Of a DNA stretch of 64,000 bases, positions 1 through 64,000 are shown piece by piece. Under the pieces are notes generated by a model. That model worked only from the letters and a program-made list of their open reading frames with translations. It did no database searches and was not told the DNA's origin. Positions within the stretch are counted from its first letter, which is position 1. Each line of letters opens with the position of its first letter. Where the stretch lies: assembly GCF_964019385.1 (NCBI RefSeq), contig NC_088655.1, forward strand, positions 7,939,833 to 8,003,832. The letters are read 5' to 3'. The stretch comes from Sycon ciliatum. Its lineage: Eukaryota; Porifera; Calcarea; Leucosolenida; Sycettidae. The position numbers were made by a program, and so were the translations under genes.

Positions 1-40
1 ACTCGGCTACCCATTACACCATATATGACCTGCATATACA
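1..40 (-). repeat. possible tRNA-like SINE head, cut by window edge
   Basis: On the minus strand the bases near the edge read ATGGTGTAATGGGTAGCC, which resembles the 5' arm and A box of a tRNA. Two better tRNA-like repeats occur elsewhere in the window. The B box would lie outside the window, so this is only suggestive. Confidence 0.2.
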
Positions 41-389
41 GAGACCACAAGTGGCTGTCCTGACTGTCAAGCTTGACGGCAACAGGCTAGAAGACAATGA
101 AGTGTGATCAGAAGCAGGTACATGCAGTCATTGGCATGACCATGGCGGCTGCGCTGCATGCACTCGAACGAGGTGTGAAAGGTGCTTTGCCTTCTGAATG
201 AAAGTGTTCTATGTACAAAAACCTGTCAATTTGTGTGCATAGAAGTATGTACACGATCCGGGATGCCGCAAATGTACGGGACCTTATTCTAAAGACCATC
301 TGGCTTTAATGATTGCTCTTGCTTGAGATGGAGCCTGAACGTTAATCCTTCAAAAACAGAACATACCACCGTCGCCTGATTTCCCGATA

Positions 390-1007
390 GGAACCAAGAA
401 ACATGGCGTACTGTCCGCAAACTAGGCTCCCTTCTGGGTGATGCCGAAGATGCTGCTCGGAGGCGTCAACTGGCCGCCACCTTCAACTCGTTCCTCAAGG
501 TCTGGAACCGGAGACGCCAGATCAAGGAAGGTCTTCAGTTGAGGCTCTACAACGCCTACGTCATCCCTGTTCTGACCTACAACTGCTGCACTTGGGGCCT
601 ACTGATATCGGAGGTCGCACGAATGTATTTGTTCCACAGGACCCAGCTAAGGAGCATCATCGATTTGCGATATCTAAAATAAAACCAAGAATGACACACT
701 GTGCAAGCGCTGTAGAGCTGCGCCCATCAGCGAGATGATCACAAGGCAGCGCTACAGTCTCGCTGGCCATTTCGTTCGTTTGGTGCCAACTTCTCCTCCT
801 CAGCTGGCAGTGGATATATATCTTCGCTTGGCCAACGACCATGGCACTGAACGTTTCAGACGTCGACCTCAGACAATTTTGGTAATGGTCATGCAGACGG
901 AATTGTCATCATGGTATGGACTTACCCTCCACCAGCCGCTAGATGCGGACGCAGTCCGCTCAATGGTAGCGGACCGACAGGCATGGCTTGGGGCCCGCCC
1001 CACCTAA
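390..1007 (+). pseudogene. LINE reverse transcriptase C-terminal relic
   Basis: Reading from about 391 the translation gives a post-RT 'thumb' region: a KLGSLLGD segment, then RLYNAYVIPVLTYNCCTWGL and a following FHRTQLRSII stretch. This is the typical tail of LINE reverse transcriptases, where a line such as YNxxVxPVLxYxxxxW follows the catalytic domain. A stop at about 680 and a frame change lead into 735-1007, which continues in the style of such tails (SEMITRQRYSLAGHFVRL). No catalytic YxDD is present in the window, so only the 3' end of the element survives. Clade assignment is not possible from this piece. It is probably a dead insertion unrelated to the host gene on the other strand. 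Confidence 0.6.
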
Positions 1008-1191
1008 CAGGACTGGTTATCGTGATTCATGTTATTCCGCCAGACATTATGAATATTCTATTCTATACTTTCGATTAAGTTTTCCATCAGTCTGATTGGT
1101 ATTATTGCTTACGGCTTTTTGTACGTCGCTTCAGTCATTTCATAATTGCATTACTCTTCAGACATCAATCCTGAATGGGGTAAGTGAAAGT

Positions 1192-1260
1192 GCCCCCCCC
1201 CCCGCCACCTTCGTGGACATGCGTTTAATAATATTGATAATAATAATAATAATTCAAGGC
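1192..1260. repeat. poly-C run and ATA/AAT simple repeat
   Basis: A run of C at about 1193-1203 is followed by an ATA/AAT-rich stretch at about 1227-1254. It lies in a 300-base gap between two LINE relics. Nothing else recognisable is seen there. Confidence 0.7.
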
Positions 1261-1329
1261 AAAATGCATGACCACTGTACTATAGGCAGGAAAGCATGCA
1301 GCATCTGAGGAGATCCTATCGCCTGACCA

Positions 1330-2640
1330 CTCATCTATCAGGTCGCTACAGCCAGGAGAAACGTACAAATATCTTGGATTCCTTGAAGCTGGAGGTGTGG
1401 ACCATTCAAGTATGTAGACGAAAATCCTGCAGGAGTACAAGTGGCGTGTGCAGCGAGTACTCCCCTTAGCTCGAAACGGCCACAATATCACTACAGCCAT
1501 CAACACCTGGGCTGTGGCTTTGATATGGTATAGTGCTGGTATCTTGGCATGGATGCAAGACGAGTTGAAATCTGCTGACCGAAGAACGTGCAAGCTTATG
1601 ACTATGCATGGAGCTCTCCATCCACGTGTTGATGTAGCCAGTATGTACGTCAGTCGCAAGGAGGGTGGACGTGGTTTGCAAAGTATTCATGACGTTGTCA
1701 CCATGGAGAAAAACAATCTCCAGCGTTATGTGCTTCAGTCAGATGAGGAGCTCCTGAAGGTGGCTGCGCCCATTCTGTGGCCACATCTGGATGCCCCACG
1801 GGACTCCTCACAGGTGGTGAAGTGTCAATTCAAAAAGAATACCTCTTGGCATGAACCCAGAAACCCTTGCATGGACAGTTTGTCCAGCGAACAGAACAAC
1901 CAAGGAGAGCACCTGGAACTCGCTGACAAAGGCTGGTCTCAAGAAGACCACAGAGAGCCTGATCATTGCGGCACAAGACCAGGCCTTGGCAACTAACCTG
2001 CTCAAGGCCCAAATCTTCCATCAGGGCGGAAGCCCACTGTGTCGAGTTTGTGGGAAGGCAGGCTAGTCGATTGCCCATATCCTATGCGTGTGTTCAAACC
2101 TCCCTGGACGGGACAACTTGGAGCGTCATAATCAGCTGGCCTCTCTGGTCCACAGGTCACTCTGTCGTGTACATGGGATACCATGTGAAGACAAGAACTA
2201 CAAGCACCACTGTGATCCGGTGCTTGAGCATACCAAGACTAGTGCAATGGTACAAGAGCATCCTGCACCCGAGGATAACGTGCCTGAAGCTACAGATACT
2301 TCAGACGCCAAAATCTCTCCGCAGGACAAGAAGATCAAGATTCTTTGGAATTTCACCATTCGGTGCGATCGCTTAACTAAGCACCGACGGCCTGATATTG
2401 TTCTGGTTGATGGATCTGCCAAAAAGGCCCTGGTCATTGACATTGCTGTACCTGGTGATTCACGCGTTGCTGAAATGGAAGTTGAGAAACGTGCCAAGTA
2501 TCAACTTCTTGCTCGCGAAATCCATCGGCTTTGGCAAATGGAGACTCAGATTGTTCCTGTAGTAGTTGGGAGTTTGGGCACGTTCCCAAACAGTTGCCAG
2601 GATACCTTAACACCATTGGTATCACCAGGTACTGCTCTGT
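1330..2640 (+). pseudogene. R2-like LINE 3' end with restriction-like endonuclease
   Basis: The translation shows, in order: a GETYKYLGFLEAGG segment after the RT; the INTWAVALIWYSAGIL block; LMTMHGALHPRVDVASMYV followed by GGRGL; a CCHC knuckle near 2040-2100 (CRVC, later H and C); and a C-terminal domain with RRPDIVLVDG and VIDIAVPGDSRV, the PD-(D/E)xK pattern of the restriction-like endonuclease of R2/NeSL/R4-type LINEs. Such elements nick target DNA and prime reverse transcription from it. The copy is dead: a stop near 1418, frame changes near 1990-2090, and a TAG inside the zinc knuckle at about 2065-2067. The ORF then runs to a TAA at about 2786, but similarity fades after about 2630. 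The RT catalytic part is missing. Confidence 0.75.
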
Positions 2641-2789
2641 GTTTGAATTGCAAAAGAATGCTCTCCTTGGCTCGGCAGCTATCCTGCGTAAAGTTCTTGC
2701 TTTGTAATGCTCTGGGGTGGGTGGTGGAGTTCTTTCGGTCCTATTTTCCTCAAAACCCTCTTGTGTTTCCTATGATCGATATTTAAAGA

Positions 2790-3451
2790 AGTGTTTTGTG
2801 TTTCTCTTTGTTGTTTACCTACCATCATATTTAATATCCATATGATGCATGGCCCCACCTTTGGCTGCTCGATGCTAGCGCAGTGGGTGCCTATCTCTAG
2901 CCTTCAGCAGAGTGCTCATGGATATTTCAAAGGATGAGTCGGGGAAGTGAACTGTCTAAATGGAGAAAAAAATCACCAGACCCCAGGACCTTGTCCTGGT
3001 GGCTGAGTAGATCAGACTCACAGTCACGTGGTCTTGGACCAAAAGTCCGTTTGGCTGATCCATATTTTCCCTTCGGCAGGCCATCATCCAGGCTCCATCC
3101 CTGCAGCTTGCCACTTTCTATGCCACCCATTATTTTGTGAAGGTCATTCTTGGAACATTGTTTAGGGTTGCTTTCCAGTTTGAATAGTTCTTTCATAACC
3201 AAATCCACAATTCACGGGAGAGGTGCAAGTGCGGATCACCGCAAATGATTATAAACTCTGTCTAATGCACTGGTGTGCATTGCAGTTCTATCTCTGTCTC
3301 TCTTTAACTCACAATCTCACTCTCTGTCTCCCTAACTCTTTCTCTCCATCGTTCTGTGCATATTCCTCTCCGTCACTTTATCTCTCCTGATCTTTTTACT
3401 ATCCCCCAGTTTCTCCACTAGTATTAAAATCTGGTTTACAGTTTTACTTAC
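2790..3451. other. no confident gene; one unassigned minus-strand ORF
   Basis: A 93-codon minus-strand frame (2927-3208) reads like plausible coding sequence (SKNDLHKIMGG, then WSLDDGLPKGKYG) but matches no family I recognise, and I see no clear splice borders. It lies downstream of the Roc exons, so it could be part of the host gene or a repeat. The segment 3280-3400 is low-complexity CT/TCTC sequence. Confidence 0.25.
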
Positions 3452-3678
3452 GCTCAGGATATCTCTGCAGACCTCAGAAAGTTTTACTCTCAGGCGATCG
3501 AAGTCTGCGTCATTGACGGTGGCATTGATAGCAAAGCGTCCTCGAAAGTGGAGTTTATCACCAAACTCCTTCTTGACACTACTATAGCTTGTGGCAAGCT
3601 TTGCAGCAAGTTCTCCATGATCCTCTTTCTTGATCTCGTCGCGGAAGGTCGCAATTATCATGACATTGAACGGCTGGT
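3452..3678 (-). CDS. exon: Roc GTPase domain, second part (ankyrin-Roc protein)
   Basis: The exon has an acceptor (TTGCAAATACAG) and a donor (GTAAGT) on the minus strand and encodes about 76 residues. It starts with the last two bases of a GAC codon, which fits exactly the single leftover base at the end of the 6335-6716 exon. The protein begins QPFNVMIIATFRDEI, matching the Roc beta-strand and guanine-specificity region (usually xATHxD), and continues with a long basic/acidic helix and LRVKLSEVCRDIL, the helix before COR. In Roc-COR proteins this GTPase controls partner domains such as kinases or death domains. The COR region should lie further downstream on this strand but I could not identify it in the window. 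Confidence 0.72.
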
Positions 3679-5435
3679 CTGTATTTGCAACAACAAGAGA
3701 TGGGAAACGCAAATAAAACAATATATGCATTTGTGGTGAGGAGATTTGAGGAAAGGTGATTTTAAGCCACACACTCTCTGCAATATCATGGCATGCAGCT
3801 AAAAAATTGGTCAGAAGAGTGTTTTAAAGCAATTGTACTAATGCTACTTCAAATGAATTGGCGAACGATAGTACGTACGAGGGTGTTATGAGCGGCTTCG
3901 AAGATATATCTCGTGAGTGAGGATGGAACCATGCCTGACCTCCATGTGTTCGGTCTCGGGCTGAGAGCCTTGGTAATCTACTGGAGAAGTGGCTGCACAG
4001 GCCAGTCAGAAGTGTGCGCTGCTGTTTCTACGACAAACAAAGAAGAAGCAGCTAATGCCGACCAGGCTGATTCTATTATCAGATCTCTGGAGAGCAAAGT
4101 CTGGAGATGGAGAAGACAGATGCGAGTTCTCTGAATGCTTCCGAAAATCTTGGGATCCATCGGGCATACACAATTTTTGTATGGACATTTCGGACGTTGC
4201 TCAATTGGATAAAAGAGCAGAACATTTGAACCAAGGGCACGGCTCTTCCATTCAAGGGCCTCAACAATAAAGGATCTGAACGTTTCGATCCAGAAGCTGT
4301 TTGCTGTTTTCTCACTTGTCAGTTGTGGACTCATTGTTGCAGCAAAGATGAGGCGGGACTATTCCATGCCCAAAAATGAAATAATTAATTTCTTTCTCAA
4401 ACACAAAGCTCACTTTCCCTGACTGCATGTATTTGCACGTGGCAAGTCTGTGGACTTGTGCCACGTGATTCATGTAGCATGATAGTGCGGGTATCCAGTA
4501 GACTGGAAGTGGTACATAACTGTATGCACAGACCATAGTGCTCTGTGTGGTAAAACTGTTAACCACTGCACACACACAGCGTGAAAAGTCCAACTCTGGA
4601 AAGTTCGGAATAACTTGAAGATTTGTATAATGTCCACTATCCGTGTACGCGCCCATGTGCCATGTGTCAACACTCTTATCTCATTTTCTAGACCGCCTCC
4701 GTGTAAACACGCATGGGCAAAAGGAAAGACCCAGTACATGGGGGCAGTGCATGTTCAGCTTGATGTGCAGTAACAATTCGTTAGTACTGTTGCGAAACCA
4801 CAAGTTCTCAAGAGTGAAAGGCCTTCTCGCTTTTGACATTGTGTTCGTTTCAATGCATTTGTATCCCGACTCCGCCGTACTGCTGGTGTTTACGACGTGG
4901 TATACGCTACAGGCGCTATGTGCGGTTTGCTGTGCGCGCTGTAGTTGTAAGTTGTATGTGTATGCTTTTCTCGTATACGCTGTCATGTTCACGCTATAAC
5001 TACTGGGTGGTTTTAGTGTTAGTTATTCATTATCATTAGTTGATCGAAGTGAAATATACTGTCAAGATTAAATAGTTGTCCTCGTGCCATGTGGTCGTTC
5101 GTTTCTGATACTTGAGAGAACCAGATGGTTCACAACAAGTACAGTGTACAGCACTTGTGAATAAAACTGTTTGTTCATGTGAAAAACAGTCTGATTTCAC
5201 GCATCCAAAATGTCGGCGGGACCACATATGCTCCCGGGCCCAAATTGACGCACATGTTCTGGACCTTCACCAATGTGTCTACCCACGGAATTTGTACATG
5301 AATTTGTACATGTGCACTGTACATGATGCCATCAGCGACTTCAGGTTTTCAGGTACTATTCTGTACCCGTCTACCCGAGGTCCTCACAGGTTGCATGGGT
5401 ATCCGACTACCCGTACACACCACTATAAATAAAAC
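3679..5435. other. intron sequence without recognisable feature
   Basis: Between the two Roc exons I see no conserved reading frame on either strand. Several short frames exist near 3913-5432 but lack codon-like conservation, motifs or splice signals. It is read as intron of the minus-strand gene. Confidence 0.5.
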
Positions 5436-5510
5436 ACACATGAACATACACACGCACACACACACACACACACACACGCACACACACGCACACACACGCA
5501 CACACACACC
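5436..5510. repeat. (CA)n microsatellite
   Basis: A CA-rich tract interrupted by a few CG steps. It directly precedes a dispersed repeat module that begins CCTCAGACCTCAGACATGCC. Confidence 0.9.
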
Positions 5511-5835
5511 TCAGACCTCAGACATGCCCATCGCGGGAGCGATGATAGCGAACAGCTATGTTAGACATAGCAACTTTCTTGTGCTTGGATTACACCATTC
5601 AACAGCTTGCAAGGCTGATGAATTGACCGCCACTATTTTAGCCTGGTATCCACCACACAGCTGTTTGAAGTGACTTTTTCTGGCCAGTGAATCCCTATTT
5701 TTCATTTTTCCATTTTTTTTCTTTTTCTTTTTTTTCTCCACACACACCACACCACATACTCCGGCATACACTGGCTGTTGGTAACCACCCAGGAGAAAGA
5801 AAGAAAAGTCAGGAAGAGTCTGAGAAAGAGAAGAA
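5511..5835 (+). repeat. dispersed repeat module next to CA tract
   Basis: The segment around 5515-5700 (GATGATAGC, then TTACACCATTCAACAGC, ending CCAGTGAATCCCT) is also found at 55290-55475 on the same strand and at 10775-10895 on the opposite strand. A second module at about 5745-5835 (ACTCCGGCATACACTGG to CTGAGAAAGAGAAG) is present inverted at about 55520-55600. All three copies abut CA/GT tracts. Confidence 0.75.
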
Positions 5836-5839
5836 TAAC

Positions 5840-5914
5840 GTGTGACCATAATCGTCGGGAATCGAGCCCGCAACCTATCGATTGGAAATCGCTGCACATA
5901 CCACTGCACCATAT

Positions 5915-5918
<4 letters not shown>
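5840..5918 (-). repeat. tRNA-derived SINE-like unit
   Basis: On the minus strand the sequence reads ATGGTGCAGTGGTATG (A-box-like), an anticodon-arm-like middle, then GGGCTCGATTCCC (B-box-like). The layout is that of a tRNA-derived RNA polymerase III promoter. It adjoins a CA tract and the dispersed module, so it is a SINE-type repeat rather than a functional tRNA gene. A related but distinct tRNA-like unit is at 55782-55862 and 62461-62530. Confidence 0.55.
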
Positions 5919-5960
<42 letters not shown>

Positions 5961-5992
5961 TACCTGCATGCACACACACACACACACACAGT
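5919..5992. repeat. (CA)n microsatellite
   Basis: Nearly pure CA repeats split by a short TACATACCTGCATG interruption. Confidence 0.9.
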
Positions 5993-6334
5993 GCCCTCCC
6001 TGCACCAGTGTACAGAGTCAAACACATGCCCTAATCATTCATTCATGCATGTAATGTCGTGGACATGGAAATCCGGTCACACATCTTGCGGCCCCAGGGC
6101 ACTCGCCATGCAGCCGTGGACAAGCGGTACACACATGCATTTATGCGCTGCAGCGCGCTGGTCACATCGAATAAACATGACTGTGCACTGCACGCAGTGT
6201 TCTGTAGGCGCTGAGGGCGCCGGCCCTGGTCAATCAACTGAATTAACATGTCTGCTACAGTACATGCCGACATACGGATCAACAGACACAAACAAAAATT
6301 ATCATAAACGTATTTGATAAAGTATCGCACTGAC

Positions 6335-6716
6335 CTGATGTTACCGTTGGTGGCATCCGGCTCAAAAACCGACCAGCTGTGGTGGTTATGCTTGTTGTCA
6401 TCAGTTTCGCGTCCCATTTGCTATTGACAACAGCAAGACCGAGGCTTGGTACTGATGTGGATAGGCAGAAAATGTCGTGTGTCGCTGAAAACGCATCCTG
6501 CCCAGCGAGATCTTTGATACGCAAATGCTGACCACGCTCATCAGTGAAGTTGGACATCTGGATGCCTCGGGTTCGTTTCGAGTCGTTTGATGTGCCATTG
6601 TTTTCTTCTTTTCTCAATGTCTTGATTAGTGTGGACTTCCCAACAAGTTGTTCCCCGCTAACTAGAACAACTAGCGTGTTAGCGTGCACTTGGCCTTCGG
6701 AATAAAATTCCTCCAG
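6335..6716 (-). CDS. exon: Roc GTPase domain, first part (P-loop)
   Basis: The exon runs from an acceptor (CTTACCTTCAG, just upstream on the minus strand) to a donor GTCAGT and encodes 127 codons plus one base. It shows a P-loop SGEQLVGKSTLI (GxxxxGKS/T), a RGIQ switch I-like segment, and switch II KDLAGQDAF (DxxGQ), followed by a helix and LGLAVVNS. These are the hallmarks of Roc (Ras-of-complex) GTPase domains found in Roc-COR proteins such as LRRK and DAPK1-like kinases. The leftover base pairs in frame with the exon at 3452-3678, which carries the rest of the fold. The preceding exon at 8062-8130 ends on a codon boundary, again compatible. The C-terminal 25 residues of the exon are less conserved than expected. 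Confidence 0.8.
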
Positions 6717-7519
6717 CTGAAGGTAAGTCTGCGTATATAACACACACAAGAACAATTACAGAATAGGGGTTTTGTCAACTTACAATCACTCAATGCAGTT
6801 GCTGTTTACACGTGGCGCATGCGCTGGATGAAAATTCTTTATCAGTGACGTCAAAATATTGTGACGTTTCGGGCCACTCACTGTGAATAGCAACTGAATA
6901 GAGCGGTTGTCACTTGATAAACCCCCTTTCCTTTCTAATGCAGTTGCGTGATGTCCACCGTTTCTTAGTAAATTATAACAATTACTGGATATAAGTGTTG
7001 AAGGCAAATTTTCCTAAACAGCTGTGAAGATGATAATGCTCCATAGTTGGCAGTGTTCATCTGTTGGACAGTAAAGTATGTGAGGAGAACATTTTGTGGG
7101 GATGAATTTTTTTATAAGTCGGACAATGTAAATGAGAAGATCAGCTTGTCCACATGCTATATGGTTCTTTCGGCAAGCGGCGTGCACTGCCCACATGTAC
7201 TTGCCTGAATTCAAACACAGGCAGGAAATAAATCTATGAAGATTCTTGCTACTTTCAACACTAGGATGGTGGACATCGAAAAAATGAGTCGGTGATAGCT
7301 TTGTGAAACGTATTGAAAGTACAGACGAGTTTTTACCGTATGCACGGATTGAAAACGAAACTTCATCCTTTTTAACAATTACTATGTACATAACATCAGA
7401 GAATGACCTCAATTGTCACGATACTCTCCATAGCAACGGGATACTTGGAATACTCAGTATAACAGATAATAATGACTTTACCTGACGAGCTCGGATGTTT
7501 AGCCAATGTAATCATGTAA

Positions 7520-8056
7520 AAAATAAATAAAGGGCAAAATGTTACAAGTTATGACTCACTGTCCCACAGTGCAATCAGATAATACACTGGCAGCAAGTGG
7601 GACAACAGGGCACAAAAAAAGTACTGAGACATCCAACGACCTAACAACTCACTCCAACACATCTAAGATGTGTAAACCAACAACCTTCCAACTTGGGAGG
7701 CTCAGGTAAGGAAATATCCAAAGAGGGGAAGGAAAGCGCAATAAGGATGAGCATGGACTCTGTCCCACAGCAACAAAGAATGCCGAACTTTACAGGATGA
7801 AGACGAGAATAGTAAGACAATTGGACATACCGGTCTTATATACAACTCAATGACGCAAAGTAACAGACCACCTAAATTGGGAGGTTCAAGTTGATATGGT
7901 AAGCATGGAAGGGGAAGCTGAGCATTCCTTGTCAGTTTTTCAGCTAAGTACTCCTTATCAGTTTTGTGCCCTTTCGTCACACTTGCTGACGGTATAATAT
8001 CTGGTTACATCGATGCACGGTTAGTCATAACTCGGAACATTTTGTCTTTTCTCTAT
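7520..8056. repeat. interspersed repeat with inverted ends
   Basis: The left end, read on the minus strand, and the right end, read on the plus strand, share GTCATAACTYGKAACATTTTG and a nearby GATAAT/TATAATATCTG-type block. Internally, GGGAGGCTCAGG (about 7697) and GGGAGGTTCAAG (about 7880) form a diverged direct repeat. A second copy of the right end is at about 50018-50095. The right end stops a few bases from the splice donor of the 8062-8130 exon. No coding capacity is seen. Confidence 0.45.
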
Positions 8057-8061
8057 TTTAC

Positions 8062-8130
8062 CTGAAGAAAACGACGGTTTCGAGGCACAGCGGTCTCCTT
8101 GTCAGCGGCATGTCGAACAATTTCCATTAC
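8062..8130 (-). CDS. exon: short linker exon upstream of Roc domain
   Basis: A 69-bp exon (23 codons) bounded by acceptor ...TGTAG and donor GTAAAA on the minus strand. It reads VMEIVRHAADKETAVPRNRR and then FLQ, with no stop. Both ends fall between codons, so it joins in frame to the 16932-17054 exon before it and to the Roc exon after it. Charged helical linkers of this kind commonly connect ankyrin arrays to Roc domains. I assign it by frame, splice signals and order only, because no domain is recognisable in 23 residues. Confidence 0.5.
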
Positions 8131-8671
8131 CTACATTGCCAATAGAACACACAGGAAACACAATGACATAATTATGTAAAAGTAGGAATAAGGAAGAGGA
8201 CAGGTGGTTGGTAGAGAATAGTCCGTTGAGAAACATGGTTGGAGTGAAGTGAGGTGCCAGGAAAGACGGTCACGGACAGGGTACCATGAGCAAAAGGAAT
8301 ACTCTTCTTTGTGGCTATTCACTTCTGGCTTGTTCGAATTGTCATTCTTTGACTTTTTTTCCGAAGAGTTTCCAATAGCTACATCACGAAGTGCGTGGAG
8401 ATGGTCGATCTTATCGGACGTCATCGACAATTCCACTGAAAATTCTAAAAAGATAGAAACCGTTCAAATGGGACGCTTCAACTAATCTCTTTAAAATAAT
8501 TGTTCGAACAGTTGATGAAGACGAACGCCCCATTGACTTAATATACGTGTATACATAGTACATACAACAAAGTGTCTGGGGTCTTTGCTGCAAATAATGC
8601 TCAATACCTGAAAAAGGGCAGAACTTATGCCACACGAGGCAGAACAATAGAGACCAAAAACCTTTCTCGCA

Positions 8672-8685
8672 ACTTCGAGTTTTGT
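8672..8685 (+). repeat. left flanking direct repeat (target-site duplication) of ribozyme array
   Basis: ACTTCGAGTTTTGT occurs here and again at 10303-10316, exactly bracketing the hammerhead array. The first five bases also match the array unit, so the true duplication may be 9-14 bp. Confidence 0.7.
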
Positions 8686-9049
8686 AAGAAAGGTTTGCTC
8701 CCCACACCGGAGCTCGCGCTATTCCGCCGACTTTACTTGACACTTGACTGACTCACGACTGCCATCCAGAGCACACGAGAAGTCCATCGAACCTTCGACT
8801 CGGCAAACCTGCAAGAAAGCACCACTCCCTGCTCAATACACAGTGTTTCGGGGAATTCACCCCTCATCAGTTGAGCTTGAGTAGGCTGAGGAAGATTGTG
8901 CCTGAAGAGCACCACTTATATAGTGCTCTCCAGGCACAAACATCACCAGGGATACAAACTTACAGAGACGCTCCGCTTCCAGCGCGACAAACACCTCGTG
9001 AACACCAGATAGTAGCGTGAGTCAGTGTCGCTCCTGGACGGTGAGACAT
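8686..9049 (-). mobile_element. inverted partial retrozyme-like unit
   Basis: This is a reverse-complement copy of about 365 bp of the 477-bp unit that lies in tandem to its right. It contains the TATA-like box and a complete hammerhead ribozyme on the minus strand. The copy starts mid-unit (at the TGTCTCACCGTCC position), meets the first plus-strand unit head to head at about 9050, and ends at AAGAAAGG next to the flanking repeat. Inverted, truncated first copies are a known outcome of Penelope-like integration, which supports that mechanism here. Confidence 0.75.
8831..8876 (-). ncRNA. type I hammerhead ribozyme (retrozyme family, inverted copy)
   Basis: The minus strand carries the same 46 bases as the three plus-strand copies: helix I GCTCAA/TTGAGC, core CTGATGA, helix II GGGG/CCCC, core GAA, helix III ACA/TGT with loop CTG, and cleavage base A in GTA. 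All invariant core bases are present. Confidence 0.85.
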
Positions 9050-9080
9050 TGTATCCCTGGTGATGTTTGTGCCTGGAGAG

Positions 9081-9129
9081 CACTATATAAGTGGTGCTCT
9101 TCAGGCACAATCTTCCTCAGCCTACTCAA
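9081..9129 (+). promoter_or_regulatory. TATA-like box upstream of ribozyme, repeated in each unit
   Basis: CACTATATAAGTGGTGC lies about 40 bp before the hammerhead. The same box recurs 477 and 954 bp further on (about 9558 and 10035) and inverted at about 8916-8925. The 21.5-kb insert and the Penelope-like 3' end at 10.35 kb have a similar box at a similar distance from a hammerhead-like motif, which suggests a shared promoter layout. No experimental support. Confidence 0.45.
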
Positions 9130-9175
9130 GCTCAACTGATGAGGGGTGAATTCCCCGAAACACTGTGTATTGAGC
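9130..9175 (+). ncRNA. type I hammerhead ribozyme, unit 1
   Basis: Helix I pairs 9130-9135 (GCTCAA) with 9170-9175 (TTGAGC). The core CTGATGA is at 9136-9142. Helix II is GGGG/CCCC closed by TGAATT (9143-9156). GAA at 9157-9159 is followed by helix III ACA/TGT (9160-9168) with loop CTG. The predicted cut is after A9169 (GUA triplet). All 15 or so invariant core bases of the hammerhead fold are present. Helix I is open-ended, hence type I. Confidence 0.88.
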
Positions 9176-9606
9176 AGGGAGTGGTGCTTTCTTGCAGGTT
9201 TGCCGAGTCGAAGGTTCGATGGACTTCTCGTGTGCTCTGGATGGCAGTCGTGAGTCAGTCAAGTGTCAAGTAAAGTCGGCGGAATAGCGCGAGCTCCGGT
9301 GTGGGGAGCAAACCTTTCTTACAAATCATCGCCGAAGTCGCAACCACTACTTCATACTGTTGTGCCCAGCGCGGGCTTGCGACTAGTTGGTTTGGAGGTG
9401 ACAGCGTTGCGAATGACCGAGGGTCCTCGACGTCTGTCTCACCGTCCAGGAGCGACACTGACTCACGCTACTATCTGGTGTTCACGAGGTGTTTGTCGCG
9501 CTGGAAGCGGAGAGTCTCTGTAAGTTTGTATCCCTGGTGATGTTTGTGCCTGGAGAGCACTATATAAGTGGTGCTCTTCAGGCACAATCTTCCTCAGCCT
9601 ACTCAA

Positions 9607-9652
9607 GCTCAACTGATGAGGGGTGAATTCCCCGAAACACTGTGTATTGAGC
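9607..9652 (+). ncRNA. type I hammerhead ribozyme, unit 2
   Basis: Identical in all paired and core positions to the copy 477 bp upstream. Predicted cut after position 9646. Confidence 0.88.
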
Positions 9653-10083
9653 AGGGAGTGGTGCTTTCTTGCAGGTTTGCCGAGTCGAAGGTTCGATGGA
9701 CTTCTCGTGTGCTCTGGGTGGCAGTCGTGAGTCAGTCAAGTGTCAAGTAAAGTCGGCGGAATAGCGCGAGCTCCGGTGTGGGGAGCAAACCTTTCTTACA
9801 AATCATCGCCGAAGTCGCAACCACTACTTCATACTGTTGTGCCCAGCGCGGGCTTGCGACTAGTTGGTTTGGAGGTGACAGCGTTGCGAATGACCGAGGG
9901 TCCTCGACGTCTGTCTCACCGTCCAGGAGCGACACTGACTCACGCTACTATCTGGTGTTCACGAGGTGTTTGTCGCGCTGGAAGCGGAGCGTCTCTGTAA
10001 GTTTGTATCCCTGGTGATGTTTGTGCCTGGAGAGCACTATATAAGTGGTGCTCTTCGGGCACAATCTTCCTCAGCCTACTCAA

Positions 10084-10129
10084 GCTCAACTGATGAGGGG
10101 TGAATTCCCCGAAACACTGTGTATTGAGC
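10084..10129 (+). ncRNA. type I hammerhead ribozyme, unit 3
   Basis: Identical in all paired and core positions to units 1 and 2. Predicted cut after position 10123. Its 3' unit is incomplete and ends at the flanking repeat. Confidence 0.88.
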
Positions 10130-10302
10130 AGGGAGTGGTGCTTTCTTGCAGGTTTGCTGAGTCGAAGGTTCGATGGACTTCTCGTGTGCTCTGGATGGCA
10201 GTCGTGAGTCAGTCAAGTGTCAAGTAAAGTCGGCGGAATAGCGCGAGCTCCGGTGTGGGGAGCAAACCTTTCTTACAAATCATCGCCGAAGTCGCAACCA
10301 CT

Positions 10303-10316
10303 ACTTCGAGTTTTGT
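10303..10316 (+). repeat. right flanking direct repeat of ribozyme array
   Basis: Second copy of ACTTCGAGTTTTGT, directly after the truncated last unit. Together with 8672-8685 it marks the empty site into which the array inserted. Confidence 0.7.
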
Positions 10317-10345
10317 GTTTCAAAAAACACTCATCAGACGATAAA
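10303..10345 (-). ncRNA. hammerhead-like relic in Penelope-like 3' repeat
   Basis: On the minus strand CTGATGA (10331-10337) is followed by GTGTT/AACAC around a TTTTGA loop, then AAAA where GAAA is required, then ACT/AGT around CGA. If the array at 8686-10302 is removed, helix I can be completed by sequence left of 8672. A TATATAA lies just upstream (minus strand). The G-to-A change in the core should abolish cleavage. It is probably the hammerhead of the Penelope-like element that hosts the array. Confidence 0.45.
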
Positions 10346-10639
10346 ACATAATAATGCTATTCGCTAGTTATATAGGGTAATTGTAATGTAGGCTAAGGCA
10401 GTGCTGCAACCACGAAGCTTGAGGAGATAACATCAGCGCTGGAATACACTCTGCGTAATATGAATGCAAGTGTCATGGCTGAGGTATATTGCTATAAGCA
10501 AGATGGGAGATACATGTAGAACCGATGCAGGAATGAAGTAGGTTTCAGTGGTAGTTGTGTCACGCCAACGAGCTGGGTAGTATGTGTTACATTGCAGATA
10601 CCAGTGTGGCTAATGGCGCAATATGTGGTTTGGTGTGAG

Positions 10640-10892
10640 TGTGAAAGAGTGAGTGTGCACATGTGTGTGCATGAGAGAGATAGATAGAGTGTGTGTGTGT
10701 GTTTGTGTGTGCGTGCATGCGTGCGTGTGCGTGCGCATGCGTGTGTGAGTGCGTGAGTGTGTGTGTGTGTGGCGGTCAATTCATCAGCCTTGCAAGCTGT
10801 TGGATGGTGTAATCCCAGCACAAGTTGCTATGTCTAAAAAACATAGCTGTTCGCTATCATCGCTCCCGCGATGGGCATGTCTAAGGTCTGAG

Positions 10893-10924
<32 letters not shown>

Positions 10925-10935
10925 GTGTGTGTGAA
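10640..10935. repeat. GT microsatellites around an inverted dispersed module
   Basis: GT-rich tracts at about 10686-10770 and 10893-10933 enclose a reverse-complement copy of the module seen at 5511-5640 (TTGCAAGCTGTTGGATGGTGTAATC). It separates the Penelope endonuclease relic from its 3' repeat, so it is a later insertion or expansion. Confidence 0.8.
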
Positions 10936-10951
10936 AACACTGCATATCTCA

Positions 10952-11335
10952 TCACGTGACCCCAGTGTAGTTTGCGAGCGAGAATTTGTTGGAATGTCTA
11001 CACTTCGAGATGAGCTCGCTTCTCTTGTTGAGGCATGTTTCTCTATCCGCGATTATGATCGGAACTTCTCCGAGAGGCAAAGCTGGCACCTCTTCTTGAT
11101 GTTGCTGTAGGCTTGTGCTTGTTCTGAAATACTCCACTGGATCGAGTAGTCTTCCTGTCTCTCCGTCAATTTCCAGGCATACTTGGATAGTTCGGTGCTC
11201 TTCCGTCTCTGCTCGTGGTTGAATGTGTCCTTGTGGTTTCCGTACCGGGTCTTGAACGTTGGCTCTGTCGCTCCGAAGTACACACGCGCTGGGTTAACAT
11301 TACTGCGTGTCACTTCGGCTTTGTAGACCAGCTGC
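10952..11335 (-). pseudogene. Penelope-like element, GIY-YIG endonuclease relic
   Basis: On the minus strand the frame from about 11335 reads VYFGATEPTFKTRYGNHKDTF, then STELSKYAWKL, a W, and CQLCLSEKF. A frame change near 11055 leads to IADRETCLNKRSELISKCRH to the stop at 10952. This is the C-terminal GIY-YIG nuclease module of Penelope-like retroelements: VYFG stands for the second YIG strand, R in FKTRY is the catalytic arginine, and the conserved RETCLNKRSELISKCRH tail is diagnostic. The enzyme would nick DNA during integration. The reverse transcriptase part is not recognisable upstream (11340-11551), and the frameshift makes the copy non-functional. Its 3' repeat, at about 10330 and further left, hosts the hammerhead array. 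Confidence 0.8.
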
Positions 11336-11792
11336 AAAACGAAGTGTATTGTTGACTCTGACAAGGAAAAGTAGCGGTGATAAATTGTCACTCCAAACGA
11401 CAAGCTTCTCCTTGGCCCACCAAATTTTTCGGTGCGACATTTGATGCAAAAAGTGACTGTTTGGCATGTTGTTTTTGAACTTCACGGCAAAAGGAATGAT
11501 GAAATCACATGCTTCATGATGTAGAATAATGATTTCCGGTTCACGACACAATACACATGATCATGATCGTTCCTGATGTGCTATTCGAAACGGACCATAA
11601 TGGAGGAGATAAGACGCATCATATTTCCTGCATGCTCTGCTCAGAACACGTAGACACTATCGTTACAGCGCTAGCAGTATTGCATTGGCAAGACCTCTTT
11701 GAGATATGTCCTCTTGCAGTAAGAACAAGTACGCATATTTCACATTAGCATCCCCCCACCTCACAACAGAGCAACCGAGTTTTGCATTAAGC

Positions 11793-12272
11793 TGGGAGTG
11801 CCGATTCGAGCAACTGGTATAATGGCTCACAGCTGAGCCAGCAAATGACTCCGCTTGGAGCAGGAGAATGACTCCGCATGGAGCCGGCAAATGACTCTGC
11901 ATGGAGCCGGCGAATGACTCCGCATGGAGCCGGCAAATGATTCCACATGGAGCCGGCAAATGACTCCGCATGGAGCAGGCGAATGACTCCGCATGGAGCC
12001 GGCAAATGACTCCGTATGGAGCCGGCGAATGACTCCGCATGGAGCCGGCAATTGACTCCGCATGGAGCCAGCAAATGACTCCGCATGGAGCCGCCGAATT
12101 ACTCCACATGAAGCTGCCAATTACTCTGCATGGAGCCGCCGGATGACTCCGCATGGAGCCGCCAATGCCTCCGCATGGAGCCGCCAATGACTCTGAATAG
12201 AGCCGCCAAATGCTAGACATATAGAGATGCATAACCAGTTGAGAGCATATATTCCATAAATCGGCACTCCCA
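11793..12272. mobile_element. MITE-like element with TIRs and internal minisatellite
   Basis: TGGGAGTGCCGATT at 11793-11806 is repeated inverted at 12259-12272 (AATCGGCACTCCCA). A second shared block, CAACTGGT, follows at unequal distance on each side. The 480-bp interior is mostly a 24-bp tandem repeat. No transposase is encoded; the long minus-strand frames are translations of the repeat. Probably a non-autonomous DNA transposon. Confidence 0.65.
11838..12212. repeat. 24-bp minisatellite, about 15 copies
   Basis: Unit close to ATGACTCCGCATGGAGCCGGCAA without spacers. Variation is graded: GGCAA and GGCGA types alternate in the middle and CCGCC types occupy the right end. Because 24 is divisible by three, all three minus-strand frames stay open, giving false proteins. 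Confidence 0.85.
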
Positions 12273-13059
12273 GAGCGGATCACAAAGTGCAGCTACCTGT
12301 GAAATTTGTAAGCAGTGCAAGCTCGGTAACGATTGACTAACAGGAACTCGATATCATGGGCTGAGGCCATTGCCACAGCCACCCATGCTTTGGCTGCTGG
12401 TGGCCTCTGAATGTTACTCGGGCAGACATGGCTTTCCACCTTCCCGCCTCTCTGAATATCGAGTCTGGCAGCTGATTCGAAGCGAGTGGCCGGTGCATAA
12501 CGCCAGGCCATAGCCACAGCTGATGAGCAAGATTTTTGCAGTTGCTGTAAAGCCGATCGATTGGCATCTACAGCTGGTGCCGCTAGCTTTCCCAGTTGCT
12601 GCCACAATTGCAAACCACTCTTTGCGATTGGCTGGTCTGCTTGATTGACTGTCCATTGCCCTATCCCCGGTCGCAATTGTTTGCGCACCAGCCAGGTGCA
12701 CCACTTGCATAGTGAATAGCAGCTAGTCGGGGGACGGCGTCCACTTAGGGTGTAGGAAGAAGGACCGGCCGTTCTACTATTCCAGGAGCTCAGGCCATCA
12801 GCGAAGGTATTTGTGGCACTCTTCGGAGAGCTTGATCAGGTAACACGGCTGCCGGTACCAGTTGGCAAGTGACCACAATCTGCAACGTGCGTCCTGGGAC
12901 TATCACTCTTGTAGCAAACGAGAGCTTTCCCAGAAAAGATAGTCGAGTTGACATTGGGTAGTTGAAGCTGTCTTGAGAGTGGCCCGTAGCAGGTCGTGAA
13001 GCTTGGCAAGTTCGTCCATCGGCAGACTGATGTGAGCGCGCGGGTGTACCGGATGACGC
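12273..13059. other. no feature recognised
   Basis: The stretch contains short frames on the minus strand (for example 12293-12710) that overlap in several phases and have no recognisable motif. I see nothing supportable here. Confidence 0.4.
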
Positions 13060-13580
13060 CGATAAACGTCAGGACGTGGGCTGGACCCTCCACTTTTGCT
13101 GACGCCAGAGAAACACCGAGGTATGTAAACGCACCGCGCCGAGTAGCGAGTTGCTGGCGAGCTAACACAGGTCCAGAGCATACATCAAGGAAGCACTTTT
13201 GCTGACGCCAGAGAAACACCGAGGTATTTAAACGCACGGCGCCGAGTAGCGAGTTGCTGGCAAGCTAACACAGGTCCAGAGCATACATCAAGGAAGCACT
13301 TTTGCTGACGCCAGAGAAACACCGAGGTATTTAAACGCACGGCGCCGAGTAGCGAGTTGCTGGCGAGCTAACACAAGTCCAGAGCATGCATGGAGACAGA
13401 AACGTTAGTCGAGGTATTTCCCGTAATGGGAAGATGCCAATAACGTCAGGACTTGAGCTGGACCCTCCACTTTTGCTGGGGCCAGAGAAACACCGAGGTA
13501 TGTAAATGCTCGGAGCAGAATAGCGAGTTGCTGGCGAGGTAACACAAGTCCAGAGCATGCATTGAGGAAGTAACGTTAAT
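13060..13580. repeat. 103-bp tandem repeats with a larger repeat
   Basis: The start CACTTTTGCTGACGCCAGAG recurs at 13091, 13194 and 13297 (period 103), and a fourth diverged copy starts at 13468. The fourth is preceded, like the first, by a GTCAGGAC...GAGCTGGACCCTCC-type block, so the repeat also has a higher-order form. No coding function is apparent. Confidence 0.8.
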
Positions 13581-14499
13581 TGAGGTATTCCCCGCAATGC
13601 AACAGGCGTGGGAGTGCGAACTGCCCGCACACAATCCATTCACTGGCAGATGCGACAGAGTTCCATATAGCTGGCCTGGAGCGTAGTACAGTCTGAAGGG
13701 CAGGAGGCTCTCATAACAGTATTGATCCTGCCAGCGGTTCACCAAGGGCCACTTCTCCGGGCAGACGGGAATTCGGCAGAATGCACTTTTAACACTGAGC
13801 TTAGCAAGATACAGCGGGGCGAGCAATTGTCGAATCATGTTTGCAGCATTGTCATCTTGACATTGTGGAGAGATACGGTCTGCTGAAATGTAATCGTTGA
13901 CACTTCGACCCTCCAGGCTTTACAAAGGGTGTGTCGTGTGTAACTTCCCGTTCCTCTAGGAACCGCATCTAGGCCGGAACAGCACAGAGACGAGAAAGGG
14001 GGTGAAGAACACGGGCCAGCTGTTTCAAGCCTGCTGCAAGAAACGGATCGTTGCGCAGAAATATAATCTGGGTTAGCATGTGACCGTGTTAAATTCAATG
14101 GATCCCAGTTAGTTGAGTGGTTGCCGATGAAACCTACCACAACCCCACAATTACGACCATGTGCAACATACCTCCGGAGCATAGGATCAGGATATGAGTC
14201 CAGTAATTTTGAGAAGTGAGAAACTGAGTGCTTACACAGTTACTGATAAGGCCTTACACTTTGCCCTGGGGTGCTCCTGTCGGCACTGGAGGTAGCACTG
14301 CCTGAGCTGACACGTGCAAGCGCCGTACTCGTGTAGCGGCATACGATTGCGGTACGTGATGCGGATCTGTACTGCTGAGTAGGACGAAAGGCGCACGGAA
14401 ACGCTGGCGGGTGCACTGAGCTGCACTGCTGGCAGGCGGGTCATGCTGTTCCAGTACACCGCGAGGCGCAGTTGCCACAAGTTGATATTGATAACCTGG
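13581..14499. other. no feature recognised
   Basis: GC-moderate sequence with only unsupported short frames. No repeats or splice-bounded frames were recognised. Confidence 0.4.
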
Positions 14500-14504
14500 C
14501 TTTG

Positions 14505-14640
14505 GAGGTTTTATTTTTATTTTTATTTTCCATTGCTATCAGGTTCGGCTTAATTCCCTCTGTGCGGCGCTGATGAGTCAACAAAGGACGAAACAGTTGT
14601 CCGCAGATTGAGTATTGATAACGTCCAGTTTCTAGGTGGC
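14505..14640 (+). mobile_element. short interspersed element carrying a second hammerhead family
   Basis: The block TTTTCCATTGCTATCAGGTTC to CCGCAGATTGAGTATTG is shared, on the opposite strand, with 30940-31045. Both copies have the hammerhead in the same place and a T-rich start. A further decayed copy on the minus strand is at 56489-56534. Confidence 0.65.
14561..14606 (+). ncRNA. hammerhead ribozyme candidate, family B copy 1
   Basis: CTGATGA at 14570-14576, helix II GTC/GAC (14577-14579 with 14587-14589), GAAA at 14590-14593, helix III ACA/TGT with a two-base loop (14593-14600), cleavage base C14601 in GTC. Helix I is weak: GCG pairs with CGC, then one mismatch. The core is intact, but helix I is poorer than in the copy at 30953-30996. 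Confidence 0.6.
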
Positions 14641-14858
14641 AAGAACTGGCGATTGGCCGCGACGATCGTGGCCAACTACGTCCACAGGCACTCGTGAAAC
14701 GCGGTGAGGAAAAGTGGAACACAGACCATTCATGAACACTGTCCTGGTCTCAACTCAAGTGCTACCGTCATGCAGCCTACGAAGCACAGTTCTGGGTTCG
14801 GATTCAAATAAAATTAATGCTAGTGCGCCAGAAGAGCAACATATGAGGGGCTGCGGAG

Positions 14859-15560
14859 TTGGAACGTCGCCTGAGCTGGACTGACTGCAACTGTATCGGG
14901 CAGCAGGAAATCGAAGTCCACGACTCGCCTCTCTGGACACGGTCGAGAAGGGCCCATTTAGGACAGTCAGGTTCACCTGCTGTTGGTGCTGCATGCGCAT
15001 ATGGCGGTCGTCACTGCACCGGGCTCCCAGTAGGGTCCGGCCTGCTAGCGGCGAGCGGCGATACGGATCCAAGTAGAGCGAGGAGAAGCTGGGTGGCGTT
15101 GGTGACGGCAGTGGACAACTACCGTTGTTACTTCCAACAGTAAATCAAAGTCCACAAACTCGCTTCTCTGGATACGAATTACGATCGTCAGGCTAGCGCC
15201 TGCTGTTGCAGTGGTGGTGCTGCGTGGCGGCCGTCGCTGCGTTCGCAGTAGGCGGGCGGCGGAGCCAGGTAGAGCGAGGCGATCCGGAGAGGCTGGACGC
15301 CGGTTGGTGACGACGACATTGTTTCAAGGCACAAACAAGGGTCGCTGAGATTGCGTGGAGGTACTTCATTTCAGGAAACCTGATGATGGCGCAAGCCAAA
15401 AGTCCACAGTCGACGTTCCACTGTAGACGACAACATTGTTTCAGGCACCAACAGGCGTCATTGAAGTCTGAATTTGAAACGTAGAGATACGACAATGCAA
15501 GCTTGAAAGTCTAACGAAAGGAAATTGTTTTGGGAACACCTGTTCCGCAAGTTGCACGCT
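14859..15560. repeat. diverged tandem repeat block
   Basis: Segments beginning CTCGCCTCTCTGGA (about 14926) and CTCGCTTCTCTGGA (about 15160) are followed by related GC-rich text with GTAGAGCGAGG. GACATTGTTTCAAGGCAC (about 15315) and ACATTGTTTCAGGCAC (about 15433) form another pair. Copies are old. No gene is supported between 14640 and 16931. Confidence 0.5.
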
Positions 15561-16931
15561 CAAAAGTCCAAACAGCAATGACATGAAAGAGACATTGTAC
15601 AGGATTTTGAAGGCGCGTGCCCACGTGACTGGCGCATGCGTGCAGGTTGGGCCAGCTCGCTGGGCTGGCTGCTAACTCGCGTTAGCATGCTAACGTCACA
15701 CACCTCGAACATGGTACAACAGGAACCTTGGCTAGTTTACATGCTGGTGCTTGATGTAGATCTGCAACAGCAAGGAATGCACCGTCGAGCATGCCATGAA
15801 GGTCGCTTGGAGTTGACCAGCACAGGCTACACTGGTTCCACATGGTATGTGCCGTGCCCACATCATAGATTTCTTACGTCATGAAAAACGCGATTTGAAC
15901 CCTACTCACCCTAGTCTCTGTGCTGCATGTTGAGGGAAAGTCCCGGTTGGAAGGCCTACAACGCGACCAGCGTGCTCTTAAGCCGGGCATCAAAATGCAC
16001 GTGATCCAATCTAAATATAAACAGGCGATCCTTGTAAGTGCACGTACACTTGATCAAGGTGACTCAGAATAACTGATGAACCGTGATCTACCAGACCTTG
16101 CATTCTGGCGTCATGGACCACAGGATTTGAACAGTCGATCTACACCCCAAAGGAAACTTACCTGGAAAATTTGAGCGAAATTGGATAGATCAACTTGCTC
16201 AAATTTTCTGGTTTTCTCAGATATGCTCTCTTTTAATAAAATAACTATTATTGCTGGAGTGAGCGATTCAGTATCAGCTCGAACGTCACTGCCCGTATCT
16301 CATGTTTGCCGTTATCTCAGGACAGCTCGTCTACCATGTATTATAACACTGAAGACGTTTTTTTGGCACATATTACACGTATTCAGGATAAAATTGTCTT
16401 GATGAAAATGAGTGAATTACACAGGTGGGCAGTGATAAACTGACACTAGTGTACACGAAAAATAATTCAAACCCCAAATTGGAAGCAGTTTTGCCATAGG
16501 AACTCAAGCTAAAGGTGCCCGGTAGAGAGGCGTGCCAGTATCTGAGGCGTCCGGATAAGAGACATTTGAGTGTACTCATTGATATTAATATTTGCAACTA
16601 TTGCATCCTTTCCGCAGTCTTAGTAAACTGCATTACAGCCATTCATAAATTATTCCACTCATACCAAACACCCACACAGGGACGTTTCCGCTGCGAATGT
16701 CACTTTTGGGTCACTAAATGTTTGGGCATAACCCATCATTAGTTTGAACCAGTAACCTGATACTGAGCCAACCCTGAATGTTTTGGCGAATCAAAAGCGG
16801 TGTTTGCAGCAGGGAGACAATGTGTGAGTGTCTGGAGGGAATAGAGTGATATTGTTACCTCATTGGTTACCCAATTTTTCGAATGGGAAATTCACTTTGA
16901 TGTATTTTCTTTTCTTCTAAGTTGCGCTTAC
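15561..16931. other. no feature recognised
   Basis: Presumed intron of the minus-strand ankyrin-Roc gene. Short frames show no motifs or splice borders. Confidence 0.4.
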
Positions 16932-17054
16932 CTTCTCCTGCTTCTCTGGATACTTGCTCTCAAGATGGCGGATAATTGCCCGTAGTCTAGCCGCAGGCTC
17001 AGCGTAATCGCTGTCACCACTTGCTACTGCAGAGTCCAGGCATGTACTGTTGTC
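16932..17054 (-). CDS. exon: linker between ankyrin repeats and Roc domain
   Basis: A 123-bp exon (41 codons) with acceptor TTCTACCAG and donor GTAAGC on the minus strand and no stop. It reads DNSTCLDSAVASGDSDYAEP followed by a basic helix ending KYPEKQEK. Both borders fall between codons, so it fits between the 99-bp ankyrin exon at 18064 and the 69-bp exon at 8062. The content (low-complexity acidic stretch, then an amphipathic helix) suits the linker after an ankyrin array. Assignment rests on splice signals, phase and order. Confidence 0.6.
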
Positions 17055-18063
17055 CTGGTAGAATGAACAATGGTAAATCAACAAGAAAGTAAAACAGACC
17101 TCTTGATAAACATTGTAGATAGCTCTGTGAACCAGAACAGCAGTTGATTTTGAATACTTTGCAGATTCAAGAAACTAATGACTAATGCTCATTCTGAGAA
17201 TTATCACAACTCCCATTAGCACATTATAATAGTGGAGCCAAACTATGTCTTGTGATCAGAAAATTGTACAATTTTTTTAAAATGCATACTTCAAGTATGG
17301 TACTGGTCAGAGAAAATTATGTAATTCATCATTGGTTGATTCGCGTTGTTGAGTTGTAATTAGACCAGTTTGTACAATGGTCTTACCAATCTTCTTATTA
17401 TCCTGTTATCTTTGTTCCCGAGGGACATACCTCGTGCACATCTTTGTTGCGTTTTTTTCCCCTCATTGGACCTTTCTGCACGTGAGCCTTCCAAGTTATT
17501 TGAGAAGGTTGGTGTTTTTAACTTCGTAGATTCATTGGAGCTAGGTGTCAAGTCGTTCAATGTCCCAGTACCCCTGGCAGATTTGTGCCTTGTTGTCGCA
17601 CTATCTGACTATGTATTATCTCGTTGCGTTGTTGGGGTCTTTGTCAAAACTCGTAATGTGTTGGTCCTTCCTCTTTTACATGAATATTATTTGTTCATCA
17701 CCCAAGGTTAAAATCGAATCACTGTTATCAACACATTGTCTCACATACAACTGCCTTCCTAACTTTGCACAATACTCACCATGTATCTATCTCACACATC
17801 GCAAGCATTATCGTTCTTATCCAATACTTCTTATTGGCGTATTGACACATTCATTTTCTCTTTTCTAAATACATAAAACCTTAGGTTGTTTCCCATTTTC
17901 CTTTAGCCACGACACTTCACTCATGATTGTGACAAGAAAAAGTTCTGGAGTTAAAACTTCTTTGGTTGCAATGTTTGTGATATGAATGCGCACTTGATTC
18001 TATTCATCGGCATATTACGATTATTATCTCGACGCTGCCAATTTAACTAAAAGTGCGACTTAC
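17055..18063. other. intron, AT-rich, no feature recognised
   Basis: AT-rich sequence with plus-strand frames (17370-17868) that are hydrophobic by composition only. Read as intron. Confidence 0.45.
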
Positions 18064-18162
18064 CTCTCTCAAGGCAAAAAGATCTGAACCCTTTTGAAGC
18101 AGAAATTCTATAACCTCCGGCGTGCCAAAGCTACAGGTTACGTGCAATGGAGTTTCTTGATG
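18064..18162 (-). CDS. exon: ankyrin repeat (ankyrin-Roc protein)
   Basis: An exon of exactly 99 bp, with acceptor CTACTCCAG and donor GTAAGT on the minus strand. It encodes one 33-residue ankyrin repeat: HQETPLHVTCSFGTPEVIEF, then LLQKGSDLFALRE. The TPLH tetrapeptide starts the first helix and the LLQKG motif ends the second. Exons of 99 bp, one repeat each and phase 0, are common in ankyrin genes. The exon order places it upstream of the linker and Roc exons of the same strand. Confidence 0.78.
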
Positions 18163-19036
18163 CTGGAGTAGGGAGAGGTGAGAATATTGAAGATAATTTG
18201 TATTTGGGGAAACATTAAGGGGAGGGACACAGAGACAAACGACAACATGATTGATCACGGCAAGAAAGAGAGAGAAAGGGAGAATGAGAGTGAGCAAGTG
18301 AGAGAGCTACAATGTAGATAAAAGGCCTGAGTGCCTATGACCAATACAGGTGCACAAGCAGCTGCTATACAGGAACTCGTCAAGCTTTGTGTACTGGGTG
18401 CAGACCAGGAAGAGAAAGGATTTACTAAGAAACAGTATACAGAAGATGGGGACCTAAAAGTTTGTTCAGGTTCTGAACAGAGTACTACTACTAGTAATCA
18501 GGAAATGTCATGCGTCATAAGAGACCATGTCTGAGAATACCAAAGTATGTGTGCAAGCCGATCTGTCCTTTCATTTTGCTCACAATCCCGGAGGTAGGTT
18601 CCCTTTGGGGTGTATATCGACCGTCCTAAGCCCTTGAAAAAGTTTCTTAAGGTAGAACCTCAACACAATGCCAAGGAACATAATTACCCCCCCCCCCCCC
18701 CGAATAAGATGTCGGGATAATCCCTTCGGGAGCCCTTCCGGCTTCACCATAGCAGTGTGGTACTGCCGTTTGGTGACTCAGTATTTACGAAGGTTCGCGT
18801 TCTTGCAATCGAGTCGCTTCGGGCCAGGAGGAGGATACGCAAAGCGATAAAAATTCAGGACATGGGCCCGAGAATAAACGACAACGCAGGATTGAACCTC
18901 CTGTAAAGGCATTCCTGGTACAAATTACTGGCCCAGTACTTGCTTCCCCCGGATAGTGAACTCTTTTTCTACTTCCATACACTGCTGTTGCCAGCACCTG
19001 CAATTATGTGCACATGTACATATTCACATGTACATA
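18163..19036. other. no gene; poly-C run
   Basis: Contains a run of C at about 18689-18703 and otherwise unremarkable sequence. Confidence 0.4.
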
Positions 19037-19273
19037 TTTATAACAAGTAAAAAGGACCAAGAAACTTCAAGTTACACTATAATGTCCACTAACACAATCA
19101 GTTACTAAACAATCAGCTCATGCGATAACATTGCTAGCCAGTTAGTTGTAGAACGTCAGTACCGGTCAGTGTCGTGCAATGTTATCGCATGAGCTAATTG
19201 TTTAGTAACTGGTGGTTTTAGTGGACATTATAGTGTAGCTTGTAGTTTCTTGGTCCTTTTTGCTTTGTATAAA
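19037..19273. mobile_element. fold-back MITE
   Basis: Two arms of about 90 bp are near-perfect reverse complements: the left arm from AACAAGTAAAAAGGACC to GCGATAACATTG (to about 19133) pairs with the right arm from CAATGTTATCGC (about 19177) to GGTCCTTTTTGC. A spacer of about 45 bp separates them. The whole can form one long hairpin. There is no coding capacity. The arms differ at only a few positions. Confidence 0.75.
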
Positions 19274-19437
19274 ATAATCCTTGGCACTACAATAATTGTC
19301 ACGTATCATGCTATTGCTGTACCAGTTTTGTGTTTGTTTCTGATGTTTCCTCAATCTCTTTTTCACTCTCTTCATAGTTCATGCATGTATGAATATTATC
19401 TCTCGACAGCACTGTTCATTATCAAACCTTTCCCAAT

Positions 19438-19443
19438 AGTGCC
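19438..19443 (+). repeat. left flank repeat of BEL/Pao element 1
   Basis: AGTGCC precedes the 5' LTR and recurs at 30398-30403, two bases after the 3' LTR end. It probably reflects the 5-bp target duplication of the first BEL/Pao insertion with a small offset. Confidence 0.4.
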
Positions 19444-19889
19444 TGTACAGTCTATATCCAGCTTACTGATAATGGTGCAGAGCCACTCCGTTTTATGTGT
19501 ATATCAGCACTGCTTGTTGTACTGTTGTGCATTATCATACTACTACGCATTCGTTCCTCATGTTGTATTCACGTCAGCTGACGTCTGATGCACGTAGTCG
19601 CGTACACTGCTTTCATTCCTCACGTTGTATTCACGTCTGATGCGCGTAGTCGCGTACACTGCTTTCACTTCTCATGTTGTATTCACGTCTGATGCGCGTA
19701 GTCGCGTACACTGCTTTCGCGCGATCTTTTGATTTGAAGGTTTTTGAATCTCCGTTTCTGCTTCGAGAGAAGCAGAACTTTCCTTTGTACTGGAAGATGA
19801 TTTCCAGCAGAGTCAGAGTTAAACATTATAATACAGTCTTCTAAAACAACGAGTCGTGTGCTATCCGGAGGCATATTCGAGTAAGAACA
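19444..19889 (+). repeat. 5' LTR of BEL/Pao element 1
   Basis: Starts TGTACAGTCTATATCC and ends AAGAACA, matching the 3' LTR at 29825-30395. Contains three copies of a 52-bp tandem unit (TGTTGTATTCACGTC at 19561, 19623, 19675), against six in the 3' LTR. A 40-bp segment near the right end is absent from the 3' LTR. The LTR would supply promoter and polyadenylation signals. Confidence 0.8.
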
Positions 19890-19891
19890 TT

Positions 19892-19911
19892 ACGGTCCTT
19901 CGAGCCGGATG
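19892..19911 (+). promoter_or_regulatory. primer-binding-site-like sequence, BEL/Pao 1
   Basis: GGTCCTTCGAGCCGGAT follows the LTR by a few bases and nearly matches the corresponding site of element 2 (39144-39161). The expected leading TGG has decayed to CGG. I do not assign the tRNA. Confidence 0.5.
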
Positions 19912-19968
19912 GCGGACTTAGAGACAGAGCGAGCTGAGAGCGGACAGTGAGTTCGAAAAAGCAGGAGA

Positions 19969-20649
19969 TTGAAAGGCATTCCATCAGCAAGGGATGAGGC
20001 AGAAGGCTTCGAATTCCCTTCGTTGGCAGGCAGGAAAACGGCAGATGCCAGGTCTGTAGGAAGCGCAGAATCAAGTAGGTCAGGTACTAGTAGTACGTCC
20101 AGAGCAACATCGTCCTCACGACGACAAGCGAAGATTCAGGCCGCTGCGAAGACGTTGCGTCTTGAAAAGGAATTTCTGGCAAAGAAATTCGAACAAGACA
20201 AAAGACTGGTGGAGCTGGAGTTGGCCGAGGACCTAGCTAGGCTCTCCGATGAGGAAAGTGTTCCGGACGACAGTAGCCAACATAGCTCACATCGCAGCTC
20301 ACATCGCTCCTCAACTGCAAGTGTGCGCTCAAATCGTAGCGGTGCTCTCTCGATCTCCAACTGCAGTTTTTGATATATGAACTCTGTGGATGAGCAGTCA
20401 GTGCAGGAAGTGGAGTCTGACAGCCGAAGACACAGTAACGTTAGTTTGAGCAATCACAGAGGAGATTGCGTCCAACCTGCAGTAACTGTCGTACCCCAGT
20501 CTGAGCTGACAAGACCTGTCAGGCCACCACCACAACATCCTGTACACTGTGTACAGGCCAAGCGTCCACCTACCATGAATGCTGCAGCCAGGAGCTTCAA
20601 GCCAGCAAAGGCTGGTGCAGCCAGTCTGATGCGCCACACCGGTCTCTGA
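19969..20649 (+). pseudogene. BEL/Pao element 1: gag N-terminal region
   Basis: A 135-codon frame is followed, after one in-frame TGA at 20371, by a further 91 codons in the same frame. The protein is rich in Ser/Arg and charged residues with a central coiled coil (LRLEKEFLAKKFEQDKRLVE) and a His/Ser repeat, as is usual for the N-terminus of BEL/Pao Gag, which assembles the particle. The conserved Gag core resumes at 25243, after the nested Gypsy element. A frame change occurs near 20640, where the 560-bp duplication begins. Confidence 0.6.
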
Positions 20650-21199
20650 GCGCAGAGAATCCAGCCACCCATCCACATGGTCCAGAGGATCCAACTGCAT
20701 CTACACGATACGTTCAGTACTGGGAAAACAGTGTGCCACACAGTGCTGGGTGTAGTGCGCGCATGCGTGCATGCTTGCAGTAGAGAACTCGCAGAGCTTG
20801 AAGACGAAGCCTGCAATGGCTACCTCCAGACTTGCATTGTTGTAGTGTTGCCCATCTACATTGGCGCAGTGAACAGGATGTGATCTCTGAACTTGAGCTG
20901 TTGGTTCCAGCGCACCTGGTGGATACTGGCAATTTAGTTGACACCGCACCAATTTCCATCTCCGTGGATGCTGAAGCTAGGCCGGTGGCTCAACCAGCAC
21001 GACGTCCCCCATTCAGCGCCAAGGCCGACATTGAACATGAACTGCATCGTCTTGTCAAGGCAGATATCATCGAGCAAGTTAAGGAAGCGTCTGGATGGGT
21101 ATCGCCGATCGTCCCAGTCCGTAAGTCAAACGGCACCTTGCGTTTATGTGTTGACTATCGGCAGTTGAACAAGTCTATTGTTAGAGAGCGACATTCATT
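20641..21199 (+). repeat. duplicated segment, copy A (BEL gag end, Gypsy LTR, pol start)
   Basis: Matches 21633-22210 almost base for base, 992 bp upstream. Includes BEL gag tail, a Gypsy 5' LTR with a 23-bp internal deletion (20751-20860), the primer site and the first part of pol. Homology ends at GAGAGCGACATTCATT, where a foreign 434-bp segment begins. Confidence 0.85.
20751..20860 (+). repeat. Gypsy element 1, 5' LTR copy A (deleted)
   Basis: Begins TGTAGTG and ends CATCTACA like the 3' LTR at 25107-25242 but lacks about 25 bp after the first seven bases. The bases just before (GCTGGG) and just after the 3' LTR (CTGGAT) share CTGG, the likely target duplication. Confidence 0.75.
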
Positions 21200-21632
21200 T
21201 TGGTTGGTTTCAGAAATTTCTGGAACCAACCAAAAACATCTGTACAAACCTACAACTTTCACCTAGTTCAACCCTATGGTTCATTTACTTTTGTACAGCT
21301 TTAAAACTTTTCACCTAGCTATTTCCTAAGGTTCACGCTACCCATGTGTATTAGCCACATTTGCGCCAAGACAATTATTTTACTGCATTGCTACACGCTC
21401 AGCTACTGGTGCATAGCGCAACATGACTAGCAACCTTCTCCACTTTACACTACTAGTATGCCAATTCATGCCTACCGTGTATATAAGCTAGTGTTTTCTA
21501 CCTCATTCTTCATCCTCTGATGAAGCATTCTAATTGCAGAAACCGGTCAGGTATCCATTAAAATGTAAATGTATGAATTGTAACTGAAATTACTGTGCTC
21601 TTGTTGTGTCGGGAGTTCAATGCATCTTCCCT
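21200..21632 (+). mobile_element. 434-bp insert with TATA box and hammerhead-like motif
   Basis: Sequence foreign to the Gypsy element, lying between two 560-bp direct repeats. It starts with a short hairpin (TTGGTTGGTTTC ... GGAACCAACCAA). Near its end it has TATATAAGC (21480s), then, 35 bp on, CTGATGAAGCA...TTGCAGAAACCGGTC: core-like CTGATGA, a weak stem, GAAA and a palindromic ACCGGT with a GTC cleavage triplet. The same layout marks Penelope-like terminal repeats and the 477-bp retrozyme-like units. Coding potential: none. Probably a decayed Penelope-like terminal repeat. Confidence 0.5.
21514..21550 (+). ncRNA. degenerate hammerhead-like motif
   Basis: CTGATGA and GAAA are present, and helix III would be the self-complementary ACCGGT, but the first pair of helix II is A-A and helix I has only about three pairs. 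Likely inactive or an ancestor-related relic. Confidence 0.35.
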
Positions 21633-21742
21633 GGTCTCTGAGCGCAGAGAATCCAGCCACCCATCCACATGGTCCAGAGGATCCAACTGCATCTACACGA
21701 TACGTTCAGTACTGGGAAAACAGTGTGCCACACAGTGCTGGG

Positions 21743-21875
21743 TTAAGTGATGTAATCATGTACATAATAGTGTGCGCATGCGTGCATGCTTGCAGTAGAG
21801 AACTCGCAGAGCTTGAAGACGAAGCCTGCAATGGCTACCTCCAGACTTGCATTGTTGTAGTGTTGCCCATCTACA
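21743..21875 (+). repeat. Gypsy element 1, 5' LTR copy B
   Basis: About 133 bp, starting TTAAGTGATGTAATC (TGTAGTGATG in the 3' LTR) and ending CCCATCTACA. Unusually short for a Gypsy LTR. A primer-site-like TTGGCGCAGTGAACAGGATG follows directly. Confidence 0.8.
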
Positions 21876-21895
21876 TTGGCGCAGTGAACAGGATG
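21876..21895 (+). promoter_or_regulatory. primer-binding-site-like sequence, Gypsy 1
   Basis: TTGGCGCAGTGAACAGGATG begins immediately after the LTR, in the position and with the TGG start expected of a tRNA primer site. It resembles lysine-type sites but I do not assign the tRNA. Confidence 0.5.
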
Positions 21896-23127
21896 TGATC
21901 TCTGAACTTGAGCTGTTGGTTCCAGCGCACCTGGTGGATACTGGCAATTTAGTTGACACCGCACCAATTTCCATCTCCGTGGATGCAGAAGCTAGGCCGG
22001 TGGCTCAACCAGCACGACGTCCCCCATTCAGCGCCAAGGCCGACATTGAACATGAACTGCATCGTCTTGTCAAGGCAGTTATCATCGAGCAAGTTAAGGA
22101 AGCGTCTGGATGGGTATCGCCGATCGTCCCAGTCCGTAAGTCAAACGGCACCTTGCGTTTATGTGTTGACTATCGGCAGTTGAACAAGTCCATTGTTAGA
22201 GAGCGACGTTCATTGCCAACCATTGATGAAATTACTGCGGAGCTTGCGGGAGCGGAGGTTTTCTCGGTTTTGGACGCAGAGTCTGGTTTTCACCAGCTCT
22301 TGCTTGACGACCAATCCCGACCGCTTACCACGTTTACCACACACTGTGGTCTCTATCGTTTCAAACGACTGCCATTTGGCATATCCTGTGCTCCCGAGAT
22401 ATTTCAGCGTGTTGTAACTGATCTCCTTTCGGGTTTGCCTGGTGTTGTTGTCTATATAGATGACGTCTTGGTGTATGGTCGCAACCGGGCGGAACACGAC
22501 GCACGGCTCGCTAGCGTTTTGGAACGACTCAAAGCTGCTAATCTCTGCCTCAACTGGGGCAAGTGTCGCACTCGACTGACATGTGTCAAGTATCTCGGCC
22601 ATGTCCTGACGAAGCAAGGTGTTCAACCCGACACATGCAAGCTTCAAGCTATCAGTGAACTGTCGGAGCCCACGTGCCTCGCCGACGTTCAGCATTTTCT
22701 CGGGATGGTCACCTATCTGGGCAAGTTTGTTCCTCAGCTGTCTCAAGTAACTGAGCCACTTCGTTCGATCGTCAAGCAGCCAGAGCCATTTGTAGCTACT
22801 GAGAGCCTGATTGCGGCATTCCACGCAGTAGAGCAGGCAGTCGCTTCATCTCTGCAGACATTGGCGTACTTCCGCCCATCTCCAGATGTTCGCACGGCTG
22901 TCAGCTGCGATGCTTCGCCTCAAGGTTTGGGCGCTATCCTCTGGCAGCACGACGACAAGGGCCAGTGGGTGCCAGTAACTTGTGCCAGCCGATCATTGAC
23001 TGATGTGGAGACATGCTATTCGCAGATGGAGCGTGAAATGTTGGGTGTGGTATTCGCTCTAACTCGTTTCCGCCAGTACGTTCTGGGCCGGGATGTGGAC
23101 GTCTTCACGGACCACTGCTCCATATAG
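21896..23127 (+). pseudogene. Gypsy element 1: reverse transcriptase and RNase H
   Basis: The open frame 21847-23127 carries the Ty3/Gypsy reverse transcriptase: SGWVSPIVPVRKSNGTLRLC, DYRQLNK, the first catalytic Asp in FSVLDAESGFHQ, RLPFGISCAPEIFQR and the YIDDVLV active site, then the connection and RNase H start VSCDASPQGLGAIL with TCASRSLTDVE and FTDHC. It would copy element RNA into DNA. The frame breaks with a frameshift at about 23115-23130. No gag, zinc knuckle or protease precedes it: only about 150 bases separate the primer site from the RT, so the copy is gag-less, either by deletion or as a non-autonomous form. Confidence 0.88.
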
Positions 23128-24797
23128 TTCAGAAGCCGTTCGATGACGTCTCTCCACGTCTCCAGCGTTGGCTAGTCTCTCTGATGCCGTATTCGTACTC
23201 ACTCAAGCACATCCCAGGAAAGCAACTGTTGTGCGTTGACGCTTTGTCTCGTGCTCCGCTGAAGACCACTGTCTCGCCTCCAGCTGAGTCCCGGTCATTG
23301 AATGAGTACGTCAACATGGTTCTTGAGGCAGCACCAGTCAACCTTGAGGAGATCCGCCGTGCCACTCCAGACGACGCAACGCTCCACAGTGTCCTGCAGC
23401 GTGTACTCACCTCATCCTGGCGCGATGCCTCGCCCGCTGAGTAGCCGTACTATCTCGTTAGAGATCAACTCACTGCAGCTGACGGTGTGTTGCTATTGTC
23501 GGCACGTGTTGTGATACCAGAAAGGCTACGCCATTCCGTCATGGCATTAGCGCATGAGGGACACCCGGGCCAGGAAGCCTTTCAAGATTCCCTCCGGCAG
23601 AGGGTTTGGTGGCCAGGGCTCACCAAGGACGCTAGACTGTATGTGGAACATTGCTCTGAGTGTTGGCGACGTCGCACAAACAGTCCGCAAGATCTTCTCC
23701 CCACTGAGATTGAAGGCATGTGGGAGAAACTGGCAATCGACCTGGTATCTGTTGAGGGCCACTCTGTTCTCTCCCTCATTGATTATGGCTCCCGGTACCT
23801 TATCCTCAAGGTTCTGTCCTCTACAACCACTACAGCTATCGTGGACGAACTAGATGAAGTGTTTGCCCTATTCGGTCTACCGTCTGTACTGGTTTCGGAT
23901 AACGGGCCACAGTTTGTGTCGGAGCAGATGACCACTTTCTTGCAGCGGCTGGGCATTCGTCACATCCGCTCCAGCTTACGTTATCCACGTTCCAATGGCA
24001 TGGTGGAACGACTCCATCGTCTCGTCAAGGAAAGAATGGTGGCACTGAAGCCTCGTTTACCTTTCCGTCGACGACTGAACCAGGTTCTGTTCGACGTCCG
24101 ACATTCTCGACACCGCATGTTGGGAACCTCTCCAAACGAGGCTCTGTTCTCTCGCCCATTGCGTAGCAGAGTTCCTACCATGATCCCTCCTCGCATTGTC
24201 AACCCCAGCATCCAGCTGAGAGCCAAGGCCACAATGGCACGTGATCATGACGCTCGTCGGGGAGTGAAGGTCTTGCCACATCTGCCGGCGGGCAAGCGGG
24301 TGATCTTCCACGAAGGATACAATGATCCAGCCAAGCCGTGGACCGTGGTGGAGCAGTAGGGAAGCCAAGTAAAAGTAGGAGTAACCGACGGTGTCCGGAT
24401 TCTGCTTCGTAACCGCCAACATGTCAGAGAATTGGTCTCACCTGCTGCTGCATCGTCTGATTGGCCTGAGTTTGTTGCCTCCGTACCCAAGTCACCGCTG
24501 TTCATGCCTCCTGTTAGTGTTCCGGTTCCGACTAGCCCGGCCGCACCACAATCGGCGACAGGTAGTGAGCCATTGGTGCCAGCGTCAACGGAAGCAGAGG
24601 CCCCTCTCACCCGTACTGCACTTGCTGACGCCTCACCCGCGTGTTTTTCGCCTCGTCCAGTTTCTCCTAGCGATGTCTGCAGGGATCAGACCAGCTCACC
24701 AGCCAGTGAGTCTCCCAAGCGATTTCATGATGGCATGAAAACCCGTTCTGGCCGTCAGGTAACCCTTACAGAGAAGGCCAGAGCGGCTTATGGATGA
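23128..24797 (+). pseudogene. Gypsy element 1: RNase H end and integrase
   Basis: After the frameshift the same frame runs to 24797 with two TAG stops (23442-23444 and 24357-24359). Order: RNase H tail (YSYSLKHIPGKQLLCVDALS); H2C2 zinc module (HEGHPGQE ... CSECWRRR); the integrase core with D in IDLVSVEG, D in VSDNGPQFVS and E in NGMVERLHR; then a proline/serine-rich tail ending in MKTRSGRQVTL, a basic end typical of Gypsy polyproteins. Integrase joins element DNA to the host chromosome. The stops make this copy inactive. Confidence 0.85.
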
Positions 24798-25106
24798 CTG
24801 CTGCTGCTGCGGGACAGTGTGTCCATGGACACGTAGAGACCATTTTACCGTGTTTTTTTTGTGCTGAACTTTTTTCGTTTTCTTCCTCGTTCACAGCCGC
24901 TTGTCGGTAGTAAGTAGCGTGGTTGTGTTTTGCTTTTGTTTTTTCTTAGTAATTTGCAGTTTTGAATGACTGGCGCATTCGCATCGGTTTTTCCTTCTTT
25001 TATTCTTTTTTGTTTTTTCTCTTTAATTAATTGGCTTTTCCTTCTTCACTTTGTTCCTTTATTTTGATTTCTTCTTCTTCTTCTTTTTTTTATTTGAAGG
25101 GGGAGA
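24798..25106 (+). other. Gypsy 1 3' untranslated region and polypurine tract
   Basis: T-rich non-coding stretch ending in GAAGGGGGAGA (25096-25106), a polypurine tract placed directly before the 3' LTR, where plus-strand DNA synthesis would be primed. Confidence 0.75.
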
Positions 25107-25242
25107 TGTAGTGATGTAATCATGTACATCTGTATAGTGTGCGCATGCGTGCATGCTTGCAGTAGAGAACTCGCAGAGCTTGAAGACGAAGCCTGCAATG
25201 GCTACCTCCAGACTTGCATTGTTGTAGTGTTGCCCATCTACA
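25107..25242 (+). repeat. Gypsy element 1, 3' LTR
   Basis: 136 bp, TGTAGTGATG ... CCCATCTACA, with TGTAG/CTACA ends. It matches both 5' copies. The following CTGGAT continues the BEL/Pao gag of the host element. Confidence 0.85.
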
Positions 25243-26517
25243 CTGGATATTTCGGTATTCCGCAGTTCCAGATAAAGCCGCTAGAACTGCCCAAATTCAA
25301 TGGCCAACAGGAGAGCTATCTTCGATGGCGCCAGCGCTTCATGCATCTCGTAGACGACGGTCTCATGTCAACAGAGGATTATAAGATGGCACGGCTGCGT
25401 GAGGTGCTGGATGGTGGGAAGGCTGAAGAACTTGTCAGTGGCATTCTGGACGGGCCTGGGGCATACAGTGCCGTGCTGAACGAGCTCGACCAGTCGTTTG
25501 GCGGCGACAACCAACAGCTGGAATGGCAACAGCAGGAACTATTGGCCAGTCCCCGGATCTCTCGGGAAAATGACACAACAGCTTTACAGCGACTCGCAGT
25601 GACGCTGAGAAACGTCCGGCCTGAAAATGGCCAACGTCGCACCCGGACGCGAACTGTATATAGCAGTGTCTCAGAAGCTCCAAAGACGGATGCTGTCACG
25701 ATTCCTGGATCGGTATGATGACCATAGCTGTGATGTGGAGGTGTTGTCTACCTGGCTGCTGAGGCAGGTGCACCGAGCACAGCAGGTGGATGCGCGCCTC
25801 GCACTGCCCAGAGAAGCCGCCACAGCATCTAACCGCAAGCCGTACGACGTCCACAGCAGCAGAGCGCCCAGCTCAGGTCAGCACGCAATCAAACATGCAT
25901 TCCATGCCTCGAGGGGTAAGCCAGCGGAGACTCCCAATGCATGTTTCAAGTGTGATGGTAATCATCTCCTGAGCCAGTGCCCCGCCTTCACAGCAATGTC
26001 GGTACGAGGACGCTGGGATTTAGTGAAACCCACACCTCTCTGTATTTGCTGCTTGCGACCCGGCCACCATAGCATGTCCTGTAGTGGGTCCACCTGCGCA
26101 AAGTGCAACGGCAAGCACCATGCACTGCTGCATTTCGACAAGTTCAGCAGCAACAAGCTTCAGCAGAAGCAGTCTAATAGCAGTAACATTCAGGGCAAGG
26201 TACCTGTCAAGGAGCAAGTTCTGCATGTGTGCTGCTCGCAACCACGAAGAACGTCTCTCCCTGCCATATCATTCATGACAGTTCCGGTCACAGTTCGCAA
26301 CGGAAGTCAAGAAACCGTATGCAGAGCACTACTTGATCCTGCATCCACCAGCGAGTATATCAAAGCCGCAGTGGCTGAAGCTATCGGCTTGACTGGAGAT
26401 CCGGAACCGCTCCAAGTGACCACACTTGGTGGCAGCCAGATGGAAGCCATGCGCCGACGTACACCGGTGACCTTTCAAAGTACAGACAGCAGCTTGACCC
26501 ACCAGATCAGCGCTTGA
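25243..26517 (+). pseudogene. BEL/Pao element 1: gag core, zinc knuckles, protease
   Basis: The gag core reads IKPLELPKFNGQQESYLRWR, then DDGLMSTEDYKMARL and VSGILDGPGAY, a conserved BEL/Pao Gag region. A frameshift near 25620-25660 leads into 25627-26517, which has a FLDRYDDH-type helix, cysteine/histidine knuckles (CFKCDGNHLLSQCP, CICCLRPGHHSMSC, CAKCNGKHHALLH) and a retroviral-type aspartic protease start, VCRALLDPAS, where the usual DSGS active site has become DPAS. A TGA ends the frame at 26517. Gag packages the RNA and the protease matures the polyprotein. The protease here looks dead. Confidence 0.8.
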
Positions 26518-27237
26518 GTTCTGCCATGCGTCACAGCCGACACCGTGGCAGTCGACTGGAGTCAACACCAAGATGCCTGGACGCATCTGCACGGCATACC
26601 ATTCCCAATTATGGACACCGGCGACATTGGTCTGCTGATTGGTGTGGATGCTGCGCCACTCCACACAGCACTGGAAGAGCGACGAGGCCCCGATGATGCG
26701 CCGATTGCCCGTCGAACCCCGCTCGGTTGGATTTGCTATGGCCGGGAGGACAAGAGCACCAGCAAGATTCATGTTGTGTTTGATGCCGCTGCTGTCTGGA
26801 AAGGTCGCAGCATCAACGCAGAAATGGGCACGGGACCACGCCTACAGAACGACATCGTTCGCATCCTGTTGCGGTTCTCTGCTGAACCAGTAGCTCTCGT
26901 TGCCGACATCAGTGAGATGTTTATGCAAGTAGGGCTCAAAGAAGAAGATCAGCGGTTCACTCGGTTTCTGTGGCGTGCCAGCCCAGACGATGATATACAA
27001 GTGTATGAGTTTAATCGGTTGGTCTTCGGCCTAAGAGCATCACCCTATCTCGCCGGGAAGGCTCTGCTGCAAACAGCACAAGATTTCGCCACCGACTCAA
27101 TGCGCAGCAACGACCTTCTCCAAGTGGTCGAGGAGAGCTTCTATGTCGACGATCTTCTGGACTCCTTCCAGTCAGCTTCTGTGGCAATAGATGCCCAACA
27201 ACAACTGACACAGCTACCACAGTCCGGTGGTTTCTAG
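26518..27237 (+). pseudogene. BEL/Pao element 1: reverse transcriptase (internally deleted)
   Basis: Reads the pre-RT BEL block (GLLIGVDAAP, then ARRTPLGWICYGRED), jumps directly to KIHVVFDAAAVWKGRSIN, and continues with ADISEMFMQV (first catalytic Asp), FGLRASPYLAGKAL and the YVDDLLDS active site before a stop at 27237. About 150-200 residues normally found between the GW block and the KxRVVFDAAA block are missing, so there is an internal deletion near 26755. Confidence 0.82.
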
Positions 27238-28668
27238 CTTCGCAAGTGGCTAAGCAACTCTACCGAGGTGGTTGAGTCGGTGCCAGAAGCCGACAAAACC
27301 CAGCAGGTGTCCCTGGATGTCAACAGTAACCAGCACTGCACTCTGCCGTCGTCTAAGACCCTGGGCGTCATGTGGCTTGCTGACAAGGACGTACTTCACC
27401 TTCCGATATAAGCCACCAGAGGCGTCCCAGCAATTAACCAAGCGATACGTTCTACGACAGATGGCAATGATCTTCGATCCAAGAGGTCAGCTCACACCGT
27501 TCACGATGCGTGCACAAGTACTGTTTCAGGAGGCATGTGTCGCTGGATATGGTTGGGTTGAGCAGCTGAATGACGACGACACGGCCCGTTGGAAGCGCTG
27601 GCTATCAGAGTTACCCGACCTGGCACAGATCCACGCTGACCAATGTTTCAAGTACACCGATGCGGATCCAACCTGCGTGAAGACAGAAGTTCACACATTC
27701 GTCAATGCATCGGATGCAGCTACAGCAGCAGCCTGCTGCGTCCGTTCTGAATATCCAGACGGACGCGTGAAGGTGACACTGTCGCGGCCAACTCCTTTCA
27801 AGAAGCTAAGTATCCCGAAGCTTGACCTGAATGGAGCAGTCCTTGGAGTACAGCTAAGTAAATAGCTGGAAGCAGCACTGAAGATACCATTGACGGAGCA
27901 CCGTTTCTGGACGGACAGCCTCCATGTGTTGTACTGGCTGAGATCCCACAGCCGACGATTCAGCACAGACATCGGTGTAAAAATCTCGGAGATTCAACGT
28001 GCCACATCACCTCTGCAATGGCAACATGTGCCCGGTAAGATCAACCCGGCAGACCTACCCACACGAGGAATGCCAGCCACCTCGCTAGCAACGAGCAGCA
28101 CATGGTGGACAGGACCAGAGTTTCTGTCCAAGCCATCGACCGAGTGGCCGCAATGCGATATCACCGTCCCAAGCAAGCTTCTAGGAGAGACTAAGCGACA
28201 CCAAGCGCTGACGTTTGTCGCCGAAGCCACATTATCTAGACTGCGTCTCGAGAACTTTTCATCCTGCAACCGACTGAAGCATGTCACGGCTTGGATATTC
28301 CGGTTCTCCTCAAACTGCCGAGGTGCCAAGAAGGGGGAAGAACCCGAGGGCAGTGATGCGGTCTCTCGTGTAGCTGTGTTGCCGGCAGAGAATGTAGCAG
28401 TTCCCGAACTGTCGGCGACTGAAATACAGCGAGCAGAACGGCACTGGATCAGTATTGCCCAGCAGGAGTGTTACTCGGCCACTATTTCGACCTTACAGCG
28501 GGAGAAAAGTGTTAAGCCCTCGGACCCTTTGCTCCGGCTCAATCCACTCCTAGACACCGCTGAACGGCCATTTTTTACTACGCGTTGGAGGCAGGCTGGA
28601 CCAGGCATCAGCAATGTCGGAAGGTACGAGGCAGCCACTGATACTACCGTATCAGCATCCAGTATCTG
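27238..28668 (+). pseudogene. BEL/Pao element 1: RT thumb, RNase H and integrase zinc region
   Basis: Continues with LRKWLSNS, KTLGVMW, then IFDPRGQLTPFTMRAQVLFQ and GYGWVEQL, the RNase H-like start VHTFVNASDAATAAACC (Asp of DAS replaced by Asn), and KLSIPKLDLNGAVLGVQL. A stop at 27863 and another frame then give FWTDSLHVLYWLRSHSRRF, WQHVPGKINPADLPTRG and LLRLNPLLD, the segment before the H2C2 zinc module. At least two stops and two frame changes are present. Confidence 0.8.
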
Positions 28669-29666
28669 ACCTCATCATTGCCAATGAGGATCGCAAAACC
28701 CACCATGCGTCGACACGAATCATCTGTGGGCCAACCTGACAACTTCGTATTGGCTGATCAAAGGCAAACAAGCGATCAAATCGCATCGCCTACGATGTAA
28801 TGGCTGCATTCGGCAGTGGAGGAAGCCTGCAGACTAGATCATGGGCCAACTTCCTGCCGCTCGAGTTGCTATGACCAAGCAGGCCTTCCAGCATGTTGGA
28901 GTAGACTTCGCAGGCCCATTCCTAACCGGTCAAGGTCGTGGACGCTCACAATTCAAGCGCTATCTCTGCCTCTTCACATGTCACGAGCATGCCATTTAGA
29001 GATGGCCTACGATGTGTTTTTGACCGATTTTATAAGCGCTGCAGAGCACCACGTCTAGTAGTGTCAGACAACGGCAGAAACTTTGTTGGAGCCGAAAGTG
29101 AGCTGCGTGATGCCCATGAAGCTATTGACCGAGGTCAAGTGGTCACCTGTACAGCGACAAAACAGCACACGTCGTGGATGTTCAACCCACCCCAGGCACC
29201 ACACCATGGCGGCTTCTTCGAAGCGCTTGTCCGGTCAGCCAAGCGAGCAGTGTTCGGTATACTGCATTCTGCTAACTTCATTGATGAAGAGCTGCAAACT
29301 GCCTTCGTTCAGGCGGAGGCCTTGTTGAACAGCCGGCCACTGACCACAGTTGGATTAGATGCTGATGATCTCGTCCCCTTGACACCTCAGCAGTTCCTCA
29401 TTGGCCACATTCAGGTAGAAACGGCCATAGAAGTGGCACAAGCTTCTACGACACCCGCACACCCGCAGAGACGGTGGAAAGCTGTGCAGGTTGCTGTGGA
29501 TCACATCTGGCTACGTTGGTTGAAGGAATTTGTGCCCACACTTAATATCCGACAACGTTGGAGAATGCGCAGACGGAACATTATTGTTGGTGACATGGTA
29601 TTATGGTATTCGTCAAAGGCAAAACGTATCGGAGTCCGACCAACTTGCTGGTTCCACTTGAGGTAG
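28669..29666 (+). pseudogene. BEL/Pao element 1: integrase
   Basis: Fragments in shifting frames read HVGVDFAGPFLTGQGRG (first catalytic Asp), RLVVSDNGRNFVGAE (second Asp), FNPPQAPHHGGFFEALVRSA (final Glu) and LLNSRPLTTVGLDADDLVPL, closing with a C-terminal DNA-binding module WRMRRRNIIVGDMVLW. These identify a BEL/Pao integrase. Several stops between 28720 and 29060 disable it. Confidence 0.82.
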
Positions 29667-29688
29667 AGCCGGAGGTGCCTGCCAAGTG

Positions 29689-29692
<4 letters not shown>

Positions 29693-29724
<32 letters not shown>
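29693..29724. repeat. (CT)n microsatellite
   Basis: Pure CT repeat just after the integrase end. Confidence 0.9.
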
Positions 29725-29727
<3 letters not shown>

Positions 29728-29824
29728 CTCTTTCTCCTGTTTACATCAATAATCTCTCTAAGCTTAGTTCTGCTCTCATTGATCATTCTCCTTCCACCAT
29801 GCCATTCGAGCAGGAAGGGGGATA

Positions 29825-30395
29825 TGTGCAGTCTATATCCAGCCCACTGATTATGGTGCAGAGCCACTCCGTTCTTTGTGTATATCAGCACTGCTTGTAG
29901 TACTGTTGAGCATTATCATACTACAACGCCTTCGTTCCTCATGTTGTATTCACGTCAGCTGACGTCTGATGCGCGTAGTCGCGTACACTGTACTGCTTTC
30001 ATTCCTCACGTTGTATTCACGTCTGATGCGCGGAGTCGCGTACACTTCTTTCACTTCTCATGTTGTATTCACGTCTGATGCGCGTAGTCGCGTACTCTGC
30101 TTTCACTTCTCATGTTGTATTCACGTCTGATGCGCGTAGTCGCGTACTCTGCTTTCACTTCTCATGTTGTATTCATGTCTGATGCGCGTAGTCGCGTACA
30201 CTGCTTTCACTTCTCATGTTGTATTCACGTCTGATGCGCGTAGTCGCGTACACTGCTTTCGCGCGATCTTTTGATTTGAATGTTTTTTGAATCTTCGCTT
30301 CTGCTTCGAGAGAGGCAGAACTTGCTTTTTTACTGCAAGATGATTTCCAGCAGAGTCAGAGTAAAACATTATATTCGAGTGTTCGAGTAAGAACA
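29825..30395 (+). repeat. 3' LTR of BEL/Pao element 1
   Basis: 571 bp, TGTGCAGTCTATATCC ... AAGAACA, preceded by the purine-rich AGGAAGGGGGATA (polypurine tract). Holds six copies of the 52-bp unit (start positions 29942, 30009, 30061, 30113, 30165, 30217), twice the number in the 5' LTR, so the tandem block changed after insertion. Confidence 0.85.
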
Positions 30396-30700
30396 GTAGT
30401 GCCCATGCCCAAATTCATTCTTGATGTCCTTGTTGCTATTATCATTTCTGATGATGGGTATTTTATGACGGAAACAATAAAATATTTTCCTGATATGATT
30501 CTGCGTGAGCCAGTGTTGCTCACAATCCACTTTCACTAATGAAGTTGAGTGACGCATCCTACAGGTTCCTACATCTAGTAGTTGTTTGCTTTACAAAACC
30601 GTATTACGTTCTGTCCTATCACTTCTATTTCATGTGCATTAGGCCACACCAGGTTATTTCTATGTTTCGCGTCACCGCGCGCGTATCTTTTCAAATAGTT

Positions 30701-30844
30701 CATGTTGTGTTCGCCTGGTGCCACGCAAGAGTACCTTGTGGGAAAAGACAAAGACTGATTATCTACAACGAGCATGTGTATAATAGATGAGAGAGAGAGA
30801 CAACAAGGAGAGGGACAATACGTCGACAAACACTATACACAATA
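30701..30844 (+). repeat. direct repeat, copy 1
   Basis: Shares TGTTGTGTT, TGGTGCCACGCA, ATAATAGATGAGAGA and ACACTATACACAA with 31932-32073 at about 85% by eye. Spacing of 1.23 kb and same orientation would fit terminal repeats of a small LTR-like element, but I see no primer site. Confidence 0.6.
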
Positions 30845-30939
30845 TCTCCCTTTCCTGGCAAGAAGGGGGGAGGGGGAGGGAGAGAAACGACGTATATATA
30901 CATTATGTCCTTTTTCCGGGAAGAAAAATGTACAAGGAA

Positions 30940-31045
30940 AATACTACTCAATCTGCGGACAGAACTGTTTCGTCCTTTGTGGACTCGTCAGCGCAGCACA
31001 GAGGAAATGAGGCCGAACCTGATAGCAATGGAAATAAAAAATTCC
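30940..31045 (-). mobile_element. short hammerhead-bearing element, family B copy 2
   Basis: Minus-strand copy of the element at 14505-14640: ATTTCCATTGCTATCAGGTTC, then CCTCTGTGC and the hammerhead, ending ATTGAGTAG. It is the best-preserved of the three copies in the window. Confidence 0.65.
30953..30996 (-). ncRNA. type I hammerhead ribozyme, family B copy 2
   Basis: Minus strand: helix I CTGCG/CGCAG, core CTGACGA (the fifth base is the variable position 7), helix II GTCC/GGAC with loop ACAAA, GAAA, helix III ACAG/CTGT with a two-base TT loop, cleavage base C in GTC (position 30958). All helices are fully paired and all invariant bases are present. Confidence 0.85.
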
Positions 31046-31931
31046 AATCAGGTCCGAAAGGAAAATACTATATATTTAAATAGTGCAAATCAACGAGATT
31101 GAGAGACGAGCTAGGGCCTGCACAACATACGGTAAGTAGCAGGGCATGCCTAGCATTTGCACAGCTACACTAGAGAGTATTCTTTTGTTTGAAACAATTA
31201 ATGAAGAATTTCGAGGCAAAAATGAAGAGATCGAGAGTGAATAAAGAAGCACGCGCGTCCATGATTCTCACGTTCGGCAAGGCCATCGCAGAGAGGTACA
31301 ACGTCTAGTTGGACTACAGCAACAGCAAGAACAAGATGTTACTGCATGAGAATGTCTGCACGTCTGGTGTTCAGTGATGTACGCTTGAGAATGTACATAT
31401 ACCGCAAGTGAACAGGTTAAAACAAAACAAAGGAAACACAAAGAGAGAATGAGCTAGAGCAAACCATGCGCCGGACAGTTCCTTCCTTCATGAGTCAGAG
31501 TCGATCCAGAGTGCTCAAGGCCGAGGCACGTACGTACCGTGACACCTCTATCTCTGCCAGACGGATCGGTTGAGCACGGTATGGGGACATGGCGATCAGT
31601 GCTCAACAGCAGGCTTATTGCTGCCGAGAGATAGAGCATGCAGGACGACGAACTGGCTGGACAGGGACGATGGTCAGGAGAGACAAGGAGCAGTGGCGTG
31701 ACAGCTGATGAAGAATAGAGCTCACGAGGAGAACAAAACAAGTAGAGCGTAGTGCATGCCGAGCATGACTGGACTGACATTTAGTGTTAACAAAATTTTC
31801 AGACTGACAACGACGACACATGACGATGACGACGATGACGAGACTGTCCCGGAGCTGGGGATGCTTGAACTGCTGGCTAGAGGCGGAGGGTTCTTTCCTA
31901 ATTCTACAGGTGTAGGAACCACAGCTGCCAC

Positions 31932-32073
31932 TATGTTGTGTTTGCTTGGTGCCACGCAGGAGTCCATTGTGGGTCAAGACAAAGACGGATGTATTTACAA
32001 TGAGCATGCATATAATAGATGAGAGAAAGGCAAATACGGAGAGGGACAATACAGCGATAAACACTATACACAA
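31932..32073 (+). repeat. direct repeat, copy 2
   Basis: Partner of 30701-30844. Together they enclose 1.1 kb without a recognisable gene. Confidence 0.6.
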
Positions 32074-34281
32074 CAGTTGACAAGAAAAGAAGAAACATCC
32101 AGATGAGTTAATCGATGGCTGTTCTGGTGAACATTCTCTAGCCAGTATCAAATCAAAGGTTATCAGCTTCTCGGTAATCTTGCCCGGCGATGGTACTACA
32201 GTAGAGAGTGTGACTGTGCGAGCGATGAAAATTCTATTTGTCCAAGCCGTACGGTAGGGCCTGTTCAACAAGCGAGCAGAGATTCCAGGGTGTCAAGGAC
32301 TCCGAGATTTTCCTGGACCGTGATGGAGAGGAATTCTACCAGACTCATGTCAAAGTACAGAATCAGCCATCCATGAAGCCTGTTGCCCCATCGCTCCAGC
32401 TCAGTCTGCCAACTGTACTGTGGAGACTTTTTGTCGTTTTGGATAAGAGATACTGTGAAACTGGAAAGTCCAACGACCAAAACGTTTAACGTTTTTGTAA
32501 TTTTGGCATGATAACGTGCAGATAGTTTACCTGGCTACCCATCTGTATGAGAATCTATACACAGACATCTAGCGATTACGTTTTTTTGAAATAACGAAAA
32601 ATAATTTTTTTCGTCATTAAAACATTAGACTTTGTGACTCGTTAGACTTTCCGGTTTTACAGTAGTTCAGTAGTGCAGCTATTCTGTGTGCAACATGGCT
32701 CAGTACACATAGAATGGAGTTTTGTTTTTCTTCCATTTCTGTTTTTCCCCTCCCATATGCGTGCCTTTTCCAGGAATATTCCTATGCGAAACATATACTT
32801 CCTCCGCGTCATCGAAATTGTCGCAGTTTGACTAGTGACTTGTCACTTGTTACTGACAACTCCATAAGCTAAACCATACAAAAATTAGAACACATGATGA
32901 TAGTCTGAAGTCTAGAGTAACGTTCCAGGGCAGTTAGGCTGAAAGGTTCACATGGGGATGAAGGCATCGTCGTCGCTGACGTAAATTGTGGGTCGCGTCT
33001 CATGTCAATTGCTTTGACTTTCTCCACAGCACAACAGCTGCTAGGCTTGTCGTCTGCTGGCTCTGGATGATTTCTACTTCACCACCAACGCAGTAAGAAT
33101 ACACAAGGTCGTTTGCGAGGTCGTTTGAGTCCCGTCGGCAGAATCACCTCGAGCTTGTAATGTAATGAGCTTTTTTTTAGCCGTGGGATGCCCGTTCAAT
33201 TTAGCTGCGTGGTCACTGCTCATGTAGGTAAGTGTACTATCACGTCGAACGCGCACCCTTTTTCAGCATCACTGGTAGATTCACTCAGTACCTGCACATG
33301 CATCACTAGCTCTACACTACTGTGTACACGAAGAGTCTATACGGCCCTTGCAGGTACAGTACTGACTGTCTCAGCATTCCTTGCATGCATTAGTTTGCTG
33401 ATCCCCCTCGATGTTTCTACAAGCGCTGCTGCTTGTTCCACGAAGTCATTCTCACCCCAGCTCAGGTAAAACAATGATCAGTTTTGAGTGAATCGCTATA
33501 CTAGTAAGAACGATAAATATGCAGATTGCAATGCCTGACTGATCTCAGCGAGTCGAAAGTACTATCGCAGGAACATCAGCGAAGACATGGCGTCTAGTTC
33601 AAAATTTTCAGTTTCCAGCAACAGAAAATGGAACTTTGCTGTCACCCTATACTGATGACTATCGTCTATGTCCGATTCCTTAACTGTGGTACAACTGCAG
33701 GTGATTATATACCCCGTTTTATTTCAAAAGTCAAACTGCGACAATTTCGATGACGCTTAGGAGGTAATTAACTTGATGTGACTTTTTTCTCATTTTTTTC
33801 TAAAACAAAGCCAAGTTCGCGTACATTTTCGCAATTAACGCATCCAGTTCAGAAGACATTTCACATGAGGTATCAAGCGTTTTTCTTCCCTTTCTCTCCA
33901 GGATTATACAGGGAATGGCTGAAATGAAAATACTACAACATACTTCAAGTATAGCGAAAATGTCCTGAGATACAACTCTCTTGACAGGGTTGAGTTCTCA
34001 GAAGCAGATATAATATACCAACAACAGCATAGTGAAGAAATGATGTAGCATTATTCACACATCGACGAGGAATAGCATCAAACAATAGACCGATCCCCTT
34101 ATTATACTGGGTTCGAGCACGGGGGCAACCTCACTCGCGATCGAGCTAGTTTTTGAACGTGACAGCATCTTTGACAGTGTGTTTCAGGTTCGTTTTGGAA
34201 TGTCTTCTGCTTAGTTCAAGTGGTTTGCGATGGCTTCGAGCGGTGCTGAACCTCCTGCTGGTAGGAGCAGAGTCTCCGAGA

Positions 34282-34362
34282 GAGACATGGACTGTGATGC
34301 AGCTGCAGGATTTTTTCAAGGCGCGGGAGGGAACGATCTCGGGCCACAAACAGGAGTTACTC
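34282..34362 (+). pseudogene. SAP-like domain exon in the TIR element
   Basis: One frame reads WTVMQLQDFFKAREGTISGH followed by KQELLQR, and ends at a splice donor GTGAGT. The pattern (hydrophobic helix, GTISGHKQELL) fits a SAP DNA-binding motif. The ATG-initiated frame (34230) differs by one base, so a frameshift lies near 34285-34290. No further exon is certain. Confidence 0.45.
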
Positions 34363-36098
34363 CAGAGGTGAGTTTTTTTGTTGTTGAAATATTCGAATCG
34401 CGAATCGTGTTGTGAGATTTATTTTGTGCCTAGGCTACAGCGGACCGTATTTCTTTCTCCTTGAGATCGGTGCTGAAGATAATAGTAACCTTTTTCTGGT
34501 CTGCCTTTTCCTCTCCAGAGCCATCTTCACCAAGCCGCGATCGCGATCAGCAGCCCTGAAGTGGAAAAATCGATTTTCCAACGATCTGGTTGGACATCAG
34601 CCACTAAAGTACTTCTGATTTGCATGTAGTGACAACAGCAGCCATCCTTGGACACCTTGCAAAACAGGAAAAGCCACTGGTGGAAGCGACTGCTATGAGG
34701 TGACGATAGCAGTGGTGATCGCTGTTTTGTCCAGTCGAAGGGCTAGCCAACCCAGAGGAAGCATTGAAAAAAGACGATTAGCAGTGCGTGGTATTTGTTG
34801 AGCGTGAAGAGCTAGAGGAGGACAGTGCAAACACATGGACGGAGTGGATGGTGTTTGAAGAACAGTGTGCTGTGTGCCGGCTGGTGGTGATGGTGGTTTT
34901 TGTCAGCATGTATTCGTGCTGCTTCTTGCGCTGGAACACTTCTCGCCCCGGAATGCAGATTGCGTGCTCCCTGGCCCTCAGTCGGCAATGGGGCATTTGT
35001 TCCAGGAACATTACCCCGGAGCCAGTGATGAGTCGTACCTTTGAAAAGTCGAAGCTTGCTGTTAATCGCAAGCGTTGCGCAGTGGATTGCTCCCTCTTCG
35101 AAGCACGAGGGTCAAAGCTTGCCGCCGTCTGCAGCAAAGTGTGTGTGCGGTTCTTTCGAACCTATGAATATACCCCCCCCCCCCCTCTCTCTCTCTCTTA
35201 GGAAGACTGCATGTTGAGAGTGAACTATTTTCTAGTATATTTAATGTGAGACGGGCTGTTTACGCCCAAGATGAAGATACAGTTTTTTTTCTGTTTCTAT
35301 ACCTTCCTAATAAAATACATTGTGACAGAGCTTTCAGTCATACTCCGCTGTACTACATCCTCAACCCGCCACCACCATGCGCTCTAGGCCGAACTAATGC
35401 ACGAAGCATAAACACACCAGCACAGCAAGGACACTTCCGTTGACAGATATTGTTTACACCTCTAGACAACTGTTTCGTTTCTTCGAGCTCATCGTTAGAG
35501 GAGGATAGTAGCAGGATATTAATGATGATAATAATATAAGATGATAGACGGTTCACGGTCCGATATTGATGACTGGAGATCTAAGAAAGCAATGACAGTG
35601 ATTGCGAAATGGATAATATTATCATGATTATATGCCAGTCTGGTAATGCGTTGTACTGGTGGACAGTATTGAAATCATCACTGCATTCGATGCAAATATT
35701 GGTATACCTTGGTTTCAGTATTGGAAAAAATGAGTAAGAGAACCTGGTTGATTTGGTTGCATCTGCGACTAGCTACTGGGTGTTGTGATCAGCAATGTTA
35801 CCATGGGAGAAAATACGAGCGCAAGGATCTGTTGGGTCTTGTTGTGCTGTGCCGGTGCGAGAACCCTAAGTGCATGGCAAAATAGAACTGTTTCATCCAC
35901 AATGCAGAATGTCTTGCGGTACATGGTATTGATGACTGAACATCTCGCCCAAACGGAGGAACAAGACATCTTTCCAGCTCAGCTAGCTATATACCGTGAA
36001 ACGGATGATTAACTTGTGCCACGCATGCCAGCTTCTGTTCCATTCGGCCCAGGCTTAGACAAATCAATGCCAATAGCAGCTGATCCTCCATTACATGC

Positions 36099-36419
36099 TC
36101 ATTGGCGATTTACGGCCACCTCCAACTGTATCCGCCGTCCCTCAGCTTCAGTCTTCGCAGATCCGGCGCGGCGCAGTACATTTTCTCGGCTAGGCTCAAA
36201 GAAGTCCCACAGAGCGGTCCAAACACCTGAAGGCAAACCAGTCAGAAACTGGAGCTGCTCAGAGTCTTTCTTTATGTTACTGTACGTAAGCTGTTTTTCG
36301 GCTTTCTTCACCCCAGTCCTCACATCGTCCAACTGCTCCACGAGACTCTGTACACGAGCTCTACTTGCTGCCAGCTCCTGATGCAGATGCTGCACTTCCA
36401 TTACAGGACCAAACTGCAC
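36099..36419 (-). pseudogene. possible transposase N-terminal fragment
   Basis: A 106-codon minus-strand frame has a coiled-coil (MEVQHLHQELAASRARVQSL), then LQFLTGLPSGVWTALWDFFE. The latter resembles the xxFYTGFPxxxxFxALFxFL segment that precedes the helix-turn-helix in DDE_4-type transposases. Nothing recognisable follows downstream. The assignment is tentative. Confidence 0.4.
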
Positions 36420-37111
36420 TAAGCCAGGTTCCTTTCCAACTCAAAGTACCGTTGCCTCTCAGCAAAATACTGGTTTGGGAGCATGGGGAGCTCGTGATGC
36501 AGACGCTGCACTTCCATGACCGAACTGCACTAGGCTCAGCTAATACTGTTTTGCGAGCATGGGGAGCAGGGCGTCCAGACTCCTCTCTCTTGCGAAAAGC
36601 AAACCTGGTACCGTAGGACAGCTGTTCGGGTTCCTGGACTCATCCTGCCCTTGTAGAGCTGGGCAAAACGATTTCGATTTCGGGATCGAAATGATCGCTG
36701 CAACTATTCAGAGTGACCCTAAAACTACGTCCTTCCTCACGGGGCATAGCCTGGATCCGCTTGCTCCAGGCCGCTGTGGCTCCACACGAGGAAAGGAGTG
36801 AAATGACTTGTTTGCATCGTCCTCCTGTTCTGACAGTGAGGAACGCAGCAATGATCCTGAGAAGGCATCCTGAAGTCGTAAAAAGGAAGACGTCTAAACA
36901 AAAACAAAACAGCTCAAATCAAAAGTCCTTGTGACATTTTTTGTAGACAGGCTTGCACTGCATGTAGATTTCGCGTGCCCTGCACTTCGCATGCGAAAAG
37001 TCACGCACAGCCGAGGTGAGGTTGGTCGCGTGTGTGCAGCAGGATCCCACGCGACTGCGGAGTTGCCCCCTTGCTCGAACCCAGACAATAATAAGGGGAT
37101 CGGTCTATTGT

Positions 37112-39000
37112 ACAGACAACACATTTTCTTTCTGGAAACAAAGCTCAGGATAAAACTTAAGTTTGCACAACGCTACTAACACAGCCAAATGCAATGGACC
37201 TCTACCACGTGACAGTACTGAGAAAACGTCATTACAGTACAACTCCCGACAATTAGCATGCGTGGACAGATGGCTTTTGATAGATGAAGTACCACTCTGG
37301 GCTCCTTTCTTTGTTGTCCCCTCCCGTGTCCATCTCTCCTCTACGTGACATCACAGTACCCATCTCATGGCCTGGTGACACTCATTGTCCCTTCAGCTGC
37401 ATCTCCTCCAGTATTATTCTTCATGGAGCTTCTCACTCTAGCTTCTCTAGTCTCAAAGTTCTGGTTTCATTACGCGGTCTTCCACGTTGTCTAAAATCCA
37501 CTGTTGTTATCACTTCTATTGTCATTGTAAGTCGGTCCTTTCCAGTACGTCTTCACACTTGGCTTAGTGTTGGAACGTTCTCCATTTTTTAGTGTTTGTC
37601 TTCGTTTAACATGTGGGCCTCAACCAGCGAAAACAGCCCTTAGGGTCAACATTTTCAAAATTCCTTTTTGGTTAGAAATTTGTTGAACCATATCTACTGA
37701 AGGACCTCAGCCAAGAAAAAGTTCAATATTCCGATTCAAAACGGGTGTGTACACCAATATACAATATGTACTCCAAATTAATTGGTGCAATGTATGTATA
37801 CGATGTATGTGTACAATGAATATTCAGCATTCGAAGGTGAGTGGGCAGCTTGAATACTTTTGAAATAGTGCAGTAAGCAGCTATAATGACAAAGAATAGC
37901 TGATGAGTGCGGAGAAATGGTCGACATATTCGCAGCTGCATCCTGCGTGGAGGCGTTCCGCAATCTCGTCTTCCATGTCTTCCTCCGCAGCTGAAGACAC
38001 GACGTCGCTGCCGTCACTAGCCCCAAACTCAGAATTTATCTCAGGTGACGACTCCTCATCTTCCGACTCTGACGAGTCATCGGCCACCTTGAGCCGCATC
38101 GCAGCAGGAGATGACGGCTGCGATTCCGCCTCGCTGTCGACATGCGGATGTCGGAACCAAAGAACGTCTCATCCTTATTCTGAACTTCAGCGGCTACTTC
38201 TGCATCCACTCCCGGATCCCCACCAGGCTCGAGCTAGCTGTAGACAATGACTGCCGTGTGTGCGCTGCGAACAGCTCTGGCGTCCGCATCCATCGCAGCA
38301 AGATCAAGGAACACTGGAGTCACCACTCGACACCACTTCAACTAACTAATTACTTCAAAATAAATTAGTTCAAGCAAGGAGTTCAAGAAGTCGTCGCGCT
38401 GTTCGCATCGCGATCAAAACAATCGTTGAACGTCACAAATCGACCTTTTCTCGAAAAAATTACGAAATCTCTAAGGGTCGTTTTCGCTGATTGCGGCTCA
38501 TGTATATTACTCCGTATGTCGTAATTGGACACTGCTCGATTTTTCTTACCTTGTGCGTTTCACTATTTGTAACGTGGCTCCTCTGCTTCAGTTTCCGTTC
38601 TATCTCTCTGGCAGGGGCAGCCACCACCTGTCTGGCGGGTGCCAGCATCCTCCGGCAGTTGCGCTGGGTCTCTACGATACATTCTTGTTCTTCGATAATT
38701 AGAAATCTGCCTTTCAAGTTCTTCGCTGTTTGAATTAATATTTATTTGTGCTGTTTCTTGCGGCACTCGCTTTTGTGTAGATTTGACCTTTTTGCATGTC
38801 CGCGTGAGTACAGATTACACCATGCATTATTTTCTGTCACATGTTTTGCTTTGCGCATGTCGCTCAAGATGTTTGAACTGCGCCCGCTGGCCGATTTTCT
38901 TTGCTTGCTGTTTTCTTTGCCAATCAAGCGTGGGGACGATACGGTGTCGTCCTCCTTGGCTGTGTGTCCGGTACGGGGCCGGGTACGTCCGTCCCCAGCT
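37112..39000. other. no confident gene; acidic minus-strand frame
   Basis: A minus-strand frame (37881-38099) encodes a very acidic stretch (ADDSSESEDEESSPEINSEF) followed by AERLHAGCSCEYVDHF. It has coding character and could be a first exon of a transposon or host gene, but I cannot assign it. A short minus frame at 38460-38766 is unassigned too. Confidence 0.3.
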
Positions 39001-39141
39001 CTCCGCTCTTTGTTCTTTTTGAGTTAGATTCTTCAATGGTGTTTTGAGAACATATTTGGTAATACAGTCTTCTAAATAGATCGATGCCTCCAATGGTTGT
39101 GTCTAATGTCAGTGTGCGTTTGCGAGGGAACCGGTGAAACA
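39001..39141 (+). repeat. right end of BEL/Pao element 2 5' LTR
   Basis: The bases up to GTGAAACA precede a primer site as in element 1, and a shared TAATACAGTCTTCTAAA motif (39062) also occurs near the end of element 1's 5' LTR. I could not locate the LTR's left end, and no matching 3' LTR is seen after 49727, so the start is a guess. Confidence 0.4.
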
Positions 39142-39143
39142 TT

Positions 39144-39161
39144 TGGTCCTTCGAGCTGGAT
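39144..39161 (+). promoter_or_regulatory. primer-binding-site-like sequence, BEL/Pao 2
   Basis: TGGTCCTTCGAGCTGGAT, starting with the TGG that pairs with a tRNA CCA end. Intact compared with element 1. Confidence 0.6.
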
Positions 39162-39263
39162 CCGACAAGTTTCGACTGGTAGTGTCAGCGGTGGTAATGG
39201 CGTTTCCGCCACCACCAGAGTTTGTGACTCGTAGTTTTAACGCCACGCCATTATGGTACGAGC

Positions 39264-40272
39264 GTGTGTGAAACTCCTGTTGATGAACTTGAGGACCGCT
39301 GGAAAGAATTGATTCGTCGCAGAACAAACCTTCGTAGACGCCGCACGCGGATAAGTAACCGCTTCCGAACACTGATTGCTTGCTCGTCGCCGTCTCGCCG
39401 ATATTTGCAGCCTGATGTCCGTGAATTGGAAATTGTACGGTCAGAACTGAATTCGGTTTTAGAAATTATGCGCAGCATGTTGGAATCCCAAGGGAGTAAA
39501 CAACTGCTGAATGAGTTGGACGAGTGGGAGGCGAAGTTTGATAAGGAGAGTGCTGGTGTGATGGCTGCGATTTTGGATTCGCCTGTTGAGTCTGTTTCTG
39601 GCCAAGTGGCATCAGGCCAACAATCAGTAGTCGCAGAACAGGTTACCCCTGTGCCACCGTTAACACCACCGCACATGCGGTCTGTGCCACCGATCCCAGC
39701 ACCACACACACAGCCAACACCACCACCGAAGCAACGGAGTCTGAGCAGCAGAGCAACGTCAGTTGGCTATAGTGCTCCAATGAGTAGACTTTCTGAGTGG
39801 TCTCCTCATCCGGAACCTGGTGTGGAGCCCCATGTGCATGATTGGCTTGTCAGTATGCAACGCCCGCATGGGGTCAGTGGTTTACACCACTTGAAGCCGC
39901 TGGAGCTGCCCAAGTTCAGCGGAAACGCGCAACAGTTTGTGCGGTGGAGTCAATCATTCTAGCGGCTGGTGGGATGAGGATCGCTACGTATCCGACGATT
40001 ATAAGCTGGCTAGGCTAAAGGAGGCGCTCCAAGGAAGCTCGGCTGAGGACATTGTGGCCCAGATGTTTGATGGACCAGGCGCATACGCTGCTGCTTGGGC
40101 AGAACTTGACCAATGGTATGGGGGAGAAAACCACCACCTGGCACTACAGGAGAAGGCAACCCTGAACCATCCCAGAATCGCAGACCGTGATTCAGAAGCC
40201 CTGCGGAAATTTGCTGTCAAGCTCAGAAATGTGTTCATGAACCTGGACTTGGCTGGAGGGAGCTATTCCTAA
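39264..40272 (+). pseudogene. BEL/Pao element 2: gag
   Basis: The first frame (39264-39962, probably open from slightly upstream) has a basic N-terminus (RRRTNLRRRRTRISNRF), a coiled coil, a Pro-rich stretch, and the gag core LKPLELPKFSGNAQQFVRW. A stop and frame change near 39960 lead to 39980-40272 with DDYKLARLKEALQ and MFDGPGAYAAAWAELDQWYG. The layout parallels element 1 but the sequences are distinct, so these are different BEL/Pao families or old relatives. Confidence 0.75.
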
Positions 40273-40401
40273 GTGCGCTGGAGAAGCTACCCAGAAGTGT
40301 AGTTATACGATTTTACGAACCACATCCAGACAGCAAATGCAAAGCAACCACATTGTCGTTCTGACTGGTAAAACGGGTCCAGAACGCGAGCCGATGACAT
40401 C

Positions 40402-41079
40402 TTGGCGACAGTCGGCACAGAGAAGTTGAACAAGACACCTCCAACGGTCCCGCCAAAACCTAGGTCATCTGCTGTGTATGCTGTGGAGCTCCGTACTCAG
40501 CAGTGTGCCAAGTTCAGCAAGAGCCATGCCACAGCAGAGTTTTCGGAATTCAGGGCGCTGACAACCAAGCGCTGCTGGGACCTGGTCAAGCGTGCAAAGC
40601 TGTGTAGCTGTTGTTTGGAGCATGGACACTGGTCGCGTGAGTGCCAGAAGCTGGAACGTTCCCACTGTGGAGAGAGGCACCACTAACTTCTGCACTACAG
40701 CAAGTCAGTGCAGCCACAACAAGCTGCAGCGCAGAATCCCGCTACGATGCGGTCAGCAGCTCCGGCACCTGGGCAGGAAAGTTCTCACCATGCTAGTGTC
40801 AGCGTGCCGCAGACTACCGCTTTCACTACCGTGCCAGTGAAGATTATAGGCCCAACTGGCAAGTCGGCAATCTGTACGGCCATGCTGGACTCAGGCTCGA
40901 CTGCAAGCTTCATACGGGAGGATGTAGCCCGTGAGTTGGACATGGCAGGTGAAGTTCACATGTTGAACACATCCACGACTGGTGCGCAGCAGACCTCCAG
41001 CTATCGGGAACTGGTCAAGGTGCAGATGGAATCCATTGATGGAACAGTGTCAAACCCGCTCAAGGCATGCGTATTATGA
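40402..41079 (+). pseudogene. BEL/Pao element 2: zinc knuckles and protease
   Basis: 40402-40686 encodes a CxxC/H-type knuckle region (CCLEHGHWSRECQ). After a stop and frame change, 40708-41079 gives TVPVKIIGPTGKSAICTAML followed by DSGSTASFI, the aspartic protease active site with the DSGS intact. The protease would process the polyprotein. Confidence 0.75.
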
Positions 41080-41806
41080 TCATGTGACCAAGAAGACACA
41101 GGTCGTCGACTGGAGCCGGTACACATCCAGCTATGAACATCTGAAGTTCATATACTTTCCCGAAATCTCCAGCACCACGGTCGACCTCCTGATTGGTCTA
41201 GAAGTCATTGATGCCCACGCATCACTCGCGGAGTACAGAAGCAGCAGCGGTCGACCAATTGCCCGCAAGACGCCACTGGGATGAGTGTGTATGGGCCCAA
41301 CGCCCAGTGCACCCAGTGATGACGAGTGGTCCGTCAACTATGTGCATGCTTTATACGGCGAATGCAGCATAGACAGCCTGGTCCAGAATTTCTGGAATCT
41401 GGAGGCAGTCGGTATGAAGCACGAAGGCACCTACATCACCTCTGCAGAGAAGCTGGCTGAGGAGATCTTTCAGAAATCCATCAGCTTCCATGATCAGTGA
41501 GTCACCATTGCAGTCCCATGGATCCACAGCAACGACGAGCCTGGTGTCACCGCTAATCGCGCCATGGCAGACCATCGCCTGTGCATGCTAGGGAAATCAC
41601 TGGACAAGCGTCCGGAGCTGAAGGCAGCATACGGCAAAGTCATATGTAGCCACATTGACAAAAGCTATGTGCGCGCAGTGTCGGCAGCAGAGGTTGAGGC
41701 AGATGGCGACGACCAGTGGTTCCTGCCGCATTTCGCCCTTGTACGAGATGACAAGGCCACCACGAAGGTACGTGTCATCTTTGATGCTGCTGCCAAGTAT
41801 GACGGT
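41080..41806 (+). pseudogene. BEL/Pao element 2: pre-RT and RT start
   Basis: Frames 41082-41284, 41285-41500 and 41564-41866 read DLLIGLEVIDAHA, ARKTPLG, FWNLEAVGMK, HRLCMLGKSLDKRPEL and KVRVIFDAAAKYDG, consecutive landmarks of BEL/Pao Pol. The coding text is interrupted after KYDG by the Gypsy insertion and resumes at 46870. Confidence 0.78.
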
Positions 41807-42193
41807 TGTAGTGGAACCCACGTTCGACCAGCCAGCACTAACGCAACACTTCGGATTAGGGAATGAATTATTTACAAGAGAATTGGAAGAGACATAGAAC
41901 CAGACTGAAGCACACGGAACTAAAGGATCAACTCAACTACTGAAGTACAGAGAGACGAGCATGCAATCTGAGAAAGAAGTGCAGCTACACAGCTGACAAA
42001 AAAACTAAGAAAAACTGAAAGGCGACATGACGTATATGCAGCGCAGCTAAGCACGTGGCTAGACACATGCACAGCATGAGAGGTGTACACATAAAGCAGA
42101 GGCGCGCGCATGGGTGAGTGTGTACACAGCATGCATAGCAACATACATTGTGACACAAGAGTCATAAGGCACCTAATATAGCAGTTCATAACA
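41807..42193 (-). repeat. Gypsy element 2, 3' LTR
   Basis: 387 bp, TGTAGTGG ... TTCATAACA on the plus strand (TGTTATGAAC ... CTACA on the element strand). It differs from the other LTR at three positions that I can see (one indel, two substitutions). Flanks CGGT and CGGC suggest a 4-bp target duplication. Confidence 0.92.
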
Positions 42194-42205
42194 TCACTCC
42201 CCTAG
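42194..42205 (-). promoter_or_regulatory. polypurine tract, Gypsy 2
   Basis: On the element strand TAGGGGAGTGA lies directly before the 3' LTR, the expected plus-strand primer site. Confidence 0.6.
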
Positions 42206-42215
42206 GTGCCATTGA

Positions 42216-45200
42216 TCATCCACTGTATCTAGCTGGCTGTCGTCGATTACCAGGGCCTCGGAGATCGTAGCGCTGAGTCGGCATGTCAGCCGCAAACTCG
42301 ATGCTCACCACATTATCACAGGCAGCTGGCTCTGGGCGATCTTCGGCAGCATCATGGTTACCATCATCTAGTGTTCCATCTACCTGCTGGGCGTGTCCAG
42401 GCTTGACGATATCAACGTTCACGACCTTCTCTCTGCCGTCAGCATGCTGGATCACCAGGGTCGATGGCGAGACTATCTTCAGCACCGTCCAGCCACTCTC
42501 ATATGGCGTCATGAGCTTCTGACTCCGGTCTGGGCGACGTAGCATCACCGGATCATCGACACGGTATGGTGACTCTGTTGGACCGCCTGACACAGAGTCA
42601 TTCGAGGACAGTAGTGACTCAACAAGGTCTCGAATTCGAGCAGCGCGCCCGGCGAGTCGGTCTACCCATTCACTGGCGCTGTATGCTGTCGGGTCGTGAT
42701 CAATTACTAGATCGCGCCCTTCCCAGCCCGTGATGGCCAGCCTTGGCGATATTCCGGTTGTAGCATGGCGACGTCTATTGTAGTAGAACAGAACCAACTC
42801 CAGCTCAGACGTCCAGTCACTGGTTTCCTCGAGCGCCTTACGCAGGAGACCGATGATCGTGCGGTTGAGCCGTTCAACCCCTCCTTGTGATTGAGGATGT
42901 CGAACTGCACCCGTTTTCACCACCACACCAAACTGTTCCAGGAGGGCTGCTACGACCGCGTTCCGGAACTCAGTGCCGTTGTCCATGCGAATGACAGACG
43001 GCGGGCCCCACCGGCAGCAGATCTTGGTCAGTGCGGCTGCTACGCTCGCTGCATCGTGTCGACGTAGTGGCTGTACCTCCGCCCACTTGGTGAACATGTC
43101 GACGCATACCAGGCAGCAGTGGTGCGCTCCACTCTGGCCAAGCTCCAATGTGTCGATCTGTATGACCTCCCATGGTCGTCCTGGTACGTCTGGACGCGTT
43201 GGCTCGACAGTCGGTCCCCGTGCCGGGTTAGCTGCAGAGCAAGGCACACACGCTTGGACAACACTCTGGCATTTCTCGGCCATCAGCGGCATATAGCAGC
43301 GCTTGCGCAGTGAGTCATGCATTGTCGTCCAGGTGGCATGGCCAGAGGTCTTGTGAGATGCTTTCAGTACTTGGTCTTCAAGCTCAGGTGGTATGACTGG
43401 CACTTGCACGACACCGTCGAGTGGCAGCTTTACTGAACGCATCAGCACACCGTTATGGTCCAACAGCTGATCACGGACCGGTCTGTACAGCTTCGACGAC
43501 AGGGGGGTTCCCGACTTCAGCTCATCCAGCAGCTGTGATATCTCGGTATCGGCTTGCTGCGCATCCTTTATCTCACTGAGAGTAACGGGCCCGATAGCAT
43601 GCTTGTGCGTTGCCACAGAAACAGAACAAACATCACTCGGCTCGGCTGTACCCTTGGGCCACCGCCTCGGGACACGGGTGAGCTCATCGGCCGGGTTCTG
43701 GTCAGTCGGCACCCACTCCACTCGGACCTTGAGGCCGACCGTTTGGACGAGGTCAGCAATCACTTCCAGTCGCCGCTCAACCAGTATCTTGTGCAGCCCA
43801 CCGACTTTCACTCGGCGCACATTGCCGAGGACCTGCTTCAGCCAGCCGTACACTGTCTTTGAGTCGGTGACGAGTCGTACCGTCTGCAGGTGCCATTGCG
43901 CTGCAAGCGACAGTCCACGCACGGCAGCATCTAGCTCCGCCACATTGATGTGCTTCTTATCGGCTGTGTCCCGCAGCCATGTACCGTCTTCGATGACTTG
44001 GCCGTTCAGCTGGAGGACCACACCGACTGCCAGATCCGAGGCATCGCAGAACACAGCCCAATCTCCATCGGACTCGGCTGATGCATGCCACACACCACGG
44101 ACGGGGTCTTGAGCGGACAGCTGCTCAGCAACTTCGTCAGCACACTGAAGAACGCTAGGTGGAACCGGCGTGTCCCATCTGTCCACTGCACTTGATAGCC
44201 GCTTCAACATTGAGCAGGCTGGGCGAAGCCATGCGCACACTGGATAGTGGCTTGTGAGCCGACCCGTCCATTGGAATACACCACGCTTTGTCAGCGGTTG
44301 ACGGAAGCTGAGGTCGACTCCATCGCGGCGAGCCCACATGATGGTACCATCAGCAGTCGTCGATAGCTTCAGGCCAAGCACTCGCGCCTCGGGTAGATGC
44401 TCTGGTGGCTTTGTCGGCAAGCCATACCGTGCTAGCTCTGCAGCGACGGCCTTGCGCTTCTCCGCTGGCGTGAGGACGTCATCAACATAGTTGTCAACAT
44501 CAGGCCATCGTCGCGTCACCCACCGAACAATGATGTCCATGAATTTTGGTGCAATCGATAGACCAAAACCCATCCGTGACATGGCGTACAGCTTCCCACG
44601 CCACACCACGACTTGGTAGCGCAAGAGGGATGGGTCGACTCGTACCTGCAAGTACGCCTTACGTATGTCGACAAGTTCAAACTGGCTGTCTGCAACCTGT
44701 CGCCACTTGCGGATCTTCTCACCGCATGCTGGGGCATCAGTGCCTGGGTTCGACTTAATCACCGCATTCAAGCCTCGGTAATCGAGACAAGGACGAACTG
44801 GGGTCGACTCCTTGTGGGCTTGGTCCTTGGCGAGCAGCGGAATGATGGCCGCCGGAGGACCGTGCGTAGCCTCGTCGTACTCGATCAGGTAGCCATTCTC
44901 GACCCAGGCGTCCATCTCGTCACAGAACTGCGACTCTTGCTTGTCTGACAGGTTGTGCCTCGCGTACTGTCCGATCCCTGAGCCGATCGGAGATGTAGGA
45001 GCTTGCCCATCACGCCACTGCCAGTGCAACGTCCAATGCTGCTTGTCGTTGTCCCACCGGAGCTCTCCGTCTTCGGCCTTCAGGGTCACACCACGATCGT
45101 CCTCTGTGACGTCCACATGACGGAGTGTGCTCTCAACGTCAGCTGCAGCAGTAGCGGCTGCACCGGTATCTCTAGGCTGAGGACCAAAGCACACGCCATT

Positions 45201-46460
45201 GACCTCGCCGTCCTCGCCATACCTGAGTCGAACGCCACCAACACCAGCTATAACGTCAGCACCGAGGAGGAGGTCTGCTGCCACAGCCGTCAATGAGTCG
45301 ACAACGCAGGCATTCACACGCACTCTTGGCAGACTAACCGGTTCACCATCTCCTTGGCGCTGCAGTTCCAGATCAACTGCTCCTCTGATCTTCACCTTGC
45401 TGCTATCCACGGATACAACAGACACACGTGGCTGAGCAGTGAACGGAATCTTGTGAAGTTTGAGGAACTCGACCGTAACCATTGTGTAACTTGCACAAGT
45501 GTCCACTGCTGCTCTAGCACGTGCCCATTCGCTGCCTACCACGCCTCGCACGTCAACGTGGATCCTGGGCAGTGAAGCTCTAGTAGCCTCGGCTACAGTG
45601 CACAAACACGCACCCCTCGCCAGGGAGCCACTGTCTGCAGCCGTTGCTGCACCAGACGATTTCCGCTCTTGCCAGGCTTTACGCTCCGGACAGTCACTCT
45701 TCATGTGACCTGGCTTGTCACAGAAGTAACAGGTTCGAGGGCCAGTACGCTCGCCACGCGTTCCTTTACCAGCACCACTCTTGCGACCAGGTTTCTTCGC
45801 TTTCGGGCACTGCCGCGCCATGTGGCCAACTCCGCCACAGTTGAAACACGCCTGCTCATCCGTGGTGGCAGCCGCCACAACAACATCGCCACGTACTCGT
45901 GTCAAGTGGTCCGAGGTCGCAGCCTTCAACGCCCGTACCACGTCCAGGCAACCCGTCACACTCAACTCTTTGCCCGCCATCGTAAGTCTTAGCTCTCGGG
46001 CAAACTCTACCGGCAGTCCCTTGATCAGCTGCTCTATGATCATCGGGTCCTTGTCGTCATCAGCCTTGTGCCCCGCCATAGTACTCAGTCGCTGCAAATC
46101 GGCAACGTAGGCGTCGGGGGACTCATCCACGCGCATCGTCCGTGAGGTGAATCTGGCGTACGCCTGCGCCTTCGTCAGAGTGAACGACAGTCCCATTTTC
46201 GCCAAGACTTTATCTTTGTCTTTCTGATCGCTTGCCGGCATCCGTGAAAATACAAGAAACGCGTCATCCGTCAGGAACAACGGAAAATTCTTCACTTTCT
46301 TGTCGTCCGTGTCCCAACCTTGTATGTTTGCAAGCACCAGAAACTTATCCCAAAAACGTCCGAAATCGTCCCCGTTCCCACGGAACGGCTGGAGGAAGTT
46401 GTCAAACTTGAGCGACATCTCGCTGGCGTGGCAGGGTTTGCACTCGTCAATACAACACAC
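42216..46460 (-). CDS. Gypsy element 2 Gag-Pol polyprotein, unbroken
   Basis: One 1414-codon frame; the likely start is Met15 (codon at 46418), because the Gag-like block begins there. Order by residue: Gag about 15-180; two CCHC knuckles at 205-218 and 244-257; protease around Asp320, reading DTCAS where DTGAS is usual; reverse transcriptase about 520-700 with Asp598 and YVDD at 658-661; RNase H with Asp806, Glu842 and Asp866; integrase with the H2C2 zinc site (His1036, His1041, Cys1071, Cys1074) and catalytic Asp1103, Asp1160 and Glu1196. The order gag-PR-RT-RH-IN is that of Ty3/Gypsy. There is no env-like gene. Single-frame Gag-Pol needs no frameshift signal. The lack of stops and near-identical LTRs imply a recent insertion. 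The protease glycine change may or may not be tolerated. Confidence 0.93.
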   Translation of the reverse strand: MCCIDECKPCHASEMSLKFDNFLQPFRGNGDDFGRFWDKFLVLANIQGWDTDDKKVKNFPLFLTDDAFLVFSRMPASDQKDKDKVLAKMGLSFTLTKAQAYARFTSRTMRVDESPDAYVADLQRLSTMAGHKADDDKDPMIIEQLIKGLPVEFARELRLTMAGKELSVTGCLDVVRALKAATSDHLTRVRGDVVVAAATTDEQACFNCGGVGHMARQCPKAKKPGRKSGAGKGTRGERTGPRTCYFCDKPGHMKSDCPERKAWQERKSSGAATAADSGSLARGACLCTVAEATRASLPRIHVDVRGVVGSEWARARAAVDTCASYTMVTVEFLKLHKIPFTAQPRVSVVSVDSSKVKIRGAVDLELQRQGDGEPVSLPRVRVNACVVDSLTAVAADLLLGADVIAGVGGVRLRYGEDGEVNGVCFGPQPRDTGAAATAAADVESTLRHVDVTEDDRGVTLKAEDGELRWDNDKQHWTLHWQWRDGQAPTSPIGSGIGQYARHNLSDKQESQFCDEMDAWVENGYLIEYDEATHGPPAAIIPLLAKDQAHKESTPVRPCLDYRGLNAVIKSNPGTDAPACGEKIRKWRQVADSQFELVDIRKAYLQVRVDPSLLRYQVVVWRGKLYAMSRMGFGLSIAPKFMDIIVRWVTRRWPDVDNYVDDVLTPAEKRKAVAAELARYGLPTKPPEHLPEARVLGLKLSTTADGTIMWARRDGVDLSFRQPLTKRGVFQWTGRLTSHYPVCAWLRPACSMLKRLSSAVDRWDTPVPPSVLQCADEVAEQLSAQDPVRGVWHASAESDGDWAVFCDASDLAVGVVLQLNGQVIEDGTWLRDTADKKHINVAELDAAVRGLSLAAQWHLQTVRLVTDSKTVYGWLKQVLGNVRRVKVGGLHKILVERRLEVIADLVQTVGLKVRVEWVPTDQNPADELTRVPRRWPKGTAEPSDVCSVSVATHKHAIGPVTLSEIKDAQQADTEISQLLDELKSGTPLSSKLYRPVRDQLLDHNGVLMRSVKLPLDGVVQVPVIPPELEDQVLKASHKTSGHATWTTMHDSLRKRCYMPLMAEKCQSVVQACVPCSAANPARGPTVEPTRPDVPGRPWEVIQIDTLELGQSGAHHCCLVCVDMFTKWAEVQPLRRHDAASVAAALTKICCRWGPPSVIRMDNGTEFRNAVVAALLEQFGVVVKTGAVRHPQSQGGVERLNRTIIGLLRKALEETSDWTSELELVLFYYNRRRHATTGISPRLAITGWEGRDLVIDHDPTAYSASEWVDRLAGRAARIRDLVESLLSSNDSVSGGPTESPYRVDDPVMLRRPDRSQKLMTPYESGWTVLKIVSPSTLVIQHADGREKVVNVDIVKPGHAQQVDGTLDDGNHDAAEDRPEPAACDNVVSIEFAADMPTQRYDLRGPGNRRQPARYSG

Positions 46461-46463
46461 ACG

Positions 46464-46481
46464 TCCCGGGTTTCGGCACCA
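46464..46481 (-). promoter_or_regulatory. primer binding site, Gypsy 2
   Basis: On the element strand TGGTGCCGAAACCCGGGA starts two bases after the 5' LTR. The TGG start and position fit a tRNA primer site. Confidence 0.75.
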
Positions 46482-46483
46482 GT

Positions 46484-46869
46484 TGTAGTGGAACCCACGT
46501 TCGACCAGCCAGCACTAACGCAACACTTCGGATTAGGGAATGAATTATTTACAAGAGAATTGGAAGAGACATAGAACCAGACTGAAGCACACTGAACTAA
46601 AGGATCAACTCAACTACTGAAGTACAGAGAGACGAGCATGCAATCTGAGAAAGAAGTGCAGCTACACAGCTGACAAAAAACTAAGAAAAACTGAAAGGCG
46701 ACATGACGTATATGCAGCGCAGCTAAGCACGTGGCTAGACACATGCACAGCATGAGAGGTGTACACATAAAGCAGAGGCGCGCGCATGGGTGAGTGTGTA
46801 CACAGCATGCATAGCAACATACATTGTGACACAAGAGTCAAAAGGCACCTAATATAGCAGTTCATAACA
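46484..46869 (-). repeat. Gypsy element 2, 5' LTR
   Basis: 386 bp, nearly identical to 41807-42193. On the element strand it lies upstream of the polyprotein and should carry its promoter. Confidence 0.92.
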
Positions 46870-48151
46870 CGGCACGTCGATCAATGAGTGCATGTACGCT
46901 CGACCCGCTCTGCAGAATGACCTAGTGAAAGTGCTTCTGCGGTTCCGCAAGGAGCCAGTGATGCTCACGGCGGACATTACCGAGATGTTCCTGCAAGTCG
47001 TGCTGGCTGAGCAAGACCGCCGATATCATCGCTTTGTGTGGGACTCACGTGTATACGAGTTCGAGGGGTTGGTGTTCGGCATCAAGGCGTCTCCGTACCT
47101 GGCATGCAAGGCGCTACAAGTGGTGTGCCGCGAGACAGCCGACAAGTATGACCCTGCCATGTTGCAGATCGTTGACCGAGACATGTATGTGGATGATCTG
47201 CTGCGCTCTGCTGTCTCCGTACCGGAAGCCATCCGCACACAGCAGACAGTACAGGACATCCTTGAGCAGGGCAGCTTCCACCTCCGCAAGTGGCTCAGCA
47301 ATAGCTCGGAGGTGATGGACGGCGTACCGGAAGCTGACAGCTCACCGCAGCTCGTAGCTAGCATCAATGATCATGATAACTGTGTGCTACCATCAGTCAA
47401 GACGCTAGGCGTGATGTGGTCGGCAGAGGATGATGCCTTCGCCTTTGAGTTCAAGCCGCCTGCAACAGAGAAGCTGACCAAGCGAGCCGTGCTGAGTAAG
47501 ATGGCATCTATATTCGACCCACACGGACAACTAGCTCCCTTCACGATTCGCTCTCGTGTCATGTTCCAGGAGCTGTGCATCCTCGGCGTGGGCTGGGATG
47601 ATCCACTGGACGCTGAGCACACGCGGAGATGGACATCCTCGTTTAGCGAGCTGGGAGATCTGGCGCCGATCCGTGCGCCGCGCTGCTTCAAGTGTCCGGG
47701 TCGCGAGTCGTCTGTCGCTACATTGTCGCTGCACGTGTTCACGGATGCTTCAGATGCCGCCTACACCGCTAACGTGTACGTTCGTGTTGAGTACCCAGAT
47801 GGCAATGTGCGAGTGACGCTAGCACTCGCCAAGGCGCGTCCATGTCCCATTAAGAAGATGTCGATCTCGAAGCTGGAGCTGAAGGGTGCTATGCTTGGTG
47901 TTTGCCTGGCCCAGACAGTGAATGACGCGCTAGATCTGCCGAAGGCTGATGCCACCTACTGGTCCGACTCGATGAACGTGCTTCGTTGGGTGAGAACACA
48001 TTGCAGAAAGTTTAAAGTCGATGTGGGCAACCGGATAGCTGAAGTACAAGAGTATTTAGCTGGCAGCCAGTGCAACCATGTTCCTGGAAAGCTGAACCCA
48101 GCCCACAAGAGCACCAGAGGCTTGACAGCAGCCAAGCTAGCCAGTGATTGA
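46870..48151 (+). pseudogene. BEL/Pao element 2: reverse transcriptase and RNase H
   Basis: Resumes the coding text cut at 41806: RPALQNDLVKVLLRF, LTADITEMFLQV (catalytic Asp), FGIKASPYLACKAL, MYVDDLLRS (YVDD), FHLRKWLSNS, KTLGVMWSAEDD, IFDPHGQLAPFTIR, the RNase H start HVFTDASDAAYTANVYVR, SISKLELKGAMLGV, YWSDSMNVLRWVR and CNHVPGKLNPA. The 419-codon frame is unbroken to a TGA at 48149, so this part decayed little. Confidence 0.85.
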
Positions 48152-49009
48152 GTATGGTGGAGCGGCCCCGAGTTCCTCGTCCAGCAGCACAATCAGTGGC
48201 CCTCTCGTCAGATAACCGTGCCAAAAGAGTTGCCCGGAATGGTAAAGCGAGCGCAAGTGATGGCGTTCGCTGTGCAGCAAGTTTCAGCGGAGGTGTTTCG
48301 TCTCCACCCCGACAACTACTCGTCATGGAAACGACTAGTAAGATTGATGGCTTGGTGCTACCGTTTCATCAACCGGTGTCGTCGACGTCATGCTAGCACA
48401 AGAGGGGATCCGGAAGCAGCAGTTACAGCAGTCGACTCTGTGGAGCTCAAGTCTGAGGAGCTCCAACGTGCCGAATGTCACTGGTATGCGATTGCACAAG
48501 CAGAGAGCTATCCCGCTTCGTATCGGCAGATGACGTCAGGGAAGCCGCTGCTACGGCTGAATCCAGTGCTCGACAAGGACTACCCGTGTGTGCTACGCGT
48601 TGGAGGTCGTCTGAAGACTGCCAGCCACTTGCCTGAGCATACCCGGCATCCGATAATCTTGCCCCAGCACCATCGGGTTACTCAGTTGATAGTCGACACC
48701 GAAGATCGCAAGTGTGATCACAGTGTGGGCCCAAACCACCTCTTGGCAAACCTGATCCTGCGGTTTTGGATCATCCGTGGCAAGGTTGTCGCACGATCTC
48801 ACCGTGCACACTGCGAGCTCTGCAAGAAGAAGTGGGCCACTGTGGCTTTGCAGCAGATAGCACCGCTCCCGCTATTCCGAACAGCTCCACCGTACCGGGC
48901 ATTTTCAAGATTGGGAGTTGACTATGCCGGTCCGTTCCGGACAAAACAAGGACGTGGCAAGACCCAGCTCAAGAGGTACCTCTGTGTCTTCTCTTGTTTG
49001 CAATCCTGA
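48152..49009 (+). pseudogene. BEL/Pao element 2: integrase zinc region and core start
   Basis: Frame 48218-49009 reads LRLNPVLD, VLRVGGRLKTASHL, HPIILPQHHRVTQLIV, a HRAHCELCKKKW zinc half and FSRLGVDYAGPFRTKQ with the first catalytic Asp, followed by LKRYLCVFSC. It ends with a stop at 49007. Confidence 0.82.
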
Positions 49010-49727
49010 GCCTGTCATTTCTAGATGGCGTATGGCCTGGACAACGAGTCGTTTCTGCTAGCATTCACCCGTTTCTGCAAGTCCAGAGCCGTGCCAGCTG
49101 AGGGCGTCGTCAGACAACGGGACGAACTTTGTCGGTGCAGAGCGCGAGCTAAGAGAAACCGATCAAGCGCTAGGTTCTAATGAAGTGGCCGCAAGTATGG
49201 CCAGCCAAGGAGTTCACTGGCGCTTCAATCCACCTCTCGCTCCGCACTTTGGCGGCGTATTTGAGTGTGTGGTCAAGGCAGCAAAGCGCGCAATGATGGC
49301 AACTCTGTCCAAGGCCAATCTCACTGATGAGGAACTTGTAACTGCCATGGTGAGTGCGGATGGCCTACTCAACTCGCGCCCGTTGACGGCTGTCCGGATT
49401 GACGTGGATGATGCCGCACCGCTAACACCGATGCACTTCCTAGATGGACAGTGTGAGCTGACTCTGCCCCTCGAAGAAGTCGCTGAGTTGCACCCACAGC
49501 GTCGTTGGCGGCTCCTCCAACAGCTCCTACGCGAGGTATGGCGGCGATGGCTTCGAGAAATAGTGCCTCGGCTGAATGTGCCGAGCCTACCCTCACGCAG
49601 TTGTCCCCGTCTGGAACCAGCTGCCCGCCGGAGTCTTCTCTGGTCCATTCTGCACCAAGAACTTGCAACATTTAAAGGTTGCAGCCAACCATTCTTTGAA
49701 GACCAACGACTGGTCGTGGGCACATGA
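49010..49727 (+). pseudogene. BEL/Pao element 2: integrase core end
   Basis: After broken frames around the second Asp (a SDNGTNFVG-like text is visible near 49110-49135), 49185-49727 gives VHWRFNPPLAPHFGGVFECV (final Glu), LLNSRPLTAVRIDVDD, LTPMHFLDG, and a degenerated C-terminus. Downstream I find no polypurine tract or 3' LTR, so the element seems truncated. Confidence 0.8.
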
Positions 49728-50157
49728 CCATCTCTGATTATCAGCATCATCCATATCTTTCTCCACCTAACACTAGCTGTGTTATCTTTTCCTCCTTGAA
49801 ACGTTCTGTCTCTCCTTATAACATTTCGTACCATATGTCACTCCTTTCATTTGTTTCTTCTTCTTTCTTTTTGGCGAGTTTTTTGTCCCCATGACGTCGA
49901 GACCTCAGGTTGCCTGAGGGCAAAAAGTCTCACCATAGCTATGCTCCCAGTTTGCATTTTTTTGTCTTTGCCTGTGAGCTGAGTTCATTGTAAATAATTT
50001 AAAAAATGGTCGCACTCGCTGACTGTATAAGATCTGGTTACGTTGGTGCACAGTTAGTAATAACTCGGAACAATTTGTTCTTCTCCTTTTTCACAATGAA
50101 TTATGTCCAGCAATGTAGTGATAAAACAGGGTCAAAGCAGAATAGCTAAAAACAACA
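49728..50157. other. non-coding, includes partial copy of the 8-kb repeat end
   Basis: The segment 50018-50095 (TATAAGATCTGGTTACG, TAATAACTCGGAACAA) matches the right end of the repeat at 7984-8056. The rest is T-rich and unassigned. Confidence 0.5.
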
Positions 50158-51393
50158 ATGATTAATACGTGCCTAATATACATCATGCATATACGTAATT
50201 CATTGTTCTTGTTCTCGTTTGCTCGTTCCGCTATATTACCTTGTGAGCCTGAGTGGCCGTCAGATCACGTTTTCTATATAGAGGAACTGTCCAAAAATGG
50301 AGTTAGCCCTGCTGAGCTGAAGCAGGTGGACTTACAAGGGAAGCCTGGCTGGTGCCTCGTAGCACTGTCCTGTGGAGCCGCACGCGACCGGCTTGTATCC
50401 TCCGGCTTGTCAATAAGCGGTAAGGCTGTACCTGTGACTGTGGGCGGCAGTGAAGTAATCACAGTATCGGTATTTGGATGCCCATTGCATTTACATGATG
50501 GAGCAGTTGCAAGTTCTTTGGGGGCATATGGAGATATTCATGGCCCAGTAACAAGAAAGATCGTGGAGCATGGTGATTTTTCAATCGAAACGGGAACCCG
50601 CCATGCAAGGTTGAGTTTGAAGAAGATCCTGCCGTCTACAGTGCGTACAGGTTCCGGTAGTACCACGGTACGGGTTTGGTACCCAGGTCAAACGCAAACA
50701 TGTTTTCGATGTCAGCAAGGCGGACATGAGGCAAAGGCCTGTCCAAATCGCCTCACCCACACACGGAGTACGACAAAGCCATGGGGTCGGGGTCCACCAG
50801 CCAACCGCCAACTGGCCAGTGGCGTGGGGTCAGACAAACAGGACTCATCTGCTGTAGGAGGGTCGGATGCAGAAAGAGTTGCAGGACGAGAGGCGGGAAA
50901 TCCAAGCTCATTGGATCAGCAGCCTCCCTCGGGTACGACAGCCAACCGCCAGCTTGCCAGTGCTAGTGGTGTGGGGTCAGACAAACCGTACTCTGACTCA
51001 TCTGCTGCAGGAGGATCGGATGCCGAAAGGGATGCATCCAGGGAACCCGAATCTGCCGCAGTGGGAGGCACTGAAGGAGAGCCCAACTTCACTCTAGCTC
51101 TGTCCCCCGACAGCAGCTGGGCTGAGGAGTCAGATGGAGGAACCTCCACCCCCTCCCCACCGCAGCCTGACCCCACCACGTCTCTGGCCCACTCTGATCC
51201 TGCTAGTGACGAAGACAGAGCAATGGCCCTACTGGCTGACTGCGCTAAGAGCAACAGCAAAGCAGGCACCAACAGCAAACGGCAGCGAAGCTCGACCACC
51301 CCCTCAGCTGAAGCCGAATTCACCGAAGTCCGTGGAAGAAAGAAAAAGAGAAAGGGTCCAGCTGGCAGCAAGCAGAACACTTGGCGTTTTTAA
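50158..51393 (+). CDS. LINE ORF1 (nucleic-acid-binding, zinc knuckle)
   Basis: A 411-codon frame. The first 25 residues are hydrophobic and may not be translated; the conserved part starts around EPEWPSDHVFYIEELSKNG. A fold typical of LINE ORF1/Gag-like proteins follows (HLHDGAVASSLGAYGDIHGP), then one CCHC knuckle CFRCQQGGHEAKACP near residues 184-196. The C-terminal half is disordered, with an imperfect internal repeat (NRQLASGVGSDK and NRQLASASGVGSDK) and ends in a basic RGRKKKRKGP. It would coat the element RNA. It overlaps the ORF2 frame by a few codons, consistent with a bicistronic LINE. The frame is open, so this copy may be young. Confidence 0.75.
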   Translation: MINTCLIYIMHIRNSLFLFSFARSAILPCEPEWPSDHVFYIEELSKNGVSPAELKQVDLQGKPGWCLVALSCGAARDRLVSSGLSISGKAVPVTVGGSEVITVSVFGCPLHLHDGAVASSLGAYGDIHGPVTRKIVEHGDFSIETGTRHARLSLKKILPSTVRTGSGSTTVRVWYPGQTQTCFRCQQGGHEAKACPNRLTHTRSTTKPWGRGPPANRQLASGVGSDKQDSSAVGGSDAERVAGREAGNPSSLDQQPPSGTTANRQLASASGVGSDKPYSDSSAAGGSDAERDASREPESAAVGGTEGEPNFTLALSPDSSWAEESDGGTSTPSPPQPDPTTSLAHSDPASDEDRAMALLADCAKSNSKAGTNSKRQRSSTTPSAEAEFTEVRGRKKKRKGPAGSKQNTWRF

Positions 51394-54385
51394 ATCTTAG
51401 AAACACGTTCAGGACTTTTTTTGTTTATAACAACTTTAGCTCTAGGTTTACATTTTGGTATTTTTTAGCTTTTCGTTTTTTTCTTGTTTTTTCTTCCATG
51501 GTTGCTCCATTTCGCCTCTTGTGCACAAATGCGTTCGGGTTAAGTAGCAAGTTAGGCGACTTCCAGCACGCGTTGCTACAGCACAACCATGACGTCGCAG
51601 TGGTAACCGAAACAAAGTTCACAACAGAGAAAGTCCAAGTGTCGGACACGATATTCCCGGGCTATAGCCCTCCATTCAGGCTTGACCGCACAGCACACGG
51701 TGGTGGAGTTGCAATCTGGGTGCGATCTACTCTCCCAGCCTTAATCATCGCTGAACTGGCCGCCCCCCAGCATGAAGTCTTGTGGGTATCCATCCAGCTC
51801 AGCGCCAGGCACAAGATTGTCCTGGGAGGTGTCTACCGGCCGGGTTCTTGCGGGCCCGGTGACCTCTCACTTATCCATCATCTCGACGACACCCTTCCTT
51901 TGGCCCGTCAACATGGCGCTAGTCTCATTCTTGCTGGGGACTTTAACGTTCACAACCGTGCTTGGCTAAACAGCTCTAAGACCACACCGGCGGGCGAAGT
52001 ACTTGAGGACACTTGTGCCGCGCACCTCCTTACGCAGCATGTTCAGACTCCTACTCGTGGCGACAATACCCTTGACCTCGTGATATCTACCTTCAACTCC
52101 CCAGTATTGACAACCGCCACACCCTGTCTTGGGCGGTCTGACCACGTTATCGTTCTATCCGACTTCGTAGGCATATTACCTTGCCACGAACCTGCAGCAA
52201 AGCGAACTGTCTGGCGGTACAAGAGCGCAGACTGGCATCACCTCCGAGCTTTAGTTCGCTACTCTTCATGGCACGACATCATAAACTGATGACCCGGACA
52301 CCTCCTGTGAGCGGGTGGGTAACCACCACTATCAGAGGCGCAATGGCCAGGTTTGTCCCATCTAAGGAACTTACCACGAGACCGAGTGATCCAAAATGGT
52401 GGACACCGGAATGTACAGCTGCTATGAGGGAAAAGGACAAACGTTGGCGTTCCTGGAGAAAACACCCGAACGATCTTTCACTCAAACAAGCTTTCCTCCG
52501 CTCCGTTACCACAGCCGTCAACATCCTAAGGCGATCCCAGGAAGCTAAAGAGGCCAGTATCCGTCACAGCCTGTCCACTGGCTCACTCAAGAACAAAGAA
52601 TGGTGGACCAAGTTAAAGTATGCTAGTTGGGATGGACGTAACACGGACATTCCTCTCATTGTTTATGCGGGCGGACGGGAGTTGGCAACAAGCCATGAGA
52701 AATCGGAGGCCTTTGCCACCTTCTTCTCCAGGAAGTGCAGTGTCACTGGCCAGGATCTTACTTCTGACGACTTACCTAACCTTGTTGCAACCGGAGCACC
52801 GGCACTCGCAGCCGTTCATTTTCGCCCTGCCACTGTCTACCGTCTGCTAGCGCAAATCGATATATCAAAGGCGACTGGTCCTGACGGCATTTCAGCCCGG
52901 GTCCTGAAAGAGTGTGCCAAAGAACTTGCGAAGCCTTTGTCCCAGCTATTCGCTCTCTGTTTCAGGTGTGGAGTTCAACCAGAATCTTGGAAGACAGCCA
53001 ACGTGGTACCGATCCACAAACGGTCCTTGCGCTCTGTTCTGAAGAACTACCGCCCAGTCTCGTTATTATGCATAATGTCCAAAGTAATGGAAACTATTGT
53101 CAATCGCCAACTGATGAACCATCTTGAGCGCCAGCAGCTCCTCACTCCCCACCAGGTTGGGTTCCGTAGAGGTCTCGGCACGGCAGACGCACTACAGGCG
53201 CTTCATAACGCCTGGGTGGACATCGTTGGCCAGGGTGGCGCGGCACGGATTCTCGCAGTCGATATAGCCGGGGCCTTTGACCGAGTTTCCCACGTGGGCC
53301 TCCTCTACAAGGTCCGGCAGCTCGGCATTACTGGCACTCTCCATAGCTGGCTATCGTCTTATCTTGACGGCCGTTCACTCCAGTGCTTAGTCGGCGGTCA
53401 GATTTCTTCTCTCTACCCAATCTCTGCAGGGGTGCCCCAAGGCAGTATATTGGGCCCTACGTTGTTTCTAATATACATGAATGACGCTGCCAATGTTCTT
53501 GATGGCATGCTCAGCTTGAGGCCTACGCAGACGATACGACACTATACAGTCTAGTATCCTCAGCTCAGTGCCCTCGGGACGCTGCACACACCTTGCAGGT
53601 ATCTACAAACCGCCTGCATGAGTGGGGTTGCCAGTGGAAAGTGTCTTTCGAGCCCACCAAGTCACAGGCTATGACTGCTACCCTCCGACGCACTGACCTA
53701 GAGCTGCCTCAAATCCTGTTTGGTGGTACCCCTGTACCGGAGGAAACCAGCATATCACTGCTTGGTGATCGATTTGACTCCAAATTGTCCTTCGCTAGTC
53801 ACCTCAGGACCGTGACCATCCGCGCCCAGCAGCGGTTTTCTCCGACGAGCGGCCCACATTCTAACGCCAGCTGGCCGAACGACTGTCTACAAGGCATTCG
53901 TGAGGCCCCTGATGGATTATGCCCCGCTTGTGTGGATGGGCGCGCCAGCCAGCCACATCCAACTTCTGGATAATGCTCAACGCCGAGCACTGCGCATCAG
54001 TGGCCCTGGTGCAATTCTCCCCAGTCTGGCTGTCCGCCGGACTGTTGCTGCTCTCTTGTGCATGTCCAAATTGCATTTCATTACTGGTCCTCCTCCGCTA
54101 CTTGCTGTATTGCCACCGCATCGCGTTTCTCCAGCCAACCCCAGAAACAGGAACCAGCACAATAATGCCACTAGCCACGCCTATCAACTGTCAGACACGC
54201 TCCCTGTCTCAGCTCCATCCGTCGTGAAGCGGTCGTTGCCGTACTGCTGTATTGGCGCATGGAACTCCTTTCCTGACAGGCTGCTGTCGCAGCACCCACA
54301 CAAAACATGTTTTCAGTCATTCAAGACAAAGGCCTACCGACACCTGAGAGACAGCAACTGGTACTGGGCAACAAATTCCCTGTAA
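51381..54385 (+). pseudogene. LINE ORF2: AP endonuclease and reverse transcriptase, frameshifted
   Basis: Frame 51381-52289 carries an AP-type endonuclease: VAVVTETKF (catalytic Glu), GGGVAIWVRS, VLGGVYRPG, ILAGDFNVHN and GRSDHVIVLSDF (SDH end). A frame shift near 52250 leads to 52181-53554 with the reverse transcriptase: KATGPDGISARVLKECA, NYRPVSLLCIMSKVMETIV, ILAVDIAGAFDRVSH (first Asp) and GVPQGSILGPTLFLIYMND. A second shift near 53515 puts the YADDTTLY active site in the next frame, and a third near 53890 gives the C-terminal tail to 54385 (VRPLMDYAPLVWMGA, WNSFPDRLL). The enzyme nicks DNA and primes cDNA synthesis. The set of motifs fits the Jockey/CR1 group. Three frameshifts disable it. 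Confidence 0.85.
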
Positions 54386-55014
54386 TTTTCGAGCTCGTCG
54401 CTTGCCGGACCCGCTAATCCGCGTACCTGGCCTTGCTCAGAGTGCTCAGCTGTGTTTTGCATACATGGAAAAAACTTGTTATGATTCTTTTCTTTTCTCT
54501 GTTTATTCTTTTACCAGGCTTGGGCCATCCCCTGGATTATCAAAATGGGTGCTTTATTATTTTTCTGTTTTTTAGCTTGTTTTCTTTACACTTCTTTGCG
54601 CGAGTTTCGTATCAGATCTATTAAAAAGGTTCATAAGTTTTGGTTAATGAAGTTGACATGTACATTGTACATCAGTCCAAACACTGATAATAAACAATCC
54701 ATGTTCATCTTGTTTTTATTTTTCTAAACACCTACGGGTACTTTTACCCATTCTACTTTCCCATAGCTAGACCTAGCTTTGCTTTACATTTCTGTTTCTT
54801 TTTCCTGGTGCGTGCTTGTGGCATTGAAGCCGAGACCTTTGGTCGGTGGAGCCCCTGGTACCTCACCATCACAGCTGGCCAGTGCAGCCCCTGCTCAGTA
54901 GCTGTTTGTATTTTGTCCACATAATTATTTATTTTACGAGTTGGGTTTGTGAATAATAGTAAAAAAAAAATCTGCTCTTAAAAACGAGCATGTATCACGG
55001 ATAATCTGACTTAC
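54386..55014. other. LINE 3' tail and flanking non-coding sequence
   Basis: T-rich sequence without frames or clear tail repeats. The LINE end is probably between 54660 and 54900 but I cannot place it. The remainder is intron next to the ankyrin exon. Confidence 0.4.
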
Positions 55015-55113
55015 ATTATTCTTTGGTTCCAACGAATGTCCAGAAGTGAGAAGACATTCTACTACGGAAACATGACCACGCCGTGCTGCATCATGTAATG
55101 GTGTGTAACCAAT
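55015..55113 (-). CDS. exon: ankyrin repeat
   Basis: Exactly 99 bp with acceptor CTACTTCCAG and donor GTAAGT on the minus strand. Encodes one 33-residue ankyrin repeat: IGYTPLHDAARRGHVSVVEC, then LLTSGHSLEPKNN. TPLHDAARRGH is close to the ankyrin consensus, with the conserved Gly and the LL..G hairpin. Both borders lie between codons, the same phase as the ankyrin exon at 18064. It could be an upstream exon of the same ankyrin-Roc gene (across a 37-kb intron packed with transposons) or part of a neighbouring ankyrin gene. Confidence 0.82.
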
Positions 55114-55218
55114 CTGGAAGTAGCAGCAAATTAAAGACAAGACATGTACACACATACCCACAGCCATACACATGTTGATGCACACGCACGAATGCACCCA
55201 CACACACACTCATGCATG

Positions 55219-55222
55219 CATG

Positions 55223-55285
<63 letters not shown>
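55219..55285. repeat. (CA)n microsatellite
   Basis: Pure CA tract preceding a module shared with 5511-5700. Confidence 0.92.
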
Positions 55286-55287
<2 letters not shown>

Positions 55288-55616
55288 TGACCTTGACCTT
55301 TGACGCCCATCGCCGGAGGCGATGATAGCAATGCTACGGCAGAAGCCATAATAACTTGTGCTGGGATTACACCATTCAACAGCTTGCAAGGCTGAAGAAT
55401 TGACCGTCACTATTCAGCCTGGTCTACACCATACAGCTATTTGGAGTGACATTTTCTGGCCAGTGAATCCCTTTTTTTGGTCGTTTCATTTTTTGTTTTG
55501 TTTTTTTTGTTGTCTTTCTTCTCTTTCTCAGACTCTTCCTGACTTTTCTTTCATTCTCCTGGGTGGTTACCAACAGCCAGTGCATGCCGGAGTATGTGGT
55601 GTGTGGTGTGGTGTGT
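55286..55616 (+). repeat. dispersed repeat module, second copy
   Basis: Matches 5515-5700 in the first half and, inverted, 5745-5835 in the second half (CTCAGACTCTTCCTGAC to GCCGGAGTATGTGG). The orientation of the second module therefore differs between the two loci. Confidence 0.75.
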
Positions 55617-55781
<165 letters not shown>

Positions 55782-55862
55782 TTCCGCTTCCAAGCAGGAC
55801 TTGAACCTAATACCTCTCGTTTCTCAATCATGGTCTTAGACCAACCCACTGTGCCTGCCTAC
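55782..55862 (-). repeat. tRNA-derived SINE-like unit
   Basis: Minus strand: GGCACAGTGGGTTGGTCTAA (A-box-like), then GATTGAGAAACGAGAGGT, and GGTTCAAGTCC (B box). Nearly the same unit lies on the plus strand at 62461-62530. Confidence 0.6.
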
Positions 55863-56041
55863 ATGAGTACATTTTTACGCATTCTTGTTGTTGTTCTGTG
55901 TTTGCCTTCTTCTTGAGACTCCCTTTATCACCTGACCTTGTTCTCACTTTTGTCACTTAGGGTATGCCACGTTTCTCTGCAGAATGAGCGCAATTGCGCC
56001 AATTTAGCCCTATAAAGATCAGTCTATTCAACATCATTATG

Positions 56042-56085
56042 CCTCCACTGATGAGCTCAGGAGGAGCGAAACAGCTGTCTGGAGG
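56042..56085 (+). ncRNA. type I hammerhead ribozyme, family C
   Basis: Helix I CCTCCA/TGGAGG (six pairs), core CTGATGA at 56048-56054, helix II GCTC/GAGC with loop AGGAG, GAAA at 56068-56071, helix III formed by the self-complementary ACAGCTGT, cleavage base C56079 in GTC. All core bases are present. With no real loop, helix III would be stable mainly in a two-molecule (dimeric) hammerhead, as described for Penelope-like element ribozymes. Confidence 0.82.
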
Positions 56086-56226
56086 GTCATTGTCAATATC
56101 AATCTATATACCGGAATTGTCCTCGCTGTGGTGATGGTGATGTGTGTGCAGAGTTTGGATTGGCCAAGAGCGCAATGTGGTGGTGTGGTGTATTGGACTC
56201 TGGCACCATTACAGCTTGACTTATAA

Positions 56227-57299
56227 GGGCCCGGTCCCACATGCAGTGGCGGATCCGCTGGAGCAACAAGGTTTTGCGGGAGTGGTGTCGCACCTCTCCT
56301 GCGACAAAATGCTTGCGTGGTCTCACATGCTCACGCATGCACGGCGAACGAAGCGAGCACGCCTCTCTGACTTCCAAAAAATTCACTGCCGCTCTCCTGC
56401 AACTCAAGCATGCTTTCACTTTGGAAGTATGCGTGCACGTACATACAGTAGTCATTATACTGATGGTCTACAGTACAATGTACTGTGTCTGTGGATAGAA
56501 CTGTTTCGTCCTTTGTTGACAAATCAACACAGCACTGATGTACTGATGTCAGTGTTGATGTAGATACTAGGTGTTGGACAGATCGTTGTTTTTGTTGAGT
56601 ATCAAGCATTAGCTACATGGACATGTCATGGGTCCGGTATTGTTGACTTTGAGTCTTTGTTCTGTATAATCTGAAAGAATGGATTTTCCGTTTGGTAGAG
56701 GTCGATTGGCGAGACGTTGTCGACATTTTGTTGCTGAATACTAGTACGAACTTGTTGAGCAGCACGTCGACGATAACAAATGATAACTGCAACAGATACT
56801 GGTAATAATAGTACATGTATCGCTCTTGCCAGACCTACATCACAGTGGTCCCCCTGCGTGGTTTTACATGATGGCCATGCTTGGCTGCCCACGGGTCCGG
56901 GATTTGGTCTTTGGCCGATGCCGCAGCTGTCGGTTTCAGCTTCAGCTTCTCGGCTATCCACCTATCGCTCCGTATCTCTCTTCATCCCTTGGTCAAATGA
57001 GTCTTGACTTCAACATACATGTACAACTGCAGCCGTAGCTGTTCTGACTCAAGTCGAAGTGTCCACGTCATGATCGAAAATAAAATCGAACAACACAAAT
57101 CGCTCACCATGTCGGAGTGTCGCAGGAGCGGAACTTCCGCAGGAGAGTATACGCACCAAACATTTTGGAGTAGACGATTTGAACTTTCCGCCACGGCGGA
57201 AGTTCCGCTACTCGCAGTTTCATGATGATACACACAGTTTCATGATGACACCGTTGCAGCGGATCCGCAACTCTCAAGTGCATGTGGGCCCGGGCCCTA
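56227..57299. mobile_element. candidate DNA transposon with inverted ends
   Basis: AGGGCCCGGTCCCACATGC at 56228 corresponds to the inverted AGGGCCCGGGCCCACATGC ending at 57299, and GCGGATCCGCTG follows on both sides. The interior lacks a recognisable transposase. A minus-strand frame at 56626-56961 is unassigned. The flanks hint at a TTA-type target but I could not fix a duplication. Confidence 0.5.
56489..56534 (-). ncRNA. decayed hammerhead, family B copy 3
   Basis: The minus strand retains the ACAAAGGACGAAACAGTTCT segment of family B, but the core CTGACGA has become TTGATTT and helix I is partly lost. Not expected to cleave. Confidence 0.55.
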
Positions 57300-57559
57300 A
57301 GGAAAAACATTCATCAGGTTATTTCCTTTAAAATGCCTAAATATGCATGGAGCAAAAAATCTTCGGCCAGCATTTTAAGGTTATCTTAACTGTCTGGTCG
57401 CAAAAGTCCATTTATGGCAGGGCATCATTTTTAGGCAAAATCCGAAGATTATGCCAGAAATTATGCCAGCATGATCTGCCAAGGGCTACCTGTTAACATC
57501 CCATTGCAGGACATCCCAGGGTTAACATCCCATTGCACACACAACATTGAAGACAAGGT

Positions 57560-57780
57560 TTAGGCTAGACTGGAATTCACGCGGGGGAAATGGGGTTAGG
57601 CTTATACCCAGGCCACCACATGGTAGGACGAATGTGGATGGCACCGCTAACAAGGTTAGGCTTACACTGCACTGCCACATGGTAGGACAGATGTGGAAGT
57701 AGGCTGCTAACGGAGTTAAGCCCGGACATCTGCATGATAGGACGAATTCAGAGGGGCTGGTAACCTGGAGTTGGGTGTCA
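57560..57780. repeat. about 60-bp tandem repeat, 3-4 diverged copies
   Basis: GTTAGGCTTA or GTTAAGCCC, then CACATGGTAGGAC and a GCTAAC-type end recur at about 57593, 57653 and 57713. Confidence 0.6.
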
Positions 57781-57944
57781 GCTCAAAGGCTTACGGGGTA
57801 CTTTGCAGCCACCCACTCCATGTGAATGCCACCCAAAAATGAGATTGCTTGGGGAGGCGTGAGCCCCAATCTAGCTGACCTAAACATGGGAACTACATGC
57901 AGGTGTACAGCGACGTTCAAGGACATAAATTTGAGTCTACAGAA

Positions 57945-58195
57945 GATAGTGTCAAGAGGGCAGGTGCCATTTACTATGCAGGGAGCAGCACGGGAGAGCA
58001 AGAGCACTCATACAGAGAGGAGTGCTAGGAGGGCAGTGCAGACGCTCCTGCTACCAGCAGTGCTTAGGGGGGCAGTGTGGTCACCACGACCTATAGCGAG
58101 TAGTGTTAGAGGGGCAGTGCTGTCACTCATACGGCAGATAGTGTCAAGAGGGCAGTGCCGTCACTCAGTCAGCTGATAGTGCTAGGAAGGCGGTG
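57945..58195. repeat. about 45-60-bp tandem repeat downstream of DIRS recombinase
   Basis: GTGYYARGAGGGCAGTGC-like starts recur at about 57948, 58020, 58060, 58106, 58139 and 58177, joined by TCACTCA-type text. They sit on the 3' side of the minus-strand recombinase gene and may belong to the element's terminal region. Confidence 0.6.
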
Positions 58196-58202
58196 CATGT
58201 AC

Positions 58203-58958
58203 TCACGCTGTCACCAGTGCCTTTGCGATTGGCTCCATGTCCGATTCTGACAGACGGATGTACCAGAGGTTAGCGTTGCTCCACCATCGGCCGGCCCTTT
58301 GGATGACGTATGGTGGCAGGCTATTCCTTTTGGCGGCAGTGGCTGCACCGATACGCAGGCTATAGCTGGAGATCTTCTGGCCAGGGAGAGCTCGGCGGAG
58401 TAAGGTGTTCATGTCCGAGGGGCGAAATGGCTGGCGAGACTGGTAGCGGAAATACCCTCCCGCCACTTTGGGGCGCAGCTGTGCGTACTTCCCTAATGCG
58501 GCTACCGGGCAGGCTTTATCGTTGGTGGCGCCGCCTGTCACATCGCTGCCCTCTCCCAGTTGCATTGTTTTGGAGAACGGGACAGCCAGCCTCACTGTGT
58601 TTTCCCGGATGCAGACGCGTTCCCCCGTCAACATCTTCTGCGGGTCGGTGGAGGCGTACTCGCTGAAACGCAGGAACCCGTAGTAGGCGAGTGTGATAGC
58701 GCTCCAGAGCATGGCTTGGTCGGCCGGTGATAGACCGGTGTGCGACAGGAAACCCTTGATTGCACGGAGGTGTAGCTTTGTGACAGCACGGCGTTCCTGC
58801 ACCTGGCTGCTCGTGCACTGGTTGCGGGCGATACCCTGGAGCAGCAGGTCCAGTCGCCCGTCCTGGAACGGGGACAACGACAGGTGGTTGACCACGCAGT
58901 AATGCCGGAGGACATGGAGGTAGACCTTGATATTTACCAGCAGGCTCTTGGATGACAT
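58203..58958 (-). CDS. DIRS-like tyrosine recombinase
   Basis: A 251-codon frame with phage-integrase-type features: N-terminal helices (LLVNIKVYLHVLRHYCVV), the first catalytic Arg97 in YYGFLRFSEY, the second Arg202 in SSYSLRIGAAT, IQRAGRWWS with Trp225 or Trp226, and the nucleophile Tyr233 in NLWYIRLSE. The usual HxxR box is YxxR here (Tyr199 in place of His). Such recombinases circularise and insert DIRS-group cDNA instead of a DDE integrase. The RT/RNase H lies just upstream on the same strand, as in DIRS elements. The start may lie a little upstream. The frame is open. Confidence 0.85.
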   Translation of the reverse strand: MSSKSLLVNIKVYLHVLRHYCVVNHLSLSPFQDGRLDLLLQGIARNQCTSSQVQERRAVTKLHLRAIKGFLSHTGLSPADQAMLWSAITLAYYGFLRFSEYASTDPQKMLTGERVCIRENTVRLAVPFSKTMQLGEGSDVTGGATNDKACPVAALGKYAQLRPKVAGGYFRYQSRQPFRPSDMNTLLRRALPGQKISSYSLRIGAATAAKRNSLPPYVIQRAGRWWSNANLWYIRLSESDMEPIAKALVTA

Positions 58959-59399
58959 GTACCGTAGTCTTGTATAAAAGTCGCGGCTTCTATGACATTC
59001 TTGGTGAAATTTTGCAGGCTTCTATATCAGACAGGCTTCTATACAAGACAGGTATTTCTATGTACGGCAACACTAACTTCAGACTTATGCGTGATTTGAT
59101 GGGCCCAAAATCGCGGCTTCTATTCGAGAGCGGCTTTTATACAAGACTTTACGGTATGGTAGGAAATCCAGTAGGTGGGTGGCCTGAATGGGGTATGGCG
59201 CGACACGGTGCAGGCTGGCGTAATCTCTCGTATGCTGTCACGCCGGCAGCATACGACCGGGCGGTACTTGTTGCCACTCCCGCAAGGATAAGGCCCATGG
59301 TGTGGTCAGTAGTCATGTCAGCTGCCGGGCTTCTAGCGACATGGAGACGCCTGGGGATGTAGCTTCCGGAAGCTGTCGACCTGCAGCCGGGACAAACGG

Positions 59400-60500
59400 T
59401 CAGCAAGGACGTTGTCAACACCACGTATGTGTACTGAAAACACAACCATGTTATGCTTGGCAGCCGCTAACAACGCAATCCTGACAAGTGTCATGATCTC
59501 TGGGCACCTAGAATTCCTGTGCGCCAGATTGGCAAGACCGCTTAGTTGTCACATTGAACTAATAGTCGACGCTTGCACAGTCGTTTGCCTAGCGTCACAC
59601 AGATAAGGGCGCCATTCTATGGACAGATCCTTGTGGAGTGCCTCCCACTGGCCATACGCCCATTCTTTGTCACAGACCAAGCCATAGCCATGGTCAGAAG
59701 CATGCGTAAACAGCTGCATCTCGGTCTGTTTGCACCAGGATGGGTCTAGCAGTAGTGACCGGCCGTTCCATGACTCAATGCAAGCGTGCCACCGGGATTA
59801 TATCGTTTGGAGCCTCTTGGCTCAGGCGCTGGGTCCTGTCAAGAGACGTGTACTGGCTGGCAGAAAGGGCGGTACTATTTTGGCGGCAAATGACAAAGAG
59901 CCTGCCAACGAGAGCAATTCCTGTTTGGTGCGCTGTACTAGGTGTACCCAGGTGTCAAGGGTGCCCTTAAGTTCCAACAGCTTTGAGGCTGGCAGCCGCA
60001 TCTCCCATGCCTGGGAATCTAACTTTATGCCCAAAATTGTGACAATTGTGGACGGCGGGCACACCTTTGTCAGGGCAGTTGGCTAACGGGACTTGCAGGT
60101 GGTCCATGACTGCGAGTAATGTGTAAAATTGCCGACAAACATAGTTTGGCGGTTGTGGAGGTTGAACTGTGAGGAAATCATCGAGGTACTGCAGCAGGTC
60201 ATGCACATAGAATCTATTCGTGGCTACCCAGCAAAGGGCATCGGCGAGCCTGTTCAACAAAAATGGAGAGGACATGTCATGCATAAGGGAGTTAACGAAT
60301 GCGCGGTCAGGGTGCCTAGCCAGAGCCGACTCAAGCCGATCCAAGTGAATGGGTGTCCAGTGCGACTGTTGGCGCAACGGAACGCCTGCCGGCTGGTTGC
60401 CCTGTGCGACACTCCCGTGCGCCGTGTCCGGAGACGTTGCAGGTGCTGCATTGGTGAGCGTACAAACAGGGGTTTGGACAACACAAGCCCCGGTTGTAGA
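59400..60500 (-). pseudogene. DIRS-like element: reverse transcriptase and RNase H
   Basis: From the 60677 frame: DRAFVNSLMHDMSSPFLLNR, VHDLLQYLDDFLTV (YLDD active site), then in other frames TILGIKLDSQAWEMRLPASK, ELLSLAGSLSFAAKIVPPF and, near 59600-59800, LFTHASDHGYGLVCDKEWAY followed by LSIEWRP, the DIRS-type RNase H (Asp replaced by His in THAS). GVDNVLADRLSRLQVD near 59400 is the typical end. Several frame changes and stops make it a relic. The early RT motifs are missing: GQPAGV leads almost directly to HWTPIHLDRLESAL. Confidence 0.78.
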
Positions 60501-61236
60501 GTCGATACCGCTCGGTTGATGAGCGTGCGGCGCCGGGGGCTGCCGCGGAGCTGGGCCGAAAGGGCCGCACAGTACGGGCATCGAACACGGTAGTATACAG
60601 TGTGTGTGGTGTTGTGTCCAAATGACGTGACGGCTGGGACTCGATGCTGTGGCGGAAGGTGCAGTCATACTCCGCAACTGCGGAAAACGTGAATTTCTTG
60701 CTGGCGTTCAGAATATGATGCTGATGCGCCAACAGTTCTACTGCTCTGCGCGGATGCGTATCTAGATAGACGGCTGCGAATATCGTCCATGCTTCCAGCA
60801 AATTTTCGATGTCCGAATGCGCCGGGACATGCGTCGCTGGGAGGACAGCGTGAATTTTCCGGGTGCCTCCTCGCCCAACACCAGAGCGCGGAGGCTTGGC
60901 ACGTCCGTGGCGGTCAGTGGCAACAGTTGTTGTAAGTCAACAAATTGGTGCGTTATGATTTTGTCGATCACGCTCTGGAGTGCGCTTGATTTTTACAGGC
61001 CCTTCATCATGCAGCATGGCGCAGGAAACACTAGACGAATGCAAAGTGGACGTACCTAGGGCTGAGGTTGCTGTTTGCGCTGCACCTTCCAGAAGGTCCA
61101 GTCGGTCCATAAACGGTTTCATGGCGGTCGCGATTGCGACGGACACGGGGGCGACAGGTATAGTAGGTTCGTGGGTGGCCCTGTCCTCGACATTTTGTCG
61201 CGCAGCCACCGCGGGGGGTCTCAGAGAACTCCGCAT
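60331..61236 (-). pseudogene. DIRS-like element: gag
   Basis: Frames 60937-61236 and 60762-60971 encode MKPFMDRLDLLEGAAQTATS, a KIKRTPERD segment and VDLQQLLPLTATDVPSLRAL. A frame change near 60800 gives 60331-60801 with LLEAWTIFAAVYLDTHPRRA, EYDCTFRHS and a C-terminal knuckle CPNPCLYAHQCSTCNVSGHG followed by ARECR. This order (helical domain, EYDxxFR, CCHC-like end) is what DIRS-group Gag proteins show. The gag end overlaps the RT start in another frame, usual for the group. Confidence 0.72.
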
Positions 61237-62460
61237 GGGGTCCGAATTCGGATTGCATCGATTCGGATTGCATCAACCGCATCAACCGGGAAAGCAGCTC
61301 AACGACAGCGCTACGGGTAGATGTGGAATGCAGTGTGAAGTAGCTACGGGTAAATGTGGAGTGCTATGTGCAGTAAACGCAGGCGGCCAAGCGCTGAGAG
61401 AGCGTTACGTGCGTGTTAACTACAGTTAACACGCGCTGAGAGATGGTTAGGTGCGTGTTAACTACAGTTAATGCTACGCCTCAACTGAGATTTTTAAAAC
61501 TTATTGGTTGTGATTCGGCTGACAACCCTCTAGAGGTTACCCTGCGTACGTGCCTGGAAGGTGGAGAAGATGATGTCACCATCAACCATTGTGATCAGAC
61601 ATGCCAATGATGCAGAGTAAGTGGTCAACATTGACCTTTTGAAGCTAGACTCAGCTCCTGTATTACCGGACACTGCGGATGTCCACAGCGCTCAGCCGAG
61701 CCCTGCCGAGAGTGACAGTGAGAGTGACACTAGTGATAGTGGAGCCTGGGGCCTGAAATTTGACGGCGGAGGCAGTAACTCAGTACCAATGTGATATTGT
61801 TCTGGAGTATTGGCGTCTGGAGGGAGAGTTGTAATAGATCGACTAAGTAACTGTCGACGCCACCTCATCTATCTATCTCTCTCTCTCTATCTATCTATCT
61901 CTATCTCTCTGTCTATTCCTTTCTTTATATCAAACACATTTACTGTTGATCACTTCGTACCAATTATTGTTAGGCTTTGTATTATTAATTCGCGCTGTGG
62001 TCGTGACGTTCTTCCTTTTTCCAGTATTATTGTGCGTGCACATGATGATGTAGGTCGCCATTGTGTCCGTGTCATGTTGGTTCGCAAGCCTTTATCCTTT
62101 TTCTCTAGCTCTTTTAGTTTAATATATTATAGAGGCCGAGTTTTCCGCATCCGTAAGAACGCCACCACCCTTCAAAGATCAAGGCGCAGATGCAGCTGCG
62201 AAGATGCAGATGCAGACGCAAACCGTGAATTTTTTTAATTTTTTAAAAGTTTTATTTCTTCTTGTGCAAAACCAAGTAACTAGTTCAATGTCGAGTGGGC
62301 AGTGAGTGTTGCATGTTGGCCAGTGTAGACAGGGTAGTTGACAACAACACCAACCATAATGACATTGCTCTTGTATGTGCATGACTGCTTACTTTCACTT
62401 TCTTTTTTTGTGGTGCCATCCATGCAACGTCAACATATTTGTTTGCTTCTAGACCAGGCA
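61237..62460. other. no gene recognised; short repeats
   Basis: Contains GCGTGTTAACTACAGTTAA twice (about 61409 and 61447), a probable terminal fragment of the DIRS-like element, and a CTAT/CT microsatellite at about 61866-61915. The rest is unassigned. Confidence 0.45.
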
Positions 62461-62530
62461 GGCACAGTGGGTTGGTCAAAGACCATGATTGAGATACGAG
62501 AGGTACCTGGTTCAAGTCCCGCCTGGGAGC
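62461..62530 (+). repeat. tRNA-derived SINE-like unit
   Basis: GGCACAGTGGGTTGGTC (A-box-like), GATTGAGATACGAGAGGT, GGTTCAAGTCCCGCC (B box). Nearly the same as the unit at 55782-55862 on the other strand. A 3' body of about 200 bp (to about 62745) probably belongs to it. Confidence 0.6.
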
Positions 62531-62860
62531 GGTTTTTCCAGCCGTGCTGCTACCCACAGTCAACTGGGAACTTGTGGCCAGGCACAAGGGGTACATGGAT
62601 GCAGCTAATAGGGTCGTTCTCGGCACTTGTGCCAGTGGTTATGAGACTTATCCACTCACCCCCACCGTTAGGCGCTGCATCTGCCGCTAGGGTTTATCGG
62701 GTGTTAGCGGCCGTCGTGAGTTCCCTTCGGGAACGGATACGATAATTTACTTCTTTTTTTCATGCTTCGAGTGCGGATGCAGTTTTAGGAGCTCCGCTCC
62801 TATCAGCCTTTCCGAGTCTGTAACTGTAACCTACAGGAGCTGTGACTTGTACTGCGGACT

Positions 62861-63991
62861 ATGGCCACCAATGAGCATGTCGACCTGGCCCTTCTGACGT
62901 TCGACTGTCTACAAAACCTGGCCACCCGGACTGGCATCCCGAAAGCGGACTCCTTCTCACGGCCCGACCTGGTGGGAGCGCTCCGGAAGGAGGGGATTGG
63001 GTCCCACCCCATCCTGGAAGGTATGACCGGTATAGGACATGTCACGACTGCTTTGGCCGCATTGTCCTCGACAATAATGGACCTGAATAAAGAAATAGTG
63101 GCAATTAGGGTGGGAAGAGATGATGAAATTGCTTCCTTGAAGCTTGAAATTCAACAGCTGAGGCGGGAAATGGCTGACCTACGAGATACTAGCGTACACA
63201 CACAGCACGCCATGCCACACCAGTACAGCGACGTAGTACTAGGAACCGCCACACAAACTGCAAGTGCACGTGCGAGGCTCAGCACCACAACGGGCAGGTC
63301 TGTACAAACGTACGGTACACACGCCGGCAGTGGCAGCCTGCCAGGAGAAACGCGTGTGCCACAACCCAACACTACTACAAGTCGTAGTTCCAGCCCCGCA
63401 GCAGGCGTGCATGCATCCCGTAGGTCCAGCACTACTCCAAGTCGTAGCTCCAGCCCCGCAGCAGGCCTGGATGCATCCCGTAGGTCCACCGATACTGAAC
63501 AACAAGTACATGAATGGCAGGAACACCAGGGCAGACGCACTCGAGCCGCCCAGAGACAAAGGCACGCGGCAGATACTAGTAGTCAGTCCCAGCTAGCTCA
63601 AAGCATAACAAGGCGGGTGGAAACATCCCGCTACACCAAGCCGGCTCGTGATAGCGAGCCGGCAGTAGACCTCACGGCATCACCCCGGGCCAAACGCAAA
63701 GTGTTTTACGTTGGCAACGTGCAGCCACACTGCTCCGCATCATCAATTGCTGAATGGTGCTCTGCCCGAGGAGTGCAGATTCAGGAAGGTGTCATATTTG
63801 CATCCAAGCACTTCAGAACTGCCTACGCACGGGTGACCGTAGAGGCAGCTGATGAGAACACAGTCGGTGACAAAGGGTTCTGGCCGGATGCTCTTTCGCA
63901 CACGGTTAGGCCCTGGCGTTTTGCCGCGGACAGTTTTGACACCAGCAATGCCAACCAGGCAAACAACGTCCTCTCCTCAGGCTCAGCATGA
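62861..63991 (+). CDS. LINE ORF1 (coiled coil plus RRM-like domain)
   Basis: A 376-codon open frame starting MATNEHVDLALLTFDCLQNL. An N-terminal SAP-like or PHD-adjacent helical part (residues 8-55) precedes a coiled coil at about 85-110 (IASLKLEIQQLRREMADL), a Ser/Thr/Arg-rich middle with a 20-residue direct repeat (SRSSSPAAG.HASRRSS twice), and a C-terminal RRM-like domain at about 283-355: KVFYVGNVQPHCSASSIAEW, then RTAYARVTV and FWPDALSHTVRPW. The FWPxxxxVRxW end is characteristic of LINE ORF1 RNA-binding proteins. The stop is at 63989; the ORF2 expected next lies outside the window. Confidence 0.7.
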   Translation: MATNEHVDLALLTFDCLQNLATRTGIPKADSFSRPDLVGALRKEGIGSHPILEGMTGIGHVTTALAALSSTIMDLNKEIVAIRVGRDDEIASLKLEIQQLRREMADLRDTSVHTQHAMPHQYSDVVLGTATQTASARARLSTTTGRSVQTYGTHAGSGSLPGETRVPQPNTTTSRSSSPAAGVHASRRSSTTPSRSSSPAAGLDASRRSTDTEQQVHEWQEHQGRRTRAAQRQRHAADTSSQSQLAQSITRRVETSRYTKPARDSEPAVDLTASPRAKRKVFYVGNVQPHCSASSIAEWCSARGVQIQEGVIFASKHFRTAYARVTVEAADENTVGDKGFWPDALSHTVRPWRFAADSFDTSNANQANNVLSSGSA

Positions 63992-64000
63992 TGGCGCGAC

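Follow-up and report, generated by a model that had tools for sequence, protein, structure and literature searches.

Animal retrozymes are already known, as are Penelope-like elements as candidates for mobilizing them: Cervera and de la Pena (2020), in the available text of their account of animal non-LTR retrozymes, name these elements as strong candidate helpers (PMC7229834). Rotifer Penelope elements, as described in the available sections of PMC3846280, carry one pLTR in inverted orientation next to direct copies, with palindromes, a TATA box, and a tail of 31 bp on one of the arms. The Penelope element of the anole, according to the accessible part of PMC11167929, cuts and extends both target strands, prefers 5'-ATT-3', and uses two adjacent internal starts whose interval corresponds to the tail. 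The mover of animal retrozymes and the RNA form that is moved have so far been argued by analogy.

Here, we analyze a locus at positions 8686 to 10302 of a 64,000-nucleotide stretch of DNA (the window). The stretch comes from the genome of Sycon ciliatum, a calcareous sponge. We conclude, with a probability of roughly 0.75, that this locus belongs to a non-autonomous family of animal retrozymes in S. ciliatum and was inserted Penelope-style, through a cleavage step, an RNA circle, a ligase, and an enzyme that we infer.

In common with animal non-LTR retrozymes, the family has short non-coding tandem units, a type I hammerhead ribozyme, target duplications of more than 4 bp, a strongly folded unit RNA, and a weak stem III like that of amphibian copies (PMC7229834, available text). 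The Sycon unit is 477 nt long and has 53% GC, whereas the same text gives repeats of 150 to 450 bp, RNAs of about 170 to 400 nt, and less than 50% GC for published animal retrozymes. We take those figures as the range of known cases rather than as a definition and file the Sycon family as a variant, although both values count against our reading. Sponges are not named among the retrozyme hosts in the available text of PMC7229834, which also does not report two arms with two fixed ends, as found in 29 of 33 head-to-head Sycon copies. Plant LTR retrozymes, as far as PMC4918200 and PMC7229834 describe them in their available portions, likewise combine a hammerhead, non-autonomy, and an RNA circle (putative in Sycon) but differ in their type III hammerheads, LTRs, 4-bp target duplications, and 600- to 800-nt circles.

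The likeness to Penelope-like elements lies in the form of the insertions, in which an inverted arm precedes a direct one and a tail of about 33 nt corresponds to the 31 bp of the rotifer elements; a palindrome with a TATA box, ATT-rich targets, and reverse transcription from inside the RNA, as proposed for Sycon, are further shared traits (PMC3846280 and PMC11167929, available parts). Target duplications outside repeats measure 11 to 15 bp in the Sycon retrozyme, compared with 8 to 10 bp in the rotifer elements (PMC3846280, available sections). Unlike Penelope-like elements, the Sycon unit contains no reverse transcriptase or GIY-YIG open reading frame (no ATG frame exceeds 44 amino acids), and its hammerhead has all three stems, whereas Penelope-like hammerheads are described as minimal in the available text of PMC7229834. 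A full-text literature search found no paper on a hammerhead ribozyme in Porifera. As far as our searches show (few subscription papers were covered), what is new is a calcareous-sponge family with larger and GC-richer units, paired fixed ends, and one sequence per insertion.

Results

Complete hammerhead ribozymes in 477-bp units

Four letter-identical 46-nt type I hammerheads lie inside the 477-bp units of the locus (Table 1). The first-pass annotation of this DNA, made from the letters alone, had reported three on the plus strand and one inverted, in units with an exact 477-bp period; all four are present at those sites with the core and all three stems, and the plus-strand cores are spaced 477 and 477 bp apart. 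Read from the sequence, stem I is GCUCAA/UUGAGC (6 bp), and ACUC/GAGU extends it past an internal loop. The core follows in the order CUGAUGA, stem II GGGG/CCCC, GAAA, and stem III ACA/UGU, with a predicted cut after GUA. Stem III has only 3 bp and a 3-nt loop and is near-palindromic.

Table 1 Features of the retrozyme insertion and its units (window coordinates)
Feature	Position	Strand	Details
Entire insertion (both arms), bounded by the target-site duplications	8686..10302	.	
Left copy of 14-bp target-site duplication, ACTTCGAGTTTTGT	8672..8685	+	14/14 identical to right copy
Right copy of 14-bp target-site duplication	10303..10316	+	
Inverted arm, 363 nt, 1 mismatch to unit	8686..9048	-	unit 387 round to outer end at unit 272
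Direct arm, 1254 nt = 2.63 units of 477	9049..10302	+	unit 1 to outer end at unit 300
Type I hammerhead, unit 1	9130..9175	+	motif, descriptor, and covariance model; predicted cut after 9169
Type I hammerhead, unit 2	9607..9652	+	motif, descriptor, and covariance model; predicted cut after 9646
Type I hammerhead, unit 3	10084..10129	+	motif, descriptor, and covariance model; predicted cut after 10123
Type I hammerhead of inverted arm	8831..8876	-	motif, descriptor, and covariance model
20-bp hairpin (palindrome), TATA box at tip	9067..9110	+	z -9.1; just before hammerhead
Repeats of the 20-bp hairpin	9544-9587, 10021-10064 (+); 8896-8939 (-)		follow from 477-bp period
Predicted 477-nt monomer or circular RNA	9170..9646	+	predicted circular fold -193.5 kcal/mol, z -4.5, 72.5% paired
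Tail, segment between the two putative reverse-transcription starts (unit 273-306)	9321..9354 and 9798-9831	+	

Assignment to type I rests on the complete core, on a strict descriptor, and on a covariance model of our own. The descriptor demanded the core bases and stems I, II, and III of at least 4, 4, and 3 bp. Across the whole window it matched the four unit hammerheads and one further site, 30953-30996 (-), and it matched nothing in 400 shuffles of the window that preserved dinucleotide composition. With the limits relaxed to 3/3/2, there were 8 matches in the window versus 15 in all 400 shuffles summed.

The Rfam check recommended in the first-pass annotation (RF00163) had a divided outcome. 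Rfam release 15 gave no match anywhere in the window at gathering thresholds and no hammerhead match in the retrozyme locus at E ≤ 10; at E ≤ 1 over the whole window, its hammerhead models matched solely 30952-30997 and 56030-56102. By contrast, a covariance model trained on three window hammerheads from outside the 477-bp unit family matched all four unit hammerheads (24.5 bits, E of 1.8e-4 over 64 kb), with only standard pairs in both alignments displayed. We do not take Rfam's silence as a refutation, since the unit hammerheads are found by this independent model and deviate from the RF00163 consensus in H17 = A, in the 3-bp length of stem III, and in stem II (GGGG/CCCC). Minimum free energy folds miss the exact hammerhead (-15.7 kcal/mol for the hammerhead stems versus -22.1 for the minimum); a hammerhead core cannot be scored by nearest-neighbor rules.

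In a sample of copies from the genome (see below), the 46-nt motif is unchanged in 149 of the 160 units that span it. Differences from the window unit occur at 0.0029 per base in the hammerhead and 0.0102 in the whole unit, most of the latter rate coming from four positions, 306, 422, 447, and 465, where the window unit is unusual or polymorphic. When private differences were instead counted against the majority base, in units with at most 5% difference, the rates were 0.0019 per base for the hammerhead, 0.0025 for the tail, 0.0090 for the palindrome, and 0.0021 for the rest of the unit (0.0046 with polymorphic sites included). The idea that the hammerhead is conserved above the rest of the unit is rejected by this comparison. 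As its private-difference rate equals that of the remaining unit, we claim no selection on the hammerhead, and the parity (0.0019 versus 0.0021) is a point against our overall reading; the copies are young, and conservation figures for the hammerhead therefore carry little weight in either direction.

A promoter-like hairpin and a non-coding unit

The TATA-like box placed ahead of the hammerhead in the first-pass annotation is TATATAAG, read from the sequence at 9084-9091, 38 nt upstream of the hammerhead start at 9130. It occupies the tip of a 20-bp palindrome whose sequence is exact in 98 of the 150 units sampled from the genome. The units are non-coding, as had been proposed: the longest ATG frame of the circularized unit has 44 amino acids on the plus strand and 24 on the minus strand. 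Downstream of the TATA box, the first AUG is that of the hammerhead core (9139 on the plus strand, at the same spot in every unit), and it opens the 44-amino-acid frame; the open reading frame of the anole Penelope element also begins within a hammerhead (PMC11167929, accessible part).

Unit positions 273 to 300, within the segment bounded by the proposed reverse-transcription starts, rank 4th of 477 windows in A+C content. An AC-rich stem-loop at the start site appears only in short pieces folded alone and is all but absent in context (pair probability of at most 0.002), which speaks against our reading.

A single insertion with two arms

The locus at 8686-10302 is a single insertion with a 14-bp target duplication; the 14-mer, ACTTCGAGTTTTGT, occurs twice in the window on the plus strand and nowhere in it on the minus strand. 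The earlier description of the locus as an array holds for the tandem 477-bp units but not for the whole, which is one head-to-head insertion rather than a plain array plus a stray inverted copy: 0.76 unit of inverted arm meets 2.63 units of direct arm. The units are nearly identical (2 of 477 positions differ between units 1 and 2, and 2 of 305 between units 1 and 3), and each of the four differences among the window copies is private to one copy. Just past the end of each arm, the unit RNA matches the terminal 5 nt of the corresponding target strand, as priming would predict, and simulation for the window copy puts the chance of each such match at about 0.001.

A transcript across the head-to-head joint (8686-9411) would form a long RNA hairpin from the 363-nt inverted arm, a possible source of small RNAs.

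Paired outer ends across the genome

The search for other arrays called for in the first-pass annotation returned at least 220 unit matches in the 538-Mb assembly, dispersed over many contigs. We examined 39 further places with their flanks, these being the best-scoring matches listed (40 of 789 candidates scored), so that older copies are under-sampled. Together with the window copy they resolve into 47 block groups, of which two that are clipped at a locus edge (in L056 and L065) were omitted from end counts. Among the 45 complete groups, 37 are head-to-head, and 33 of these pair an outer end at unit 300-314 with another at 262-283; one has two short ends, and three have an end elsewhere (L035, L041, and L053, the last running into N).

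After removal of two duplicates (L060 and L062), 29 of 33 head-to-head insertions combine a long with a short end (~306/~273), leaving one short-short pair, no long-long pair, and three with another end. If ends were independent and equally likely, at least 29 unlike pairs among 30 classifiable ones would have a probability of about 3e-8 by our own arithmetic. The insertion signature of Penelope-like elements, a tail of about 30 to 40 nt on one arm, is thus present in those 29 of 33 insertions. The eight remaining groups are not head-to-head: seven have one end in either class and the second elsewhere, one has ends in neither class, and two of the eight are short divergent fragments (in L047 and L050).

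Direct repeats of at least 8 bp flank 35 of the 45 complete groups. No repeat was found in the other 10, which weighs against our reading. Many of the 35 lie within TTA repeats and are uninformative, but the target duplications in other sequence, measuring 11 to 15 bp, are informative. A (TTA)n array with n of at least 4 adjoins 24 of 41 insertions, an ATT-rich target preference; the background is one such array in the window and 44 in 115,871 bases of flanks, the latter control being too high because the flanks include the repeats of neighboring insertions and loci with several insertions were counted more than once. The dispersed copies with target duplications of more than 4 bp indicate mobility, and with the non-coding tandem units and the type I hammerhead they uphold the retrozyme-like identity first suggested for the locus. 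Its link to Penelope-like elements, also suggested then, now draws on insertion ends at 40 genomic places and not on analogy alone; the helper enzyme itself is putative. Neither an exact pattern nor blastn found the unit in collections of viral contigs, genome contigs, and phages.

Two pairs of loci share the same arms: L057 and L062, on different contigs with the same flanks as far as displayed, and L059 and L060, about 10 kb apart. Both pairs are probably duplicated segments that carry the insertion.

One sequence per insertion

We compared units at 10 sites that vary between insertions, chosen without requiring fixation (an earlier set of 5 sites had been chosen partly for fixation within insertions). 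Only 8 of 378 cells of insertion and site are mixed, whereas 500 permutations gave 100.7 on average and never fewer than 89. The two arms of an insertion, left and right, are in agreement in all 224 comparisons in which each arm is uniform; this agreement is partly trivial, since the minor allele is rare at several of the 10 sites, and the permutation is the better measure. The 34 insertions with at least three units hold 80 singleton differences versus 5 common to part of the units. For these counts, as for the 10-site comparison and the majority-base rates, block edges were trimmed by 12 nt; untrimmed blocks give 117 singletons, with the partly shared sites still at 5. Among the 80 singletons, 64 are confined to their own insertion, 4 are fixed in other insertions, and another 4 reappear there as singletons; 13 of the 80 lie at CpG. 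The 5 sites that vary among units within an insertion count against our reading.

Arm lengths range from 0.09 to 7.12 units, and 58 of 86 arms exceed one unit (duplicates and clipped groups included). Inner ends are scattered over the unit: 1 of 82 falls within 6 nt of the ribozyme cut, where our own arithmetic expects about 2 by chance. Because the inner ends do not pile up at the cut, we see no sign of cDNA run-off at a cleaved 5' end. Overlaps of at least 1 nt occur at 23 of 37 head-to-head joints. Judged from these sequence patterns, homogeneity within insertions and scattered inner ends fit a putative RNA circle better than they fit a cleaved linear RNA or a genomic multimer, and they lend indirect support to the 477-nt circular RNA proposed in the first-pass annotation.

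Penelope-like helper candidates

The assembly contains at least 13 GIY-YIG matches (150 of 944 candidates scored), some of which may be other genes. L070 contains an 807-codon open frame (674 codons from the first ATG) with a GIY-YIG domain above the Pfam cutoff; Pfam called no reverse transcriptase domain in this frame. Among the 64 relatives of the frame listed, 38 carry RVT_1, 3 carry GIY-YIG, and 1 carries both. We call these Sycon genes Penelope-like because reverse transcriptase kin are paired with GIY-YIG. At L071, a minimal hammerhead-like core lies 42 nt from the start of TATATAA; the corresponding distance in the retrozyme unit is 52. Only 10- to 14-nt matches link the unit to the Penelope-like loci L070 and L071, and the helper is therefore best given as a class of protein rather than a named element.

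L071 also holds a 1.24-kb inverted repeat (99%), a head-to-head habit resembling that of the retrozyme.

Discussion

We propose that transcription starts at the TATA box and palindrome directly ahead of the hammerhead and that the hammerhead, probably as a dimer, would cut multimers into 477-nt monomers; dimer cleavage is proposed because stem III has 3 bp yet is near-palindromic. A host ligase would close the monomers into circles. A Penelope-type reverse transcriptase-endonuclease would nick both target strands, and the 3' ends of the two nicked strands would both use a single circle as template, with priming at unit ~306 for one strand and at ~273 for the other. The resulting cDNAs would each extend over anything from part of a turn to several turns, and their ends would be joined head-to-head.

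With somewhat less assurance, we favor the idea that one circle templates both strands at once, the enzyme seating the primers in the same ~33-nt segment, and that each insertion, with its fixed long/short pair of ends, arises by double rolling-circle synthesis; on this view animal retrozymes would parasitize Penelope-like elements. In such double priming the Penelope-type enzyme is perhaps dimeric. If this is true, animal retrozymes would need only a promoter, a hammerhead, and the ~33-nt start segment.

The template might instead be a long uncut tandem transcript, with the other steps unchanged. The weak stem III may make the monomer hammerhead cut poorly, and multi-unit arms and the absence of ends at the cut site would be explained equally well. 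Differences private to an array should then reach its daughters, yet only 5 sites are partly shared and just 4 of 80 singletons recur as singletons, and the two arms agree in 224 of 224 comparisons; we consider this template unlikely.

About as improbable is mobilization by a LINE through target-primed reverse transcription and twin priming, which would account for the 11- to 15-bp target duplications, the inverted structure, and the joint overlaps (23 of 37). The window does contain an RVT_1 open reading frame, at 52181-53554, which we take to be a LINE. Evidence against a LINE comes from the 29 of 33 insertions whose two outer ends are fixed, each strand having its own, and from the 3' end, with no poly(A) in the flanks displayed and no simple repeat in copies outside TTA targets. 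The (TTA)n targets tell against it too. A tail, a pair of start sites, and a preference for ATT are reported traits of Penelope-like elements (PMC11167929 and PMC3846280, in their available parts).

Homogeneous multimers would also be expected if a DNA polymerase amplified an extrachromosomal DNA circle that then inserted, but we reject this very improbable route, which by itself does not predict fixed outer ends with random inner ends. The notion of an ordinary satellite grown by unequal crossing-over, with the hammerhead as a passenger, accounts for the exact 477-bp tandem period and is scarcely credible, being contradicted by the target duplications, the defined outer ends dispersed over many contigs, the head-to-head symmetry, and the star-like differences.

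Insertion of a retrozyme circle by a Penelope-type enzyme stands as our preferred reading, and further observations pull against it. In contrast to the 5-nt primer matches of the window copy, the start sites used by the anole enzyme lacked homology to the cut DNA, and insertion of the anole element did not need ribozyme cleavage (both from the accessible part of PMC11167929). In Sycon, the unit lacks sequence kinship to L070 and L071, and the L070 frame lacks a Pfam reverse transcriptase domain. The Sycon genome nevertheless records insertion copy by copy, in paired fixed outer ends, one sequence each, and ATT-rich targets. The ~33-nt segment and the protein class are now concrete candidates, and the insertion of RNA circles by Penelope-type enzymes becomes testable.

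Other hammerheads and repeats in the window

A second hammerhead family forms mini-insertions at 14496-14612 (+), 117 bp, and 30947-31057 (-), 111 bp. The direct repeats at their ends are 10 bp long in the first (TATTGATAAC) and 13 bp in the second (AAGGAAAATACTA); the two share their 3' end (..GCAGATTGAG), and an imperfect hairpin marks the 5' end. Its hammerhead at 30952-30997 scores 30.1 bits with RF00163, under the gathering score of 34. A genome search gave at least 40 matches to the family, with 40 of 306 candidates scored, and a decayed third copy lies in the window at 56488-56533 (-), with an E of 2.1e-8 for covariance model R1. A third hammerhead family is represented at 56042-56085 (+) and 35459-35501 (-). 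The first copy has a fully palindromic stem III (ACAGCUGU) and scores 28.6 bits with RF00163; the second is decayed, and the two remain alike downstream of the motif.

Two stretches that are 93% alike, at 19444-19830 and 29825-30373, contain 52-bp tandem repeats, and the second follows open reading frames at 25122-29666 that are presumably BEL/Pao-like. The window also encodes an LTR-retrotransposon-type protein with integrase and zinc-knuckle domains and relatives in S. ciliatum. Direct repeats with 99% identity, at 41805-42193 and 46482-46869, flank an open reading frame of 1414 amino acids; the repeats and this frame (41805-46869) are probably a young LTR element.
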